This document shows positions 1-57,697 of a stretch of 57,697 bases of DNA, in pieces. Within the stretch, counting starts at the first letter, position 1. Each line of letters begins with the position of its first letter. Origin of the DNA: Verrucomicrobiota bacterium (GTDB lineage: Bacteria; Verrucomicrobiota; Verrucomicrobiia; Palsa-1439); contig VHCW01000021.1 of the NCBI GenBank assembly GCA_016871575.1, positions 1 through 57,697 on the forward strand, written 5' to 3'. The notes beneath the pieces were generated by a model. It was not told the origin of the DNA. It made no database searches and saw only the letters and a program-made list of their open reading frames with translations. Both the position numbers and the translations under genes were made by a program.

Positions 1-124
1 CGTCTTCCTCGATCAACAGAATCACCTTCGCCTTCCCGCTACCCGGCAGGCGCGCGGCGATCTTGGGTGGAATCTGCAACTGCGACTCGCCGTGAAGTTC
101 CGTCTCAAACTGGATCGTTTTCAC
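1..124 (-). CDS. AbrB-like antitoxin N-terminus (partial, runs off left edge)
   Basis: The reverse strand from a GTG codon at 124-122 is open to the window edge (41 codons). It begins V-K-T-I-Q-F-E-T-E-L-H-G, then S-Q-L-Q-I-P-P-K-I-A, a swapped-hairpin AbrB-type beginning of the sort found in antitoxins and in small proteins encoded beside PIN-domain toxins. The GTG overlaps the TGA of the upstream small ORF (GTGA), so translation is probably coupled. The expected role is DNA binding and toxin neutralisation, but the C-terminus and any toxin lie outside the window. The family call rests on only the visible N-terminus. Confidence 0.55.
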   Translation of the reverse strand, partial: MKTIQFETELHGESQLQIPPKIAARLPGSGKAKVILLIEED

Positions 125-342
125 GGCAACAGTCTAGGATTTCCCGGCTGGGAAGTCAAACGCCTTGCCGGAGAGGGGACATTCTCATCGAGGTTTGACA
201 ACGCCTTGCCGGAGAGGCGTTGAAAGATTCTCTTCCGGCTCGTGAGCGGCGACTTCTCGCCCGCCTGAATGGCTCGCAGCATGGCCACGTCCTCCAAACT
301 GTCCTCCAACGCTTCGCGTCGCAGGTCGTGGCGTTCTTTCAA
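121..342 (-). CDS. Small antitoxin-like ORF, possibly frameshifted or degenerate
   Basis: Seventy-three codons from ATG 342, ending in a TGA that overlaps the GTG of the next gene. The first 43 residues are charged and helical (K-E-R-H-D-L-R-R-E-A-L-E-D-S-L-E-D-V) and resemble the C-terminal half of small antitoxins that precede PIN or RelE toxins. The last 30 residues are basic and proline-rich and are encoded by a duplicated repeat, so they look like read-through into repeat DNA. The frame is open upstream for about 10 more codons; an ATG at about 373 lies one base out of frame, which would add a plausible N-terminus if a frameshift had occurred. It could be a decayed gene. I do not assign a family. 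Confidence 0.35.
   Translation of the reverse strand: MKERHDLRREALEDSLEDVAMLRAIQAGEKSPLTSRKRIFQRLSGKALSNLDENVPSPARRLTSQPGNPRLLP
160..222. repeat. 17-bp direct repeat with hairpin
   Basis: The 17-mer acgccttgccggagagg occurs at 160-176 and again at 201-217. The second copy is part of a perfect 8-bp stem: CAACGCCT at 199-206 pairs with AGGCGTTG at 215-222 around an 8-base loop. It falls inside the 3' end of the small antitoxin-like ORF. Confidence 0.7.
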
Positions 343-509
343 GACCTCGACGACGGCGTCCTTCCAAGGCTGTCATGCGGGTCAAGCTACCCAATCTTCC
401 GAGCAAGTCAACGCTACCGGCGCTGCCGTGCGTGCCAAACACCGAGGGCGAGGGCGGGAAACCGGAAGAAAACCGGAACATTTCCCCAGCCATCGTTCAA
501 CGAGCCGCC

Positions 510-551
510 TGCCCGTCTGAGGCTGCCCGTCTGAGGCTGCCCGTCTGAGGC
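510..551. repeat. Three tandem 14-bp repeats
   Basis: Three exact head-to-tail copies of tgcccgtctgaggc occupy 510-523, 524-537 and 538-551. They lie in the 343-818 stretch, where I see no convincing gene on either strand. Confidence 0.85.
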
Positions 552-699
552 TTGACGGCAAATCCCCGACAGGCGTATTCTCCGCTCCGAAGGAGAAACA
601 CAAGTCACATAAACCAATAACCCAAAACCAATTCGCGTAGCTTCGGCTGCTGTCCAGATCGAAACCGGAAACTTCGTGCAAGAGACAGCGTTTGAAGTG

Positions 700-788
700 C
701 GCCCCGCAAGGGGCGTGCTGAAAGCGTTTCTCTTGTGGGCATTCCGGTGCCCGATCTGGGGCGCAAGTAAGTGCGCCCCCTTTTGTTT
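700..788. terminator. Cluster of GC-rich hairpins, the last terminator-like
   Basis: Three short stems follow one another: CGCCCC-GCAA-GGGGCG near 702-717, a GGGCA/TGCCC stem near 737-752, and GGGGCGCA (758-765) pairing with TGCGCCCC (772-779), followed by a short T run at 781-784. The last has the form of an intrinsic terminator on the plus strand just before the small gene at 822. There is no obvious plus-strand gene upstream to terminate, so a REP-like repeat is an alternative. Confidence 0.4.
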
Positions 789-821
789 GGGCATGGCTGG
801 GCGTGTGAGCGGAGGATCATG

Positions 822-1082
822 ATGAGAGAGCGTAGGTCAATTCGACATGCACTTCAGACATTCGGCAACATCACGGAGCTGTACGAAGTGAAAACGTACA
901 CAGGGTATCGAAATGGCAAGCGGGTTACAGTACAGATTCTAGATCAAGGAATGGAGTGTCCTAATCCCGATAGTCGGTTCGCGTGCCAAGTTATAGAAGA
1001 AGATGGCAAGAGGGCATCAGGCAACAATGCACGCACCACTGATGAGGCGATTGCAATTGTTCATTGGAGAGATTTGGATTGA
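822..1082 (+). CDS. Small conserved-looking hypothetical protein (86 aa)
   Basis: Two ATGs stand at 819 and 822; GGAGG at 811-815 gives a six-base spacing to 822, so I use that start. The product is small, soluble and mixed alpha/beta, with no signal peptide or membrane segment. It contains Y-R-N-G-K-R-V-T-V-Q-I-L-D followed by a cysteine-containing stretch and ends T-D-E-A-I-A-I-V-H-W-R-D-L-D. I do not recognise the family. Base composition is lower in GC than the flanks, suggesting acquisition. The good ribosome-binding site and the next small gene with the same arrangement support a real gene. Confidence 0.55.
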   Translation: MRERRSIRHALQTFGNITELYEVKTYTGYRNGKRVTVQILDQGMECPNPDSRFACQVIEEDGKRASGNNARTTDEAIAIVHWRDLD

Positions 1083-1159
1083 GAAACGCCGAGCTCGAAG
1101 CAAGGAAAGTCAGCTCGATGCGTTCCACACTTTGAGTCAGGTAAATTTGGAGGTCCACT

Positions 1160-1345
1160 ATGGCAATGATACAATGCCCGGAGTGCAAGAAGCAGGTCAG
1201 CAATGAGGCAGATAAATGTCCGAATTGCGGCATACCGATAAAGCGAGGATTGCTTGGCAAGGCGGGAACAGAACGTGTGATAAACGTAGGGTGTCTTGTG
1301 ATTCTCCTTGTGCTCGTCGCAATCGGAATTCTCACGTGTTTGTAG
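1160..1345 (+). CDS. Zinc-ribbon protein with C-terminal membrane helix (61 aa)
   Basis: GGAGG at 1149-1153 lies seven bases before ATG 1160. The N-terminus has the zinc-ribbon pattern C-P-E-C-K-K at residues 6-9 and C-P-N-C-G at 20-23, i.e. CxxC...CxxC. Residues about 41-60 form one hydrophobic helix (V-G-C-L-V-I-L-L-V-L-V-A-I-G-I-L). This is the common zinc-ribbon plus single-TM small protein architecture. Such proteins are usually membrane-anchored with the ribbon in the cytoplasm; their function is not known. Composition is lower in GC than the neighbours. Confidence 0.75.
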   Translation: MAMIQCPECKKQVSNEADKCPNCGIPIKRGLLGKAGTERVINVGCLVILLVLVAIGILTCL

Positions 1346-1458
1346 TTGCTCTGGTCGCGGGGGTTGTCAGGGTCAACGCCAGACGCTGCAGAAATTCGCC
1401 GATCAACCTGCTGGTGCATTTTCGCTGATACCTGTTACTGACAGGCAGGCCGAGCGCG

Positions 1459-2163
1459 CTATTTGGCGGGTGCCGTTGCGTCGAAGCGACGGACAATCAC
1501 CTCGGGCAGGTCAATGTTATCCGGTTGCTGGAGGAGAAAGAGCACCATCGCGGCGACGTCGTGGGGATCAATCATCGGTTGCCCCTCGAGCCGGCGACCC
1601 AGATACGTGCCTTGGAGCAGGTCGGTCTTCACCCCGCCGGGACAGAGGCTGTGGACGTGGATGTTGTGCGGTCGTACCTCCAGCGCCAGCGCGCGGGCGA
1701 AGCCGAGCATGGCGTGCTTGCTCGCGACGTAGGCCGATTGATGCAGGTAGCCTTGGAGGCTGGCCGTGCTGGCGATGTTGATGATCCGGCCCTGCCGTCG
1801 CGAAATCATTCCCGGCAACACCTCGCGCGTCACCAGAAACGTGGCCGTCAGGTTCACGCGCAGCACTCGTTCCCAATCGGCCAGTGCGAGTTCGGGCACG
1901 GGCTTTTCGAGAAACGTCCCGGCGTTGTTGATGAGGATATCAATGGCGCCGAGGCTCGTGGTGAGTTGGCGGACGGCTCCCGGCACTTTCTCCACGTCGG
2001 CAAAGTCGCAACTCACGAAAGTCCCCGCGATGTCCGGCGGCGGCATTTGGCGGCCGAGCAGACCGAGCCGCACGCCCGCGCCCTGCAATGCGCGGCAAAT
2101 GGCGAGGCCGATCCCGCGACTCACTCCGGTGACAACGGCAGTTTTACCTTCCAAGGATTTCAT
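1459..2163 (-). CDS. SDR-family oxidoreductase (FabG-like)
   Basis: A 234-residue classical short-chain dehydrogenase. From ATG 2163 the cofactor motif T-G-V-S-R-G-I-G lies at residues 12-19, N-N-A-G at 79-82, the catalytic Tyr145 and Lys149 in Y-V-A-S-K, and the active-site serine near 132-134. The P-G-G-V-K-T segment after the catalytic site is also typical. Substrate cannot be read; likely an NADP-dependent carbonyl reduction in the cytoplasm. The frame is open upstream to 2241, but the ATG at 2163 starts directly before the Rossmann strand. A BlaI-type half-site lies about 90 bases upstream (2255-2270), so control by the adjacent BlaI repressor is possible. Confidence 0.85.
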   Translation of the reverse strand: MKSLEGKTAVVTGVSRGIGLAICRALQGAGVRLGLLGRQMPPPDIAGTFVSCDFADVEKVPGAVRQLTTSLGAIDILINNAGTFLEKPVPELALADWERVLRVNLTATFLVTREVLPGMISRRQGRIINIASTASLQGYLHQSAYVASKHAMLGFARALALEVRPHNIHVHSLCPGGVKTDLLQGTYLGRRLEGQPMIDPHDVAAMVLFLLQQPDNIDLPEVIVRRFDATAPAK

Positions 2164-2254
2164 ATCCTCATATTCGTGATGCCGCGTTTCCCTGACAAGC
2201 TCAAAGCACACACACGTCGCAGCGACTGATGTCACCAGCATCCAGCGCCGTGCG

Positions 2255-2270
2255 AAATTTTTAGCATGGC
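2255..2270. promoter_or_regulatory. Candidate BlaI half-operator upstream of SDR gene
   Basis: The bases AAATTTTTAGCATGGC match the right arm and T-tract of the perfect BlaI-gene palindrome at 3031-3058 apart from one missing T. It lies upstream of the minus-strand SDR gene. Operator function is inferred. Confidence 0.4.
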
Positions 2271-2344
2271 TCCACCCCTGTCAAACGATGTGTGCGAATC
2301 ATTTCGCATTCCAAGCTGGAACGATCCAGTTGAAAGTCGTCATG

Positions 2345-2606
2345 CCAAGGAGCGGCGGTTTGAAACCGCCGTCAGGAAATTTGCGAGCCGCGTACCATTC
2401 GGCGCATCGAAACAGCGGCGGTTGAAAACCGCCGCTCCTTGGAGGGCAAGCGTTTTTCCAGCCCCAGCCAAGCGAGCAACTGCATCGTTCCGTCCAAGAG
2501 CAGTTGACCCGCGAGCCAGTGCCGCCATCCGTGTCAGGCAGTCCCGACACAACGCCGCGTTTCCGCCTGCGCCGAAGTTTACGCGCCTTTGGCGCAGCTA
2601 CGGCGG
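2345..2606. repeat. Cluster of palindromic REP-like repeats (gene-free 2242-2656)
   Basis: The stretch between the SDR and BlaI genes contains no supported gene. Nested inverted repeats are visible: an arm at 2345-2371 (starting CCAAGGAGCGGCGG) is answered by 2414-2442 (ending CCGCCGCTCCTTGG), and each arm is itself a small hairpin. Further on, GTGTC/GACAC arms near 2531-2550 and CCGCCTGCGCC (2563-2573) facing GGCGCAGCTACGGCGG (2591-2606) make two more hairpins. On the minus strand just after blaI, an ATG followed by 17 codons and a stop could be a remnant of a BlaR1-type gene, but this is weak. Confidence 0.65.
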
Positions 2607-2656
2607 ACAAGCCGGTTTTGTTCCGGCCATGCCAGCGTCCAGAACAAGTGACATTC

Positions 2657-3037
2657 TCATTTGGGCTTGGTCTTTTGGATGATGGTTTCGAGGCGTTCGA
2701 GTTCGTCGGCAGGCAGTTTGCCGCCGGCGTCGTCCACGAGCGCGGCGACGGCGCTGGCGAGCGAACCGCCAAAGAACGTCTCGACGACGCGCTTGAGCGC
2801 GGAGGGACGGACTTTCTCGCGCGCCTCGGTCGGCTGGTAGAAGTAGCGTTGGCCGCGTTCGGTGTGTTTGAGGAAACCTTTTCGTTCGAGGATGGCGAGC
2901 AACGTGCGGACGGTCGAGTAATGGGGCGGATCGGGCAACGCCTCTTGCACATCGAAAGCCGAGGCTTCGCTTTTTGCGTACACGATGTCCAGGATCTGTC
3001 GTTCCCGTCGGCTGAGGCGATGGTGTTTGAGTGCCAT
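2657..3037 (-). CDS. blaI: BlaI/MecI/CopY-family transcriptional repressor
   Basis: A 126-residue protein with the family's winged-helix N-terminus (L-S-R-R-E-R-Q-I-L-D-I-V-Y at 8-20; H-Y-S-T-V-R-T-L-L at 39-47, the recognition helix) and the wing segment R-Y-F-Y-Q-P. The C-terminal half carries the F-F-G-G-S dimerisation region. Family members repress beta-lactamase or other stress genes as dimers and are removed by the BlaR1 metallopeptidase. No BlaR1 is present; downstream is only repeat DNA. The start codon lies inside a perfect 28-bp palindrome (3031-3058), consistent with autorepression. Confidence 0.9.
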   Translation of the reverse strand: MALKHHRLSRRERQILDIVYAKSEASAFDVQEALPDPPHYSTVRTLLAILERKGFLKHTERGQRYFYQPTEAREKVRPSALKRVVETFFGGSLASAVAALVDDAGGKLPADELERLETIIQKTKPK

Positions 3038-3058
3038 GCTAATTTTTTAGCATGGCAC
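3031..3058. promoter_or_regulatory. Perfect palindromic operator over the blaI start
   Basis: GTGCCATGCTAA (3031-3042) and TTAGCATGGCAC (3047-3058) are exact 12-base inverted arms around TTTT. The left arm includes the blaI start codon. The centre TTAGCATGC-type sequence recurs imperfectly at 2255-2270 and 3208-3219. Confidence 0.7.
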
Positions 3059-3100
3059 CATCGGGCGGTCAACAATTGTGTGCGATACGAGTGCAGTTTA

Positions 3101-3182
3101 TTGTTTTGGGCAACACAAGGAACGCTGCCGTCCCGGCGGTCGAAGTTTCGTCGGCAACCGCCGAGACGCCGCGTTCCTGCCC
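3101..3182. repeat. Dispersed hairpin repeat, copy 1
   Basis: GGAACGC at 3119-3125 is inverted as GCGTTCC at 3171-3177, with outer GGGCA/TGCCC arms. The left portion, ttgttttgggcaacacaagg followed by aacgctgccg, recurs with few changes near 32028-32060, so it is a repeat present at least twice in this window. Confidence 0.65.
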
Positions 3183-3207
3183 AAAGGTGTGCACCCGCGC
3201 GAAACTG

Positions 3208-3221
3208 TTAGTATGCTGATT
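3208..3221. promoter_or_regulatory. Third BlaI-like site, weak
   Basis: TTAGTATGCTGA (3208-3219) followed by a T tract is an imperfect version of the palindrome core at the blaI gene. It lies between blaI and the end of the DUF362 gene. Function is inferred only from similarity. Confidence 0.25.
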
Positions 3222-3240
3222 TTTTCGCGGCGGGAACCGG

Positions 3241-5517
3241 TCAGGGTGGGAGGACTTGGACGCGGTAGAAACGATGGACGGCAACGGTGGCGTCGGTGTG
3301 AGTGAGACTGGTCTGCTCCGGTGCGGCGGTGTAGCGGGCGGCGGGCAGGTCGGCCCAGCCGCTGCCGAGCGTGTCGCAATACTGGACTTGGTAGGTTTTG
3401 CCGGGGACACTGGGCCAGTCGAGGGCGAATCCGCCGGTGAGGACGTTGCCAGTGACGCGGAGGATGGAGGCGGCGTTGAGCGGATCGGTGCCGGCAAGGT
3501 ACTCGTGGAGATTGGATTGGCCGTCGCCGTCGGTGTCGGCGGTGGCGACGGCGTTGGTGGGATCGCCGAAATGCGTTTGTTCCCAGACATCGGGCAGGCC
3601 ATCGGCGTCGGTGTCGGCCTGAATCTCGGTGGTGAATGTGACGCGGTTGTTGGGAATGTAGGCGTCGCGTTGGGTGGCGGTGGCGGTGGCGTCGTTGGTG
3701 GCGATGCCGGTGGCGCTGGTTGGGTAAGCAACGACGACGGTGACACTGGCGACGCCGGAGACGGCGAGTGTGCCGAGGCTGGCGATGATGGCCCCGCCGG
3801 CGTTGGTGGTGCAACTGCCTTGGCTGCTGGTGGCGCTGATGAAGGTGGCGTGGGCGGGCCAGAAGTTGGTGAGTGTGGCGCTGGTGGCGACGACGGGACC
3901 GGTGTTGGTGATGGTGAGCGTGTAGGTCTGCCGGTAACCGGCGACGGCGGGGCTGGAAGCGGCGGCGTTGAGCGAGAGGTTGGCATCGGTGTTGGCGACG
4001 AGTTCGATGCCGGCGCCGGCGCCGAGGTTGCGGCTGTAGAGTTTGTTGGTTGGGTTGTTCCAGTGTTCGTGTGCGCCGAGGCTGGGGAGTGTGCCGAGGT
4101 GGTTGGTGTAGTTGACGCCGGAGGGCGGCGCGTGGGCGAGGGCGGCTTCGTGGAGGTAATTGTCGCAGTTGGCGGGGTTGCCGCCGAGGGCGTCGCCGAA
4201 CTCGGCGAGGAGGAAATCGGCGCCGACGGAGTCAATGGCGACGGGATCGAGCGAGAGGAAATAGCTGGCGGACCATTGGTTGCCGAAGAGGTTTCGCCAG
4301 TGTTCGTTGGTGGAGACGGTGGTGCCGACGTTTCGGACGCCGTAGAGTCCGTCAATCATGAACAGGAGCGTTTTGCCGCCGAGGTGAGGCGAGCCGATGA
4401 GGTCCACGAACGGGCTGTAAGTGCCCATGCCGCCGGTTTTGGCGTTGATGAAGGTGTGTTCGCGGGTGTTGATGCTGCCGTAGTGGTTCTTGGCGGTGAG
4501 CGTGACGCCGCAGGTGCTGTGGCCTTTGAGGAGGGCCATGTTGATGAGGTAGGTGGCGTTGGTGACGACGGTGGGAACATTGCGCCCGCAGGTGTTGCTG
4601 ACCGAATAACTCAGCGCGTTGGTGGCCCACTGGACGACGACGCGGCCATAGACGTTGGTGCAGTGGGCGAACACGACGTTGGGGAATTCGTTGGTGCACT
4701 TGTCGTACGCGCGGTTGGGGATCACGCGGCTGGGCGAAGTATTGGGCGCTTCATAGACGGTGATGTTGGACTGGGCGACGCCGGCGTGGTTCACCAATTG
4801 CCGGAGCAACGCGATGATGCTGTGCGGCGAGGCGTCGGCCTGGTTGTCGTTATTGGCGACGTTGCTGGTATTGTTGAAATTCACCTTGATGGCGATCTTC
4901 TCGCCGGCGGCGTAGCCGATGTCGCCGCGGCCGCGGGTGGAATTGAAATGGCGGAAAATGGCGTCCCACGCCGCCTCGTCGCTGGGCGCGTCGGCCAGCG
5001 CGCGCAACGACCACGAAAGCATGTTGTTCACGACGGATTGGTCGGTGCCGTTGGTGAACGCGCCGCTGCCGGTGTAGTCATTCCACCAGTAGCCGCTGAC
5101 GCCGTTCCAGCGGGTGGCCAACGGATCGCGCGCCCAGACGACGCGGCCGGGACGGATTCCCCTGGCCGTGCCGAGCACGCCATGAACATCCGGCGTCCAC
5201 GCCTCCGCGCCCGGTGGCGGCCAGCCGATCACCGTCCACAACACCAGCACGGTGACGAAACTTGCCCACCACCAACGCGGCGATGCGCACCACGCGCGGA
5301 GTTTGCCGAAGAGAAACTTTACGCTCAACACGCCGATCAGCCAGATGACGAAGCCGGTGGCGGCGGGGAACGCGGCGCGTTGGCAGGGATACGTGGCGCG
5401 GCTTGGTTTGGGAATCACCCGGATCAGGAACCACACCAACGCGCAGAATCCCATCAGCGGCGGCACCCACGTCCACCACCAGCCAGGCCGGCGGCCTGTT
5501 CTCAGGGTAATCTTCAT
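3241..5517 (-). CDS. Membrane-anchored DUF362 protein with DUF11 and Ca-binding C-terminus
   Basis: A 758-residue protein. Residues about 15-100 hold three hydrophobic segments. A DUF362-type domain follows (about 190-470), recognisable by A-I-K-V-N-F-N, the V-N-H-A-G-V segment and H-Y-G-S-I-N. DUF362 proteins often accompany iron-sulphur centres, but the domain's reaction is unknown. Residues about 520-640 form a DUF11-type beta domain (Y-T-L-T-I-T-N-T-G-P). Then comes a thrombospondin-3/dockerin-like Ca motif (D-T-D-A-D-G-L-P-D and D-T-D-G-D-G-Q-S-N) and a final beta domain. No PEP-CTERM tail is visible. The long plus-strand ORF opposite it is a GC mirror. Confidence 0.75.
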   Translation of the reverse strand: MKITLRTGRRPGWWWTWVPPLMGFCALVWFLIRVIPKPSRATYPCQRAAFPAATGFVIWLIGVLSVKFLFGKLRAWCASPRWWWASFVTVLVLWTVIGWPPPGAEAWTPDVHGVLGTARGIRPGRVVWARDPLATRWNGVSGYWWNDYTGSGAFTNGTDQSVVNNMLSWSLRALADAPSDEAAWDAIFRHFNSTRGRGDIGYAAGEKIAIKVNFNNTSNVANNDNQADASPHSIIALLRQLVNHAGVAQSNITVYEAPNTSPSRVIPNRAYDKCTNEFPNVVFAHCTNVYGRVVVQWATNALSYSVSNTCGRNVPTVVTNATYLINMALLKGHSTCGVTLTAKNHYGSINTREHTFINAKTGGMGTYSPFVDLIGSPHLGGKTLLFMIDGLYGVRNVGTTVSTNEHWRNLFGNQWSASYFLSLDPVAIDSVGADFLLAEFGDALGGNPANCDNYLHEAALAHAPPSGVNYTNHLGTLPSLGAHEHWNNPTNKLYSRNLGAGAGIELVANTDANLSLNAAASSPAVAGYRQTYTLTITNTGPVVATSATLTNFWPAHATFISATSSQGSCTTNAGGAIIASLGTLAVSGVASVTVVVAYPTSATGIATNDATATATQRDAYIPNNRVTFTTEIQADTDADGLPDVWEQTHFGDPTNAVATADTDGDGQSNLHEYLAGTDPLNAASILRVTGNVLTGGFALDWPSVPGKTYQVQYCDTLGSGWADLPAARYTAAPEQTSLTHTDATVAVHRFYRVQVLPP

Positions 5518-5605
5518 GTGACTGGCAGCATTATACCTTGTTTTCCAAGTTGCGCAATCTTGCGCCGAGCTTGATTGTAACAGGCTGCGGATTTACAGTG
5601 CGGCC

Positions 5606-7141
5606 ATGAAACAGCTCTTCGTCGTTGCCGTTGTGGCAGCCGTCGCCGTGGCCGGGCACGGCGCGTTGACCATCGAGGTTGCGCCGCCCGCCCCGTCCCC
5701 AGCGCCCGGCATCGTCGTTCCTCCGCCGGTGCGCGGCGGCTCGACGAACGAACCTGCGGCACCGGTGAAGACGGAGGACGTGTTGAAGTTCAAGAACGCC
5801 GACACGCTGCACGGCAAGCTGCTTTCCGCCAATCCCGACGACGGTGTGCGTTGGAGCCGCGAGGACGCCAAGGGGATGATCAACTTCACGCTGGCCAATG
5901 TCAGCGAAGTCCAGTTTGCGAATGTGATGACGCCGCGCGCCGGCGGGCCGCGGGCGGTGGCGCGCCTGACGAACGGCGACTCGCTCAGCGGCGAGATCGT
6001 CGCGCTGACCAAGGACGCGTTGAAACTGCAGACGTGGTATGCGGGTGAACTGGCGGTCAAGCGTCCGATGATTGCCAGCGTTGAACCGGGACTGGGATCT
6101 GTTTCCGTGGTTTACGCCGGGCCGACTGCGCTGGCCGAATGGCAACAGCGCGCCGGCAACCGCGGTGGTTGGACCTTCAAGAAAGGCGCGTTGGTGGCGG
6201 CCGGCGGCAGCGGCGGCATTGCGATTGGCCGCGACGTGAAGTTGCCCGACATGGCCAGCATCGAGTGCGACGTCGCGTGGATGGGGTATATCAATTTCTA
6301 CATGCTCTTTTACGCGGAGAACTTCGAGAACTACTACAACAGCGACTGCTACGCGCTCCAGATCAGCAGCGGCACCGTCTATCTCCAGCGTTGCCAGCGC
6401 AACAGCGGCATGAACAACGTGGACCAGCACGTCAACGTCGAGAGTTTGCAGCGCAAGAACAAGGCCCGCATCGCGCTGAAGATCAACAAACAGAAAAAGA
6501 CCGTGGCGCTGTTCATTGACGGCGCGCTGATCAAGCAATGGACGGACCGGACGGATTTCACCGGCAGAGGCACCGGCATCGGCTTCGTCACGCAAGGCCA
6601 GCCGACCCGCGTCAGCAACGTTCTCGTCACCGAATGGGACGGCAAACTCGACCTCGACGCCGGCAGTGACAGCAAGGCTGCGGAGGAAGACCTTGTGCGG
6701 CTGGTCAACGGCGACAAACTGAGCGGCCAGCTTGACAGCGTTGTCGGAGGCCAGGTGCGGTTTGCCACGTCCTACGCCAAGCTGGAGATTCCGATGGAAC
6801 GTGTTGCGGAGATCGTGCTGGCGACCAAGAACGCCGAGAAACCGCGCCGCCACGCCAATGATCTGCGCGCGTTCTTCAGCGACGGCAACCGTCTCACCAT
6901 CGCGCTCGACAAGCTCAGCCCGGAAACGTTGAACGGGAACAGTGAGTGTTTCGGGAAGGCGACGTTCCAACGCGGCGCATTCCAGCGCCTCCAGTTCAAC
7001 ATCTACGATGAGGCCAAGGAATCCGAAGAAGACGACGACTGGGGCGACACCCCCATGCCTGCCGGTGGACGGCGCATCATTCGCGGCGCCCTTGGCGGCG
7101 GCATCATGATTGATGGCGCCATCAATGTGTTGCAGGAATAA
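5606..7141 (+). CDS. Secreted protein of unknown function with duplicated beta motifs
   Basis: A 511-residue protein with a clear signal peptide (M-K-Q-L-F-V-V-A-V-V-A-A-V-A-V-A-G) and a proline-rich linker to about residue 50. Short units repeat three times: D-T-L-H-G-K-L-L near 65, N-G-D-S-L-S-G-E-I near 125 and N-G-D-K-L-S-G-Q-L near 372, each followed by a strand-rich piece and a V/I-x-x-V/I end. The central part (about 170-350) looks like a LamG/DUF1080-type jelly roll. It is probably exported and may bind carbohydrate; this is inference. It precedes the radical SAM gene by 10 bases and may share its transcript. Confidence 0.65.
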   Translation: MKQLFVVAVVAAVAVAGHGALTIEVAPPAPSPAPGIVVPPPVRGGSTNEPAAPVKTEDVLKFKNADTLHGKLLSANPDDGVRWSREDAKGMINFTLANVSEVQFANVMTPRAGGPRAVARLTNGDSLSGEIVALTKDALKLQTWYAGELAVKRPMIASVEPGLGSVSVVYAGPTALAEWQQRAGNRGGWTFKKGALVAAGGSGGIAIGRDVKLPDMASIECDVAWMGYINFYMLFYAENFENYYNSDCYALQISSGTVYLQRCQRNSGMNNVDQHVNVESLQRKNKARIALKINKQKKTVALFIDGALIKQWTDRTDFTGRGTGIGFVTQGQPTRVSNVLVTEWDGKLDLDAGSDSKAAEEDLVRLVNGDKLSGQLDSVVGGQVRFATSYAKLEIPMERVAEIVLATKNAEKPRRHANDLRAFFSDGNRLTIALDKLSPETLNGNSECFGKATFQRGAFQRLQFNIYDEAKESEEDDDWGDTPMPAGGRRIIRGALGGGIMIDGAINVLQE

Positions 7142-7151
7142 TCAACGGCCC

Positions 7152-8738
7152 ATGGATATTTTGCTTTTCAACCCGTATTACAGCCAGTCGCTTCAGTATT
7201 ATTCGCATTACCTGCCGACGTGCCCGTACAGTCTTTTGTATCTCGCCGGCTACCTGAAGAAATTCGGCGTGCCCTCCAAGATTCAGGAGCTGGGTGTGTT
7301 CGACGTGCAAGACGCGGTTGTCGTTGGCCAACGGATCCGCTTCGGGTTGTCCGACGATGCCATCGCGAAAATCCTCGCGGCGGAAAAACCGCGCATCGTC
7401 GGCATCACGAGCATGTACTCGATTTATTACCGCGACGTGGTGGAAATCGCCGCGACCGTCAAACGGTGCGACCCGAACATCATCGTTGCCGTCGGCGGCA
7501 ACCATGCCTCGTCATACTGGCAACACGTCGCCCGCAACCGGAACGTTGACTACGTCGTCATCGGCGAGGGTGAGTTGACGCTCCTCGAACTGTGCCAGCG
7601 TATCCTTGCCGGTCAGGATTGCAGCGATGTTCGCGGCATGGCCTATCGGAACCGGGATGGCGTTGTGGCGCGGACAGCGCCGCGCGAGCAGATCGCGAAT
7701 CTCGACGACGTTCCAATTCCCGATTTCTCGATGGTGGATTTCCGTCGTTATCTTGGCGAAGGGAATCCCTTCGGTATCCGCCCGCCCGCCGGCTGCATCG
7801 TCAGCAGCCGCGGTTGCCCGATGAAATGCGTCTATTGCACCATCAAGGCCGTCTGGGGACGCACCTGGCGCGGACGCGGCGCGATCAATGTCGTGGACGA
7901 ACTTGAGTTGATTCACCGCACTTACGGCGTCCGCGAGTTCGGGTTCCTCGACGACAGCATGGGCGTGGACAAGAAACGGCTGGCCGCCATCTGCGACGAG
8001 ATCATCCGCCGCAAGCTCGACATCAAATGGTCCACGCCAAACGGCATTGCGCACTGGATGCTGACCACCGAGTTGCTCGACAAGATGAAAGCTGCCGGCT
8101 GTTACCGTATCACCTTCGGCATCGAGTCCGGCAATCCCGAGACGCGGAAGTTTCTCGGCAAACCGTTCCCGTTGGAGCAGGCGAAGCACCTTATCGAGCA
8201 TGCCAACCGGATCGGCATGTGGACCAACTGCACCAACATCCTCGGTTTCCCTTACGAGACGCGCGAATCCATCGAGGACACCATCCGTTTCGCCAAGACC
8301 TGCGGCACGGACTTTGCGTGTTTCTACCTGCTGATGCCGCAGCCGACCTCCGATGTCTATCAGTACTTCAAGAAAGAGGGACTGCTCAATTTCGACGCCT
8401 TCTTCGAGAAGGACGAGTTCGACGAGGATCAGTTCGAGAAGATGAACTACGTCCTCAACGAAACCGGCGCCGACACCACCGTCTTCAAGCGCGAGGAACT
8501 CAACGAGCTTCAGAAGAAGGCCTACCGCTCGTTCCTGCTCTACCGCACGATGACGTTCATCCTGAACCCGATGCGGTTGTTGCGCAAGATTCGCAGCCGC
8601 GAGGATTTCTTTTACATCCTCCGCATGGTACGGATGGGGATTGCCATTTTCTTTCGCACCCTCAATCCGATGCACAAGAAGAGCAGCGACTACCTCTACG
8701 CGAAGACGACCAGGCGCATTGAATCCGCCGCCGCCTGA
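7152..8738 (+). CDS. B12-binding-domain radical SAM protein
   Basis: A 528-residue protein starting M-D-I-L-L-F-N-P-Y-Y. Residues about 1-150 form a cobalamin-binding-type Rossmann domain, with V-A-V-G-G-N-H-A-S and the V-I-G-E-G-E segment. The radical SAM cluster ligands are Cys222, Cys226 and Cys229 (C-P-M-K-C-V-Y-C). The TIM barrel continues to about 420 with E-F-G-F-L-D-D-S and F-G-I-E-S-G-N. Such enzymes use 5'-deoxyadenosyl radicals, often for methylation or ring chemistry on lipids and cofactors; the substrate here is unknown. The start at 7152 is chosen because the Rossmann strand begins there. Confidence 0.88.
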   Translation: MDILLFNPYYSQSLQYYSHYLPTCPYSLLYLAGYLKKFGVPSKIQELGVFDVQDAVVVGQRIRFGLSDDAIAKILAAEKPRIVGITSMYSIYYRDVVEIAATVKRCDPNIIVAVGGNHASSYWQHVARNRNVDYVVIGEGELTLLELCQRILAGQDCSDVRGMAYRNRDGVVARTAPREQIANLDDVPIPDFSMVDFRRYLGEGNPFGIRPPAGCIVSSRGCPMKCVYCTIKAVWGRTWRGRGAINVVDELELIHRTYGVREFGFLDDSMGVDKKRLAAICDEIIRRKLDIKWSTPNGIAHWMLTTELLDKMKAAGCYRITFGIESGNPETRKFLGKPFPLEQAKHLIEHANRIGMWTNCTNILGFPYETRESIEDTIRFAKTCGTDFACFYLLMPQPTSDVYQYFKKEGLLNFDAFFEKDEFDEDQFEKMNYVLNETGADTTVFKREELNELQKKAYRSFLLYRTMTFILNPMRLLRKIRSREDFFYILRMVRMGIAIFFRTLNPMHKKSSDYLYAKTTRRIESAAA

Positions 8739-8781
8739 CGCACTCTCCTCCAACGCAACACACACGTGCCCCCCTCCATCC

Positions 8782-8820
8782 TTGCCACATCAGTGAAACA
8801 CCTATTTCAGTGATGTGGCA
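8782..8820. repeat. 39-bp palindromic repeat, copy 1
   Basis: TGCCACATCA and TGATGTGGCA form exact 10-base arms around an 18-base centre that pairs partly. The same 39 bp recurs at 8946-8984 with two changes. This copy lies 43 bases after the radical SAM stop, so it may act as its terminator although no T run follows. Confidence 0.8.
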
Positions 8821-8945
8821 GAGTTTCTCGGTGCCAGCAACGTTGTGTGCGGTGTCCATGCGCGCGCTGTCCTGTATAAACAGTCCTAGCCAGCGAAGGC
8901 GTCGGCCTGCAATGGAAACCCGTCACTCCCCATTGCACCCCGTTA

Positions 8946-8984
8946 TTGCCACATCAGTGAAATACCTATCTCAGTGATGTGGCA
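8946..8984. repeat. 39-bp palindromic repeat, copy 2
   Basis: Same palindrome as 8782-8820 with two base differences. It lies just beyond the stop of the minus-strand gene ending at 9016. Between the copies is another inverted pair, TGCAATGG (8908-8915) and CCATTGCA (8930-8937). Nothing else is seen in 8739-9015. Confidence 0.8.
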
Positions 8985-9015
8985 AAGGGGCTGACTGCGG
9001 ACGGAGAAGACGATG

Positions 9016-9840
9016 TCAGGGAATCTGCGAGGCCTTCTTCAGCGCGGGCCACTTCGACTCGGCAATCCGCTCGCAACGGCCATCGAGATACAACACTCCG
9101 CGCGTTTCGCCGGCAGCCTCGGATTCGTAGAAGGCAACCACCTCGCCGGGCTTCTCGATCCCGGCCAGTTTGCGGCCGGACAACGCCGGGTTCGGAAGAT
9201 ACGGAGCTTTGAATGCGTCCTTGATTTTGCAGTACGGCTCCAGCGCCTTGCGCGTTGCGTCCGCGTCTTTCATCGGCGGCAACGTCTTGTCGCCGTCCTG
9301 CGCGTAGGCCAGCAACGCGACGCCGATGGCCTTGAGGTTCTGCAACCCCGTGGCCGCCGCCGCTTTTTCGCGCGCTTCTTCGAGCGCGGCCGGCGAGGTG
9401 TCGCCGCCAGCCAGTTCGAGTTCGAGGTTGAAGGGACGAATATCGGTGAAACTGTCGAGCGTGCGCAGGTGCAACAGGCAGAGCGAGAGCGGCGTTTCGG
9501 GCGTCGGTTTCTCGGGCGCGGGCGGCTGGCCACGCATCATCACCGTCATGTCCGGCATCTTCACCTGTATCCGGTAGGCGATGAGATAGGTTTCGCCGTC
9601 GGCGGTGACGGTTTCGCCGCGGCTGTAATAGCCGCCGGCGCCGGCGCCGAACATGACGCGGGAGATATTGGCGGGCGAGACCGCATCGCCGCTGGTGGAG
9701 AAGCGCCGCCAGTCGCCGGTGAGGTCCTTGAGCTTGAGCGAGAGCGGAACCGTGGTGCCGGAGAACAGTTCCTTGAAGCTGGTTGCTGCGTCGGCGGCAA
9801 TGGCGGCAGCAAACACAAACAGCAGGAGAAGGCGTTTCAT
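9016..9840 (-). CDS. Secreted hypothetical protein with prepilin-like C-terminal part
   Basis: From ATG 9840 a signal peptide is obvious (M-K-R-L-L-L-L-F-V-F-A-A-A-I-A-A-D-A-A); the open frame upstream is ignored. The product has 274 residues. The N-terminal half is a strand-rich domain of unknown type. The C-terminal half, L-Q-N-L-K-A-I-G-V-A-L-L-A-Y-A-Q-D near residue 165 and the closing Y-L-D-G-R, resembles the H-x9-DG/prepilin-like region common in these bacteria, where a small pseudopilin-like unit is used in many secreted proteins. It is divergent from dnaE (92 bases apart). Function unknown. Confidence 0.6.
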   Translation of the reverse strand: MKRLLLLFVFAAAIAADAATSFKELFSGTTVPLSLKLKDLTGDWRRFSTSGDAVSPANISRVMFGAGAGGYYSRGETVTADGETYLIAYRIQVKMPDMTVMMRGQPPAPEKPTPETPLSLCLLHLRTLDSFTDIRPFNLELELAGGDTSPAALEEAREKAAAATGLQNLKAIGVALLAYAQDGDKTLPPMKDADATRKALEPYCKIKDAFKAPYLPNPALSGRKLAGIEKPGEVVAFYESEAAGETRGVLYLDGRCERIAESKWPALKKASQIP

Positions 9841-9932
9841 GGAGCGAGGATACCGAATCGGTCCGCAACGCGCAAGCCCGGCAAAAGTCTTGCAGCGCGA
9901 CGGCGACACGCTACAGTGGCGGCTGGGAGTCC

Positions 9933-12900
9933 ATGAAACATTCTGATTTTGTTCATCTGCATTTGCACACGGAGTACAGCCTGCTGGACAGCACCTGCCG
10001 GATCGCTGCGCTGATGGAGAAGGCGCGCGCCTGCAAGATGCCGGCCATCGCCATGACCGACCACGGCAATCTGTACGGCGTGGTGGACTTCTACAAGGCG
10101 GCCATGGACAACGGCATCAAGCCGATCATCGGTTGCGAAGCCTACGTCGCCCCCGGCGACCGCCGGGAGAAGAAGGCCGCCAATGCGCGCGAGGCGGCGC
10201 ATCATCTGGTGTTGCTGGCCAAGGATGAGACCGGTTACCGCAACCTGATCAAGCTCGTCAGCGAAGCGCACCTGACGGGGTTCTACTACAAACCGCGCAT
10301 TGACAAGGAACTGCTCCGCCAGCACGCGAAGGGGCTGATCGGGTTGTCGTCCTGCCTGAAAGGCGAAGTGCCGAGCCGGTTGGCCGAGGGACAGATCGGG
10401 CTGGCCAAGGCCGCGGCCGACGAGTACCGCCAGATCTTTGAGAAGGGCGACTTCTATCTCGAACTCCAGGACAACGACATCGCCGAGCAGCGCGACGCCA
10501 ACCGCGCCCTCATTCAGCTCGCCAAGGAATTCAAGCTGCCGCTGGTCGCCACCAACGACGTGCATTACATCGAGCACGAACACGCCGAGGCGCACGACGT
10601 GTTGATCTGTCTCCAGACGCAATCGTTGTTGAGCGACGAGAAGCGGATGCGCTACGGCAGCGACAAGTTTTACTTCCGCACGCCGGAGGAAATGCAGGCG
10701 CTCTTTGCCGAGACACCGGAAGCGATCGCCAACACCATCGCGATCACGGAAAAGTGCAGCCTCAAGCTGGAGTTCGGGAAACTCCGGTTCCCCGTCTATC
10801 CGCCGCCGGCCGGCGTCACGCGGGAACAATATCTGCGCCAGCTTGTCGAAGAGGGAGTGCGCGCCCGTTACGGCGGGCGCGCCGCCGACAAGGAGATCGT
10901 CGAGCGCGTCGAGCACGAACTGCGCGTCATCGAGAAACAGGGGTTTGTCAGCTATTTCCTCATCGTCTGGGACTTCGTGCACCACGCCAAGAGCAAGGGC
11001 ATTCCCGTCGGCCCCGGCCGCGGCAGCGCCGCCGGCAGCATGGTCGCGTACGCCTTGGGCATCACCGACATTGATCCGCTGCGCTACAACCTGTTCTTCG
11101 AGCGGTTCCTCAACCCCGAACGGCTCTCGCCCCCCGACATTGACATGGACTTCTGCTACAACCGCCGGCCCGAAGTCATCAAGTATGTCCGGGACAAATA
11201 CGGCGAGGACCACGTCGCGCAGATCATCACGTTCGGCACGCTCGGCGCGAAAATGGTCGTGCGCGACGTTGGCCGGGTGCTCGGCATTCCCTACGCCGAT
11301 TGCGACCGGATCGCGAAGACGATTCCGCTGGCGTTGAAGCCCGACGAGAAGAAGGGCGAAACGGAACTGAAGCTGGCGCTGCGGATCAGCCCCGACCTCA
11401 AGGCCGCCTACGAGAACGAGGAGACCGCGCGACGGATCATTGACTACGGGCTGACGCTCGAAGGGTTGCCGCGCAATTCCAGCACGCATGCCGCCGGTGT
11501 CGTCATCGCCGCCGAGCCGCTCATCCATCTCGTTCCGCTGACGACCGGCACCAACGAAAGCGACGTCGTCACGCAGTTCTCGATGAACCCGCTGGGCGAG
11601 CTTGGTTTGTTGAAGATGGATTTTCTCGGGCTGAAGACGCTGACCGTCATCCACGACGCCTGCAATCTCATCGAACAAACCACGGGCCAACGCCCCGACA
11701 TGGCCGCCATCCCGATGGATGACCAGAAGACGTTCGACCTGCTGGCGAAGGCCAACACCGTCGGCCTGTTTCAGCTTGAATCCGGCGGGATGCGCGACCT
11801 GTGCCGCCAGATCGGCGTGGATTCCATTGACGTCATCAACGCGCTCATCGCGCTGTATCGTCCCGGCCCGATGGAGATGATCCCGGCCTACATTGCCCGC
11901 AAGCACGGCAAGGAGCCGATCACCTACGATCACCCGTTGTTGGAGCCGATCCTCAAGGAAACCTACGGCATCTTCGTTTACCAGGAGCAGGTGATGCAGG
12001 CAACCAATGTGTTGGCCGGCTACTCGCTGGGTGCGGCGGACATCTTCCGCCGCGCCATGGGCAAGAAGAAACCCGAGGAGATGAACAAACAGCGCGACAC
12101 CTTCATCGCCGGTTGCCACCAGAAAAACAATCTTCCGGAAGGAAAGGCGAAAAAGATTTTCGATCTCCTCGAAAAATTCGCCGGCTACGGCTTCAACAAG
12201 TCGCACAGCGCCGCCTATGCCGTCGTCGCCTACCAGACCGCCTGGCTGAAAGCCAACCATCCCGTCGAGTTCATGGCCGCGCTGCTTTCCAACGAACTCG
12301 CCAACACCGACAAGATTCAGCAGTTTGTCACCGAGGCGCGCCGCATGGGCATCGAGGTGCTGCCGCCCGACATCAACGCCAGCGGCGTCCGGTTCACCGT
12401 GGAGAGCGGCAAGATCCGGTTCGGTCTTGCCGCCATCAAAAACGTCGGCGAGATCGCCGTCGAGGAAATCGTCAAGCTCCGCGCCAACACCGGGGCGTTT
12501 TCGAGTTTCCCCGCGTTCTGCGAGCGGATGGACTCCCGCGTCGTCAACCGCAAAGTCATCGAAAGCCTGGTCAAGTGCGGCGCGTTCGACTCGTTGAACC
12601 CGGCGCGCGCCGAGGTCTTCGCCGAGATCGAATACCAGATCAACCGCGCCAACAGCATCCAGCGCGACCGCGACCGCGGCCAGGCGGCGTTGTTCGACGT
12701 GGCGCCCGTCCACGCGCGCCGCGCCGCGCCCGGCCAGCCCGCGCCGGTGGTGTGGTCGCAAAGCCAGATGCTCGCCTACGAGAAGGAACTGCTCGGCTTT
12801 TACGTCAGCGGGCATCCGTTGAGCCGGCACGCGGACGTGTTGCGACGGTATGAAATGACGAGCACGGCGCAACTCGGTCCGTTGCAGGACGGACAGGCCA

Positions 12901-13478
12901 CGCGCATCGGCGGCATCATCAGCAAACTCGTTCCCCGGACAACCAAGAAGGACGGCAAACCGATGGCCACCCTGACGATCGAAGACCTCGACGGCAGCGT
13001 GGACGTGTTGGTGTTCCCCGATGCGTACGCGCGCAGCGTGATTCACCTGAAACAAGACGCGGCCATTTTCATTTGCGGCACCGTCAACCGCCGCGATGAT
13101 CCCCCGAAGATCGTGGCCGAACAGATCATCCCGCTGGAGGACGTGCCGAAAAAATTCACCAAGGCCATCCACATCCGGCTGCCCGCCGTGACGACCGCGC
13201 CGGAGGTGTTGGAGCGCGTGCAGCAAACCCTGCGCGCGCACAAGGGCGGCGTGCCCGTGCTGTTTTGTTTCATGTATCCCGACGGCAAGCTGGTGTTCCT
13301 TGAAGCGCACGAACTGTTTTCCGTGACGCCCTCGGACAAATTCGTGCAGGACATCGAAGCCATCGCCGGCGAAGACACGGTCTGGCTGAAAGTGGACACC
13401 GAGCGGCTCAAGACGGCGACCAACACGACCACGCGCCGCCCGTGGGAACGCCGCAACGGCAACGGAAACGGCCCCTAA
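9933..13478 (+). CDS. dnaE: DNA polymerase III subunit alpha
   Basis: An 1181-residue replicative polymerase, full length for the family. The start ATG 9933 begins [16 protein letters not shown], the PHP domain's first metal motif. The catalytic aspartates lie in P-D-I-D-M-D-F (Asp402, Asp404, Asp406), with G-R-G-S-A-A-G-S about 35 residues earlier. The tandem helix-hairpin-helix region and an OB fold (I-G-G-I-I-S-K-L-V, then [10 protein letters not shown]) follow. It synthesises the chromosome as the holoenzyme core. It converges with the LysM gene, leaving 13 bases between stops. The minus-strand ORF opposite is a shadow. Confidence 0.98.
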
Positions 13479-13491
13479 TTTCGGGTGTGTA

Positions 13492-14001
13492 TCACTTCGG
13501 GGGGATGGCGAGTTTTTGCCCGACCACGAGGGAATCGACGGCGAGGGTGTTGGCCTTCTTCAACGCGGCGACGCTGATCCCGTACTGCTTCGCGATGGAG
13601 GTCAGCGTCTCGCCCTTCTGGACAACATGTTCCTTCGCGTCACCGACCACGGGCGCTTTGGCGGGTTTGCCGCTGCCGCCGATCGTGGCCAGTTGGCGGG
13701 CCAGTTCGTCCACGATGATTTTGTTGTCCTTCTGGCGGGCCGCATCCACGGCGGCGATCTTGGCTTCGAGCGCCTTGAGGTCATCAGCAGAAACAGCGCC
13801 GGCATTACGGTGGAGTTCTTTGATCTCAGCTCGGATGGCTTCCATCGCCTTGTCGGTTTGTCGCTGGCGGAACTGGAGGTCTTCGACTTCGGCGCGGAGA
13901 CGGTTGACTTTTTCTTCGAGGACGCTGAGGGCGGCGTTCTCTTGCGCAAACACCGGCGCGGCGGCCAGAAGAAGAACAGCGATAAAATGGTTGAGTTTCA
14001 T
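13492..14001 (-). CDS. Exported coiled-coil LysM-domain protein
   Basis: A 169-residue protein with a signal peptide (M-K-L-N-H-F-I-A-V-L-L-L-A-A-A-P-V-F-A-Q). Residues about 25-110 are heptad-like coiled coil (E-E-K-V-N-R-L-R-A-E-V-E-D-L). The last 45 residues are one LysM domain: H-V-V-Q-K-G-E-T-L-T-S-I-A-K-Q-Y-G-I-S and V-G-Q-K-L-A-I-P. It should sit in the periplasm and bind peptidoglycan. It lies 31 bases after the epimerase gene stop on the same strand of the map but reads the same way, so co-transcription is possible. Confidence 0.88.
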   Translation of the reverse strand: MKLNHFIAVLLLAAAPVFAQENAALSVLEEKVNRLRAEVEDLQFRQRQTDKAMEAIRAEIKELHRNAGAVSADDLKALEAKIAAVDAARQKDNKIIVDELARQLATIGGSGKPAKAPVVGDAKEHVVQKGETLTSIAKQYGISVAALKKANTLAVDSLVVGQKLAIPPK

Positions 14002-14032
14002 GAGGGCAATGTAGAGAGCGGAGCGGACAGTT

Positions 14033-14974
14033 TCAAGTCTGGCTTTTGAACCAGGCGACGAAACGACGAATGCCTTCTTCGATGGGCACCTGCGGTTTGT
14101 AACCGAGCAAGCGTCGCGCTTTCGTGATATCGGCGTACGTCAGCGGCACGTCGCCGGGCTGCGTTGGCAGGGATTGAATTGTCGCAGAACGCCCGAGTTC
14201 CTTCTCGATGAGCCGGACCAGTTCGCGCAGTTCGACGGTGCGCGACTCGCCGAGGTTGATGACTTCGCAACCGAACGGGCGATCCAGCGCGGCGAGGACG
14301 CCCTGGAGAATGTCGTCAATGTGCGTGTAATCGCGGCGGGTGGCGCCGTCGCCGTACATTTCGATCGGTTGACCGGCGGCGATGGCTTCGGTGAATTTTC
14401 GGATGGCGAGGTCGGGACGTTGACGCGGGCCATAGACGGTGAAAAAGCGGAGGCAGACGACGTCGAGGCCGTGGAGGTGGTGATAGACGTGGCCGAGCGC
14501 TTCGCCGGCGAGTTTGGTGGCCGCGTACGGCGAAATGGGTTGAAAGATGGGATCGCCCTCGGCGAACGGCACTTTCTGGTTGATGCCATAGACGCTGGAG
14601 GAGGAGGCGAACACGAATTTCTTCACGCCGAATTCGCGGGCGAGTTCCAGGAGGTTGTGCGTGCCGCCGATGTTGACGCGCGTGTAGAGGAGCGGCTGGC
14701 GGATGGACGGCCGCACGCCGGCGCGGGCGGCCAGGTGAACGACGGCGTCGAAACGGCCAGCGTGAAAGACAAGGCGCAGCGCATCGGCATCGCAAATGTC
14801 AGCCTCGACAAGGCGCACGCGCGCGGCGAACGCGGCAGCGTTGCGCCGTTTGAGGGCCGGGTTGTAGAAATCGTTGAAGTCGTCGAGCACGGTGACGGAC
14901 TCGCCGCGTTCCAGAAGGCGCTCGACGGTGTGCGACCCGATGAATCCGGCGCCGCCGGTCAGGAGGATGTTCAT
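14033..14974 (-). CDS. NAD-dependent nucleotide-sugar epimerase (UDP-glucuronate 4-epimerase-like)
   Basis: A 313-residue extended SDR. From ATG 14974 it starts M-N-I-L-L-T-G-G-A-G-F-I-G-S, the NAD-binding motif at residues 7-13. The catalytic Tyr150 and Lys154 lie in S-P-Y-A-A-T-K, preceded by the S-S-S-V-Y-G strand. R-R-D-Y-T-H-I-D-D near 225 is a family hallmark. The D-F-N-D-F-Y-N-P segment after the second strand is typical of UDP-glucuronate 4-epimerases. It would supply UDP-sugars for surface polysaccharide. The exact substrate is not certain. Confidence 0.88.
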   Translation of the reverse strand: MNILLTGGAGFIGSHTVERLLERGESVTVLDDFNDFYNPALKRRNAAAFAARVRLVEADICDADALRLVFHAGRFDAVVHLAARAGVRPSIRQPLLYTRVNIGGTHNLLELAREFGVKKFVFASSSSVYGINQKVPFAEGDPIFQPISPYAATKLAGEALGHVYHHLHGLDVVCLRFFTVYGPRQRPDLAIRKFTEAIAAGQPIEMYGDGATRRDYTHIDDILQGVLAALDRPFGCEVINLGESRTVELRELVRLIEKELGRSATIQSLPTQPGDVPLTYADITKARRLLGYKPQVPIEEGIRRFVAWFKSQT

Positions 14975-15084
14975 GGGACGAAGCGTAGCATGACGCAACT
15001 GGGATTTCAGTTGAAAAATTTTCGTGCAATCAAGTTGTTGGTGATATAGTACGCTGTGGTGTTGACCGATAGGAGACCTTCGCA

Positions 15085-15921
15085 TTGGAGACCAAGACAA
15101 TTACACTCGGCCACAGTCCAGACCCGGACGATGCCTTCATGTTTTATGCGCTGACGCAGGGAAAACTCGACACGGACGGGCTGGTGTTTGAGGAAGTGGT
15201 GGAAGGGATCGAGCAGTTGAATCGCCGGGCGTTGGAGGGCGAGTTGGCGGTGACGGCGTTGAGCGTGCATGCGTATGCCCACGTGGCGGACCGGTATGCG
15301 CTGATGGCCAGCGGCGGAAGCTTCGGGGATCGTGTCGGCCCGCTCGTGGTGGCGCGTCGCCCGATGCAGGTGGGGGAACTGGCGGATTCGCGGATCGCCG
15401 TGCCGGGTACGATGACCAGCGCGTATCTGTTGTTGAAGTTGTTGTTGACGAATTTTCGATTTGAGGTGCTGCCGTTCGATCAGATTCCCGATGCGGTTGT
15501 CCGCGGCGAAGTGGACGCCGGGCTGTTGATTCACGAAGGGCAGCTCACTTATCGGAAATTGGGCTTGCATCCCGTCGTGGATTTGGGAGAATGGTGGCAC
15601 GCGGACACCGGGCTGCCTGTGCCTCTGGGGGTGAATGGGATTCGCAAGGATTTGGGGCAGGAGTTGATGAGGCGGGTGGTCGTGTTGCTGAATCGGAGTA
15701 TTCAGCACGCGTTGTCGCACCGGGCGGAGGCCGTGGCCTACGCGATGCGATACGCGCGCGGAATGGATGCGACAATGACGGATCGTTTTGTGGGAATGTA
15801 TGTGAACAACCGGACGGTGGACATGGGCGAGACGGGGCGAGCCGCGATGGCGCGCCTGTTGACGCGCGGGTATCACGCGGGCTTGTTGCCGAGACCGGTG
15901 CAGTTGGAATTTGCACAGTAA
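15085..15921 (+). CDS. mqnD: 1,4-dihydroxy-6-naphthoate synthase (menaquinone, futalosine pathway)
   Basis: A 278-residue periplasmic-binding-protein-fold enzyme converting cyclic dehypoxanthinylfutalosine to 1,4-dihydroxy-6-naphthoate. It has H-S-P-D-P-D-D-A-F-M-F-Y-A-L at the N-terminus, S-G-G-S-F-G-D-R-V-G-P-L-V-V-A-R at 77-91, the catalytic-type His150 in G-L-L-I-H-E, and W-W-H-A-D-T-G-L-P-V-P-L-G. The start is TTG 15085, nine bases after AGGAG; no ATG or GTG fits better. The other mqn genes are not in the window. Its presence implies menaquinone made by the futalosine route. It is divergent from the epimerase. Confidence 0.9.
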   Translation: METKTITLGHSPDPDDAFMFYALTQGKLDTDGLVFEEVVEGIEQLNRRALEGELAVTALSVHAYAHVADRYALMASGGSFGDRVGPLVVARRPMQVGELADSRIAVPGTMTSAYLLLKLLLTNFRFEVLPFDQIPDAVVRGEVDAGLLIHEGQLTYRKLGLHPVVDLGEWWHADTGLPVPLGVNGIRKDLGQELMRRVVVLLNRSIQHALSHRAEAVAYAMRYARGMDATMTDRFVGMYVNNRTVDMGETGRAAMARLLTRGYHAGLLPRPVQLEFAQ

Positions 15922-15940
15922 ACAGATGGAGAAACACGAC

Positions 15941-17167
15941 ATGAACAGCCAAAACCAGACAAACCTGCGATGCTCGACATGGGCATTGATCATGATCGGA
16001 TTTTTAATCAGCAACGCCGCGTTCGCCGTCTATGAGCCCAGCCAGTTGTCCGATCCATCCCGCCGTTGGTCAGTGGACCTTGGTGTGTCAGCCGGCTATG
16101 ACGACAACATCCACGGCCAATCTCAGGATACAGAGTCCAGTGTCACGACCACGCTCAACCCTCGCCTTGCTGTGAACATTCCGCTGGATCAAACCTTTCT
16201 CGGACTTCGCTACAGCTACGACTGGGTTTATTACTGGGAGCGCACCGGCGGTGACAAGTATGACCAGAGCCACGTCATTGATCTCATTTTTTCACATCGT
16301 TTCACGCCCCGCTTTCAATTGGACATCACCGATAATTTCCGCCGCGGCATTTCCCCGTCGTTGGTTGAAATCATTTCCGGCGTGGAGTACATCCGCCAGG
16401 AACAAGGGGATTACTGCTTCAACAACTTGACGACCACGCTGACGTACAACCTTACCCGTCTCTGGACATTGTCCGTCTATAACAGTTGGGAGTTGTGGAG
16501 TTACGACAACGCCAATGCCGCCGACCAAGACCGTGATGTATTTTCGCCGGGCTTCAGCATCAACTACCTGTTGACTCCAGCCACTACGGTGGGTTTCAAT
16601 CTGCGCTTCGGGCTTGTGGACTATGATGATCCGGGACCGAATAACGAGAAGAACAGCACATCCATAACTCCATTCCTCTTCGTTTCTCACTTGTTCAATC
16701 CCCAGTTTTCCGCCCAGCTCAGCGTCGGCGCAACCATGTCGGAAACCGAAAATAATCAAGAGAGCAGTTCGCCCTACGTATCGGGCAGTCTTACCTACCG
16801 CTATTCGCGCAACGGCACTGCCTCCATTGGCGCCTCGTACTTCCTGTACACGCACGATCAGTATGGTTATCGTACTGCGGAAACCATGGCGACCTATCTG
16901 CAACTCAGCCATGCCATCACCCAAAAACTCACCGCTCGATTGGGAGTCACCTATATCCACAGCGAAATGGGAAGTCCCAGTTTTGATGTGCCGGTTCCCA
17001 TAGCCGATCCATCAGAAGATGCCTGGCGTTTCAACATCGGCGCCACGTACGCCTTTACCCGCTGGCTTTTTGGCGAGGCCAACTATGAGTACCTGCACAG
17101 TTCGGGGATCGGGGGCGGCAGCTACGACCGCAACCGCGTGTGGGCTGGCTTGCGTTTCACGTATTGA
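15941..17167 (+). CDS. Outer-membrane beta-barrel protein
   Basis: A 408-residue protein with a signal peptide (W-A-L-I-M-I-G-F-L-I-S-N-A-A-F-A) and alternating strands ending in aromatic residues throughout. The N-terminal segment S-A-G-Y-D-D-N-I-H-G resembles barrels encoded near exosortase or polysaccharide-export genes in Verrucomicrobiota and Proteobacteria. The C-terminus ends W-A-G-L-R-F-T-Y, an aromatic-terminated final strand as needed for BAM insertion. GGAG at 15928-15931 fixes the ATG at 15941. Function, whether porin or export-associated barrel, is not resolved. Confidence 0.82.
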   Translation: MNSQNQTNLRCSTWALIMIGFLISNAAFAVYEPSQLSDPSRRWSVDLGVSAGYDDNIHGQSQDTESSVTTTLNPRLAVNIPLDQTFLGLRYSYDWVYYWERTGGDKYDQSHVIDLIFSHRFTPRFQLDITDNFRRGISPSLVEIISGVEYIRQEQGDYCFNNLTTTLTYNLTRLWTLSVYNSWELWSYDNANAADQDRDVFSPGFSINYLLTPATTVGFNLRFGLVDYDDPGPNNEKNSTSITPFLFVSHLFNPQFSAQLSVGATMSETENNQESSSPYVSGSLTYRYSRNGTASIGASYFLYTHDQYGYRTAETMATYLQLSHAITQKLTARLGVTYIHSEMGSPSFDVPVPIADPSEDAWRFNIGATYAFTRWLFGEANYEYLHSSGIGGGSYDRNRVWAGLRFTY

Positions 17168-17169
17168 TT

Positions 17170-18168
17170 TTGCCTAAAGTGCTTGCTGCCCGCCTCCACG
17201 GACCGCGCGACCTGCGTGTCGAAGACGTGCCACATCCGGGCAAGCCCGGTCGCGGCGAAGTTCTGCTCCGTGTCACCGCCACCGGCATCTGCGGCAGCGA
17301 TCTTCACACCTACAAGGAAGGCCGCATCGGCGATATCGCGTTGCGTTCCCCGGTGATCCCCGGTCACGAGTTCGCCGGCGTCATCGAAGCTGTCGGCCCT
17401 CGCGTCTCACTCAAGCCCGGCGCCCGTGTCGCCGTTGATCCCGCCACGCCTTGCGGGCGGTGCGACCGCTGCCTCGAAGGCAATGTCAACCTCTGTCCGC
17501 ACGTGCGTTTCTGCGGCCTCTGGCCGTACCACGGCAGCCTCTGCGAATGGATGCTCATGCCGGCGGCCAATTGTTTCCCGCTGCCGCGCGCGTTGAACGA
17601 CGTTGACGGCGTCATGCTCGAACCGCTCGGCATCGCCATCCACGCCACCGGCCTCGCCAATGTCCGCAAAGGCGATACCGTTGCCATTCTCGGTTGCGGC
17701 TGCATCGGTCTCTGTCTTCTCCAAACCGTCCGGCTCGCCGGCGCGAAACGCGTGTTCGTCTCCGATCCGCTCCCGTGGCGCCAGAAACTCGCCGAGAAAC
17801 TTGGCGGAATCCCTCTCCGCAAAATGTCCGGGGAAGCCGACGTTGTCCTCGAAGCCGCCTGGGCCGGTGATGCCGCGCAGCAATCCATCGAACTCACGCG
17901 CCCCGGCGGACGCGTCGTGCTTGTCGGTGTTCCCGATGACAATCGTTTTGAGATTTCCCATGCGATTGCGCGCCGCAAAGGGCTGACGCTGCTCTTTGCA
18001 CGGCGGATGCAACACACCTATCCGCGCGCGATTCGGCTCGTCACTTCCGGGCGTGTGGACATGCGCTCCATTGTCAGTCACCAGATTCCCTTGAAAGACG
18101 CTCCCCGCGCCTTCCGCCTCAACGCCGCCTACCAGGACAACGTCGTCAAGGTGATCATCACCGGCTGA
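17170..18168 (+). CDS. Zinc-dependent medium-chain alcohol/polyol dehydrogenase
   Basis: About 332 residues. Catalytic zinc ligands are visible in G-I-C-G-S-D-L-H, in P-G-H-E-F-A-G-V and in M-L-E-P-L-G. The structural zinc has four cysteines in C-G-R-C-D-R-C-L-E-G-N-V-N-L-C. The NAD-binding motif is L-G-C-G-C-I-G. It resembles sorbitol/threonine dehydrogenases. The start is uncertain: TTG 17164 overlaps the previous stop, TTG 17170 is also possible, and GTG 17179 would still precede the first beta strand. There is no ATG near. It may be coupled to the barrel gene. Substrate unknown. Confidence 0.85.
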   Translation: MPKVLAARLHGPRDLRVEDVPHPGKPGRGEVLLRVTATGICGSDLHTYKEGRIGDIALRSPVIPGHEFAGVIEAVGPRVSLKPGARVAVDPATPCGRCDRCLEGNVNLCPHVRFCGLWPYHGSLCEWMLMPAANCFPLPRALNDVDGVMLEPLGIAIHATGLANVRKGDTVAILGCGCIGLCLLQTVRLAGAKRVFVSDPLPWRQKLAEKLGGIPLRKMSGEADVVLEAAWAGDAAQQSIELTRPGGRVVLVGVPDDNRFEISHAIARRKGLTLLFARRMQHTYPRAIRLVTSGRVDMRSIVSHQIPLKDAPRAFRLNAAYQDNVVKVIITG

Positions 18169-18216
18169 ACGGACATCGTTCTTGCCTTTGCGTCGCGGGC
18201 CGCGTAACAGTCTCCC

Positions 18217-18744
18217 ATGCACATCTCGCTGGTCATGACCATCATCGGCGCCGACCGCCCCGGCTTGGTGGGACGGCTCTCCGCTGCCATTGCCGAGCAT
18301 GGCGGCAACTGGCTGGAAAGCCGCATGGCTCATCTCGGCGGCCAGTTTGCCGGCATCCTCCGCGTTGATTTGCCGGCGGACAATGAATCGAAACTGCTCA
18401 ACGCCCTTCGCACGCTTGATGCACAAGGATTATCCGTCCACGTCCAGCGCGACAGCGCCGCCCCGTCCGCTGCCTCGCGCAACCTCGCCGTCATTGAACT
18501 GGTCGGGCACGACCGTCCCGGCATCGTCCGCCAGATTTCGCAGATTCTCGCCGAGCATCAAGTCAACGTGGAAGAACTCGTTACCCATTGCGCCAGCGCG
18601 CCCATGTCGGCGGAAATGCTGTTCCACGCCACCGCCACCGTCCGTCTTCCTGAATCCTTCCCGCTCGCCCGCCTGCGCGCCGCCCTCGAAGAAATCGCCT
18701 CCGACCTGATGGTGGACATCAGCGTCATGCCCGATCATGTTTAG
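18217..18744 (+). CDS. Double-ACT-domain regulatory protein (GcvR-like)
   Basis: A 175-residue protein of two ACT domains. The first begins M-T-I-I-G-A-D-R-P-G-L-V-G-R-L (7-21) and the second V-I-E-L-V-G-H-D-R-P-G-I-V-R-Q-I (about 93-108); the D-R-P-G motif in each is the ligand-binding turn. GcvR-type proteins bind amino acids and modulate regulators in the cytoplasm. No effector partner is adjacent. It lies between an alcohol dehydrogenase and ribulokinase on the same strand with gaps of 48 and 39 bases. Confidence 0.88.
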   Translation: MHISLVMTIIGADRPGLVGRLSAAIAEHGGNWLESRMAHLGGQFAGILRVDLPADNESKLLNALRTLDAQGLSVHVQRDSAAPSAASRNLAVIELVGHDRPGIVRQISQILAEHQVNVEELVTHCASAPMSAEMLFHATATVRLPESFPLARLRAALEEIASDLMVDISVMPDHV

Positions 18745-18783
18745 GCTTTCCGTGTCGGCGGTCTTTTGGCTATTCTGCGCTCC

Positions 18784-20391
18784 ATGAGCGCCACCTACAC
18801 CATCGGTCTTGACTACGGAACCAACACCGTCCGCTGCCTCATCGTGGATGTGCGCAACGGACGCGAAATCGCCACGGCCGTCTGGGAATACTCGCACGGC
18901 ACACACGGCGTCATCCTTTCCCGCGACCCGAACCTCGCGCGCCAACATCCCGCCGACTACCTCACCGGCGCGGAGATCGTCATCAAGAAGGCGTTGCGAC
19001 AGGCCAGGATCAAACCGTCGCAAATCACCGGCATCGGCGTGGACACCACCGGCAGCACGCCACTCCCTGTGGACGCCAACGGCCGTCCGCTCGCATTCGA
19101 CAAACGGTTCTCCAAAAATCTTGCGGCGATGGCGTGGCTCTGGAAAGATCACACCGGCATTGCTGAGGCCGGGGAAATCACGGCGCTTGCCAAACAGATG
19201 CGCCCGCACTACCTCGCCAAATGCGGCGGCACCTATTCCAGCGAATGGTTCTTCAGCAAAGTGTTGCATTGTAAGCGGACCGCGCCGGAAGTTTTCGACG
19301 CGGCGCACCGATGGGTCGAGTGTTGCGACTGGATTCCCGCCCAACTGACCGGCAACTTCAAAGCCGGCGTCTGCGCCGCCGGGCACAAGGCGATGTACAA
19401 CGACGACTGGGGCGGTTACCCCGATGCGGAGTTTCTCGGCAAGCTCGGACTCGCCGGTTTGCGATTGTCGAAGAAGGCGCACACAATTGCGGAATCGGTC
19501 GGCTGCCTGACCGGGGAATGGGCAAAGAGGACAGGCTTGTCAGCAGGAATTCCAGTTTCCGTTGGCGCGTTCGACGCCCATCTCGGAGCCGTCGGTTCCG
19601 GCATCGCGCCGGGCACGCTCGCCAAAATCATCGGCACCAGCAGTTGCGACATGATGGTCGTGCCGGTCGGGCAACCGTTGGCTGATATTCCCGGTCTTTG
19701 CGGCATCGTCAACGGCTCGATTCTGCCCGGCCACTACGGCCTCGAAGCCGGGCAGTCGGCTGTCGGCGACATTTTCAACTGGTTCGTCAACTACATCAAG
19801 GCCGGCAGCCACGAAGAACTCACCAAAGCCGCCGCCAAACTTGAGCCTGGCGAAAGCGGCCTGCTGGCGCTCGACTGGAACAACGGCAACCGGACCATCC
19901 TTGTGGATCAACGCCTCACCGGCCTGCTCATCGGCCAGACGCTTTACACCACGACGGGCGAGATTTACCGCGCGCTCATCGAAGCCAGTGCGTTCGGCGC
20001 GCTGACCATCATCAACCGCTTCGAGGAATACGGCGCCAACGTCGAACAGATCATCAACTGCGGCGGCATCGCCGAGAAAAACCCGCTGGTGATGCAAATC
20101 TACGCCGACGTCACCGGCCGACCGATGAAAGTTTCGCGTTCCGGGCAAACCTGCGCCCTCGGCGCTGCCATTGCCGGTGCCGTCGTCGCCGGCGCGCACA
20201 AGAGTTACGCTGACGCCCAGCGCGCCATGACCGGTGTGAAGGCGAAAGTGTTCAAGCCGAATCCGAAAGCGCACGCCGTTTACCAGCAACTTTATCCGTT
20301 GTACCGGCAGTTGCACGACGCCTTCGGCATCGGCAGCGAGCAGAACGTGATGAAGAAGCTGATCGAGATCCGCCAAGCCGCGCGAACGTGA
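18784..20391 (+). CDS. araB: Ribulokinase
   Basis: A 535-residue FGGY-family kinase. From ATG 18784 it starts Y-T-I-G-L-D-Y-G-T-N-T-V-R, the phosphate-binding motif. G-V-D-T-T-G-S-T-P near 85-93, the A-F-D-A-H-L-G-A-V-G segment and the C-terminal C-A-L-G-A-A-I-A-G-A-V match bacterial AraB, and length matches. It phosphorylates L-ribulose (or related ketopentoses) with ATP. No araA or araD is adjacent, but a GH127 beta-L-arabinofuranosidase-like enzyme lies at 35.7 kb, so arabinose use by the organism is plausible. Confidence 0.92.
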   Translation: MSATYTIGLDYGTNTVRCLIVDVRNGREIATAVWEYSHGTHGVILSRDPNLARQHPADYLTGAEIVIKKALRQARIKPSQITGIGVDTTGSTPLPVDANGRPLAFDKRFSKNLAAMAWLWKDHTGIAEAGEITALAKQMRPHYLAKCGGTYSSEWFFSKVLHCKRTAPEVFDAAHRWVECCDWIPAQLTGNFKAGVCAAGHKAMYNDDWGGYPDAEFLGKLGLAGLRLSKKAHTIAESVGCLTGEWAKRTGLSAGIPVSVGAFDAHLGAVGSGIAPGTLAKIIGTSSCDMMVVPVGQPLADIPGLCGIVNGSILPGHYGLEAGQSAVGDIFNWFVNYIKAGSHEELTKAAAKLEPGESGLLALDWNNGNRTILVDQRLTGLLIGQTLYTTTGEIYRALIEASAFGALTIINRFEEYGANVEQIINCGGIAEKNPLVMQIYADVTGRPMKVSRSGQTCALGAAIAGAVVAGAHKSYADAQRAMTGVKAKVFKPNPKAHAVYQQLYPLYRQLHDAFGIGSEQNVMKKLIEIRQAART

Positions 20392-20403
20392 GCAAGGGAA
20401 ACG

Positions 20404-21687
20404 TCACCCGTATTTTCGCACGGCTTTGAACGCCGCCAACGCTCGTTGCCGGGCGGTGTTGTGATCGAGCATCGGCTTCAAAGCGACCGGTACCCAACGT
20501 GTGGCGTACGCGCCATCCGGATCGAATTTTTCCGATTGCGCCGATGGATTGAAAATGCGGAAGAACGGCGCCGCGTCCGCGCCGCAACCGCCGACCCATT
20601 GCCAGCCGAGCGTGTTGTTGGCGAGATCGGCGTCCACCAGTTTCTCCCAAAACCAGCGCGCGCCTTCCTGCCACGGCAACAACAGGTCTTTCACGAGAAA
20701 CGAACCAACCACCATCCGCGCCCGGTTGTGCATCCAGCCGGTTGCCAGCAACTCGCGCATTCCGGCGTCCACCATCGAAAAACCGGTTTCGCCGCGTTGC
20801 CACGCCCGCAATTCTTTCGGGGCGCGCCGCCACGCCAGCCGCGCAAATTCCGGTCGCAACGGCTCGTCAGTGGTCGCCGGGAAATGCCAGAGTAAATGAT
20901 GCGCGAACTCCCGCCAGACAAGTTGCCGACGAAAACATTCCGTCGTCACCGCGCGCCAGACGGCCCACGGCGACACCTCGCCGAAATGCAGGTGCGGCGA
21001 AAGCCGCGACGTGCCGGCGATGTCCGGGCGGTCGCGTCGTGCCGCATAGTGCCGCGCTTGTTTCGCAAATTTCGCGAGTTGTCGTTGCGCGCCCGCTTCG
21101 CCCGGTTCCCATGATGGATGAAGGGAAGCGGGAAGGTTCAACTCATCCACATTCAAACTCCGGAGGGACGCGCTCCGTCGCGTCCGCAAGTCCACCTCGG
21201 CCACGACGGAGCGTGGCCCTCCGGCGACTTGGCACGCCCGGTAAAACGGCGTGAACACCCGGTACGACCCGCCGGTTTTTGTCTTGATCTCCCACGGCTC
21301 GAACAAGAGCGCCGAGTTGAACGTCTCGACGCGCAGCCCGCCGGCGATCAACGCTTGTTGGACCTTGGCGTCGCGCTCGCGCAACGCCGGTTCGTACCGG
21401 CGATTCCAGAAGACAGCGTCAGCGCCGGTCTCGCGGACGAGTTGTTGCAGCGCGTCCAGCGACGGGCCGCGTCGGACAATGAGACGCGAACCTCGCTCAC
21501 GCAACGAGGCGTCGAGTGCGCGAAGCGATTGGCGGAGCCACGCCCGGCTGGCGGCGCCCGGCGGCCAATCGCCTTCCTCGTTGGGCGCCCAAATGAACAC
21601 GGGGAGAACATCGCCGCGTTGCGCGGCGGCAGCGAGCGCCGGGTTGTCGGCGAGCCGCAAATCGAGTCGGAACCAAATGATGGTCAT
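20404..21687 (-). CDS. phrB: Deoxyribodipyrimidine photolyase
   Basis: A 427-residue photolyase/cryptochrome. The start ATG 21687 begins M-T-I-I-W-F-R-L-D-L-R-L-A-D-N-P-A-L, the N-terminal antenna domain. The FAD-binding domain has S-R-L-S-P-H-L-H-F-G-E-V-S-P near 230-243, W-R-E-F-A-H-H-L-L, and the W-M-H-N-R-A-R-M-V-V-G-S-F-L-V-K-D signature near 325. It repairs UV-induced pyrimidine dimers using blue light. The match is to the single-stranded/CPD class I group; CPD activity is likely but not provable here. Confidence 0.93.
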   Translation of the reverse strand: MTIIWFRLDLRLADNPALAAAAQRGDVLPVFIWAPNEEGDWPPGAASRAWLRQSLRALDASLRERGSRLIVRRGPSLDALQQLVRETGADAVFWNRRYEPALRERDAKVQQALIAGGLRVETFNSALLFEPWEIKTKTGGSYRVFTPFYRACQVAGGPRSVVAEVDLRTRRSASLRSLNVDELNLPASLHPSWEPGEAGAQRQLAKFAKQARHYAARRDRPDIAGTSRLSPHLHFGEVSPWAVWRAVTTECFRRQLVWREFAHHLLWHFPATTDEPLRPEFARLAWRRAPKELRAWQRGETGFSMVDAGMRELLATGWMHNRARMVVGSFLVKDLLLPWQEGARWFWEKLVDADLANNTLGWQWVGGCGADAAPFFRIFNPSAQSEKFDPDGAYATRWVPVALKPMLDHNTARQRALAAFKAVRKYG

Positions 21688-21822
21688 GAAAAGAAGATAG
21701 CACAAGAGTATCTTCCTTGGCCACGCTGGTCATTGAGCAGCCGCCTCAATTCGTCGCTTCCGTTTCGGCTTGGCGGCGGCTAGCGGGGTGGTAAATGCGC
21801 TCAATGGCGCGGGTCTTGTGAA

Positions 21823-22392
21823 CTATCTCTTGTGTTTGCGTGCAGATTGTTTCACGGCGGAGTTGAATGCGACAAGTCTTTCCCAATCAATTGATCCATC
21901 CAGCCGGCAGAAGTCGGCCATGAAATCCCGGGTGAACCTGTTCACCGCTTGGTCCCATTCCGCGCGAAACTTTGGGCGATTGCGTTCCGGTACATCTTTC
22001 ATCAGGCGAATCAGCTTCAAATAGAAGTCAGGATCGTTTGTGATTTCCTGCCAAAACGCCTGACCGGAACGACGGCGAAAACGTGAGTTGTCCGTGGGTT
22101 CACTGCACTGCTGGCCATAGGCTTGACCGACAAGCGGATCAAACTGTTTGTTTAGCTTGTAGAGCCGCTTACGAAGTGCATCGAAATTTGTACTTTGACG
22201 TTTGTGCTGGTCAGCATTGCCCCAGTTCGGGCCAGACTTCACGGCGACAGCCAAATATCGGTCAGGCTTTTCCAGAGCGAAATCCACGCCTTCGGATGGA
22301 GCAACATGACCGGATGCGGCAAGTTTCGCAATCGGTTCAAAAAAGACGTTACCGAAGATTGTTTCGTCAGATGACGTAACGTAAGCCGCCAT
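21823..22392 (-). CDS. Type II restriction endonuclease, PmeII-like, probably N-terminally truncated
   Basis: A 189-residue product from ATG 22392. T-S-S-D-E-T-I-F-G near the start and V-D-F-A-L-E-K...A-V-K-S-G-P-N-W-G-N form the PD-(D/E)xK-type core seen in PmeII-family restriction enzymes. Family members are, as I recall, about 300 residues with an extra helical N-terminus. Here the frame is open upstream for 27 more codons with no start codon, ending at a TAG at 22474-22476, which suggests the N-terminus was lost. Lower GC than the flanks. It probably belongs with the truncated methyltransferase at 23743-24363. Confidence 0.6.
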   Translation of the reverse strand: MAAYVTSSDETIFGNVFFEPIAKLAASGHVAPSEGVDFALEKPDRYLAVAVKSGPNWGNADQHKRQSTNFDALRKRLYKLNKQFDPLVGQAYGQQCSEPTDNSRFRRRSGQAFWQEITNDPDFYLKLIRLMKDVPERNRPKFRAEWDQAVNRFTRDFMADFCRLDGSIDWERLVAFNSAVKQSARKHKR

Positions 22393-22481
22393 GATTTGCT
22401 CAACGATTTCCGATGCTTTTTCGAGTAGAGAAACGAGGTATTTCTGAGCACCTTTTTGGAGCTGAGGTCTTGGCTATCTGA

Positions 22482-23435
22482 CTAGAGAAATTCGGCAACC
22501 CCATCGGACCTCTGTCGCCGGCGAAACACACGGAAGTCTTCGTAAAACGCGCGTCCGTTGCGATACATATTATAAACTCGGGCAACACTCCAAATCTCCA
22601 GCCATTGCTTCAAATCGGCTTCAAACTGGCACACGCTCTTCAGTCGCGGAACCGCCGAAGGAACGGAAACAATAACGACCTTGCGTGCGCCGTAGCGTAG
22701 TGCTTGTCGGAGCCTATCTTTTGCCTCCGTTTCATTCCCGCCGTGATGAATCTCTGCAGCCAGATCTATCTCCTCGCCGTTCAACCAGACTACGTCTAAA
22801 ATATAAGGCGAGGCCGGTTCAAACACGTACGACTTCTTTGGCTGCCGACCAAACCATTCACCGATTTGTGCGACCATATCTACTGTCCGCTCATGCAGTG
22901 AGTCGCCTTGCAGGTTGCTGTCCGTCAAGATGGCCATACGCACTTCTTCGAAAGCAGGGTGACCTGTTGGGGTTCCCGGTACCACACGCGGAATCGGACG
23001 CGGAATAATTGGTGAGATCAGATCGAAGCGATTAAGGTATTCTTGCGCGTCTCGGTCCGGTTGTCCGTGCCCGATCTTGATCATGATTCGGTCTTCTACA
23101 GGGGCAATCTTTATGAACCAATGGCCCTTGCGGTTCGGTTCGATGCCGGAGAACCACTCGAAAATCTTGTCGTCCGGGACGAAGACAACCATGTTCTCGT
23201 CACCGCAAATGCAGCACTCGACAAACCTTTGTTTACCTCGCCACAGATTCACTCGATGAGTATCGATGAAAAACAAATAGTAGCTGCCTGCGAGAAAGGC
23301 CGAGTAACGCACGTCCAAAAGAACTTCATTGAAAGTCGTATAGACACTGGACATCTTGGGAACTGGTTCGACACGTTTGAACGGCTTGATCTTGGAGATG
23401 AACCGGTCCCGTATATCTTTGTTCTTCGTAGCCAT
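22482..23435 (-). CDS. Hypothetical protein within restriction-modification island
   Basis: A 317-residue soluble protein between the endonuclease and methyltransferase remnants. It has no signal or membrane segment. Around residues 215-260 the pattern I-L-D-V-V-W-L-N-G-E-E-I-D-L-A-A-E-I-H followed by a helix could be a PD-(D/E)xK-like core (D...E-x-[HK]) but lacks a clean ExK lysine. The N-terminal half is strand-rich. Lower GC matches the island. It could be a second nuclease-like or specificity component; I do not recognise the family. Confidence 0.5.
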   Translation of the reverse strand: MATKNKDIRDRFISKIKPFKRVEPVPKMSSVYTTFNEVLLDVRYSAFLAGSYYLFFIDTHRVNLWRGKQRFVECCICGDENMVVFVPDDKIFEWFSGIEPNRKGHWFIKIAPVEDRIMIKIGHGQPDRDAQEYLNRFDLISPIIPRPIPRVVPGTPTGHPAFEEVRMAILTDSNLQGDSLHERTVDMVAQIGEWFGRQPKKSYVFEPASPYILDVVWLNGEEIDLAAEIHHGGNETEAKDRLRQALRYGARKVVIVSVPSAVPRLKSVCQFEADLKQWLEIWSVARVYNMYRNGRAFYEDFRVFRRRQRSDGVAEFL

Positions 23436-23456
23436 CGGGCCTTTCTCTATGTTATG

Positions 23457-23729
23457 TTATACAAGAGTCACTGATCCATTTCCTTGACAGTTTACACGCA
23501 GGCATGGTTTCCGTTTGGCTTCTTCAATAAGGTGGAATGCACTATACCAGTCGTCGTTCCACCAACGCCAACTTTCAGGCTGGTGAGAGTCTGCATCCTG
23601 AATCTTGTGCTGCCGCGCGAATTTGTGTAAGGCTGCTTTCGGGCTCTTTGCATGGATGTACTCAGACGCCCAGTCGCTGAGTTCGTGATGGTATAGCTTG
23701 AAGCTGATTTTGAAGGTTCTCATTTTCAC
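23457..23729 (-). CDS. Small hypothetical protein in restriction-modification island
   Basis: Ninety residues, rich in aromatic and charged residues (W-A-S-E-Y-I-H-A, W-R-W-W-N-D-D-W-Y), without cysteine pairs or membrane segments. It begins 13 bases after the methyltransferase stop on the same strand. The position is where the missing C-terminal half of the methyltransferase would be expected, but nothing in it resembles a methyltransferase motif. Unrecognised. Confidence 0.4.
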   Translation of the reverse strand: MKMRTFKISFKLYHHELSDWASEYIHAKSPKAALHKFARQHKIQDADSHQPESWRWWNDDWYSAFHLIEEAKRKPCLRVNCQGNGSVTLV

Positions 23730-23742
23730 AGTACTTTACCTT

Positions 23743-24363
23743 TCAGTTGAGATTCCATTTGGCCTTCGATTCGTCCCGTCGCTTGTCTGTATCGCTCAAG
23801 TTGCGCAAGCGTGCATGCTTCCAACTGCCCATCGGCACGCGTACGGCGTCTTGGTACATCGAGAAGTGCCGATTCTTCGTAAAATGGAGGCACCGTTCCC
23901 AAGCGTCGCGAAAGCGGTTTGGCCACTTCCCCGGGTAACAGTTTCGCTTATGCCAAATGTATTCTTCAGTCCAGAGCCAGCCCTGCCGTCGCATCCCAAG
24001 GATGGATTCGATCACATAGGGGTGACGTTCACCCTTCACGGTTTGTTCTTTGATGTTCAGGATGAAGGACCCGGTTGGCTTGAGTACGCGCAACAGTTCG
24101 ACCGTGATGGGGAGCAACCACTCGGCATAGCAGTCGGGGTGAATTCCACCATACGTGCTCTTTCGGCTATCGGCATACGGTGGAGATGTAAAAATAAGGT
24201 CAATGCAGTCGCGGGGTAGCTTCTTCAACTCGACAGCGCAGTCACCATGTATAATGCAGTTAACGGGCACGCTTCCGTTTGGAGACATCGCACTGCCCTT
24301 CTCCTCGCGGACACGAAAAGGCTTTCGCTCCTTGGTCGTGTACTTGATCCGGATGTGTGTCAT
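23743..24363 (-). pseudogene. DNA methyltransferase, C-terminally truncated
   Basis: A 206-residue product. G-D-C-A-V-E-L-K-K-L-P (40-50) and the catalytic motif IV T-S-P-P-Y (59-63, N4-cytosine/N6-adenine type) are intact, followed by G-S-F-I-L-N-I-K and the W-N-R/W-E-R-C-L-H-F region. In enzymes with this motif order, the SAM-binding D-P-F-x-G-S-G motif follows in the C-terminal half, which is absent: the frame stops at 23743 and no other frame supplies it. It is therefore probably inactive, or a split gene whose second part is elsewhere. Confidence 0.7.
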
Positions 24364-24410
24364 GGCGGCAGTAAATCATAGTCAAACTGCCAAGACAAGC
24401 ACCGCGTTGT

Positions 24411-24436
24411 GAAGCCACAACAGGAAGCCACAACAG
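24411..24436. repeat. 13-bp tandem duplication at island edge
   Basis: gaagccacaacag is repeated exactly at 24411-24423 and 24424-24436, just outside the restriction-modification island and 52 bases before the next gene. It could be a scar of insertion. Confidence 0.7.
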
Positions 24437-24488
24437 GATTGCGGCGGCACGGCGGCGGTGTTAGGCTGCGCGGCAAATGAGAGGTTTT

Positions 24489-25286
24489 ATGAAAATACGA
24501 TGGATGTTGGTGATTGTGCTGGCAGCGGTTGCGACGCGCGGCGCTGAGACGCCACAGAGCGTGGATGAGGTCATGAAGTTCGCGGCGGCGAAGGGCGCCG
24601 ATTACAAAACGTGGTCGGCGACCATGTCCCAGACGATGAACTTGATGGGTGCGCCGATGACGTTGCAGGGGCAGACGTGGTTCAAGCACCCGAAGTTGAC
24701 GCGCACGGAAATGCAGATGCCGATGGTCGGCGCGAACGGCAAGATGACCATCGTCATGGGCAACGACGGGATCATGTGGCAGGAGATGGACATGCTCGGC
24801 CAGAAGAAAATCATGAAGATGAACATGAACCAGGTCGCCTCCAATCTCACCGCACGGAGCGGCTTGAACATGGACGCCATCCAGACGCCCGACCCGGCCC
24901 GCCAGTGGGAGAACAGCAAACAGTACATGGATTACACGCTGGTGACGGGCGCTCCGATTGACGGCCAGGCGGTCTGGGTGCTCGAAGGCAAATGGAAGCC
25001 CGCCGCCTCTTCCAACCCTGCGCTTGCCCAGCAAGTCGCCATGATCAGCAAGATGCGGATGCACATCGGCCAGAAAGACGGATTCACCCACCGCATCGAG
25101 CAGTTCGACAAGTCCGGCGAGAAAACGGCGCTCACGATTGATTTCACCAACATCAAGTTCAATGAGAAACTCGACGACGCAATGTTTCAATACAAGTTGC
25201 CAGCGGGGGTTGAAGCGATTGACATCACTGACATGAGCCTTCAGATGATGCAGCAAGGCGCCTCCGCGTTGCCGGGCACCCCGTGA
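24489..25286 (+). CDS. LolA/RseB-like periplasmic lipoprotein-carrier-fold protein
   Basis: A 265-residue exported protein. GAGAGG at 24479-24484 selects ATG 24489 over 24477. The signal peptide is M-K-I-R-W-M-L-V-I-V-L-A-A-V-A-T-R-G-A. The mature part has the half-barrel alternation of LolA/LppX-type proteins (Y-K-T-W-S-A-T-M-S-Q-T-M, then T-W-F-K-H-P-K-L-T-R-T-E). It probably carries a lipid or lipoprotein across the periplasm. Its stop TGA shares an A with the ATG of the next gene, so the two are coupled. Confidence 0.65.
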   Translation: MKIRWMLVIVLAAVATRGAETPQSVDEVMKFAAAKGADYKTWSATMSQTMNLMGAPMTLQGQTWFKHPKLTRTEMQMPMVGANGKMTIVMGNDGIMWQEMDMLGQKKIMKMNMNQVASNLTARSGLNMDAIQTPDPARQWENSKQYMDYTLVTGAPIDGQAVWVLEGKWKPAASSNPALAQQVAMISKMRMHIGQKDGFTHRIEQFDKSGEKTALTIDFTNIKFNEKLDDAMFQYKLPAGVEAIDITDMSLQMMQQGASALPGTP

Positions 25287-26176
25287 TGGGACTGAGCCGC
25301 AAACAGGTTGACCAATGGCCGGTGCGGGAAGCGGGGTTGGCGCGCCGCGTGGCCCGCGCGCTTCACAAGGCCGGTGTCGGCACTGTCGGGGAACTGCGGG
25401 CGCGCGCCGGCTCGCGCATTCCGCGTTGCGGCGCGTCAGCGGCCCGCAACATCGCGTGGTTTTTCGAGCAGACCGATTCCGCCCCATCGTTTCCCGCCGA
25501 TTTGCGGGCGTGGCTTGCCAAGTTTCTCACACCCGCCGAACAATTCGTCGTCGAACAACGCTACGGCCTCGATGATCCGTTGTTCCGACCGCAGATGAAA
25601 CGGCGCACGCTCGCCGAGATCGCCGAGGCGCGCGGCGGCCAGACGCGGGAACGGGCGCGCCAGATTCTTCGGCGCGCGCAGGAAAAGCTGCGCAGCCGCT
25701 TGGCGCGCGCGATGGCGGACACGCTGTTGGCTGCCGTGCGGCACAGTTTCGGAAATAGCGGCGGTGTCGTCACGTCCGCCGAACTCGGCGCGTGGCGCGG
25801 CGCGGCGTGGCTGGGCGGCTGCCAACCGTGGGGCGCGATGTTGTTGCTCGCGGAGACCGGCGGCGAGTTGACACGCCGCCATGATTATTTTTCGATCTTG
25901 CCGGGGCCGGCGCTGGAGAAGTTGGAGGCGCGGTTGCTCGGTGTCTTGGAGAAGGCCGACTCGCCGGTGGCAATTCCTGAGCGGCTTGCAAGCGTGGTGC
26001 TCGACCGGCATCCAAAGGTGGACGCGACGCGGGATGGCCGGTTCTTTTTGTTTCCGCGCGGCGCGAGGCCGTTGCTGGCAGGATTAGCGTCGTTGCCTCC
26101 GGAGGAAGCGGCGCTCCGCTACAACGAGCAAGTCGCCGTTCACAGCCGTCGCAAGGCGTCGGAGTTGAAGCGATGA
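25286..26176 (+). CDS. Protein with alpha-CTD-like HhH and sigma-70 region-4-like HTH
   Basis: A 296-residue protein from ATG 25286, overlapping the previous stop by one base. Residues about 10-55 resemble the RNA-polymerase alpha C-terminal helix-hairpin-helix (A-L-H-K-A-G-V-G-T-V-G-E-L). Residues about 75-130 match sigma-70 region 4: L-T-P-A-E-Q-F-V-V-E-Q-R-Y-G-L, R-T-L-A-E-I-A-E, R-E-R-A-R-Q-I-L-R-R-A-Q-E-K-L. There is no region 2, so it is not a full sigma factor. The C-terminal half is of unknown type. A transcription-related role is inferred. Confidence 0.6.
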   Translation: MGLSRKQVDQWPVREAGLARRVARALHKAGVGTVGELRARAGSRIPRCGASAARNIAWFFEQTDSAPSFPADLRAWLAKFLTPAEQFVVEQRYGLDDPLFRPQMKRRTLAEIAEARGGQTRERARQILRRAQEKLRSRLARAMADTLLAAVRHSFGNSGGVVTSAELGAWRGAAWLGGCQPWGAMLLLAETGGELTRRHDYFSILPGPALEKLEARLLGVLEKADSPVAIPERLASVVLDRHPKVDATRDGRFFLFPRGARPLLAGLASLPPEEAALRYNEQVAVHSRRKASELKR

Positions 26177-26904
26177 GCCATTGGGAATGGGGACTCGCGG
26201 CGGTGGGCGCGTTGTTGTTTGGGATCTCCAAGTCTGGTTTGGCCGGGCTGGGTGTGTTTGCGATTGCCATTTTTGCCTTGCTGTTTCCGCAGGGGTTTGC
26301 GTCGTCGGGGATTGTGTTGCCGATGTTGGTTTGCGCGGACATTGTTGCGGTGACGATTTACCGGCGTCATGCGGTGTGGGCGCATGTCGGCAAGCTGATG
26401 CCGTGGGTGCTTGTCGGGATTCTGGCTGGGTGCGGGTTGATGTGGTGGCTGCGCGAGTACACGGGTCTGGCGCGGCGGCTGATTGGCGCGACGGTGCTGG
26501 TGATGGTTGGGCTGCATTTGTTGCGGCGGCGGGCGGATCCGAACGTGCCGCACACGTGGTGGTTCGTGGCGCTGATGGGGTTGTTGGCCGGGGTGACGAC
26601 GATGATGGCGAACGCGGCGGGACCGGTGCTGGTGCTGTACATGTTGGCGGTCGGGTTGCCGAAGATGGAGTTCATCGGGACCGGCGCGTGGTTTTTCCTG
26701 ATCGTGAATTTGCTGAAAGTGCCGTTCAGTTGGGGGCTGGATTTGATCACGCCGGAGACGTTGCGGTTGAACGTGGTGCTGGTTCCGGTGATTCTCGTTG
26801 GCGTGATTGTGGGGCGGGTCGTCATCGAGCGGGTGAACCAGCGGGTGTTTGAGACGGTGGTGTTGTGGTTGAGCGCGGTGGCCGGCGCGCGGTTATTGTG
26901 GTAG
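26173..26904 (+). CDS. TauE/SafE-family membrane transporter
   Basis: A 243-residue protein with about seven to eight hydrophobic helices. G-I-S-K-S-G-L-A-G-L-G near residues 17-27 and the second-repeat M-A-N-A-A-G-P-V-L near 150 are the two pseudo-symmetric TauE/SafE signatures. Members export sulphite, sulphonates or other organic anions. It overlaps the previous gene by ATGA, so it belongs to that trio rather than to the sulfonate-like operon 16 kb away; a link to sulphonate metabolism would be speculation. Confidence 0.88.
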   Translation: MSHWEWGLAAVGALLFGISKSGLAGLGVFAIAIFALLFPQGFASSGIVLPMLVCADIVAVTIYRRHAVWAHVGKLMPWVLVGILAGCGLMWWLREYTGLARRLIGATVLVMVGLHLLRRRADPNVPHTWWFVALMGLLAGVTTMMANAAGPVLVLYMLAVGLPKMEFIGTGAWFFLIVNLLKVPFSWGLDLITPETLRLNVVLVPVILVGVIVGRVVIERVNQRVFETVVLWLSAVAGARLLW

Positions 26905-26956
26905 CGGCGGGCTTGAACGCGGCGCGCGTGTCGGGTAGTGTGCAGGACAGGTTGGT

Positions 26957-28708
26957 ATGGCCACAGTCATCGAAAGACAACGTCAGCAATTGCAACGGCA
27001 ACGTCCGCTGTACGAGCGGATTCAGGACTGGATTTTCGCGTGGGACATCGGGACCGGCGCGCAATTTTTCCGGATCGGCATCTTCGCGGTGCTGCTGGTG
27101 GGCGTGGTGTTGGTGTACACCGGCACGCAATTTTTCGGCCTGCGCGACCCGGAGGCGATGAACACGGCGCAGTTGGCGCGCAATCTGGCCTTGGGCCGGG
27201 GATATACGACGCGATTGATCCGTCCGCTGGACCTGTTTTACCTCGGCTCGATTGGGAAGCCGACGCTCAACCCGCAGCGAATGACGGTGCCGGAGTTGTG
27301 GACGCCGCCCGGCTACGCGCTGGCGCTGGCGGTGCCGTTGCGGTTTGTCGGGGCGCGGACGGATCACAGCAACATTGCGGCGTTGCGGGCGGACCGGGTG
27401 GTGATGTTGACGGGCTGGTTCTTTTTTGCGACGGGCCTGGTGGTGATGTATTTGCTCGCGCGCGAGTTGTTTGACCGTCGCGTGGCGGCGTTGAGCGCGT
27501 TCTTGTACTTGTTCTGCCAGGGATTGCTGGACCACGCGATGTCGGGGTTGGCGACGGGATTTGTGGCGACGCTGCTGTTGGTGGCGGCGTATGCCTTGTT
27601 CAAGGCGGACCGGTGGCGGCGGGCGGAACGCACGGATTTTTCGGTGAACGCCGCGTTGGCGGTGAGCGTGCTGGCGGTGGGGCTGGCGACGCTGGCGCAA
27701 TACGCGGTGTGCGTGGTGATGGTCCCGTTGCTGGTGTACGTGGGGACGGTGTTCCGCGAGAGGCGATGGCTGCGGTTGTTGTTGTGCCTTGCGGTGTTCG
27801 CGCTGGTGCTCGCGCCGTGGATGCTGCGCAACCGGCACGCGTCGCGGAAATGGTTCGGGCTGGCGCACCACGGTTTGCTGGAGGAGACAGGCCGCAACCG
27901 TGCGCGGAAACCGGTGGGGCATTATCAACGGGGGTACGCGGTGGAATCGCCGTGGCAATGGCACGCCCTGGCGGTGAAGGTGTTGAAAAACAGCCGCCGG
28001 TTGTACGAGGTCACCATCAAAGAGACGGGTGCGAATTACCTCATTGCGTTTTTCCTGGTGTCGTTGATCCATCGCTGGCGGGACGACGAGGCGGTGCGGC
28101 TCCGGCGATGGTTGTTGTGGGCGATGATCGGGTGCGCCGGATGGTTGAGCGTGGCCGGGGTGCCGCAACGGAATTTCTTCACGGCGTTCGCGCCGCTGGT
28201 GATCGTCTATGCAGCGGCGTTTTTCGTCGTGTTGTTCGAGCGGCTGCAGTTTCGGAAGCGTTTTTTGCGAAAAGGCTTTGTGGGGTTGTTTGTGCTGTTG
28301 AACATGGCGCCGATGATCTGGGCGGTGCTGCCGCCGCGGGAGACGTTTCCGTATCCGCCGTACAATTCGGGAGTCGGCGCGGAATTGGGCCGGATCTTTC
28401 GCGCGGACGAACTGCTGGCCAGCGACATTCCGTGGGCGGTGGCGTGGTACGGGGACCGCTCGGCGTTGTGGATGCCGCCGCGGGAACGGGATTTCATTGA
28501 GATCAACGACCGTGTGCGGCTCGTCACGGGCGTGTACCTGACGCAGGAAACGCTGGAGCAGAAGAAAGTGCTGGAAGAATGGCTGGGCCAGGATCATTTC
28601 ATCCTGCGGCTGTTTCAGCCGCCGCCACCGGAGGGGTTCCCGTTGCGCGTGTATCGCGCGATGACCCCGGATGGCGAACAGGTGTTGTTGAGCAACCGGT
28701 CGCGATGA
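26957..28708 (+). CDS. Membrane glycosyltransferase-like protein (PMT/ArnT type)
   Basis: A 583-residue polytopic protein. An N-terminal cytoplasmic stretch is followed by about ten hydrophobic helices. The first extracytoplasmic loop, F-G-L-R-D-P-E-A-M-N-T-A-Q-L-A-R-N-L, carries the acidic residue used by GT-C lipid-linked-sugar transferases. P-P-G-Y-A-L-A-L near 115 is also typical. It would transfer a sugar from a polyprenyl donor on the outer face of the inner membrane. It lies 13 bases before the exosortase gene, so it probably modifies exosortase-sorted proteins or exopolysaccharide. The large antisense ORF is a shadow. Confidence 0.75.
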   Translation: MATVIERQRQQLQRQRPLYERIQDWIFAWDIGTGAQFFRIGIFAVLLVGVVLVYTGTQFFGLRDPEAMNTAQLARNLALGRGYTTRLIRPLDLFYLGSIGKPTLNPQRMTVPELWTPPGYALALAVPLRFVGARTDHSNIAALRADRVVMLTGWFFFATGLVVMYLLARELFDRRVAALSAFLYLFCQGLLDHAMSGLATGFVATLLLVAAYALFKADRWRRAERTDFSVNAALAVSVLAVGLATLAQYAVCVVMVPLLVYVGTVFRERRWLRLLLCLAVFALVLAPWMLRNRHASRKWFGLAHHGLLEETGRNRARKPVGHYQRGYAVESPWQWHALAVKVLKNSRRLYEVTIKETGANYLIAFFLVSLIHRWRDDEAVRLRRWLLWAMIGCAGWLSVAGVPQRNFFTAFAPLVIVYAAAFFVVLFERLQFRKRFLRKGFVGLFVLLNMAPMIWAVLPPRETFPYPPYNSGVGAELGRIFRADELLASDIPWAVAWYGDRSALWMPPRERDFIEINDRVRLVTGVYLTQETLEQKKVLEEWLGQDHFILRLFQPPPPEGFPLRVYRAMTPDGEQVLLSNRSR

Positions 28709-28721
28709 GCGATGTTGACGC

Positions 28722-29717
28722 ATGAGCGCGGAAACCGAATTCAACTCGACGGTGCACATTCCGCAAGCGCCTTCCAGCGACTGGCGCCGGTTGACGCTGA
28801 TCGGAGTGGTGCTGGCGCTGATGTTTTATGCGTACGGCGTGAGTAAAACCTGCGTCGTGGGAATCACGCCCACCTCGGCGTTGGGCTGGTTGTTTACGTA
28901 TTGGGGGCGTGGCGGCGAGTACGCGCACGGGTACGTGGTGCCGATCATCGCGGCGGGATTGTTCGTCTGGCTGTGGCGGCGGCAACTGGCGGGGGAGGCG
29001 TTGAATTCGGCTGCGTCCGGGCTGGCGGTCATCGTGGTGGCGGCGGTGGTTTACTGGGTGGGCGTGCGCGGCGCGAATCCCCGCCTGGTCGCCTCGTCGC
29101 TGGTGGTGCTGATTTTCGGTTTGATCCTGTACGCCGGTGGCTGGCGGTGGGCGAGGGTGTTGTGGTTTCCGTGCGCGTTCCTGGTGTTCATGATTCCGCT
29201 GAACTTTCTGGAGCCGTACGTGTCGTTTCCGCTGCGGATTTTCGTGGCGCACATTTCGACGGGCGTGCTGCAACTGATGGGACTGGACGTGTACCAGAAC
29301 GGGACCGGGATTCTTTCGCGGGCGGGACGGTTTGCGCCGCTGGACGTGGCCGATCCTTGCAGCGGCATCCGGTCGCTCGTGGCGTTGATGGCGTTGACGT
29401 CGCTGTACGGGTACGTGACGATGGATCGGGGTTGGAAAAAGTGGGTGTTGTTTGGGTCCAGCATTCCGCTGGCGGTGCTCGGCAATGTCGCCCGCATCAC
29501 GACCGTTGCGTTGGTGGCGCAGGGATTCGGCTCGGATTGGGCGATGAAGATTTACCATGATTATTCCGGTTACATCGTGTTCAGCTTGGCAATCCTGAGC
29601 ATGGTGGTGCTCGGCGTGATGTTGAACCTCCAGTACCGGGACATCTTGCACCGGTGGATACACGAGGAAGTGCCGGGTCCCGTGCTGCGCCGCCGGGAAA
29701 AACCGCGTTACCCTTGA
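28722..29717 (+). CDS. Exosortase
   Basis: A 331-residue polytopic membrane protein with about eight helices. The catalytic triad positions are visible: Cys213 in D-P-C-S-G-I-R-S-L, Arg258 in G-N-V-A-R-I-T and His279 in Y-H-D-Y-S-G-Y. Exosortases remove and process C-terminal PEP-CTERM-type signals on exported proteins, usually coupled to exopolysaccharide. No clear PEP-CTERM tail is present among the exported proteins in the window, so the substrates are elsewhere. The last ten bases overlap the convergent gene end. Confidence 0.93.
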   Translation: MSAETEFNSTVHIPQAPSSDWRRLTLIGVVLALMFYAYGVSKTCVVGITPTSALGWLFTYWGRGGEYAHGYVVPIIAAGLFVWLWRRQLAGEALNSAASGLAVIVVAAVVYWVGVRGANPRLVASSLVVLIFGLILYAGGWRWARVLWFPCAFLVFMIPLNFLEPYVSFPLRIFVAHISTGVLQLMGLDVYQNGTGILSRAGRFAPLDVADPCSGIRSLVALMALTSLYGYVTMDRGWKKWVLFGSSIPLAVLGNVARITTVALVAQGFGSDWAMKIYHDYSGYIVFSLAILSMVVLGVMLNLQYRDILHRWIHEEVPGPVLRRREKPRYP

Positions 29718-30883
29718 CGTTTCACGAGGCGGGCGAGCCACTGGCCGAATGTGCCGGTGTTGGCCAGCGCGTCGGTGACCCGCGCCAATTCCGCGTCGCG
29801 GGCGGCATCGTCCGGCACCAGATCACGAAACGAAATCGCACTGCGCTTGGCCAGCCACAAGCCCAGGCTCCGTGGAGTTGTTGGGTCGTGGATTGTCCGT
29901 TGGATGCTCCGGCGGCGGCCCGGCTTCTGTCCCGGTCGGTCCGTGATGAGCGCTTCCAAATCGTACCACCGGTCTCCGTCGCTGTCGCTCGACTCCGTCA
30001 ACTCCAACGCGCGCGCCTCGGCCAGTTCGGTGACGTGCGCTCCGTACCGGCGTTGATGCACGAGCCGGGCGTGCTCGATCCGCCATTCCTTCCGCCCGCG
30101 GAACAACCAGAGCGCCTGCCATGTCAACCAACACGCCACGGCGCCCGCCATCGCTGTCACTCCCCACTGCGTCGGTTCGCGCAGGCTGCCGCGCGCCAAG
30201 AGCAGCACGCCGCTCCAGACGGCGCCGGCAATGACCGTCACGATGTACGCCTGTTTGCGGCGCGTCCGCAAATCCGGCGCGAGCGCCGTCTCGCCGCGGA
30301 AATCGGTCACCTCCTGCCAGCCTTCAGGCAACGCCTCGCCCGTGACTGACAACGCTTCCGAGAGTCGCAACTCTGAGCGCAGCCAATCGGCCCCGGCGTC
30401 GCGTTCTGCCGGCGTGCCGAGGTCGGACAGCGTCACCGTGTTCGATCCGACCTGTGCCATCAGCGCGGTTGTCGGCCGTTGCGCGTAGATGCGGCGGATT
30501 TCGCTTCGCGGCAGGTGGCGCCGGGTGACAAACGGCCCGAGACGGCTCGTCACGAGCAGGCCGTCCGGTTGAACCGAGAGGCAATCCTCCGCCCACAACG
30601 ACCGCAGCAATTCCCGGATGGCGGCGAGTCCGCCGATGGTCCAGAACGCGAGCCAGATCAGCAGGAATCCGCCGACGGCCACGGCTGCGCCGATGTTTTT
30701 CGGTTCATCCCCGCCAGTCGGCGGGCTGCCGGTCAGCAACGCACGGAGGCCGTTGACCAGGACGTAGAGCGCAAACGCTTCCCCGGCCGCCCAGCCGCAA
30801 AGCCAGAAGGCCAGGAACGCCGCGCCAAAAAATCTCCCAACACCACGCGGCCGCAACCGCAGCTCGTTGGAATAATGGTTCAC
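29708..30883 (-). CDS. Membrane protein of unknown function
   Basis: A 391-residue protein. Two hydrophobic segments (about 18-47 and 66-88) precede a strand-rich cytoplasmic part with S-V-Q-P-D-G-L-L-V-T-S-R-L-G, reminiscent of bacterial PH-like domains. Another hydrophobic pair lies near 220-262, followed by a second strand-rich part. It overlaps the sugar kinase stop by four bases (30880-30883), so the two form a unit. No family recognised. Confidence 0.6.
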   Translation of the reverse strand: MNHYSNELRLRPRGVGRFFGAAFLAFWLCGWAAGEAFALYVLVNGLRALLTGSPPTGGDEPKNIGAAVAVGGFLLIWLAFWTIGGLAAIRELLRSLWAEDCLSVQPDGLLVTSRLGPFVTRRHLPRSEIRRIYAQRPTTALMAQVGSNTVTLSDLGTPAERDAGADWLRSELRLSEALSVTGEALPEGWQEVTDFRGETALAPDLRTRRKQAYIVTVIAGAVWSGVLLLARGSLREPTQWGVTAMAGAVACWLTWQALWLFRGRKEWRIEHARLVHQRRYGAHVTELAEARALELTESSDSDGDRWYDLEALITDRPGQKPGRRRSIQRTIHDPTTPRSLGLWLAKRSAISFRDLVPDDAARDAELARVTDALANTGTFGQWLARLVKRQG

Positions 30884-31959
30884 CGCTGGACGCGGGCGTT
30901 GCCCTTCCAGATGCTCCAGATTTGATCTTCATCGGCGGGTTGCGCGTAGTCGGTCAACATCGTCGTCGCCAACGCGCCGCTGGCCCAGCCGAATTGAATC
31001 CACTTCTCCGGTTCCCAGCCTTTGAGGATCGCGTAGAGCATGCCGCCGACAAAACCGTCGCCGCCGCCGATGCGGTCGAGCACCGTGATGTCGCGCGGTT
31101 CGACCACGAACCACTCTTTGCCGGCTGCCATGATCGCGCCCCAGAGGTGATGGTTGGCGTCCACGACTTCACGCAACGTCGTGGCGTACGTCGTGGCGTT
31201 TGGATACGCTTTCTTCACGCGCTTGATCATCTCCTTGAAGCTCTCGATCTCGGCCTTGAGTCCCTTGCCGCCGGCTTCCGGTCCTTTGACGCCGAGGCAG
31301 AGTTGGAAATCTTCTTCATTGCCAACCAGAATGTCCGCCGCGCTGGCAATCTCCGCGAAGATTTCCGAGAGCTCTTTCTCGCGGCCTTTCCAGAACGACG
31401 CCCGGTAGTTCAGGTCGAACGAAATCCGCGTGCCGTGTTTCTTCGCGGCGCGCGCCAGTTCGAGGCAGAACTTGCTGGTCTCCGGCGACAATGCGCCGAC
31501 GAGTCCGGACAGATGAACGATCTGCACGCCTTCCTTGCCGAAGATCCGGTCAAGGTCAAAATCCTTCACGTTGAGCGTCCTGCCGACTTCGCCGGCCCGG
31601 TCGTTCCATACGCGCGGCCCGCGCGAGCCAAGCCCGCTGTCAGCGATGTTGAACTGGTGACGGTACCCCCACGGCCCGCCCTGCGTCATTTCCGGTCCTT
31701 CGTAATCCATCCCGCGGCTGCGCAGGTTGTCCTTGATCATCTGGGCAATCGGGCTGCCCTTGACGAATGTCGTCAGGATTTTGACCGGCAAGCCGAGGAA
31801 CGACGAGATGCTGGCGACGTTCGATTCGGCGCTGGTCACCTGCATCATAAATGTGCCGCCACAATGCACCGGCTGTCCCGCCGGCGGCGTGATGCGGATG
31901 CCCATGCTCGTCGGCACGACGAGCGCGTACCTGCAATTCTTTTTCAATTCAATTTTCAT
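30880..31959 (-). CDS. PfkB-family sugar kinase (2-keto-3-deoxygluconate kinase-like)
   Basis: A 359-residue ribokinase-fold kinase. The C-terminal signature D-R-I-G-G-G-D-G-F-V-G-G contains the catalytic Asp in a G-G-G-D variant of the usual G-A-G-D. The G-G-T-F-M-M-Q-V-T-S-A-E-S-N-V-A N-terminus, D-L-N-Y-R-A-S-F-W and V-G-N-E-E-D match KDG kinases. It would phosphorylate a ketoaldonate or ketose with ATP. AAAGGAA lies five bases before the start. A role in sulfofructose phosphorylation cannot be excluded but is not supported by position. Confidence 0.85.
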   Translation of the reverse strand: MKIELKKNCRYALVVPTSMGIRITPPAGQPVHCGGTFMMQVTSAESNVASISSFLGLPVKILTTFVKGSPIAQMIKDNLRSRGMDYEGPEMTQGGPWGYRHQFNIADSGLGSRGPRVWNDRAGEVGRTLNVKDFDLDRIFGKEGVQIVHLSGLVGALSPETSKFCLELARAAKKHGTRISFDLNYRASFWKGREKELSEIFAEIASAADILVGNEEDFQLCLGVKGPEAGGKGLKAEIESFKEMIKRVKKAYPNATTYATTLREVVDANHHLWGAIMAAGKEWFVVEPRDITVLDRIGGGDGFVGGMLYAILKGWEPEKWIQFGWASGALATTMLTDYAQPADEDQIWSIWKGNARVQR

Positions 31960-32376
31960 GTGAAGTTCCTTTCAGGGGGATTCATAACCGCGTGAGAAAC
32001 AAATTACACGCAAAAAAGGGGGTAGTTCATTGTTTGGGCAACACGAGGAACGCCGCCGCCGGTCGAATCCTGGCCCTGAACCGACGGCGGTTCTTATTCC
32101 GTGAACAAGCCATGTTTACTGCCGGCAGATAGCGCCGCCCTGCGACGGCGAGCGTACAGTTTGTTGGCATCATCCATCACAGTCACGAATTCACAAATTA
32201 CAGCTTGCCGTGCCACGCTGAAAGGCGCAAAGTGCCGCCATGAAGGCGCGTTCCTATCACTCGCCGTGTGTGCGCAACCCACACACAGGCGATCACTGCA
32301 ATCCACAATCGGGACTTTGTCTGTCGCTCATGAGTTCCGGTGAATGAGAATGTTGGATTGAAAAACTAAGGTAAAC
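31960..32376. other. Intergenic region with dispersed repeat copy 2
   Basis: A 417-base stretch without a supported gene. Bases 32028-32060 repeat the left part of the hairpin element at 3101-3140 (tgtttgggcaacac, gaggaacgc), followed by ccggtcgaatcctggcc and a partner arm near 32085-32099. The remainder (32100-32376) has lower GC; short ORFs there have no recognisable start or family. Confidence 0.55.
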
Positions 32377-33249
32377 TTGGACTGCCATAACTCTTGGTTC
32401 GCAAGACGAATACGCCCCCTCTCATGGGGAATCGACTCCTTGAGAGAACGGTCGCTGGCGATTTGCTCAAAAGAAATCATCAACAAGCAGGCGGAAACAA
32501 CGCGCTATTCGATTCGTGCTTTGCGTTATTGGTGGCTGAGGTGCGCTTTGCTCGATGAAATATCAAAAAAAGAGGCTGTCACGGTGGCGGACATTGGGAG
32601 TAGCTCTGGGCACTTCAAGCAATTCTTTGGGGAAATGGCCTCCGTGAAATGGATGGCGTTTGACCGGAAGATTGATCAACAACATCTGCGTGGATTAGGA
32701 TACGAAGAATGCGTGGAGTGCGATCTTGATGAGACTCTTCCTTGCCCGTCTGATTCAGTGGATGTTGTCGTATTCTCACACGTGGTGGAGCACTTGCTCC
32801 GTCCCGAATGTGCCATCAGCGAAATTGCTCGCATCCTGCGTCCCGGCGGAGTTCTACTCGCGGGAAGCCCTGTCTTACCATTCCCGTTCTCTCGAATTCG
32901 TGAATGGCAGCATCGCCGACGGTATCGGAAAGGAAAAGTTGAGCATGGCGGCCACATCAACTCGATGGATTCGTCACGGTGGAAATCCTTGACTCGAAGT
33001 GCCAACTTGCACCCTGAAATGATCCATGGAACATACTTCTTGCGATGGTCGGGAAACCCTCTGGAGAATTTCAAGTGGTGGATTAGGATCAATCAGCTAT
33101 GGGGCATCATTTTCCCATCGTGGGCTGGCGAAATATATCTTGCAGCCCGCAAAACGCGCGAATTGCAAACGCATTCAAGTCAAGAATCAGCCAGCAAGGC
33201 GGTGGACTCAACGGTTGCCCGCGTCACGCGTCCCATCTCACCGCCATGA
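32377..33249 (+). CDS. Class I SAM-dependent methyltransferase
   Basis: A 290-residue protein from TTG 32377, five bases after AAGG. The SAM motif I is V-A-D-I-G-S-S-S-G-H-F near 70-80; D-V-V-V-F-S-H-V-V-E-H-L near 127-138 is motif IV and E-I-A-R-I-L-R-P-G-G-V-L the following strand. It is a Methyltransf_11/23-type fold with unknown acceptor. GC is lower than the flanks. It overlaps the next secreted-protein gene by four bases (ATGA), although its content suggests a different origin. Confidence 0.8.
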   Translation: MDCHNSWFARRIRPLSWGIDSLRERSLAICSKEIINKQAETTRYSIRALRYWWLRCALLDEISKKEAVTVADIGSSSGHFKQFFGEMASVKWMAFDRKIDQQHLRGLGYEECVECDLDETLPCPSDSVDVVVFSHVVEHLLRPECAISEIARILRPGGVLLAGSPVLPFPFSRIREWQHRRRYRKGKVEHGGHINSMDSSRWKSLTRSANLHPEMIHGTYFLRWSGNPLENFKWWIRINQLWGIIFPSWAGEIYLAARKTRELQTHSSQESASKAVDSTVARVTRPISPP

Positions 33250-34223
33250 AAACAATCCTTGCCGTCCTTCTTGCGTTCCTTGCGCCTTGTTGCGGCCAAT
33301 CCGCTGACTTGCTGATGCTGAACAACGGCACCGTCAAGGTCGGCATTGACCCCGCCAAGGGCGGCTCAATTACCTGGTTGTCGTGGACAACCTACTCCAA
33401 GAACATAGTCAACATCCATGATCCGGGACGATTGATCCAGCAATCCTACTACGCCGGGCTGCCGCTCGACCGCAAGGCCCGCGGCCAAAGCAAAGCATGG
33501 AGTCCGTGGCCGTGGAATCCCATCCAAGGCGGCGGCGTGTCCTCCTGGGCGCGCGTCACCGAGTTCAAGCGGCTCGATGGCAACACGCTTTTTGCCGAGA
33601 CCGTGCCGAAGCTCTGGGACATGCCCAACGAGGAAGCAGCCGCGCTGATGCGCCAGTGGACGAGTTTCGAGCCGGCGATGTCCAATGCGGTGGTTGTGCG
33701 CTGCGAATTCGTCTCCCGTCGTGCGGACAACGACCTTTGGGGACCGGCGGTGCCGCGCCATCAGGAAATCCCAGCGTGTTACTTCACCCGCAATTTCAGC
33801 AAGGTCAGAAGTTACCTTGGCGACGGAAAATGGCGTGAGGAAACACAAGCGCCCGGTCCGCCCTGGGGCCGGGCCAAGCCCCCGCGACAAGCGATGGCCT
33901 TTTTCGCTCCCAACGGCCAAGGCGTCGCCGTGTTCAGCCCTGCTGCCAGCCAATCGTGGAATTTCGGGCCGCACGGCGAAGGAACGAGCGACAACCCCAC
34001 GGCTGCGCCTTGCATGCATGTTGCGCCCATTGACAGCGTCGCGCTCGCCCCGCGTTCGATCTACCGGTATCGTTATTGGCTGGTCGTCGGCGACGAAAGG
34101 AAGATTGTCGCAACGCTCGAATCGCTTTGGATGAAATACGCCAAGGAACGCGCCGAACTCGCCCCATTTCCGGCCACAACTTCAGGGCGCGTTCATTTCC
34201 GGCTTGAACTTTGCGGCGGATAG
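33246..34223 (+). CDS. Secreted protein of unknown function, beta-sandwich-like
   Basis: A 325-residue protein with signal peptide M-K-T-I-L-A-V-L-L-A-F-L-A-P-C-C-G. The mature part is strand- and tryptophan-rich (G-S-I-T-W-L-S-W, D-P-G-R-L-I-Q-Q-S-Y-Y-A-G), of the sort seen in mutarotase-like or galactose-binding-like sandwich domains. Starts inside the methyltransferase stop (ATGA) and is followed by a sulfatase after 18 bases. Its signal-peptide DNA is nearly the same as that of the sulfatase at 34242. It may bind or act on the glycan treated by the sulfatases; not shown. Confidence 0.65.
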   Translation: MKTILAVLLAFLAPCCGQSADLLMLNNGTVKVGIDPAKGGSITWLSWTTYSKNIVNIHDPGRLIQQSYYAGLPLDRKARGQSKAWSPWPWNPIQGGGVSSWARVTEFKRLDGNTLFAETVPKLWDMPNEEAAALMRQWTSFEPAMSNAVVVRCEFVSRRADNDLWGPAVPRHQEIPACYFTRNFSKVRSYLGDGKWREETQAPGPPWGRAKPPRQAMAFFAPNGQGVAVFSPAASQSWNFGPHGEGTSDNPTAAPCMHVAPIDSVALAPRSIYRYRYWLVVGDERKIVATLESLWMKYAKERAELAPFPATTSGRVHFRLELCGG

Positions 34224-34241
34224 CCGTCCAATCTCGCCCCT

Positions 34242-35681
34242 ATGAAGACAATCCTCGCCATCCTTCTTGCGTTCTTTGCGCTCTTTTGCGGCCAATCCTT
34301 CGCCGCTGACAAACCGAATATCATCCTTATCCTCGCTGATGACCTCGGCTACGGCGATCTCGCTTGTTACGGGCATCCGAAGTTCAAAACGCCCAATCTT
34401 GACCGCATGGCCGCGGAAGGCGCACGATTGACGCACTTCAACTGCCCGATGGCGTTCTGCGCGCCGACGCGAGCATCGTTGATGACGGGACGCTATCCGT
34501 TCCGGTGCGGGATGCCCTCAAATCCGGCGCCCGACGGCAAGCCGCCCTCCAACGAAGTGCATTTGCCGGAGAGCGAACGGACGCTCGCGCAATTGCTCAA
34601 GCAGGCGGGCTACGCCACGGGCATGGTCGGCAAATGGCATCTCGGCCACGCGAAACCGGGGTGGTTGCCCACCGGGCGCGGCTTCGACGAATACTTCGGC
34701 ATCCCGTACTCCAACGACATGCGTCCGGTTGAGTTGCTCGAAGGCACGCGCCGCGTCGAGTATCCCATCGTGCAGGCGACGTTGACGCAGCGATACGCAA
34801 AACGCGCGCTCGATTTCATCCAGCGCAACCGGAGCCGCCCTTTCTTCCTCTACTTCGCCCACGCGATGCCGCACAAGCCGCTCGCCGCTTCCGAGGAGTT
34901 CTACAAGAAAAGCGGCGCGGGCCTGTACGCCGACACGATCGCGGAACTTGACTGGAGCGTCGGACAACTGCTCGACAAACTGAAAGAACTCGGCATCGAG
35001 AAACAGACCTTCGTGGCGTTCACCAGCGACAACGGTCCGTGGTTCGGCGGCAGCACCGGCGGTCTGCGCGGCATGAAAGGCAGTTCCTTCGAGGGCGGTT
35101 ATCGCGTGCCGTGCATCGCGCATTGGCCGGGGAAAATCCCCTCCGGCCACGTGAGCGCGCAGCCGGCGGTGATGATGGACCTGTTCACTACGTCGTTGAC
35201 AATTGCCGGGGTCAACCCGCCCAAAGGCCTCGTGCTCGACGGGCGCGACATCATGCCGCTGTTCACCGGTCACGCAACAAGTCCGCACGACTTCATCTTC
35301 GGCGGACAAGGCCCGAATCTCGCCACCGTGCGCGACGCGCGCTGGAAACTCCACGTGCTCCCCGGCCGCGACCACTTCAAGACCTTTGACAAACCCGGCG
35401 AGCGATGGGTTGACCCGCGCGGTCCGGACGGCGTGACCATCCTCGCGCCGTATGAGCAACCGCAGCCCAATGAACATCCCGGCCTGCGCACCGGTGACGA
35501 CCCGAAACCGATGCAGCTTTTCGATTTGCAAGCCGATCCCGGCGAACAGCGCGACGTGGCCGCACAACATCCCGATGTCGTTGCGCGCCTCAAGAAGGCC
35601 TTTGACGAGATGAACGCGCAACCGCGCCCGCATCCGCTCCAGTTCCCATCGCAAGAGAAACCAAAAGGAAAGAAACAATGA
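34242..35681 (+). CDS. Exported formylglycine-dependent sulfatase
   Basis: A 479-residue arylsulfatase-family enzyme. Signal peptide to about residue 21. The modification motif C-A-P-T-R begins at Cys73, followed by A-S-L-M-T-G-R-Y. Metal-binding Asp residues are in L-A-D-D-L-G-Y-G-D; F-T-S-D-N-G-P-W-F-G holds the second Asp-Asn pair. H-M/M-P-H-K-P-L is the usual substrate-side histidine region. It hydrolyses sulphate esters outside the cytoplasm and needs a formylglycine-generating enzyme or anSME encoded elsewhere. It precedes the GH127 gene with ATGA-type overlap. Substrate not known. Confidence 0.93.
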   Translation: MKTILAILLAFFALFCGQSFAADKPNIILILADDLGYGDLACYGHPKFKTPNLDRMAAEGARLTHFNCPMAFCAPTRASLMTGRYPFRCGMPSNPAPDGKPPSNEVHLPESERTLAQLLKQAGYATGMVGKWHLGHAKPGWLPTGRGFDEYFGIPYSNDMRPVELLEGTRRVEYPIVQATLTQRYAKRALDFIQRNRSRPFFLYFAHAMPHKPLAASEEFYKKSGAGLYADTIAELDWSVGQLLDKLKELGIEKQTFVAFTSDNGPWFGGSTGGLRGMKGSSFEGGYRVPCIAHWPGKIPSGHVSAQPAVMMDLFTTSLTIAGVNPPKGLVLDGRDIMPLFTGHATSPHDFIFGGQGPNLATVRDARWKLHVLPGRDHFKTFDKPGERWVDPRGPDGVTILAPYEQPQPNEHPGLRTGDDPKPMQLFDLQADPGEQRDVAAQHPDVVARLKKAFDEMNAQPRPHPLQFPSQEKPKGKKQ

Positions 35682-37567
35682 ATTATCGTGTTTGGAAATG
35701 CATTCTGTGCTTCAGTTTTACGGTGGTGCTGGCGTCCAATGTCCACGCCGCGCTCAGCCCGCACGCGAAGTTGTGCGGCGTCGAGTTGGAGGACGTGAAA
35801 TGGACGGAAGGTTTCTGGGCGGAAAAGTTCGATCTCTGCCGGCGCGCCACGCTGCCGAGCGTCGAGGCCGGGTTGCTCGATGAGCGCAACGCAGCGTTGC
35901 TCGTCAACCTCAAGATTGCTGCCGGGCTGGAGAAAGGCAACTATCGCGGCAGCGACTGGAGCGACGGCGATTGTTACAAATGGATCGAGGCGATGGCCTA
36001 CATGTACGCCCTCACCAAGGACGCCGAACTCGACCGCAAGATGGATTACTGGATCGGCGTCATCGCCAAGGCCCAAGCGCCCGACGGCTACATCTCGACG
36101 AACATCCAACTCAATCCGAAAAAGAAGCGTTGGGAGAAAGTCCAGCACCACGCGCTCTACAACATGGGGCATCTCATCACGGCGGCCTGCGCCCACAAAC
36201 GAGCCACGGGCAAAGACTCGTTCCTCAACGTGGCGAGGAAAGTCGCTGATTATCTCCACACCGTTTTCGCGCCGCGTCCGCCGGAGTTGGCCTGGATGGA
36301 TTTCAATCCCTCGCAGATGATGGCGCTGCCGGACCTGTACCGCGTAACGGGTGAACGCAAATACCTTGAGTTGGCCGACATCTTCATCACGATGCGCGGC
36401 TCGGCCCCGGCCACGCCGGAACAAGGCCGCGAGAAGCGTCACATGGGCGGCACTGACCAGACACAGGACCGCGTGCCGTTGCGCAAGGAAACACAAGCCG
36501 TCGGTCACGCCGTGACCGGCACGTATCTTTGGTGCGGCGCCGCTGACCTCTACATGGAAACCGGCGAACGAGCGGTGTTGGCGGCGCTGCAACGCATCTG
36601 GCAGAGCGTGTCACGTCGCACCTACATCACCGGCGGCGCGTGCGCCCTTCACGCCGGTCATTCAACGCGCGGCGACGAAGTGCACGAGGCGTTTGGCGCG
36701 GATTATGAATTGCCGAATCGCACCGCCTACAACGAGACCTGCGCCAACATCGGTAATGCGATGTGGAATTGGCGGATGCTCCAAATCACCGGCGACTCGA
36801 AGCACGCCGACGTCATGGAGACCGTTCTCCACAACAGCGGCCTTTCACCGCTGAGCGCCGACGGGCGCCATTTCTGCTACGCCAATCCGCTCGCGTGGGA
36901 TGGCCGCAACGGTTGGCCGACCAAACACTACACCGAGGCACGCTGGTTCGTGCACAGTTGTTACTGTTGTCCGCCGCAAGTGGCGCGCACCATCGCCGGC
37001 TTGGGACGCTGGGCTTACAGTGTCTCACCGGATGCCGTCTGGGTTCACCTTTACGGCGGTAACACACTTCAAACCAAACTCATCGCATTGACCCAGCAGT
37101 CAAACTATCCGTGGGACGGCCGTGTGAAGATTACCATCACACAAGCGCCACCGAAACCCTGCGCGCTCAAGCTCCGCATCCCCGCTTGGGCGGAGCGCGC
37201 CACGCTCAAGGTGAACGGCAGATCCACCGCCGCAAAGCCGGGCACTTACGCGACCGTGCAACGCAAATGGTTGGCCGGCGATGTCGTGGAACTGAATCTG
37301 CCGATGGAGGTTCGTCTGGTGAAAGCGCATCCCAAGGTCGAAGATTGTCGCGGTCGCGTCGCTGTCGTGCGCGGCCCGGTGGTTTATTGTCACGAGCGCC
37401 CACAAGATCAGGCCAGCATTTCCTTGCCGTCGAACATTCGGTTGACACCGCGCCACGAGAACGGCGTCACTGTGTTGACCGGCAACAACATCACACTGAT
37501 CCCCTACTTCACGTGGGCCAATCACGGCCCGTCGTTCATGGAGGTCTGGATTCCACTCTCAAAATGA
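35678..37567 (+). CDS. GH127 (DUF1680) beta-L-arabinofuranosidase-like enzyme, exported
   Basis: A 629-residue protein with a signal peptide (residues 1-25). The (alpha/alpha)6 barrel contains the GH127 zinc site in full: Glu353 and Cys355 in N-E-T-C, and Cys430 and Cys431 in C-Y-C-C-P-P-Q. In characterised GH127 the first cysteine of that last pair is the nucleophile, which is retained (Cys430). The C-terminal part is a beta-sandwich. It should remove beta-L-arabinofuranose or a related residue from a glycan. It overlaps sulfatase genes on both sides by four bases. Confidence 0.9.
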   Translation: MNYRVWKCILCFSFTVVLASNVHAALSPHAKLCGVELEDVKWTEGFWAEKFDLCRRATLPSVEAGLLDERNAALLVNLKIAAGLEKGNYRGSDWSDGDCYKWIEAMAYMYALTKDAELDRKMDYWIGVIAKAQAPDGYISTNIQLNPKKKRWEKVQHHALYNMGHLITAACAHKRATGKDSFLNVARKVADYLHTVFAPRPPELAWMDFNPSQMMALPDLYRVTGERKYLELADIFITMRGSAPATPEQGREKRHMGGTDQTQDRVPLRKETQAVGHAVTGTYLWCGAADLYMETGERAVLAALQRIWQSVSRRTYITGGACALHAGHSTRGDEVHEAFGADYELPNRTAYNETCANIGNAMWNWRMLQITGDSKHADVMETVLHNSGLSPLSADGRHFCYANPLAWDGRNGWPTKHYTEARWFVHSCYCCPPQVARTIAGLGRWAYSVSPDAVWVHLYGGNTLQTKLIALTQQSNYPWDGRVKITITQAPPKPCALKLRIPAWAERATLKVNGRSTAAKPGTYATVQRKWLAGDVVELNLPMEVRLVKAHPKVEDCRGRVAVVRGPVVYCHERPQDQASISLPSNIRLTPRHENGVTVLTGNNITLIPYFTWANHGPSFMEVWIPLSK

Positions 37568-39348
37568 AAACTCTTCTTCTACTCGCCTTTCTTTGCGCCT
37601 CATTCGCTTTTGCGGAAAAACCGAACATCGTCCTCATCATCACCGACGACCAGGGCTACGGCGATCTCTCGATTCACGGCAACCCGCATTTGCAGACGCC
37701 GCACATTGACCGGCTCGGCCAGAGCGGCGTCCGCTTCGACCGGTTCTACGTGAACTCGTTCTGTGCGCCGACGCGCGCTGCCCTGCTGACCGGGCGCTGG
37801 CCGGTGCGCACCGGCTGCCACGGCGTCACCCACAACCGCGAGGCAGTGCGGCCTTCGGAAGTGACGATTGCGGAGGCGTTGAAGGGCGCGGGCTATCGCA
37901 CGGGGTGTTTTGGAAAGTGGCACAACGGCGAGCAGTATCCCTTCACACCGCAAGGACAGGGCTTCGACGAGTTCTTCGGGTTCAACAACGGCCACTGGAA
38001 CAATTACTTCGATGCCACCTTGCTGCGCGGCGCAACACCGGAACGCACCAGGGGCTACATCACCGACGTGCTCACCGATGAAGCGATGAAGTTCATCGGC
38101 TCAGACCAAAAGAAACCGTTCTTCTGTTACCTCTCCTACAACGCGCCGCACTCGCCCTTTCAGGTGCCGGACCGTTACTTCGACAAGTTCAAGGCGAAAG
38201 GTTTTGAGGAGAACGTGGCCGCCTTTTACGGCATGTGCGAGAACATTGACGACAACGTCGGCCGGCTGCTCGCGCACCTCGACAAACTGAAACTTGCCGA
38301 CAACACCATCGTCCTGTTCCTCACCGACAACGGCGGCACTGCCGGCGTCAAAATCTACAACGCCGGGATGCGCGGCGGCAAAGTCAGCGTCCACGAAGGC
38401 GGCAGCCGCGTCCCGCTCTTCGTTCGCTGGCCGGCGGCGAACTGGAAACCATGCGTTGTGAAGCAGATCGTCTCGCACATTGATCTGTATCCGACGCTGC
38501 TCGATCTCTGCGGCGTAAAACCGCCAAGGGGACCGAAGGTGGACGGCATCAGTCTGCGACCGTTGCTGGAAGGCGGTGACTTGTTGTGGCCGGAGCGCGT
38601 CCTCTTCACGCACAACCCGATTGACGAGACCAACAAGTTCCCCGGCGCCGTGCGCACGCAACGCCATCGTCTTGTGCGCGAGATCAAAGGTCCCGGCGGC
38701 GGCTCGAAAGCCAAAGCCAACGACGCCAGCGCCATCGCGTGGCAGCTCTACGACATGGAAGCCGACCCCGGCCAAGAGAAGAACATCGCCAACGACCATC
38801 CCGACCTCGTCGCGAAACTCAGCAAACTCTACGACGCTTGGTTTGCCGACATCTCGCGCGACGGCCTCCAGCGATTCCCGCTTCCCATCGGCTACGCACA
38901 GCACAATCCCGTCGAACTCCACGCGCCGCAAGCGTACTTCGACAAGCCGTTGCTATTCGCCAACGGCCCCGGCTTCGCCAACGACTGGCTGACCGGCTGG
39001 ACCGACGCGAAAGCCAAAGTCTGGTTTGACATCGAGGTCGTGGCTGCTGGCCGCTACGACATTGAACTGGCGTTTGCCTGTCCGAAAGAAGACGCCGGCT
39101 CCAAAGTGCGCGTGACGGTTGGCAACAATACGCTCGAAGCCGTTGTGCCGGCGGCTGTTGCCAAAGAAATCCCGTTGCCCCATCGCGACGCCATTGGCAG
39201 GGAACGTTACCGCAATCGCGACTGGGCGACGTTGAAACTCGGCACCGTACATTTGTCCAAAGGCTCTGCCAAACTCACCGTCGAAATCCTCTCCAAACCC
39301 GGCGCCGCCGTGATGGACTTCAAACATGTGAAACTGAAACGTCTATGA
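37564..39348 (+). CDS. Exported sulfatase with C-terminal carbohydrate-binding-like domain
   Basis: A 594-residue sulfatase. Signal peptide [17 protein letters not shown]; formylglycine site C-A-P-T-R at Cys67; N-terminal metal motif [17 protein letters not shown] for the second pair. After about residue 460 an extra domain follows (G-Y-A-Q-H-N-P, then [17 protein letters not shown]), strand-rich and resembling CBM6/35-type modules seen fused to sulfatases. It overlaps both neighbours by four bases. Distinct from the other three in sequence, so it probably acts at a different position of the sulphated glycan. Confidence 0.93.
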
Positions 39349-40715
39349 GAACATTCATTCTTTTCCTTGCGCTTCTTGCGCCTCTTTGCGGCCAACTCTT
39401 CGCCAAACCGAACATCATTTTTATCCTCGCGGACGATGTGGCGCAGGGCGACCTCGGTTGCTACGGCCAGAAACTCATCAAGACGCCAAACCTCGACCGG
39501 ATGGCGGCGGAAGGCACGCGGTATCTGCAAGCGTATTGCGGAACGCCGGTTTGCGCGCCCTCGCGCACATCATTGATGACGGGATTGCATTGCGGCCATA
39601 CGCCTTCGCGCGGAAACAAGAAACCGCCGGGCACCTCTGAAGGCCAATGGCCGTTGGCCGCGAAGACGCTCACAGTGGCGGAAGTGCTCAAAGGACAAGG
39701 CTACGCCACCGCCTGCATGGGCAAGTGGGGCATGGGGTATTTCGACACGACGGGCAGCCCGTTGAAGAAAGGGTTCGATCATTTCTTCGGCTACAATTGC
39801 CAGAGCAAAGCGCACAATTATTTCCCACCGTATCTCGACAACGACGACAAGCGGTTGCCGCTGGACGGAAAAACCTACGCGCAGCATCTCATCCAGAAGG
39901 AGGTGCTCGACTGGGTGCGAAAACAAAAAGACCGCCCATTTTTCCTTTTTTACTCCGTCACGCTGCCGCACGGGAAATATGAGATTGACGATCTGGGCAT
40001 CTACAAGGACAAGCCGTGGTCCGAACAGGAGAAGACCTACGCCGCCATGGTCACGCGCCTCGATACCGATGTCGGCGCGCTGCTCGCATTGCTGAAACAA
40101 CTGAAGATTGATCGGAACACGCTGGTCATGTTCGCCGGCGACAACGGTTCGTCCTTCAACCCGACATCCGAGATCGGCAAGTTCTTCGACCAGTCCATGG
40201 GTGGCAAACTGCGCGGATTCAAACGCACGATGTATGAAGGCGGCCTGCGGCAAGCCGCGTTGGCGCGCTGGCCGGGTGTGGTGACGGCAGGTCGAGTCAC
40301 CGATGAGCCGTGGGCGTTTTGGGATTTCCTGCCGACTGCCGCCGAACTGGCCGTCGCGAAGCTGCCCGCAAGCTTCACGCCCGATGGTTACTCATTGGTC
40401 TCCTTCCTCAAAGGCGGCCCTGCGCCAAAGCGCGATTATTTCTATTGGGAACTTCACGAAGGCAGCCGCCCGCTTCAAGCTTGTCGTTTCGGCAACTGGA
40501 AGGCGGTCAAAAACGGGCCGTCAGCGCCGATTGAAATTTACGATCTCAGCAAAGACGAGTCAGAAACGAGCAACCTCGCTGCCAGCCGTCCCGACTTGGT
40601 AACGAAAGCCGAATCCATTATGAGGCGAGCGCACGTGGACGACCCCAACTGGCCGATGCAGGAAACTCCGAAGAAGAAAAAGAAGAACGTCAACGCAAAG
40701 AAAAGCCGATTATGA
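39345..40715 (+). CDS. Exported sulfatase
   Basis: A 456-residue sulfatase. Signal peptide residues 1-20; [10 protein letters not shown] near 28; formylglycine motif C-A-P-S-R at Cys70, followed by [17 protein letters not shown] for the second metal pair; M-G-K-W-G-M near 125. The C-terminus ends in a lysine-rich tail ([11 protein letters not shown]). It lies in the overlapping series, four bases shared on each side. Substrate class not resolved; homology-group assignment (SulfAtlas) would need a search. Confidence 0.93.
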
Positions 40716-42109
40716 AGAAATGGAACTTCACACTGATTACATTCTCATTGGCGCTGTTGTTGGCAACGCCGCCGGTGTTTGCCGGCGGCAAACGCGACGA
40801 ACGCCCGAACATCCTTTTTTGCATCGGCGACGACTGGGGCTGGCCGTCCTGTGGCGCGCTGGGCGACAACGTGGTGCGCACGCCGACCTTTGATCGCGTG
40901 GCGCGCGAGGGGGTGTTGTTCCCGCACACCTATTGCGCCGCTCCGTCCTGTTCGCCGTCACGCGCCTCGATTCTGACCGGGCAGATGTTTTACCGGCTCG
41001 AAGAAGGCGCCATCATCTGGAGCAAACTTCCAAACAAGTTCCCTGTCTATACCGACATGCTGGAGGCCGCAGGGTATCATGTTGGCCTCATGCGCAAAGG
41101 TTGGGGGCCGGGATCCTACGAAGCCGGCGGCTGGAAACGAAATCCGGCTGGAGCAAGCTACAAGAGTTTCACAGAGTTCCTGCAGAGCGTTCCGAAGGGC
41201 AAGCCGTTCTGTTTCTGGTTCGGCACGACCGATCCGCATCGTCCTTACGAACTCGGATCGGGAGCGCGCGATCATCGAATCGAAGACGTCCGCGTGCCCC
41301 CGATGTTGCCCGACGTGCCGGCGGTGCGAAACGACATCCTCGACTACTACGTCGAGGTGGAGCGCGCCGACCGCGAGATTGGCGAAATGCTCAAACTGCT
41401 CGAAGTCGCCGGCCAACTCGACAACACGCTGGTGCTCATCACCGGCGACAACGGCTGGCCGTTCCCGCGCGGCAAGGCCAATCTCTACGACTACGGCACA
41501 CGCCAGCCGCTCGCCGTGCGCTGGCCGGCGCGTGTCAAGGGTGGTCGTGTCGTGGACGATTTCATCAGCTTCTGCGATTTCGCGCCGACGTTTCTGGAAG
41601 CCGCCGGATTGAAGCCGACGTCTGACATGACGGGCCGCAGTTTTCTCGGCGTGCTTGCCAGCGGCAAGGCAGGCCGGGTGGATCCGAAACGCGACCGGGT
41701 GGTGGTCGGCCTGGAACGGCACGGCCAGCCATACCCGATGCGCTCGATCCGCACGCATCAATTCCGTTACATCCGCAACTTCAAACCGGAGGAACCGTAC
41801 CGGGTTTGCGATGACGGCCCGTCGAAGGCGTACCTGTTCGAGCACGCCGACGATCCGAAGGTCAAACCGCTCTTTGAATTGTGCTTCGGCAAACGGCCCG
41901 CCGAGGAACTCTACGACCATTCCAAAGACCCGCACGAGTTGCGCAACGTGGCCGGCGATCCCGCCTACGCTGCTGTGAAAAAACGCCTCGCGGCCGACTT
42001 GGAAAACTACCTGCGCGAAACGAAAGACCCGCGCGTCATCGGCGGCGCGGAGATGCTCGACCACGCTCCCTCCTTTCGGGATGCGCTGAAGAGTAAGAAG
42101 AAAAAATAG
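40712..42109 (+). CDS. Exported sulfatase (S1_8-like)
   Basis: A 465-residue sulfatase. Signal peptide residues 1-24; [10 protein letters not shown] near 36; the formylglycine motif here is C-S-P-S-R at Cys80, the serine-flanked variant. [10 protein letters not shown] is the second metal region. It resembles the heparan/N-sulfoglucosamine sulfohydrolase-like group by its G-D-D-W-G-W-P start, though this is from memory. Last gene of the overlapping sulfatase operon; a promoter begins 32 bases after its stop. Confidence 0.92.
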
Positions 42110-42141
42110 AAAGACGGCGTCGCCTGTGAGCAGCTATTTTG

Positions 42142-42170
42142 TTGACAGGCAACAAGCGGGTTGGTAATTT
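42142..42170 (+). promoter_or_regulatory. Sigma70-like promoter of the sulfonate-type operon
   Basis: A consensus -35 TTGACA (42142-42147) is followed after exactly 17 bases by TAATTT (42165-42170). It stands 19 bases before the ATG at 42190, in the only real gap between the sulfatase operon and the next one. The leader would be about 10-13 bases with no evident Shine-Dalgarno. Confidence 0.6.
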
Positions 42171-42182
42171 CGAAATCGAAAT
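42167..42182. promoter_or_regulatory. Inverted repeat over -10/start region, candidate ROK operator
   Basis: ATTTCG (42167-42172) and CGAAAT (42177-42182) are perfect arms around AAAT. The element covers the end of the -10 box and the likely transcription start, an ideal repressor position. AT-rich sites of similar form bind NagC/Mlc-type ROK regulators, and a ROK regulator is the second gene of the operon. Confidence 0.5.
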
Positions 42183-42189
42183 ATCCACC

Positions 42190-43227
42190 ATGAAAACCAA
42201 TCCATCCCCTCTTCGGTTCGGACTGATCGGCTGCGGCGCCTGGGGCAGCCATCACGCCCGTGTCATTGCCAAAACCAACGGCGCGCACTTGGCCGCCATC
42301 GCCGAGCGATCGGACGAGAACCGCGCCGCCGCGCAAACCAACCATCCCACCGCCAAGGTCTATTCCGACTTCCACGAGATGTTGCGGAAAGAACAACTCG
42401 ACGCCGTGGACATCGTGCTGCCGGCACACGTGCATTACGAGGCGGCAAAGGCGTCGTTGGAAGCGGGCTGTCACCTGCTCTTGGAGAAACCGATGTGTCT
42501 CCAACTCGATCAGTGCGATGAACTGATCGCGCTGGCGCGCGCCAAGAAACTTCAACTGGCCATCGGGCACGAGTTCCGGTTGTCGTCGTTGTGGGGAAAG
42601 GTGAAGGAGATGGTGGACGAGGGCGCCATTGGTGACCCGCGCTATTGCCTGATCGAATTGTGGCGCAACCCGTACCGGCTCGGCACCGGCGGCTGGCGCT
42701 ACAACATCAAGCAGGTTGGCAACTGGATTCTGGAGGAACCGATTCACTTCTTCGATCTGGCGCGTTGGTATTTCGGGAAGGTCGGCGAGCCGGTTTCCGT
42801 GGTGGCGTTTGCCAGCCACAAACGCGACGAGCATCCGGAGTTGCAGGACAACTTCAGCGCGATGATCAACTTCCCCAACAGCGGCTACGCGGTCATCTCG
42901 CAGACGCTTGCCGCCTACGAGCACCATCAGATCGTCAAGCTGACCGGCACGCGCGGCGCGCTCTGGGCCAGTTGGAGCGGCGCGATGGACCGGACGTTCC
43001 ATCCGACGTTTTCGCTGAAGTATTTCGATGGCGAGAAGACGCAGGAGGTCGCGCTGACCAAGACCACCGGCGAAGTCTATGAGTTGGAAGAGGAAATCGC
43101 AAACCTGACGGCAGCGGCGCGCGGCGGTGAACTGCGTTGCGCGACGGGCGAGGACGGCCGCTGGTCGGTGGCATTGTGTTTGAAGGCGCAGGAATCGGTG
43201 GACACCGGCAAAGTCGTGAAGTTCTGA
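42190..43227 (+). CDS. Gfo/Idh/MocA-family NAD(P)-dependent oxidoreductase
   Basis: A 345-residue cytoplasmic protein. The Rossmann motif G-L-I-G-C-G-A-W-G-S lies at residues 11-20, the E-K-P-M-C segment with the active-site lysine near 102, and the C-terminal beta-sheet domain contains W-N/R-Y-N-I-K-Q-V-G-N-W and I-H-F-F-D-L-A-R-W-Y. The start at 42190 is the first ATG after the promoter. First gene of the putative sulfonate-sugar operon; its TGA overlaps the ROK ATG by one base. The role could be oxidation of a sugar or NAD-assisted glycoside cleavage (GH109/GH177/GH188-type chemistry occurs in this fold). Which one is not readable. Confidence 0.88.
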   Translation: MKTNPSPLRFGLIGCGAWGSHHARVIAKTNGAHLAAIAERSDENRAAAQTNHPTAKVYSDFHEMLRKEQLDAVDIVLPAHVHYEAAKASLEAGCHLLLEKPMCLQLDQCDELIALARAKKLQLAIGHEFRLSSLWGKVKEMVDEGAIGDPRYCLIELWRNPYRLGTGGWRYNIKQVGNWILEEPIHFFDLARWYFGKVGEPVSVVAFASHKRDEHPELQDNFSAMINFPNSGYAVISQTLAAYEHHQIVKLTGTRGALWASWSGAMDRTFHPTFSLKYFDGEKTQEVALTKTTGEVYELEEEIANLTAAARGGELRCATGEDGRWSVALCLKAQESVDTGKVVKF

Positions 43228-44363
43228 TGTCGCGCATCAAAACAAAACATCACACCATCGCCGCGGTGGAAGCCGAGTTGCTCAAGCGCGTGCGTGTGCA
43301 TGGACGGATTTCGCGCGTGGAATTGTCGCGCAAGCTCAACATCGTGCCGTCCACCGCCGGTATCTATGTGGACCGGCTGATTCGTGACGGATTTCTCGTG
43401 GAATCGGCAAGAAGGGAACAGCGTTCCGGCCGGCCACCGAAACTGCTGGAATTGAATCCGGCGGGCGGACGATTTGTGGGTGTGGACTTTGAAGCGCGCA
43501 ACCTGATGGCGACAGCGGTGGATTTTTCCGAGAAGCCGGTGCGACAGGTTCACAAGGCGATTCGCGCAGCGGATTCCGCCGGGCAAATCCTCGACAAGAT
43601 CGAACAGGCGATTGCCGAGGTGATGGACGGCGGTCCGCGCTCGGTGTTGGGCATTGGCGTCGGCGTGCCGGGCACGGTTGATCCGCACAGCGGCGTGGCG
43701 CTCCACTACGAATTCATCAAGGGCTGGAAAGACATTCCGCTCGGAACGCGGTTGGCCAAGAAGTTCGGTGTGCCGGTGTTTCTGGAGAACAACATCCGTT
43801 GCATGGCGCTGGCGGAACTCTGGTTCGGCGGCGGACGTGGCTTGCAGGATTTCGTGTGCATCGGCGTGCGCTCCGGCATCGCTGCCGGGGTGATTGTGAA
43901 CGGGCACCTGTTGCGCGGCAGCAGGAACCGGGCAGGCGAGATCGGTCATTGGCATTGTGGGGACGCGCGGCTCGAACATGTGGCGTCGCTCTCGGCGATG
44001 ATCGAGACGGCGCAACGGGCGATTGATCGCGGCAGGAAAACTTCTCTGGCAACAGCGAACGGCGAGTTGACCATCGAAGACATCGTCAGCGCAGTGCAAG
44101 CGGGCGATGCGTTTGCGCTCTCGTTGATCGAGGATGCAGCCCGCGTGCACGGTTGGGTGGTCAGCGAATTGAGCGTGTTGTTCGATCCGCAGAAAATCAT
44201 TTTTGCCGGGCCGCTGGCGGAACTGGGCGAGGCGTTTCTCGCGCCGGTCCGTCAATCGGTCACGGAATCGGATGTAACCGTTACCGCTTCCACGCTTGGA
44301 CAATACAACGGCGCATTGGGCGCGGCGGCGCTGGCGTTGCACCAATGGAAACCGAAACGATAA
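43227..44363 (+). CDS. ROK-family transcriptional repressor
   Basis: A 378-residue protein: winged-helix DNA-binding domain at about 12-70 (R-V-H-G-R-I-S-R-V-E-L-S-R-K-L and the S-G-R-P-P-K-L wing), then the sugar-kinase fold with F-V-G-V-D-F-E-A-R-N, G-I-G-V-G-V-P-G-T-V-D and N-I-R-C-M-A-L-A-E. The usual ROK zinc motif C-x-C-G-x-x-G-C after G-H is not intact: it reads G-H-W-H-C-G-D-A-R-L-E. It would bind a sugar ligand and control the operon starting at 42142, including itself. TGATG junction with the previous gene. Confidence 0.88.
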   Translation: MSRIKTKHHTIAAVEAELLKRVRVHGRISRVELSRKLNIVPSTAGIYVDRLIRDGFLVESARREQRSGRPPKLLELNPAGGRFVGVDFEARNLMATAVDFSEKPVRQVHKAIRAADSAGQILDKIEQAIAEVMDGGPRSVLGIGVGVPGTVDPHSGVALHYEFIKGWKDIPLGTRLAKKFGVPVFLENNIRCMALAELWFGGGRGLQDFVCIGVRSGIAAGVIVNGHLLRGSRNRAGEIGHWHCGDARLEHVASLSAMIETAQRAIDRGRKTSLATANGELTIEDIVSAVQAGDAFALSLIEDAARVHGWVVSELSVLFDPQKIIFAGPLAELGEAFLAPVRQSVTESDVTVTASTLGQYNGALGAAALALHQWKPKR

Positions 44364-44373
44364 GGAGCAAATC

Positions 44374-45783
44374 ATGACGGACAATGACAAGGCAATTATT
44401 GCGCGGCTCGTGGAGAAAGCGCACGCAGCGCAGCGGTTGGTGGAGAATTATACGCAGGAACAGATTGACAATGTCTGTCTGTCCATCGCGTGGCAGACGT
44501 ACAACGACACGAATGTGCAGGCCTGCGCCAAGAGCGCCGTGGAAGAAACCGGCATGGGCAAGTACGAGGACAAGGTCACCAAACACAAAGTGAAAGTCCT
44601 CGGCGTCATCAAGGATGTGACGGGAGCGAAGAGCGTCGGGGTGATTGAAGAAGACAAGGAGAAGAAGATTACCAAGATCGCGAAGCCGGTGGGCGTTGTC
44701 GGCGCGTTGACGCCGGTGACCAACCCGACGGCCACGCCAGCCAGCAATGCCGTCAGCATCTTGAAAGGGAGGAACGCTGTGATTTTTGCGCCGCACCCGA
44801 AAGGCAAGAAATCGTGCGCGCTCGTCTGCGGGTTCATGCGGGAAGGATTGCGAAGGGTCGGCGCGCCGGAGGATTTGATTCAGTGGATCGAAGAACCGAG
44901 CGTGGAACTCACCAACGAACTGATGCGTCGGGTGGACCGCGTTCTGGCCACCGGCGGAAACCCGATGGTGAAAGCCGCGTATTCGAGCGGCACGCCGGCA
45001 TATGGAGTCGGCGCGGGCAATCCGGTGATCATTGTGTGCGAAGATGCTGACGTCAAAGACGCCGCCAAGAAGATTCGCATCAGCAAAACTTTCGACCACG
45101 CCACGTCTTGTTCGTCTGACAATTCAATTGTCATCCAGAAGAACGTCTTTGACCGCGTGGTGGAGGCGTTGAAGGCGGAAGGCGGTTACCTTTGCACCAA
45201 CGAGGAACGCGACCGTCTGGAGAAATGGATGTGGGTTGCCAATCCGAAGACCGGTCAGGTTGGATTGAACCCGAAGATCATCGCCACGCCGGCAAAGAAG
45301 ATCGCGGATGGCGCGGGAATCACAGTCCCTGACAACACGACGATGTTGATGGTCGTGGGCGAGAATCCGGGCAAAGGCCATTTCAGTGGCGAAAAAATTT
45401 CGCCGGTGATGGCGCTTTGGACGTACGACAAATTCGACGAGGCACTCGAAATCCAGCGGAAACTCACCGAATACACGGGGATCGGACATTCCTGCGGGAT
45501 TTTCACGTTCAATCAGGATTACATCCGTACCTTGGCCTTCGCTGCCAAGACGAGTCGCATCATGGTGCGGCAACCGATGGCGCCGTCGAATGGCGGAAAT
45601 TTCTTCAACGGCATGCCCTCCACGGTGAGTCTGGGTTGTGGTTCGTGGGGCGGGAACATCACCAGCGAAAACATCACGTGGAAACACTTCATCAACACGA
45701 CGTGGGTCTCGGAGCCGTTCGATCCCGTCAAGCCCACGGATGAAGCGATGTGGGGCGAGTTCTGGAGGCGGTTTGGAAAATGA
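44374..45783 (+). CDS. CoA-acylating aldehyde dehydrogenase (sulfoacetaldehyde dehydrogenase-like)
   Basis: A 469-residue acylating aldehyde dehydrogenase of the EutE/SauS/PduP type. The nucleophile is Cys246 in H-A-T-S-C-S-S-D-N; P-V-T-N-P-T-A-T-P near 115 and A-T-G-G-N-P-M-V-K near 197 are family motifs. AAGGAG precedes ATG 44374. With the following ADP-forming ligase it makes an aldehyde-to-acid route that conserves energy: aldehyde + CoA + NAD to acyl-CoA, then acyl-CoA to acid with ATP. In the sulfo-transketolase pathway the same enzyme class (SqwD) oxidises sulfoacetaldehyde. No microcompartment shell genes are nearby and no encapsulation peptide is visible, arguing against EutE or PduP roles. 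Confidence 0.85.
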   Translation: MTDNDKAIIARLVEKAHAAQRLVENYTQEQIDNVCLSIAWQTYNDTNVQACAKSAVEETGMGKYEDKVTKHKVKVLGVIKDVTGAKSVGVIEEDKEKKITKIAKPVGVVGALTPVTNPTATPASNAVSILKGRNAVIFAPHPKGKKSCALVCGFMREGLRRVGAPEDLIQWIEEPSVELTNELMRRVDRVLATGGNPMVKAAYSSGTPAYGVGAGNPVIIVCEDADVKDAAKKIRISKTFDHATSCSSDNSIVIQKNVFDRVVEALKAEGGYLCTNEERDRLEKWMWVANPKTGQVGLNPKIIATPAKKIADGAGITVPDNTTMLMVVGENPGKGHFSGEKISPVMALWTYDKFDEALEIQRKLTEYTGIGHSCGIFTFNQDYIRTLAFAAKTSRIMVRQPMAPSNGGNFFNGMPSTVSLGCGSWGGNITSENITWKHFINTTWVSEPFDPVKPTDEAMWGEFWRRFGK

Positions 45784-46901
45784 AGCTGTTTGAATATCAG
45801 GCGAAAGAACTTTTTGCGGAAGCCGGTATTCCGGTTCCCAAAGGCGCACTGGTCGAAAACGAAGCCGATTGCGCGGCGGCGATTGAAAAGGTCGGACTGC
45901 CGTGTGTGATCAAGTCGCAGGTGCTGCAAGGTGGGCGGGGAAAAGCCGGGCTGATTCAACTAGCCGAGACCAAAGAAGAGGCCTTGCTCAAAGCCCACGA
46001 CCTGATGGTCAACCGGAACGTTGGGAAACTTCTCTTTGAGGAAGCGTTGAGCAAGGAGAAGGAAATCTACATCGCAGTCACGATTGACCCGGTGGATTCC
46101 AGCGCGCTCATCATGGCTTCTTCCGAAGGCGGCATGGAGATCGAGGAAGTCGCCGTCAAGATGCCGGACAAGATAGTCAAGGAACGCGTGAAGATGTTTC
46201 GGGCGCTGTCGCCGTTTCAGGTCCGGAACGTCATGTTCGGACTCGGACTGAAAGGCGAAGCGTTCAAGCAGGGCGCGACCATCCTGCCGAAGATGTTTGA
46301 GCTGTTCAAAAAATTCGACGCCGAACTTGTGGAGATCAATCCGCTCATCCTGACCAAGGACGGCCGGCTGGTCGCCGCCGACGGCAAGGTCAGCATTGAT
46401 GACAATGCCGGTTTCCGCCAGAAGCGATTCCCGATCACCCGCGATCACTTTGACAGCGATGTCGAATACGAAGCCGCGGTCAAAGGGATTCCCTACCTGC
46501 AATTCGACGGGAAGATCGCGTTGATGTGCGCTGGCGCCGGGCTGACCAACACGGTGTATGACTTGATCAACTATTACGGCGGCAGCGTCGCCAGCTACCT
46601 GGAGTTCGGCGGCCCAAATTACCGGCGAGCCGCGGAAGCGATGGACTTGACGTTGCGCAACAAACCCGCGGTCGTGTTGATTGTGACGTTTGGCACGATT
46701 GCCCGCGCCGATGTGATGGCGCAGGGAATCGTCGACGCCATTGCGCAGTTGAAACCAAGCGCGCCGATCATCACCGCCATCCGCGGCACGGGCGAAGAGG
46801 AGGCCGCAGCGATTCTCAAGAAGACGGGGCTGGAACCGATTTCGGACACCGAAGAAGCCGTGAAACGGGCCGTCGAACTTTCAAAGGGCGGTGCGCGATG
46901 A
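45780..46901 (+). CDS. ADP-forming acyl-CoA ligase, SucC-like beta subunit (sulfoacetate-CoA ligase candidate)
   Basis: A 373-residue ATP-grasp subunit beginning M-K-L-F-E-Y-Q-A-K-E-L-F, as in SucC, with Q-V-L-Q-G-G-R-G-K-A-G in the ATP-grasp region and E-I-N-P-L for Mg. The loops that contact succinate in true SucC differ: the usual G-G-I-V-R-C-D is G-T-I-A-R-A-D, and the R-L-E-G-T-N region reads A-I-R-G-T-G. Overlaps both neighbours by ATGA. The pair probably runs from acyl-CoA to acid, making ATP. Position in this operon, rather than with TCA genes, argues against succinyl-CoA synthetase. Confidence 0.85.
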   Translation: MKLFEYQAKELFAEAGIPVPKGALVENEADCAAAIEKVGLPCVIKSQVLQGGRGKAGLIQLAETKEEALLKAHDLMVNRNVGKLLFEEALSKEKEIYIAVTIDPVDSSALIMASSEGGMEIEEVAVKMPDKIVKERVKMFRALSPFQVRNVMFGLGLKGEAFKQGATILPKMFELFKKFDAELVEINPLILTKDGRLVAADGKVSIDDNAGFRQKRFPITRDHFDSDVEYEAAVKGIPYLQFDGKIALMCAGAGLTNTVYDLINYYGGSVASYLEFGGPNYRRAAEAMDLTLRNKPAVVLIVTFGTIARADVMAQGIVDAIAQLKPSAPIITAIRGTGEEEAAAILKKTGLEPISDTEEAVKRAVELSKGGAR

Positions 46902-47782
46902 GCATCTTCATTGATTCCGAAACCAAAGTGCTCGTCCAAGGAATTACGGGCAACGAAGGGAGCTTCTGGACGAAACACATGCTCGGTTGCGGCACGCACG
47001 TGGTGGGCGGCGTCACTCCCGGCAAGGCAGGACAGCAAGTCGAAGGCGTTCCCGTCTTCAACACAGTGCGCAAAGCGGTGGCCGAGACGAAAGCGGATGC
47101 GTCCGTCCTCTTCGTTCCGCCGGCGTTCACGAAGGACGCGGTGTTCGAGGCGTTGGATGCCGGCATTGGGAAGATTGTCGTCACGGCGGAAGGAGTGCCG
47201 GTTCACGATGCGATGGAAATCCGAGCGGCTGCTCTTTCCGAGAAAGCGATGGTCATTGGCGGTAACACCTCCGGCGTCATCACGCCGGGAAAAGCGATGA
47301 TGGGGATTTTCCCGTACTGGATTGACCGGGTGTACCGCCCGGGCACGATCGGCGTGATGACACGAAGCGGCTCGTTGACAAATGAAGTCACCGCGATGGC
47401 CATCAAAGCCGGGTTTGGTGTTTCCACGCTTGTCGGCGTCGGGGGCGACTCCGTGCCGTGCACGCGATTCGCCGAACTGCTGCCGCTTTATGAAAAGGAC
47501 GACGGAACAAAAACCATCCTGATGATCGGCGAACTGGGCGGGACCATGGAGGAAGAAGTCGCCGAGGCCATCGAGATGCGCGTCTTCACGAAGCCGATGG
47601 TCGCTTTCATCGCGGGCAGGACCGCGCCCTCCGGCAAGAGAATGGGACACGCCGGCGCCATCGTAAGCGGCGGCAAAGGCTCGGTCGCCGGCAAGATCAA
47701 GGCGCTGGAGAACGTTGGTGTTTTCGTGGCCGATCGTCCGAGCGCTGTCGGGCCACTGATGCAGAAAGCGGTGGCGAAGTGA
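46898..47782 (+). CDS. ADP-forming acyl-CoA ligase, SucD-like alpha subunit (sulfoacetate-CoA ligase candidate)
   Basis: A 294-residue CoA-binding subunit with V-G-G-V-T-P-G-K-A-G near 38-47 and the phosphohistidine His251 in R-M-G-H-A-G-A-I-V, as in SucD. The highly conserved G-P-N-C-P-G-V-I of succinyl-CoA synthetases reads G-G-N-T-S-G-V-I, so the acyl pocket has changed. Overlaps the beta subunit and the permease gene by four bases each, ensuring equal translation. In the sulfo-transketolase pathway the equivalent two-subunit enzyme (SqwKL) releases sulfoacetate with ATP. Confidence 0.85.
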   Translation: MSIFIDSETKVLVQGITGNEGSFWTKHMLGCGTHVVGGVTPGKAGQQVEGVPVFNTVRKAVAETKADASVLFVPPAFTKDAVFEALDAGIGKIVVTAEGVPVHDAMEIRAAALSEKAMVIGGNTSGVITPGKAMMGIFPYWIDRVYRPGTIGVMTRSGSLTNEVTAMAIKAGFGVSTLVGVGGDSVPCTRFAELLPLYEKDDGTKTILMIGELGGTMEEEVAEAIEMRVFTKPMVAFIAGRTAPSGKRMGHAGAIVSGGKGSVAGKIKALENVGVFVADRPSAVGPLMQKAVAK

Positions 47783-49236
47783 AGTCCAAGAACATGATTT
47801 TGTTTCTGGCGTCGCTGGCCGTCATGGCGGTCATCATGATGTTGCCGTCGCCGCCGAAGATTGTGACCGACAGCGGAGTGATTGCCCTGACCTCACCGGG
47901 AAAGACTTCGTTGGCGGTGCTGGTGATGGTGGTGATCTTGTGGGTCACCGAGGCGATTCCGTTTCCCATCGCGGGACTGTTGGGAATGGTGGCCCTCGTG
48001 ATGACCGGGACGGCGGAGTTTAATGCCCTCATCAAGGAGGGTTTCGGCAACAACATCATCATGTTCTTCATCGGCGTCATGATTTTCTCGGCCGCCATCA
48101 CGGAAACGAACCTGATGAAACGGCTGACGACATCCATGCTGCGACGATACGGGCATCAACCGAAGATGATCATCCTGATGTTCCTTTGCGTCGGAACATT
48201 CATCTCGGCGTGGATCACCGACATGGCGGTCGCGGCGATGCTGCTGCCGATTGGCGTGTCCATTCTCAAGGACGCCAAGGCCGAGCCGATGAAAAGTAAT
48301 TTTGGCAAGGCGCTGATGATCTCCTGCGCGTGGGGGCCGCTGATCGGCGGAATCGCCACGCCGGCGGGCTGCGGCCCGAATCCACTGACCATGGCGTTCC
48401 TCAAGGACCTGGCCGGCATCAATTTCACGTTCATTGACTGGATGATTGTCGGTTTTCCCGCGGCGATCTTGATGGTTCCGTTCGCGTGGGGCATCCTGCT
48501 TCTTTTCTTCCCACTGGAGAAGATTAATCTCACCATGGCCGATGAGGAATTCCGGAAGAGAAGCGAGGAACTGGGTAAGTTCAAGCGCGACGAAATCTGC
48601 ACGCTAATCATCTCCGCCATCACCATCGCCCTTTGGATTTGCGAGCCGTTCATCGTCAAATGGACCGGCGGCAAGGTCAATTACCTCGGCATCTCGTTTG
48701 TCGCCATTGCTTGTGCCTGCCTGTTCTTCATTCCGGGACTGACAACGTTGACGTGGAAGAAAGCCGAACAGGAAATCAGTTGGGGCGGCATTGTCCTGAT
48801 CGCAAGCGGGCTGTCGCTCGGCATGGCCGTCTATCATACCGGCGCTGCCGCGTGGCTGGCGCACGTCTGTTTCAGCAAGATCGGGTTGCTGCATCCGTTG
48901 CTCATCATCTTCATGGTGGTGCTGGGCGTTTCCATCATCAAGGCGATGTTCTCCAGCAACACCGCCACCGGCATCATCATGGTGCCGCTGCTCATCGCGC
49001 TGGCAAAGAGCATTCACATTGATCCCGTGCTCGTGGCAATCCCCGCGGGAATCACGTCTTCGCTGGCGTTCATTCTCGTGACCTCCACGCCGACGAACGT
49101 CATTCCGTATTCCGCGGGCTATTTCTCAATCAAAGACATGGCGAAAGCCGGGGCTGTGATGACCGTCGCCGCGTGCCTTTGCGTGACGGTATCATTGGCT
49201 GTTTTCGGCAGACTGTCCGGACTCGTTAAATTCTAA
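47779..49236 (+). CDS. DASS/SLC13-family anion permease (candidate sulfonate transporter)
   Basis: A 485-residue polytopic protein with about 11-12 hydrophobic segments. W-V-T-E-A-I-P-F-P near 55, I-T-D-M-A-V-A-A-M-L-L-P (a variant of the first SNT motif) near 150 and the second motif S-N-T-A-T-G-I-I-M near 400 identify the divalent anion:Na symporter family. Relatives move dicarboxylates or sulphate. In this operon it would export the final organic acid (sulfoacetate) or import a substrate. Overlaps the ligase gene by four bases; AAGGAG precedes the next gene. Confidence 0.85.
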   Translation: MKSKNMILFLASLAVMAVIMMLPSPPKIVTDSGVIALTSPGKTSLAVLVMVVILWVTEAIPFPIAGLLGMVALVMTGTAEFNALIKEGFGNNIIMFFIGVMIFSAAITETNLMKRLTTSMLRRYGHQPKMIILMFLCVGTFISAWITDMAVAAMLLPIGVSILKDAKAEPMKSNFGKALMISCAWGPLIGGIATPAGCGPNPLTMAFLKDLAGINFTFIDWMIVGFPAAILMVPFAWGILLLFFPLEKINLTMADEEFRKRSEELGKFKRDEICTLIISAITIALWICEPFIVKWTGGKVNYLGISFVAIACACLFFIPGLTTLTWKKAEQEISWGGIVLIASGLSLGMAVYHTGAAAWLAHVCFSKIGLLHPLLIIFMVVLGVSIIKAMFSSNTATGIIMVPLLIALAKSIHIDPVLVAIPAGITSSLAFILVTSTPTNVIPYSAGYFSIKDMAKAGAVMTVAACLCVTVSLAVFGRLSGLVKF

Positions 49237-49249
49237 CAAGGAGAAAACA

Positions 49250-50095
49250 ATGACAGAGAAATTCGACCAAGAACAATTCGACCAGATGGCGGCGGAATGG
49301 CGCTACATCATGACCGACATGATCTGCCGCGCCGGGTCCGGCCACCTCGGCGGGGCGCTCAGCCTCGTCGAGATCGTCATGACGCTTTACTACCGCGTCA
49401 TGCGGACCGACCCGAAGAACCCGCGCTGGGACGAACGCGACCGGCTCGTGCTCTCGAAAGGACACGCTGCGCCGGTGCTCTACCTCGCGCTCGCTTATCA
49501 GAACTTCTTCCCGACATCGTGGCTGAAGACGCTCAACGCCGACGGCACGAAGCTGCCGAGCCACGCCGACGCGCGTTTTGTGCCGGGCGTTGACATGACC
49601 ACCGGGTCGCTCGGCCAAGGTCTCTCGTGCGCTTGCGGCGCCGCGTATGCCGCGCGCATGGACGGCAAGAAGCACCGCGTCTTCTGCATCATCGGCGACG
49701 GAGAATCCAACGAAGGCCAGAACTGGGAAGCCGCGATGTTCGCCGGCCACCACAAACTCGACAACCTCGTCGCCATCACCGACTACAACAAACTCCAGAT
49801 TGATGATTTCACCGAGAAGCTGCTCACGCTGGAGCCGCTCTGCGACAAATGGCGCTCGTTCGGCTGGGAAGTCTTCGAGACCGATGGCCACGATTGGGAC
49901 GCGATTTACGACACGATCAACGCCGCCATCGCCGTCCGCGGCAAACCGGCGATGATCATCGCGCACACCATCAAGGCCAAAGGCTGCTGCCTCGTCGAGA
50001 ACAAACCCGAGAGCCATAACATCAAGGTCCCCGACCAAGCTGCCTATGACAAGTTCCTGAACGCGATGAACACCAAAGCCACACTGCCGTACTGA
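49250..50095 (+). CDS. Transketolase, N-terminal subunit (sulfo-transketolase candidate)
   Basis: A 281-residue split-transketolase half with the thiamine-diphosphate motif G-D-G-E-S-N-E-G beginning at Gly149 and D-Y-N-K-L-Q about 25 residues later. S-G-H-L-G-G near residue 29, S-K-G-H-A-A-P near 70 and T-G-S-L-G-Q-G-L near 118 are all canonical. Pairs with the C-terminal half 9 bases downstream. Two-carbon transfer from sulfofructose to glyceraldehyde 3-phosphate (giving sulfo-erythrose and xylulose 5-phosphate), and again from sulfo-erythrulose, is the proposed reaction (SqwGH type). Ordinary pentose-phosphate or other ketol transfer cannot be excluded. Confidence 0.9.
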   Translation: MTEKFDQEQFDQMAAEWRYIMTDMICRAGSGHLGGALSLVEIVMTLYYRVMRTDPKNPRWDERDRLVLSKGHAAPVLYLALAYQNFFPTSWLKTLNADGTKLPSHADARFVPGVDMTTGSLGQGLSCACGAAYAARMDGKKHRVFCIIGDGESNEGQNWEAAMFAGHHKLDNLVAITDYNKLQIDDFTEKLLTLEPLCDKWRSFGWEVFETDGHDWDAIYDTINAAIAVRGKPAMIIAHTIKAKGCCLVENKPESHNIKVPDQAAYDKFLNAMNTKATLPY

Positions 50096-50104
50096 GGAGC
50101 GACC

Positions 50105-51061
50105 ATGGAAAACACTTTACACAACAAGGAAATGCGTTTCGTCTATGGCGAGACGCTCAACGAACTGATCGAACAGAACCCGAACGTGATGTGCCTCGAA
50201 GCCGACCTGAGCAAGGCTTCCGGCACCAACCCGACGGTGTCGAGCAAACACCCGGCGAACTTCCTGAACATCGGCGTCGCGGAAGCGAACATGATCAGCA
50301 TCGGCGCCGGGCTGGCGTCGGAGGGGAAGATTCCGTTCTGCGCGAGCTTCACCTGTTTTGCTTCACGTCGCGTGTACGACCAGATCACCATCAGCGTCGC
50401 CTACGCCAACATGAACGTGAAGATCGTCGGCACCGCGCCCGGCGTCACCGCCGGGCCGAACGGCGGCACGCACATGTGTTTCCAAGACCTCGCCATCATG
50501 CGCGCCATGCCGAACATGACGGTGCTTTCGCCGTGCGATTGCTATGAGCTGCGCGCCTGCCTGCACTGGATGGCGGCGCACCGCGGCCCGGTTTATATGC
50601 AACTGATCCGGATGAAACAGCCGCAGGTGTTCGACAGCACGTATCGCTTCGCTCCCTGCAAGGCAGTCCACATGCGCCGCGGCAACGACGTCACGCTCGT
50701 CTCGACCGGCTACATGACGCCGTTTGCCATGCAAGCCGCTGACGAACTCGCGAAGGACGGCATCGCCGTTGACCTGCTGCACTGTCCGTCGGTGAAACCG
50801 TTCGACGCAGAGACGCTCGTCGCCTCGGCGAACCGCACCGGCGGAGTCGTGACGGTCGAAAATCAGAACATCCTCGGCGGTCTCGGCGGCGCGGTCTGCG
50901 AGATCCTGAGCGAACAGTGTCCCGTGCCGGTGAAACGGCTCGGCGTGCCCGATCAATTCGGCGAAGTCGCGACCGAGGCGTATCTGTTCGAGAAACACGG
51001 CTTCAGCGTCCAACATATCAAGCAAGCGTGCCGCGACATCGCGGCAAGGAGGCGGAAATGA
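50105..51061 (+). CDS. Transketolase, C-terminal subunit (sulfo-transketolase candidate)
   Basis: A 318-residue pyrimidine-binding and C-terminal half. The cofactor glutamate lies in I-G-V-A-E-A-N-M-I, where the usual sequence is G-I-A-E-Q-N-M. The substrate loop, generally G-x-D-G-x-T-H-Q, reads G-P-N-G-G-T-H-M, so acidic and Gln side chains near the substrate have changed. F-T-C-F-A-S-R-R-V-Y-D-Q-I and the C-terminal V-E-N-Q-N-I-L-G-G-L-G are regular. AGGAG precedes ATG 50105. Shares four bases with the isomerase gene. Confidence 0.9.
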   Translation: MENTLHNKEMRFVYGETLNELIEQNPNVMCLEADLSKASGTNPTVSSKHPANFLNIGVAEANMISIGAGLASEGKIPFCASFTCFASRRVYDQITISVAYANMNVKIVGTAPGVTAGPNGGTHMCFQDLAIMRAMPNMTVLSPCDCYELRACLHWMAAHRGPVYMQLIRMKQPQVFDSTYRFAPCKAVHMRRGNDVTLVSTGYMTPFAMQAADELAKDGIAVDLLHCPSVKPFDAETLVASANRTGGVVTVENQNILGGLGGAVCEILSEQCPVPVKRLGVPDQFGEVATEAYLFEKHGFSVQHIKQACRDIAARRRK

Positions 51062-51558
51062 GAATCGTCATCGGTTCCGTGGTCAGGGGATTCGCGCTGA
51101 AAATCGCGATCAAGCCGTGGCTGGAGAAGAACGGTCACACGGTCATTGACGTGGGCTGTCCCGACACTTCGGTGTTCGTGAAGTTCCCCTCGATAGCCGA
51201 GCGGGCCGCCCGCGTGTTGCAGAAAGGCGAGGCCGACCTCGGTGTGCTCTGCTGTGGCAGCGGCACCGGCATGGCGTTGTGCTCCGGCAAGTTTGCCGGC
51301 GTCTGCGCCATCGCGGCGGAAAGCCCGATGGCTGCTGAATTTGGCCGACGCGTCAACGACGCCAACGTCGTCTGCATGGGCGAGAGCCTCGTCGCGCCGG
51401 ACGTCGCCTGCCGGATCGTACAGACTTTTGTCGAAACAAAATTTCAGGTCGCACCGGGTGTCCCGTCGAAGATTCTGGAATTCTGGAAGGAAGCGCGCGA
51501 GGAAGTTTTCCCGAAAGGCGTTGTCGCCCGCGACCGCGAGATGGAAACGCTGCCTTGA
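51058..51558 (+). CDS. RpiB/LacA-family isomerase lacking phosphate-binding residues (sulfo-erythrose isomerase candidate)
   Basis: A 166-residue aldose-ketose isomerase. The catalytic-type Cys66 is in V-L-C-C-G-S-G-T-G-M. The normal G-S/C-D-H-A/V-G-F start is G-S-V-V-R-G-F, so the Asp-His pair is lost and an Arg introduced. The C-terminal G-G-R-H-x-x-R-V phosphate-binding segment is replaced by A-P-G-V-P-S-K-I. Loss of His and Arg phosphate ligands fits a substrate without a terminal phosphate, such as 4-deoxy-4-sulfo-erythrose, the SqwI reaction. A real ribose-5-phosphate isomerase B is unlikely. Confidence 0.85.
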   Translation: MRIVIGSVVRGFALKIAIKPWLEKNGHTVIDVGCPDTSVFVKFPSIAERAARVLQKGEADLGVLCCGSGTGMALCSGKFAGVCAIAAESPMAAEFGRRVNDANVVCMGESLVAPDVACRIVQTFVETKFQVAPGVPSKILEFWKEAREEVFPKGVVARDREMETLP

Positions 51559-51602
51559 GCCTTGCGCAACCAACTTTCAACCCAAATGCAGGAGAACAAC
51601 AG

Positions 51603-52922
51603 ATGAACAACGCAACGACTCGAAGGGATTTTCTCAAACAATCGGTCGCCACGCTGGCGGCGTTGACGCCGCTGGCCGGCACGGTTCCGACCGGCGTTTT
51701 CGCGGCGGGCAGTGACCGGATTCGCGTCGGCATCATCGGCTGCGGCGGACGCGGCACCGGCGCGGTCACCAACTGCCTGGAAGCGGACCCGGCGGTCGAG
51801 ATTGTCGCCGTTGCCGACGCGCTTTCCGATCGTGTGGCAAAATTCAAAGACCAACTCACTAAGTGGTGCCAAGAGCATCTGAAAGAGGGCGAGCGTCGTG
51901 TCAAGATTACGCCAGACACCACTTTCCTCGGTTTCGACAGCTATCGGAAACTGTTGGCGATTCGTCCGCTTGATGTGGTGGTCATCACCTCCTCGGTTGT
52001 TTTCCATCCGCTGCATCTCGAAGCGGCCATTCAGGCCGGTAAACACGTCTTTGTCGAAAAACCGGCGGGTGTTGACCCGGTCGGCGTGCGGCGCGTCATC
52101 GCCGCCGGCGAGCTGGCGAAACAAAAAGGCTTGTCGGTCGTCGCCGGCACGCAACGCCGCCATGATCCGGTGTACATTGAGAATCACAAGGCTGTGGCCG
52201 ACGGCGCCATCGGAAAAATCATATCCGGCCGGGTCTGGTGGTGCGGCGGCGATCCGCGTCGTGTGTATGACCGGGTCGAGGGCGAAAGCGACGCGCAATT
52301 CATGGTTCGGAACTGGTATCAGTTTGTCGAAATGTGCGGCGACCACATCGTCGAGCAACACGTTCACAACCTCGATGTGGCGAACTGGTTCATTGGCCGT
52401 CCGCCGCAACTGGCGCTTGGTTTCGGCGGTCGCGCCCGCCGCGAGCTGGGTAATCGCTACGATTTCTTCAGCGTTGATTTTGATTATGGTGACGACGTGA
52501 CGGTCCACAGCATGAGCCGCCAGATCAACGGCTGCTACCAGCGCACCAGCGAGCAATTGGTGGGCGCCACCGGTTCCGTGTGGCCCGGTGGCAAGATCAC
52601 GGGAACACGACCGCGACCCGCGCGTCGGGACACGGTCAACCCGCTCGTTCAGGAGCATGTTGATCTCATCCGCAGCATCCGCGAAGGCAAACCGCTGAGC
52701 GAGGCGCGCGGTCTTGCCGAAGCGACGCTGACGGCCATCATGGGGCGCATCTCCGCCTACACCGGACAAATTGTTCGTTTGACCGACCTGACGGAACGCA
52801 AAGACAGTCCTTGGTACAACCTCGCGCTGAGTCCGACAGCGGAGGATTTTGAGAAAGGCACTGTGAAACTTCCGCCTACCGGTGTGGTTCCCCTTCCCGG
52901 CGCCGCCACTCCAACGAAGTGA
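51603..52922 (+). CDS. Tat-exported Gfo/Idh/MocA-family protein
   Basis: A 439-residue protein; AGGAG about ten bases before ATG 51603. The twin-arginine signal is T-T-R-R-D-F-L-K followed by a hydrophobic stretch. The Rossmann motif G-I-I-G-C-G-G-R-G-T lies near 41-50, then F-V-E-K-P-A-G for the dinucleotide site, R-N-W-Y-Q-F and C-G-D-H-I-V-E-Q-H-V-H-N-L-D-V, the signature of the PVC-type exported subgroup. Exported members keep a bound NAD and some are glycosidases (GH109). Within this operon it could release sulfoquinovose from glycosides by NAD-assisted chemistry (cf. GH188), or act on another sugar. Unproven. Confidence 0.85.
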   Translation: MNNATTRRDFLKQSVATLAALTPLAGTVPTGVFAAGSDRIRVGIIGCGGRGTGAVTNCLEADPAVEIVAVADALSDRVAKFKDQLTKWCQEHLKEGERRVKITPDTTFLGFDSYRKLLAIRPLDVVVITSSVVFHPLHLEAAIQAGKHVFVEKPAGVDPVGVRRVIAAGELAKQKGLSVVAGTQRRHDPVYIENHKAVADGAIGKIISGRVWWCGGDPRRVYDRVEGESDAQFMVRNWYQFVEMCGDHIVEQHVHNLDVANWFIGRPPQLALGFGGRARRELGNRYDFFSVDFDYGDDVTVHSMSRQINGCYQRTSEQLVGATGSVWPGGKITGTRPRPARRDTVNPLVQEHVDLIRSIREGKPLSEARGLAEATLTAIMGRISAYTGQIVRLTDLTERKDSPWYNLALSPTAEDFEKGTVKLPPTGVVPLPGAATPTK

Positions 52923-52940
52923 TCATTCGGAAGTGAAACT

Positions 52941-53702
52941 ATGAACCAACCCAAACCCGCCACCTATGTCCCGTCTGAGACCAGTGCATTCCGCTACGTC
53001 GAGAAGTCCAGTCCGCAAACCTCCAACCTCCAGTTCCTGACCTACGGCGTTTATGAACTGACCGGTGCCGTCTGCTCCGGCGCGCTCGCGCATCCGGGTG
53101 AAGAAGCACTGTTGTTCGGTTGGCAGGGACAAGTCACCGCATTGCTGAACGGCACGCGATACACGCTGGGGCATTACGACGTGCTCTACATCCCGCGCGG
53201 CGCGGCCTACCAACTCGCGCAGGAAACCGGCGAGAGCAAGATCGTGGTCTGCCGCGCCCCGGCGGAAAAGACGCACCCGGTGTTCTACGCCGAATGGAAG
53301 AAGTTCTCGCGCGACGAAAAGCGCATCCGTCACCTCAAGGGCAAGGACGTGTTCCTGATGTTCGACGTGAGCGAAGCCGCCGACAAACTGATCGCCGGGT
53401 TTACGTTGTTCCAGCCGTATCAGCGGTCGTGGCCACCGCACAACCACACCGATCAGGAGGAAATCTACATCTTCGTCCGGGGCCGCGGTTCGATGGAAGT
53501 TTATGCCGACGAGGAGACCAAAAGTTTCGTACGCACGGTGAACGAAGGCGACGCCGTCACGATTCCGATCTTGAACTATCATCCCGTGTTCAGTCAGGAA
53601 CAGGAACTCGACTTCATCTGGTGCATCGCCGGCGAACGCTACTGGGTCGGCGACAAGAACAAGGACTTCATGACCGGCAAGGTGGACAAGCTGACCACAT
53701 GA
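52941..53702 (+). CDS. IolB/KduI-like bicupin isomerase
   Basis: A 253-residue double-cupin protein. The C-terminal cupin has a full metal set: His167, His169 and Glu174 in P-P-H-N-H-T-D-Q-E-E, and His214 in N-Y-H-P. P-I/S-W-P-P-H, E-I-Y-I-F and the W-C-I-A-G-E-R-Y-W segment resemble 5-deoxy-glucuronate isomerase (IolB). IolB and KduI isomerise aldoses or ketoses carrying an acid at C6, so a C6-sulfonate sugar is a natural variation: sulfoquinovose to sulfofructose is the candidate. No other inositol gene is near. Last gene of the operon; the facing gene ends 32 bases away. Confidence 0.75.
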   Translation: MNQPKPATYVPSETSAFRYVEKSSPQTSNLQFLTYGVYELTGAVCSGALAHPGEEALLFGWQGQVTALLNGTRYTLGHYDVLYIPRGAAYQLAQETGESKIVVCRAPAEKTHPVFYAEWKKFSRDEKRIRHLKGKDVFLMFDVSEAADKLIAGFTLFQPYQRSWPPHNHTDQEEIYIFVRGRGSMEVYADEETKSFVRTVNEGDAVTIPILNYHPVFSQEQELDFIWCIAGERYWVGDKNKDFMTGKVDKLTT

Positions 53703-53734
53703 CCTGAAGACAAGAGGAAGCGACGGAGTCGGCG

Positions 53735-54610
53735 TTACGCGGCGAAAATCTGTTTCATCTTGGCGGCGGTGTCGCGCGCAAGATCCAGATCGGGAAGCAC
53801 GAGGTCGGGCAGGCGGCTGAACGGCAGCATCTCCGCCGTGATCGGGCCGGTGTAGTTGATCTTGGCGAGGGCCGCCCTGACCGCGCCGAAATCCACGTCG
53901 CCCTGCAACAAATCGTCGCCAAAACCATGCAACACCCCGGCGCAATCGTCGCGCTTGAAGTTCTTGACGTGGACAGCGGCAATCCGGTGGCCGAGGATTT
54001 CGATCCAATGCTGCGGGTAGCCATTGATGACGCAGTTGCCCACGTCGAAATAGCAGCCGATATGCGGGCTGGCGAACTGGTCAATGAACAGTTTGAACTC
54101 CATCGGTCCCACGAGGAATTTGTTCCAGACATTTTCGAGCGCGAGCGTCACGCCGTGTTTCGCTGCGAAGGGCAGCAACTCTTTCAGCGACGCCGTGGCG
54201 TTGTCCCAGACCGTCTGGTAGGGCGTGACGGGAACCGACGGGTCCCACGCCACGTCCACGGCGCCGGGAATGACGAGGATCGTTTTCACGCCGAGCCAGT
54301 GCGCGACCTGGATGTATTGGCGCGTGAAATCAACGGCTGTCTTGCGCTGTGCCGGGTCGGCCGAGGACAACGGGCAACCCCAGTAATTGCCGCTGATCAA
54401 TGTTCCCAGCGTCATGCCGAGGCGGCGCGCATCTTCGCGGATTTGCTGGCAGGAGGCCTCGGCGGTGTCCGTGTTGAGCACACCGGCGCCGAACGCCAGT
54501 TCGAGGCCGTCGAATCCGCAGGCTTTGGCGTCCTCCAATGCTTGACGGATCGGTTTCTTGCCTTCGAAGCCGCCGATGGTCCAGTAGGTGATTTGCAGAA
54601 GATTGTTCAT
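53735..54610 (-). CDS. TIM-barrel sugar isomerase/epimerase (xylose-isomerase-like)
   Basis: A 291-residue AP_endonuc_2/xylose-isomerase-like protein, cytoplasmic. Metal ligands are readable: Glu in A-L-E-N-V-W-N, Asp in Y-F-D-V-G-N, His in V-H-V-K-N-F and the late Glu in I-T-A-E-M-L-P. The N-terminus, I-T-Y-W-T-I-G-G-F-E-G, is a regular first strand. It would isomerise or epimerise a free sugar or sugar acid. It follows the BNR gene by four bases on the minus strand and converges on the main operon; it could be an alternative candidate for aldose-ketose isomerisation there. Confidence 0.85.
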   Translation of the reverse strand: MNNLLQITYWTIGGFEGKKPIRQALEDAKACGFDGLELAFGAGVLNTDTAEASCQQIREDARRLGMTLGTLISGNYWGCPLSSADPAQRKTAVDFTRQYIQVAHWLGVKTILVIPGAVDVAWDPSVPVTPYQTVWDNATASLKELLPFAAKHGVTLALENVWNKFLVGPMEFKLFIDQFASPHIGCYFDVGNCVINGYPQHWIEILGHRIAAVHVKNFKRDDCAGVLHGFGDDLLQGDVDFGAVRAALAKINYTGPITAEMLPFSRLPDLVLPDLDLARDTAAKMKQIFAA

Positions 54611-54614
54611 GGGG

Positions 54615-55862
54615 TTACCTCTTGGGTTTGATGAAGATGACTTCTTCTTTTGTGATCCAGCCCGACCGCAAGTCGGCCCGGAACCAGCCGTCACCGTTCT
54701 TCCGGTGGAACCGCGTGGGCGAGCGTTTGCCGAATTCTTTCAGGTCATATTGCGTCCACGTCTTGCCCATGTCCGGGGAAAAGATGATGCCCAACGTGTA
54801 GGGCGATGCCGTCGCATAATGGGCCGCCAAGATGACGCCATCCTGAATGATCATGTTGGCGCATTCGTATTGCGGCTGGAAAAGCAACTCGTGCTTCGCA
54901 GGATTGGCGATGTCGGCGGGATTGCAGCGAAACAGTCCGCGATCATGGGGCAGGGGACCGTTGGCGTCGCTGATCCAATAAACCTTCCCATTAACAAAAT
55001 TGATGCCGCCGCATTTGTAGCGCGTGTTCGCATTGGTGGACACGATCGCCTTCCAGTTCCATTTGTCTTTCTTCGCGTCATAGGCGCCGCGCAGCCAGTG
55101 GCACTCGTGTTTTCCATCGCGGTCAATGTCGCCCGTGCAGGCGTAGAATGCCTTCTCGACGGGATTGTAGCTGACCGAATGAACATGGCGGCAGATCACC
55201 GGGTTGGAGGGATCGCCCAACAGCGTGCCGGTCCTGCCGCCGCCCCCCGGCGAGCCGTTGTCCCGATACTGGAGATTCTGGCCGAACGAATACGCGATTT
55301 TCACGGTACACCCGCTGTCGGTCGAGTAAAAGATGTTGACCGGAGCGGCGCCGCCGAGGACGTTGACGTAATTGCCCCACACCATCATCTCCCGGCCGTT
55401 CACATCCCACGAGATGTCGCCTTGGAGCGGATGAAAATACCAGCCGGGATTTTCCGGCTTCTGCGGCGTGTGCGGGATGTAATCCGAACCGTCCGGCGCC
55501 TTGACCGTGATCTCGCGGTACGACTTGAGGCTGTCGGTGCTGACGTAGATCTTTGCTTCCGTGGCGAACACCACGTTGCCGTTTTTCAGGACGTGGCTGA
55601 ATGTGATGCGCCGCGCGTCGGGAAACGCGAGGCTGTGTGGCCAGGTGCGCCCGTTGTTTTTCGACAGCAGGACCTTTCCGTCGCTGTAGCCGAACGCCTT
55701 GTCGCCGGATTGCGAGTCAATGTAGATGTCCGTTGGCGGCCTGCGATACCAGAAATGGTCCGTGGAAGGGTTTTCAGCGGCTTGTCCCATCACGCGCGGC
55801 AACAGAAAACCGCCGGCGGCCAACGTCGTTGCTTTCAGGAACCGTCGTCGTGTCGTCTTCAT
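54615..55862 (-). CDS. Tat-exported BNR/sialidase-like beta-propeller protein
   Basis: A 415-residue protein from ATG 55862. The Tat signal is T-T-R-R-R-F-L-K-A-T-T-L-A-A-G-G. The mature part has Asp-box-like turns of sialidase propellers: S-K-N-N-G-R-T-W near 60, Y-S-T-D-S-G-C-T near 205 and S-P-D-M-G-K-T-W near 375. No conserved sialidase Arg triad could be identified, so enzymatic activity is uncertain. The frame is open further upstream but the Tat motif fixes the start. Divergent from the gene at 55972 (109 bases). Confidence 0.75.
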   Translation of the reverse strand: MKTTRRRFLKATTLAAGGFLLPRVMGQAAENPSTDHFWYRRPPTDIYIDSQSGDKAFGYSDGKVLLSKNNGRTWPHSLAFPDARRITFSHVLKNGNVVFATEAKIYVSTDSLKSYREITVKAPDGSDYIPHTPQKPENPGWYFHPLQGDISWDVNGREMMVWGNYVNVLGGAAPVNIFYSTDSGCTVKIAYSFGQNLQYRDNGSPGGGGRTGTLLGDPSNPVICRHVHSVSYNPVEKAFYACTGDIDRDGKHECHWLRGAYDAKKDKWNWKAIVSTNANTRYKCGGINFVNGKVYWISDANGPLPHDRGLFRCNPADIANPAKHELLFQPQYECANMIIQDGVILAAHYATASPYTLGIIFSPDMGKTWTQYDLKEFGKRSPTRFHRKNGDGWFRADLRSGWITKEEVIFIKPKR

Positions 55863-55971
55863 GCCGTTATTCGTACCACGACCACGCCTCCGCGCAAAGC
55901 CCGAAAGTTGTCGCTTGACATCACTTTCCGGGTGTGTGCCTATTTCTTCCGAACGACGGAGATCGTCAAAC

Positions 55972-57697
55972 ATGAACACGGACGGTTGCCATCCAAGTCG
56001 CCGGAAATTTCTCAAGGCCGCGTTGTTGAGCGGCGTCGGCGTCGGTTTGATCGGACGAAACGCTTGGGCCGCGCAAAGCAAACCGTCTGACATGCGCTGG
56101 CTCCAGTCGGCGCGTGTCTTTCTCGTGGACGCCTACGCGTATCCGTTCACGCCGGACCTTGAGTTCGATGCGCAGGCATTGGCCGAAACGATCACTGACG
56201 TGAAGGCGAACGTTGTCCGCTTTGCCACGATGGGCAAATACGCGACGATTCAAGGCGTCGCCTTCTCGCGTCATCCGCAGCAGGGCAAACGCGATCTGCT
56301 GGCCGAAACAATTGCCGCGTGCAAACAGCGCGGCATTCGCGTCGTGCCCTACATCTCCACGATGCACAAGCTCGCGTGGTCAATGGTCACGCGCGACTAC
56401 CCGCAATACGCCCACGTCTCGCGTCCCGGCGGCGGCCCGGCGCGGTCGCCGTTCGGCAGTGGCGAGGACCACGGCACTGTCTGCTGGAACACGCCGTACC
56501 GGCAGGCGTACCTCGATCTGGTCGAGCACGTCGTCCGCGACTACGAGATTGACGGCATCTACTTCGACAGTTGGGGAGCGTGTTATTTCTGGCCGCGACC
56601 GGGAACGTGCTACTGCGACGGTTGCCGCACAGGATTCGGCTCGGAGATTCCCTTCCACGAGAAACTCACCGACTACACGCCGACGGAACAGGCAACCATT
56701 CGCCGGTATCACGCGTGGTATCAGGACCAACTCGTCGGCATCCTCCGCGACGTGCGGCGCATCGTCAAACGCCACCGCGACATCCCGCTCATCTACAACA
56801 TCAACAACCCCGAGCGTCTTATGGGCGAAGACCCGCGCGTGCCGGCGCAACTCGACGCCTTCCTCTACGAACGCAGCGAGTCGTTGCTCCATCGCGCCGA
56901 GGGCGTGAGCCTCGCGCGCGCGACCGGGCTAGCCGTCTGGCCGTATGTCTCCTCGCGTCTCAGCAGCCGCGCGGGAATCGGCGGTCTCGAGTTGCAACAG
57001 GAAATCTTCGTCACAGCCATGTTCGGCGGCGGACCGATCGTCTATAGCGCCTACCGGTTCGTCCGCAAGACCAACGACCGCGAAGTGCTCCGCCGGCCAT
57101 TCGGCATCATCGCGCGCCACGAAAACTGTTTTCAGGGCGTGGAAAATTATCCCTACGTCGCCGTGGTCTGGGGAACCGGCGGCGGAAGCGACAAGCCTCA
57201 CCACAAAGAGCGCCCGGTAACCAACGTGCGTTCCTCAACGCTCGGCGCGTTTGCCGCGTGCCTTCACCGGCACATTCAGGTTGCGTCGGTGCTCCCCGAC
57301 TTGCTCAACGATCCCGTTCGCCTCGCCCGCTACAAGGTTGTCTATCTCGCCGGCATCCCGCATCTCACACCGGAACAAATACGGAACATCCGCCAGTTCG
57401 TCGTTACCGGCGGCGGATTGATTGTCAGCCATGACGCCTCGCTCTGGCGACAGGAAGGCCCACCGCTGGAACGGCCCGTGCATCTGTTCCGGCTCGGCTT
57501 CGCCCCAGCCGCGCCGAAACTCGTTCGTCAAGAGCGGTTTGCCCTAGAAGAACTGATTCTCGTCCGGCCCGAGAAGCTCACCGGCGAAAAGGCCGCGTTG
57601 GTCGAGCGTCACACCGCCGATCATCCCGGTTTCCAAGATCTGTATCTTCGCTGGGCGAACAAATTCGTGCCGGTTTACGATTACCAGCCGGTCGCCG
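55972..57697 (+). CDS. Tat-exported glycosidase-like protein (GHL6 plus trimerisation-like domain), partial
   Basis: The frame from ATG 55972 is open for 575 codons to the window edge. S-R-R-K-F-L-K-A-A-L is a Tat signal. The TIM-barrel part (about 45-330) resembles hypothetical glycoside hydrolase 6: N-V-V-R-F-A-T-M-G, R-G-I-R-V-V-P-Y-I-S, D-G-I-Y-F-D-S-W-G near 203, and C-Y-C-D-G-C after it. The later G-G-G-L-I-V-S-H-D-A-S-L and Y-K-V-V-Y-L-A-G-I-P are like the GH42 trimerisation/GATase-like domain. The C-terminus is missing. Presumably acts on a glycan outside the cytoplasm. Confidence 0.7.
   Translation, partial: MNTDGCHPSRRKFLKAALLSGVGVGLIGRNAWAAQSKPSDMRWLQSARVFLVDAYAYPFTPDLEFDAQALAETITDVKANVVRFATMGKYATIQGVAFSRHPQQGKRDLLAETIAACKQRGIRVVPYISTMHKLAWSMVTRDYPQYAHVSRPGGGPARSPFGSGEDHGTVCWNTPYRQAYLDLVEHVVRDYEIDGIYFDSWGACYFWPRPGTCYCDGCRTGFGSEIPFHEKLTDYTPTEQATIRRYHAWYQDQLVGILRDVRRIVKRHRDIPLIYNINNPERLMGEDPRVPAQLDAFLYERSESLLHRAEGVSLARATGLAVWPYVSSRLSSRAGIGGLELQQEIFVTAMFGGGPIVYSAYRFVRKTNDREVLRRPFGIIARHENCFQGVENYPYVAVVWGTGGGSDKPHHKERPVTNVRSSTLGAFAACLHRHIQVASVLPDLLNDPVRLARYKVVYLAGIPHLTPEQIRNIRQFVVTGGGLIVSHDASLWRQEGPPLERPVHLFRLGFAPAAPKLVRQERFALEELILVRPEKLTGEKAALVERHTADHPGFQDLYLRWANKFVPVYDYQPVA

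Follow-up and report, generated by a model that had tools for sequence, protein, structure and literature searches.

A SqwI-type isomerase with a remodelled active site in a putative sulfoacetate-forming sulfo-TK operon of a Verrucomicrobiota genome

Two alternative endings of the sulfo-transketolase (sulfo-TK) pathway have been described, one with SqwF (plus SqwE) and the other with SqwD and the ADP-forming SqwKL, the latter being the sulfoacetate-forming variant (PMC12890257, PMC11659671). Reviews place it in Firmicutes, Spirochaetes, Thermotogae and Tenericutes (PMC12890257); for the PVC superphylum, no report of it was found in the literature searched, which excluded most subscription papers. 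SqwI is the least characterized sulfo-TK enzyme: 4-deoxy-4-sulfoerythrose (SE) isomerizes spontaneously to 4-deoxy-4-sulfoerythrulose (SEu), which hampers the SqwI assay, and the activity of no member has been directly measured (PMC9594981). In the related RpiB, His10/11 and two C-terminal Args bind the phosphate and His99/102 (E. coli His99, L. donovani His102) opens the furanose ring; in LacAB, the Asp of the D-H pair contacts a sugar hydroxyl, and the phosphate ligands are only the His and the Args (PMC4783025, PMC3755991).

In the window, i.e., the whole 57,697-nucleotide stretch of DNA that was analysed, we identified an RpiB-like protein, encoded from position 51058, that we regard with a probability of about 85% as the SqwI of a sulfoacetate-forming sulfo-TK operon in a Verrucomicrobiota genome (Table 1). 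SqwI, the proposed SE isomerase, is by far the best assignment for this protein in view of its operon, orthologue contexts and position in the tree. These were observed directly, as were its fold, residue pattern and conservation, whereas its substrate and catalysis, any role of its residues in anion binding and the direction of transport are inferred. Translation of positions 51058-51555 gives MRIVIGSVVRGF...LGVLCCGSGTGM...GRRVNDANVV...FQVAPGVPSK...ETLP, and the stop codon ends at 51558. The protein is matched by the Pfam profile PF02502 (LacAB_rpiB) at 116 bits, and in the Foldseek alignment it shares about 32% identity with structurally known RpiB. The open reading frame is intact, has a 4-bp overlap between its ATG and the stop codon of sqwH, and is preceded closely by AAGGAGG as a Shine-Dalgarno sequence, so that sqwI looks like a real gene; together with 20 orthologues bearing the same changes, these features rule out a pseudogene or sequencing error. 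The first-pass annotation had reported that the D-H pair of the RpiB motif G-x-D-H-x-G-F is replaced by V-V followed by a new Arg, that the C-terminal GGRHxxR segment is gone and that the catalytic-type Cys66 is kept, and we found the same: the motif reads GSVVRGF (Val8, Val9 and Arg10), the segment after F129 is QVAPGVPSK, with no GGRHxxR-like stretch beyond F129, and Cys66 is present. Two further changes were absent from that annotation, namely the replacement of the ring-opening His by Val at position 99 and of the Asp of D-Y-P by Lys at position 42.

Table 1. Predicted genes of the sqwI operon and its flanks (positions in the window).
Feature	Position	Strand	Evidence
Gfo/Idh/MocA oxidoreductase, possible SqgA-like NAD-dependent sulfoquinovosidase	42193..43227	+	PF01408
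ROK-family regulator, head of operon	43227..44363	+	PF00480; 58-61% identity to ROK gene beside sqwF-G-H-I in relatives
SqwD-type CoA-acylating sulfoacetaldehyde dehydrogenase	44374..45783	+	best NCBIfam match NF047625 (SauS) at 522 bits, the curated cut-off being 600
SqwK-type CoA ligase beta subunit (SucC-like)	45780..46901	+	54-64% identity to SqwK from clusters of Spirochaetes and Lentisphaerae
SqwL-type CoA ligase alpha subunit (SucD-like)	46898..47782	+	68-72% to SqwL in L058, L062, L063, L066, L039 and L042
DASS-family anion transporter, candidate sulfoacetate exporter	47779..49236	+	TIGR00785 at 233.8 bits (above the cut-off)
SqwG, N-terminal half of split transketolase	49250..50095	+	PF00456; 87-90% identity to relatives and 50-57% to SqwG of Spirochaete sulfo-TK
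SqwH, C-terminal half of split transketolase	50105..51061	+	PF02779 and PF02780; 76-77% identity to Verrucomicrobia relatives
SqwI-type RpiB/LacAB-fold isomerase	51058..51558	+	166 aa; D8V, H9V, R10, K42, C66 kept, V99, RHxxR absent
Second Gfo/Idh/MocA protein, 44 bp downstream of sqwI	51603..52922	+	-
KduI/IolB-type cupin, candidate sulfosugar isomerase or ring-opener	52941..53702	+	PF04962; 53% to gene directly after sqwI in Lentisphaerae L045
Xylose-isomerase-like TIM barrel	53738..54613	-	PF01261; same-family protein also follows the cupin in L045

The genes are ordered ROK-sqwD-K-L-DASS-G-H-I with gaps of -4 to 13 bp, sqwI being the last, and no sugar kinase gene was found within the operon. 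The D-K-L-DASS-G-H-I part is the known layout of sulfoacetate-forming sulfo-TK. All sulfo-TK SqwD proteins tested, that of the window included, score below the curated cut-off of the SauS model (523-537 bits for those of Spirochaetes and 507-537 bits for those of Spirochaetes and Lentisphaerae together, similar to the window SqwD), and the DASS transporter is 43-47% identical to its counterparts in the sulfoacetate clusters of Spirochaetes. Just upstream of the operon, at positions 34242-42109 of the window, are four genes for S1-type sulfatases and one for a GH127 beta-L-arabinofuranosidase. Since a canonical RpiB and a full canonical transketolase are both encoded elsewhere in the genome, the pentose phosphate pathway does not require the RpiB-like and transketolase copies of the operon, and housekeeping roles for them were rejected. 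The canonical RpiB (L025:2423-4741, on contig C13 of the same genome) belongs to a fusion protein of 773 aa, in which it lies between a low-molecular-weight phosphatase and a serine hydroxymethyltransferase; RpiB also lies within open frames of 720-800 aa in many relatives, and this fusion looks common in the phylum.

Based on this layout, we propose that the operon breaks down a sulfonated plant sugar, that SqwGH would transfer C1-C2 of 6-deoxy-6-sulfofructose to glyceraldehyde 3-phosphate and leave SE, that SqwI would convert SE to SEu via a cis-enediol with Cys66 as the base, and that SqwGH would then remove a second C2 unit to leave sulfoacetaldehyde. SqwD would convert sulfoacetaldehyde to sulfoacetyl-CoA, SqwKL would convert the latter to sulfoacetate and ATP, and the DASS protein may export the sulfoacetate, export being the presumed direction.

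The clusters of related genomes share this core. The D-K-L-DASS-G-H-I order recurs in L039, L042 and L058, while L062, L063 and L066 have the same genes with sqwGHI placed first. In the four Verrucomicrobia relatives, Gfo/Idh-ROK-G-H-I is kept and an Fe-ADH (SqwF) replaces D-K-L-DASS, accompanied in three of the four loci by TauE, which is the isethionate layout. That one core is combined with either of the known endings argues strongly for sulfo-TK. SqwF, SqwD, AOR, TauE or DASS is found in the flank examined at 19 of the 21 loci with a PVC-type SqwI, and a FucI-like isomerase at the other two, whereas such a terminal module is absent from all five PVC loci where this transketolase occurs without a PVC-type SqwI (Fisher p = 3e-4 for sequences that are not independent). 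A FucI/SqvD-like isomerase is nearby in 13 PVC loci. PVC loci without sulfo genes (L032, L038 and L047) have split transketolases of this clade too, and in Lentisphaerae WC36 (L056:6332-10231) an SqwGH-like split transketolase is accompanied by a ribulokinase-like kinase and a canonical RpiB with D-H and RHxxR kept; the SqwGH clade thus also serves ordinary pentose breakdown. Given these four loci, SqwG was dropped as the sole marker of sulfo-TK. In another cluster (L041:4650-6482), an aldehyde ferredoxin oxidoreductase takes the place of SqwD-SqwKL just before DASS-sqwG-H-I, and a second one is found at L077:12661-14502, which suggests a third, ferredoxin-linked route of sulfoacetaldehyde oxidation.

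The genome, which is about 95% complete in 257 contigs, was also searched for entry enzymes. No GH31 (YihQ-type) sulfoquinovosidase and no close SqvD were found in it; for an SQ isomerase of the SqvD or YihS type, it yielded only distant FucI-like proteins and two AGE-family proteins, all on other contigs. The Gfo/Idh protein encoded from 42193 is 45-67% identical to proteins whose genes adjoin sqwF/sqwG in many other PVC clusters and matches SqgA (GH188; 8qc2), which is not its best PDB match, at 3e-17. The 42193 protein could be a SqgA-type NAD-dependent sulfoquinovosidase (PMC10755693) acting where GH31 is absent. Both in the window and in L045 (3136-4735), the genes downstream of sqwI include one for a KduI-type cupin and, after it, one for a xylose-isomerase-like TIM barrel; the cupin encoded from 52941 is a candidate for isomerization or ring opening, and the pair possibly replaces a classical SQ isomerase or mutarotase. 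The missing GH31 and SqvD, along with the recurrence of cupin and TIM barrel beside sqwI in L045, would also suit a sulfo-TK that acts on a C4 sulfosugar derived from a hexose other than sulfoquinovose and uses Gfo/Idh, cupin and TIM barrel as its entry enzymes. We consider such a substrate unlikely, as SqvD-like isomerases adjoin many of the PVC SqwI relatives, which suits sulfoquinovose, and entry genes may be elsewhere or missing in an assembly of this completeness and fragmentation.

To place the residue changes among orthologues, GTDB genomes were scanned with the neighbouring transketolase subunit, which yielded 80 loci. Twenty of them carry a PVC-type SqwI and belong to Verrucomicrobia, Lentisphaerae/Victivallales, Kiritimatiellota and Planctomycetes, apart from one labelled Paceibacterota, probably by a binning error. 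The closest relatives, from four Verrucomicrobia genomes of the same class as that of the window, are 52-56% identical, and 11 of 388 sampled genomes of the phylum, that of the window included, hold a PVC-type SqwI, scattered across families. Asp8, His9, His99 and RHxxR are absent and Cys66 is kept in all 21 PVC sequences (the window protein and 20 orthologues), whereas D8, H9 and H99 are retained in all 16 sampled RpiB proteins (Fisher p = 8e-11 for the D8-H9 contrast, with sequences that are not independent). In the PVC sequences, position 8 is Val (11), Pro (9) or Ala (1), position 9 is Val (18) or Ala (3), position 10 is Lys (19) or Arg (2), and positions 42, 66 and 99 are invariably Lys, Cys and Val, respectively. 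The 16 SqwI proteins of Spirochaetes and Anaerolineaceae all have Asp8, Leu9, Ser10, Pro42 and Cys66, with Val (10) or Ile (6) at position 99 and no RHxxR. Among the 16 RpiB proteins, all have Asp8, His9 and His99, with Ala, Gly or Val at position 10, Asp at position 42 in 15, Cys (10) or Gly (6) at position 66 and RHxxR in 13. Both SqwI groups have a basic residue at position 49 (Arg in all 21 PVC sequences; Lys in 15 of the others, with one X), as does only one of the 16 RpiB proteins. Two clostridial SqwI proteins (L141 and L142), picked by the published sulfo-TK layout, read GSDKSGF and RAINNAN/RAINDAN, so that they are without His9, His99 and RHxxR but keep Asp8; both loci contain SqvD, DUF4867, SqwF and SqwGH, and L141 additionally GH31 and TauE. 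What sets the PVC branch apart is that it has lost Asp8 and gained K/R10 and K42. A third SqwI type (ASTRAGL, MINNAN) is encoded in a sulfo-TK cluster of Phycisphaerae (L033:9847-10317); it groups with the Spirochaete SqwI, yet its SqwGH are PVC-type (73% and 69%), which implies mixed ancestry inside one operon.

Because SE is reported to isomerize by itself (PMC9594981) and most classical active-site residues except Cys66 are gone, SqwI might alternatively be catalytically weak or dispensable, its degenerate site reflecting relaxed selection. However, Cys66, the GSGTG loop, N100, A102, N103, K/R10, K15, K42, R49 and K78 are invariant in the 21 PVC sequences, and in four phyla the operon has retained sqwI; this indicates purifying selection rather than decay and makes a weak or dispensable SqwI very unlikely.

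In the phylogenetic tree, the PVC SqwI form a single clade (support 100/98), and PVC and Spirochaete SqwI, together with the outliers L033 and L111, the latter an unassigned clostridial RpiB-like protein, stand apart from RpiB, LacB and DerI (99/93). Of the PVC branches in the full tree, that of the window protein is the deepest. When the trait columns are left out, the overall grouping is the same at lower support (79/85), L111 moves into the PVC group and the placement of all SqwI in one clade is not rejected (p = 0.18); independent origins of the PVC and Spirochaete SqwI are thus unsupported by the tree or the one-clade test. The AF2 model of the window protein has the RpiB fold (pLDDT 97.2, pTM 0.92) with an additional C-terminal helix. 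Its best Foldseek matches are LacB (4lfk_B, TMq 0.81) and RpiB (3he8), and no SqwI is among the solved structures matched.

Regarding what the losses mean, the suggestion that the missing D-H and RHxxR residues are phosphate ligands applies to the His and the Args but not to the Asp, which is the sugar-hydroxyl contact in LacAB (PMC3755991, PMC4783025). Likewise, when the protein is aligned with known SqwI, as the first-pass annotation had proposed, the absence of the His and of RHxxR extends to Spirochaete and clostridial SqwI, but Asp8 is kept there; SqwI proteins retaining both D-H and RHxxR, which that annotation had named as counter-evidence, were thus not seen. That annotation also took the protein for an SE isomerase on the argument that a sulfonate substrate explains the changes; the assignment is backed by the operon, the orthologue neighbourhoods and the tree, but the argument is not supported, because DerI has lost His9, His99 and RHxxR as well and yet uses a phosphate substrate. 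DerI reads GADSAGK and KSNNAQ and has no RHxxR, and the control DerI of L109 scores 255.7 bits on NCBIfam NF051858 (cut-off 240). More likely, the losses in DerI and SqwI have a common cause, namely a four-carbon chain that is blocked at C4, forms no furanose and brings the anion one carbon nearer. SE, without a 4-OH, cannot close a furanose ring, so His99 would be dispensable, and its anion is one carbon nearer the reacting centre than that of ribose 5-phosphate, so the His9/Arg-His-Arg pocket would be unused. The residue losses therefore fit a ring-less C4 substrate, and it is the gene context that points to a sulfonate. Among the conserved cations, K/R10, K42 and R49 are candidates for holding it; we do not equate K42 with LacB Arg39, a phosphate ligand, as its counterpart in our alignment is the His of LacB R-T-H-Y-P, two residues off. 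That the protein is instead a DerI/EryI-type isomerase of D-erythrose/erythrulose 4-phosphate, in an operon degrading a tetrose or a related non-sulfonated sugar, would agree with these shared losses and with the ordinary pentose context of a split transketolase in L056, but is very unlikely, given that the protein scores 70.2 bits on the DerI equivalog model, that DerI groups apart from SqwI in the tree, keeps Asp8 and is without K42 and R/K10, that the operon is without a sugar kinase, and that the SauS-like SqwD, SqwKL and DASS, plus SqwF/TauE in relatives, point to C2 sulfonates.

With the protein taken as SqwI, we tentatively suggest, at somewhat short of even odds, that the PVC superphylum has its own branch of sulfo-TK, with a SqwI remodelled by loss of Asp8/His9 and gain of K/R10 and K42 that leaves Cys66 as the main classical catalytic residue, and with non-classical entry enzymes (Gfo/Idh as a possible sulfoquinovosidase and the KduI cupin perhaps as a sulfosugar isomerase); these degraders, rich in sulfatases, would then be unrecognised producers of sulfoacetate and isethionate. 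Sulfo-TK in Verrucomicrobia, Lentisphaerae, Kiritimatiellota and Planctomycetes would widen the range of likely C2-sulfonate makers that feed sulfide-producing bacteria. For SqwI itself, the aligned clades offer testable residues: the shared losses of His9, His99 and RHxxR, the shared base Cys66 and the branch cations K/R10 and K42. The comparison with DerI is a warning that lost phosphate ligands do not reveal sulfonate specificity.

Among the known systems, DhuI (4-deoxy-L-threo-5-hexosulose-uronate ketol-isomerase, 4u8f) shares the RpiB fold and a phosphate-free substrate with the window protein, but has about 210 aa, is 18% identical and acts on a uronate. LacB (galactose-6-phosphate isomerase) is the best Foldseek match, is without RHxxR and has an extra C-terminal helix, which in LacB lines the phosphate site (PMC3755991), but it keeps D8-H9 and works only when paired with LacA; sqwI is a single gene with no LacA-like partner beside it, and the LacA and LacB models are far below their cut-offs. 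RpiB has in common the fold, the base Cys66, the GSGTG/GTG loop, N100 and K78, but keeps D8-H9, D-Y-P, H99 and GGRHxxR, none of which is found in the window protein, whose score on the NCBIfam RpiB equivalog model is 97.2 bits vs a cut-off of 138.65 bits. DerI/EryI (D-erythrulose-4-phosphate isomerase) matches in the C4 substrate class and in the loss of His9, His99 and RHxxR, but differs in its Asp8, Ser9 and Ser99, in having no K42 and in its separate position in the tree. The known SqwI (of MSTE9, Acholeplasma, Faecalicatena and Spirochaetes) resemble the window protein in PF02502, the SqwG-SqwH partners, the retained Cys66, the lost His9, His99 and RHxxR and the grouping in the tree, although those of Spirochaetes are only 29-36% identical to it, and the PVC SqwI differ in the loss of Asp8, in K/R10 and K42 and in a different C-terminal region with a terminal helix. 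Sulfo-TK itself is already known; relative to the literature searched, the addition is a probable SqwI from a further lineage, whose active site is altered more strongly and which forms a branch of its own.
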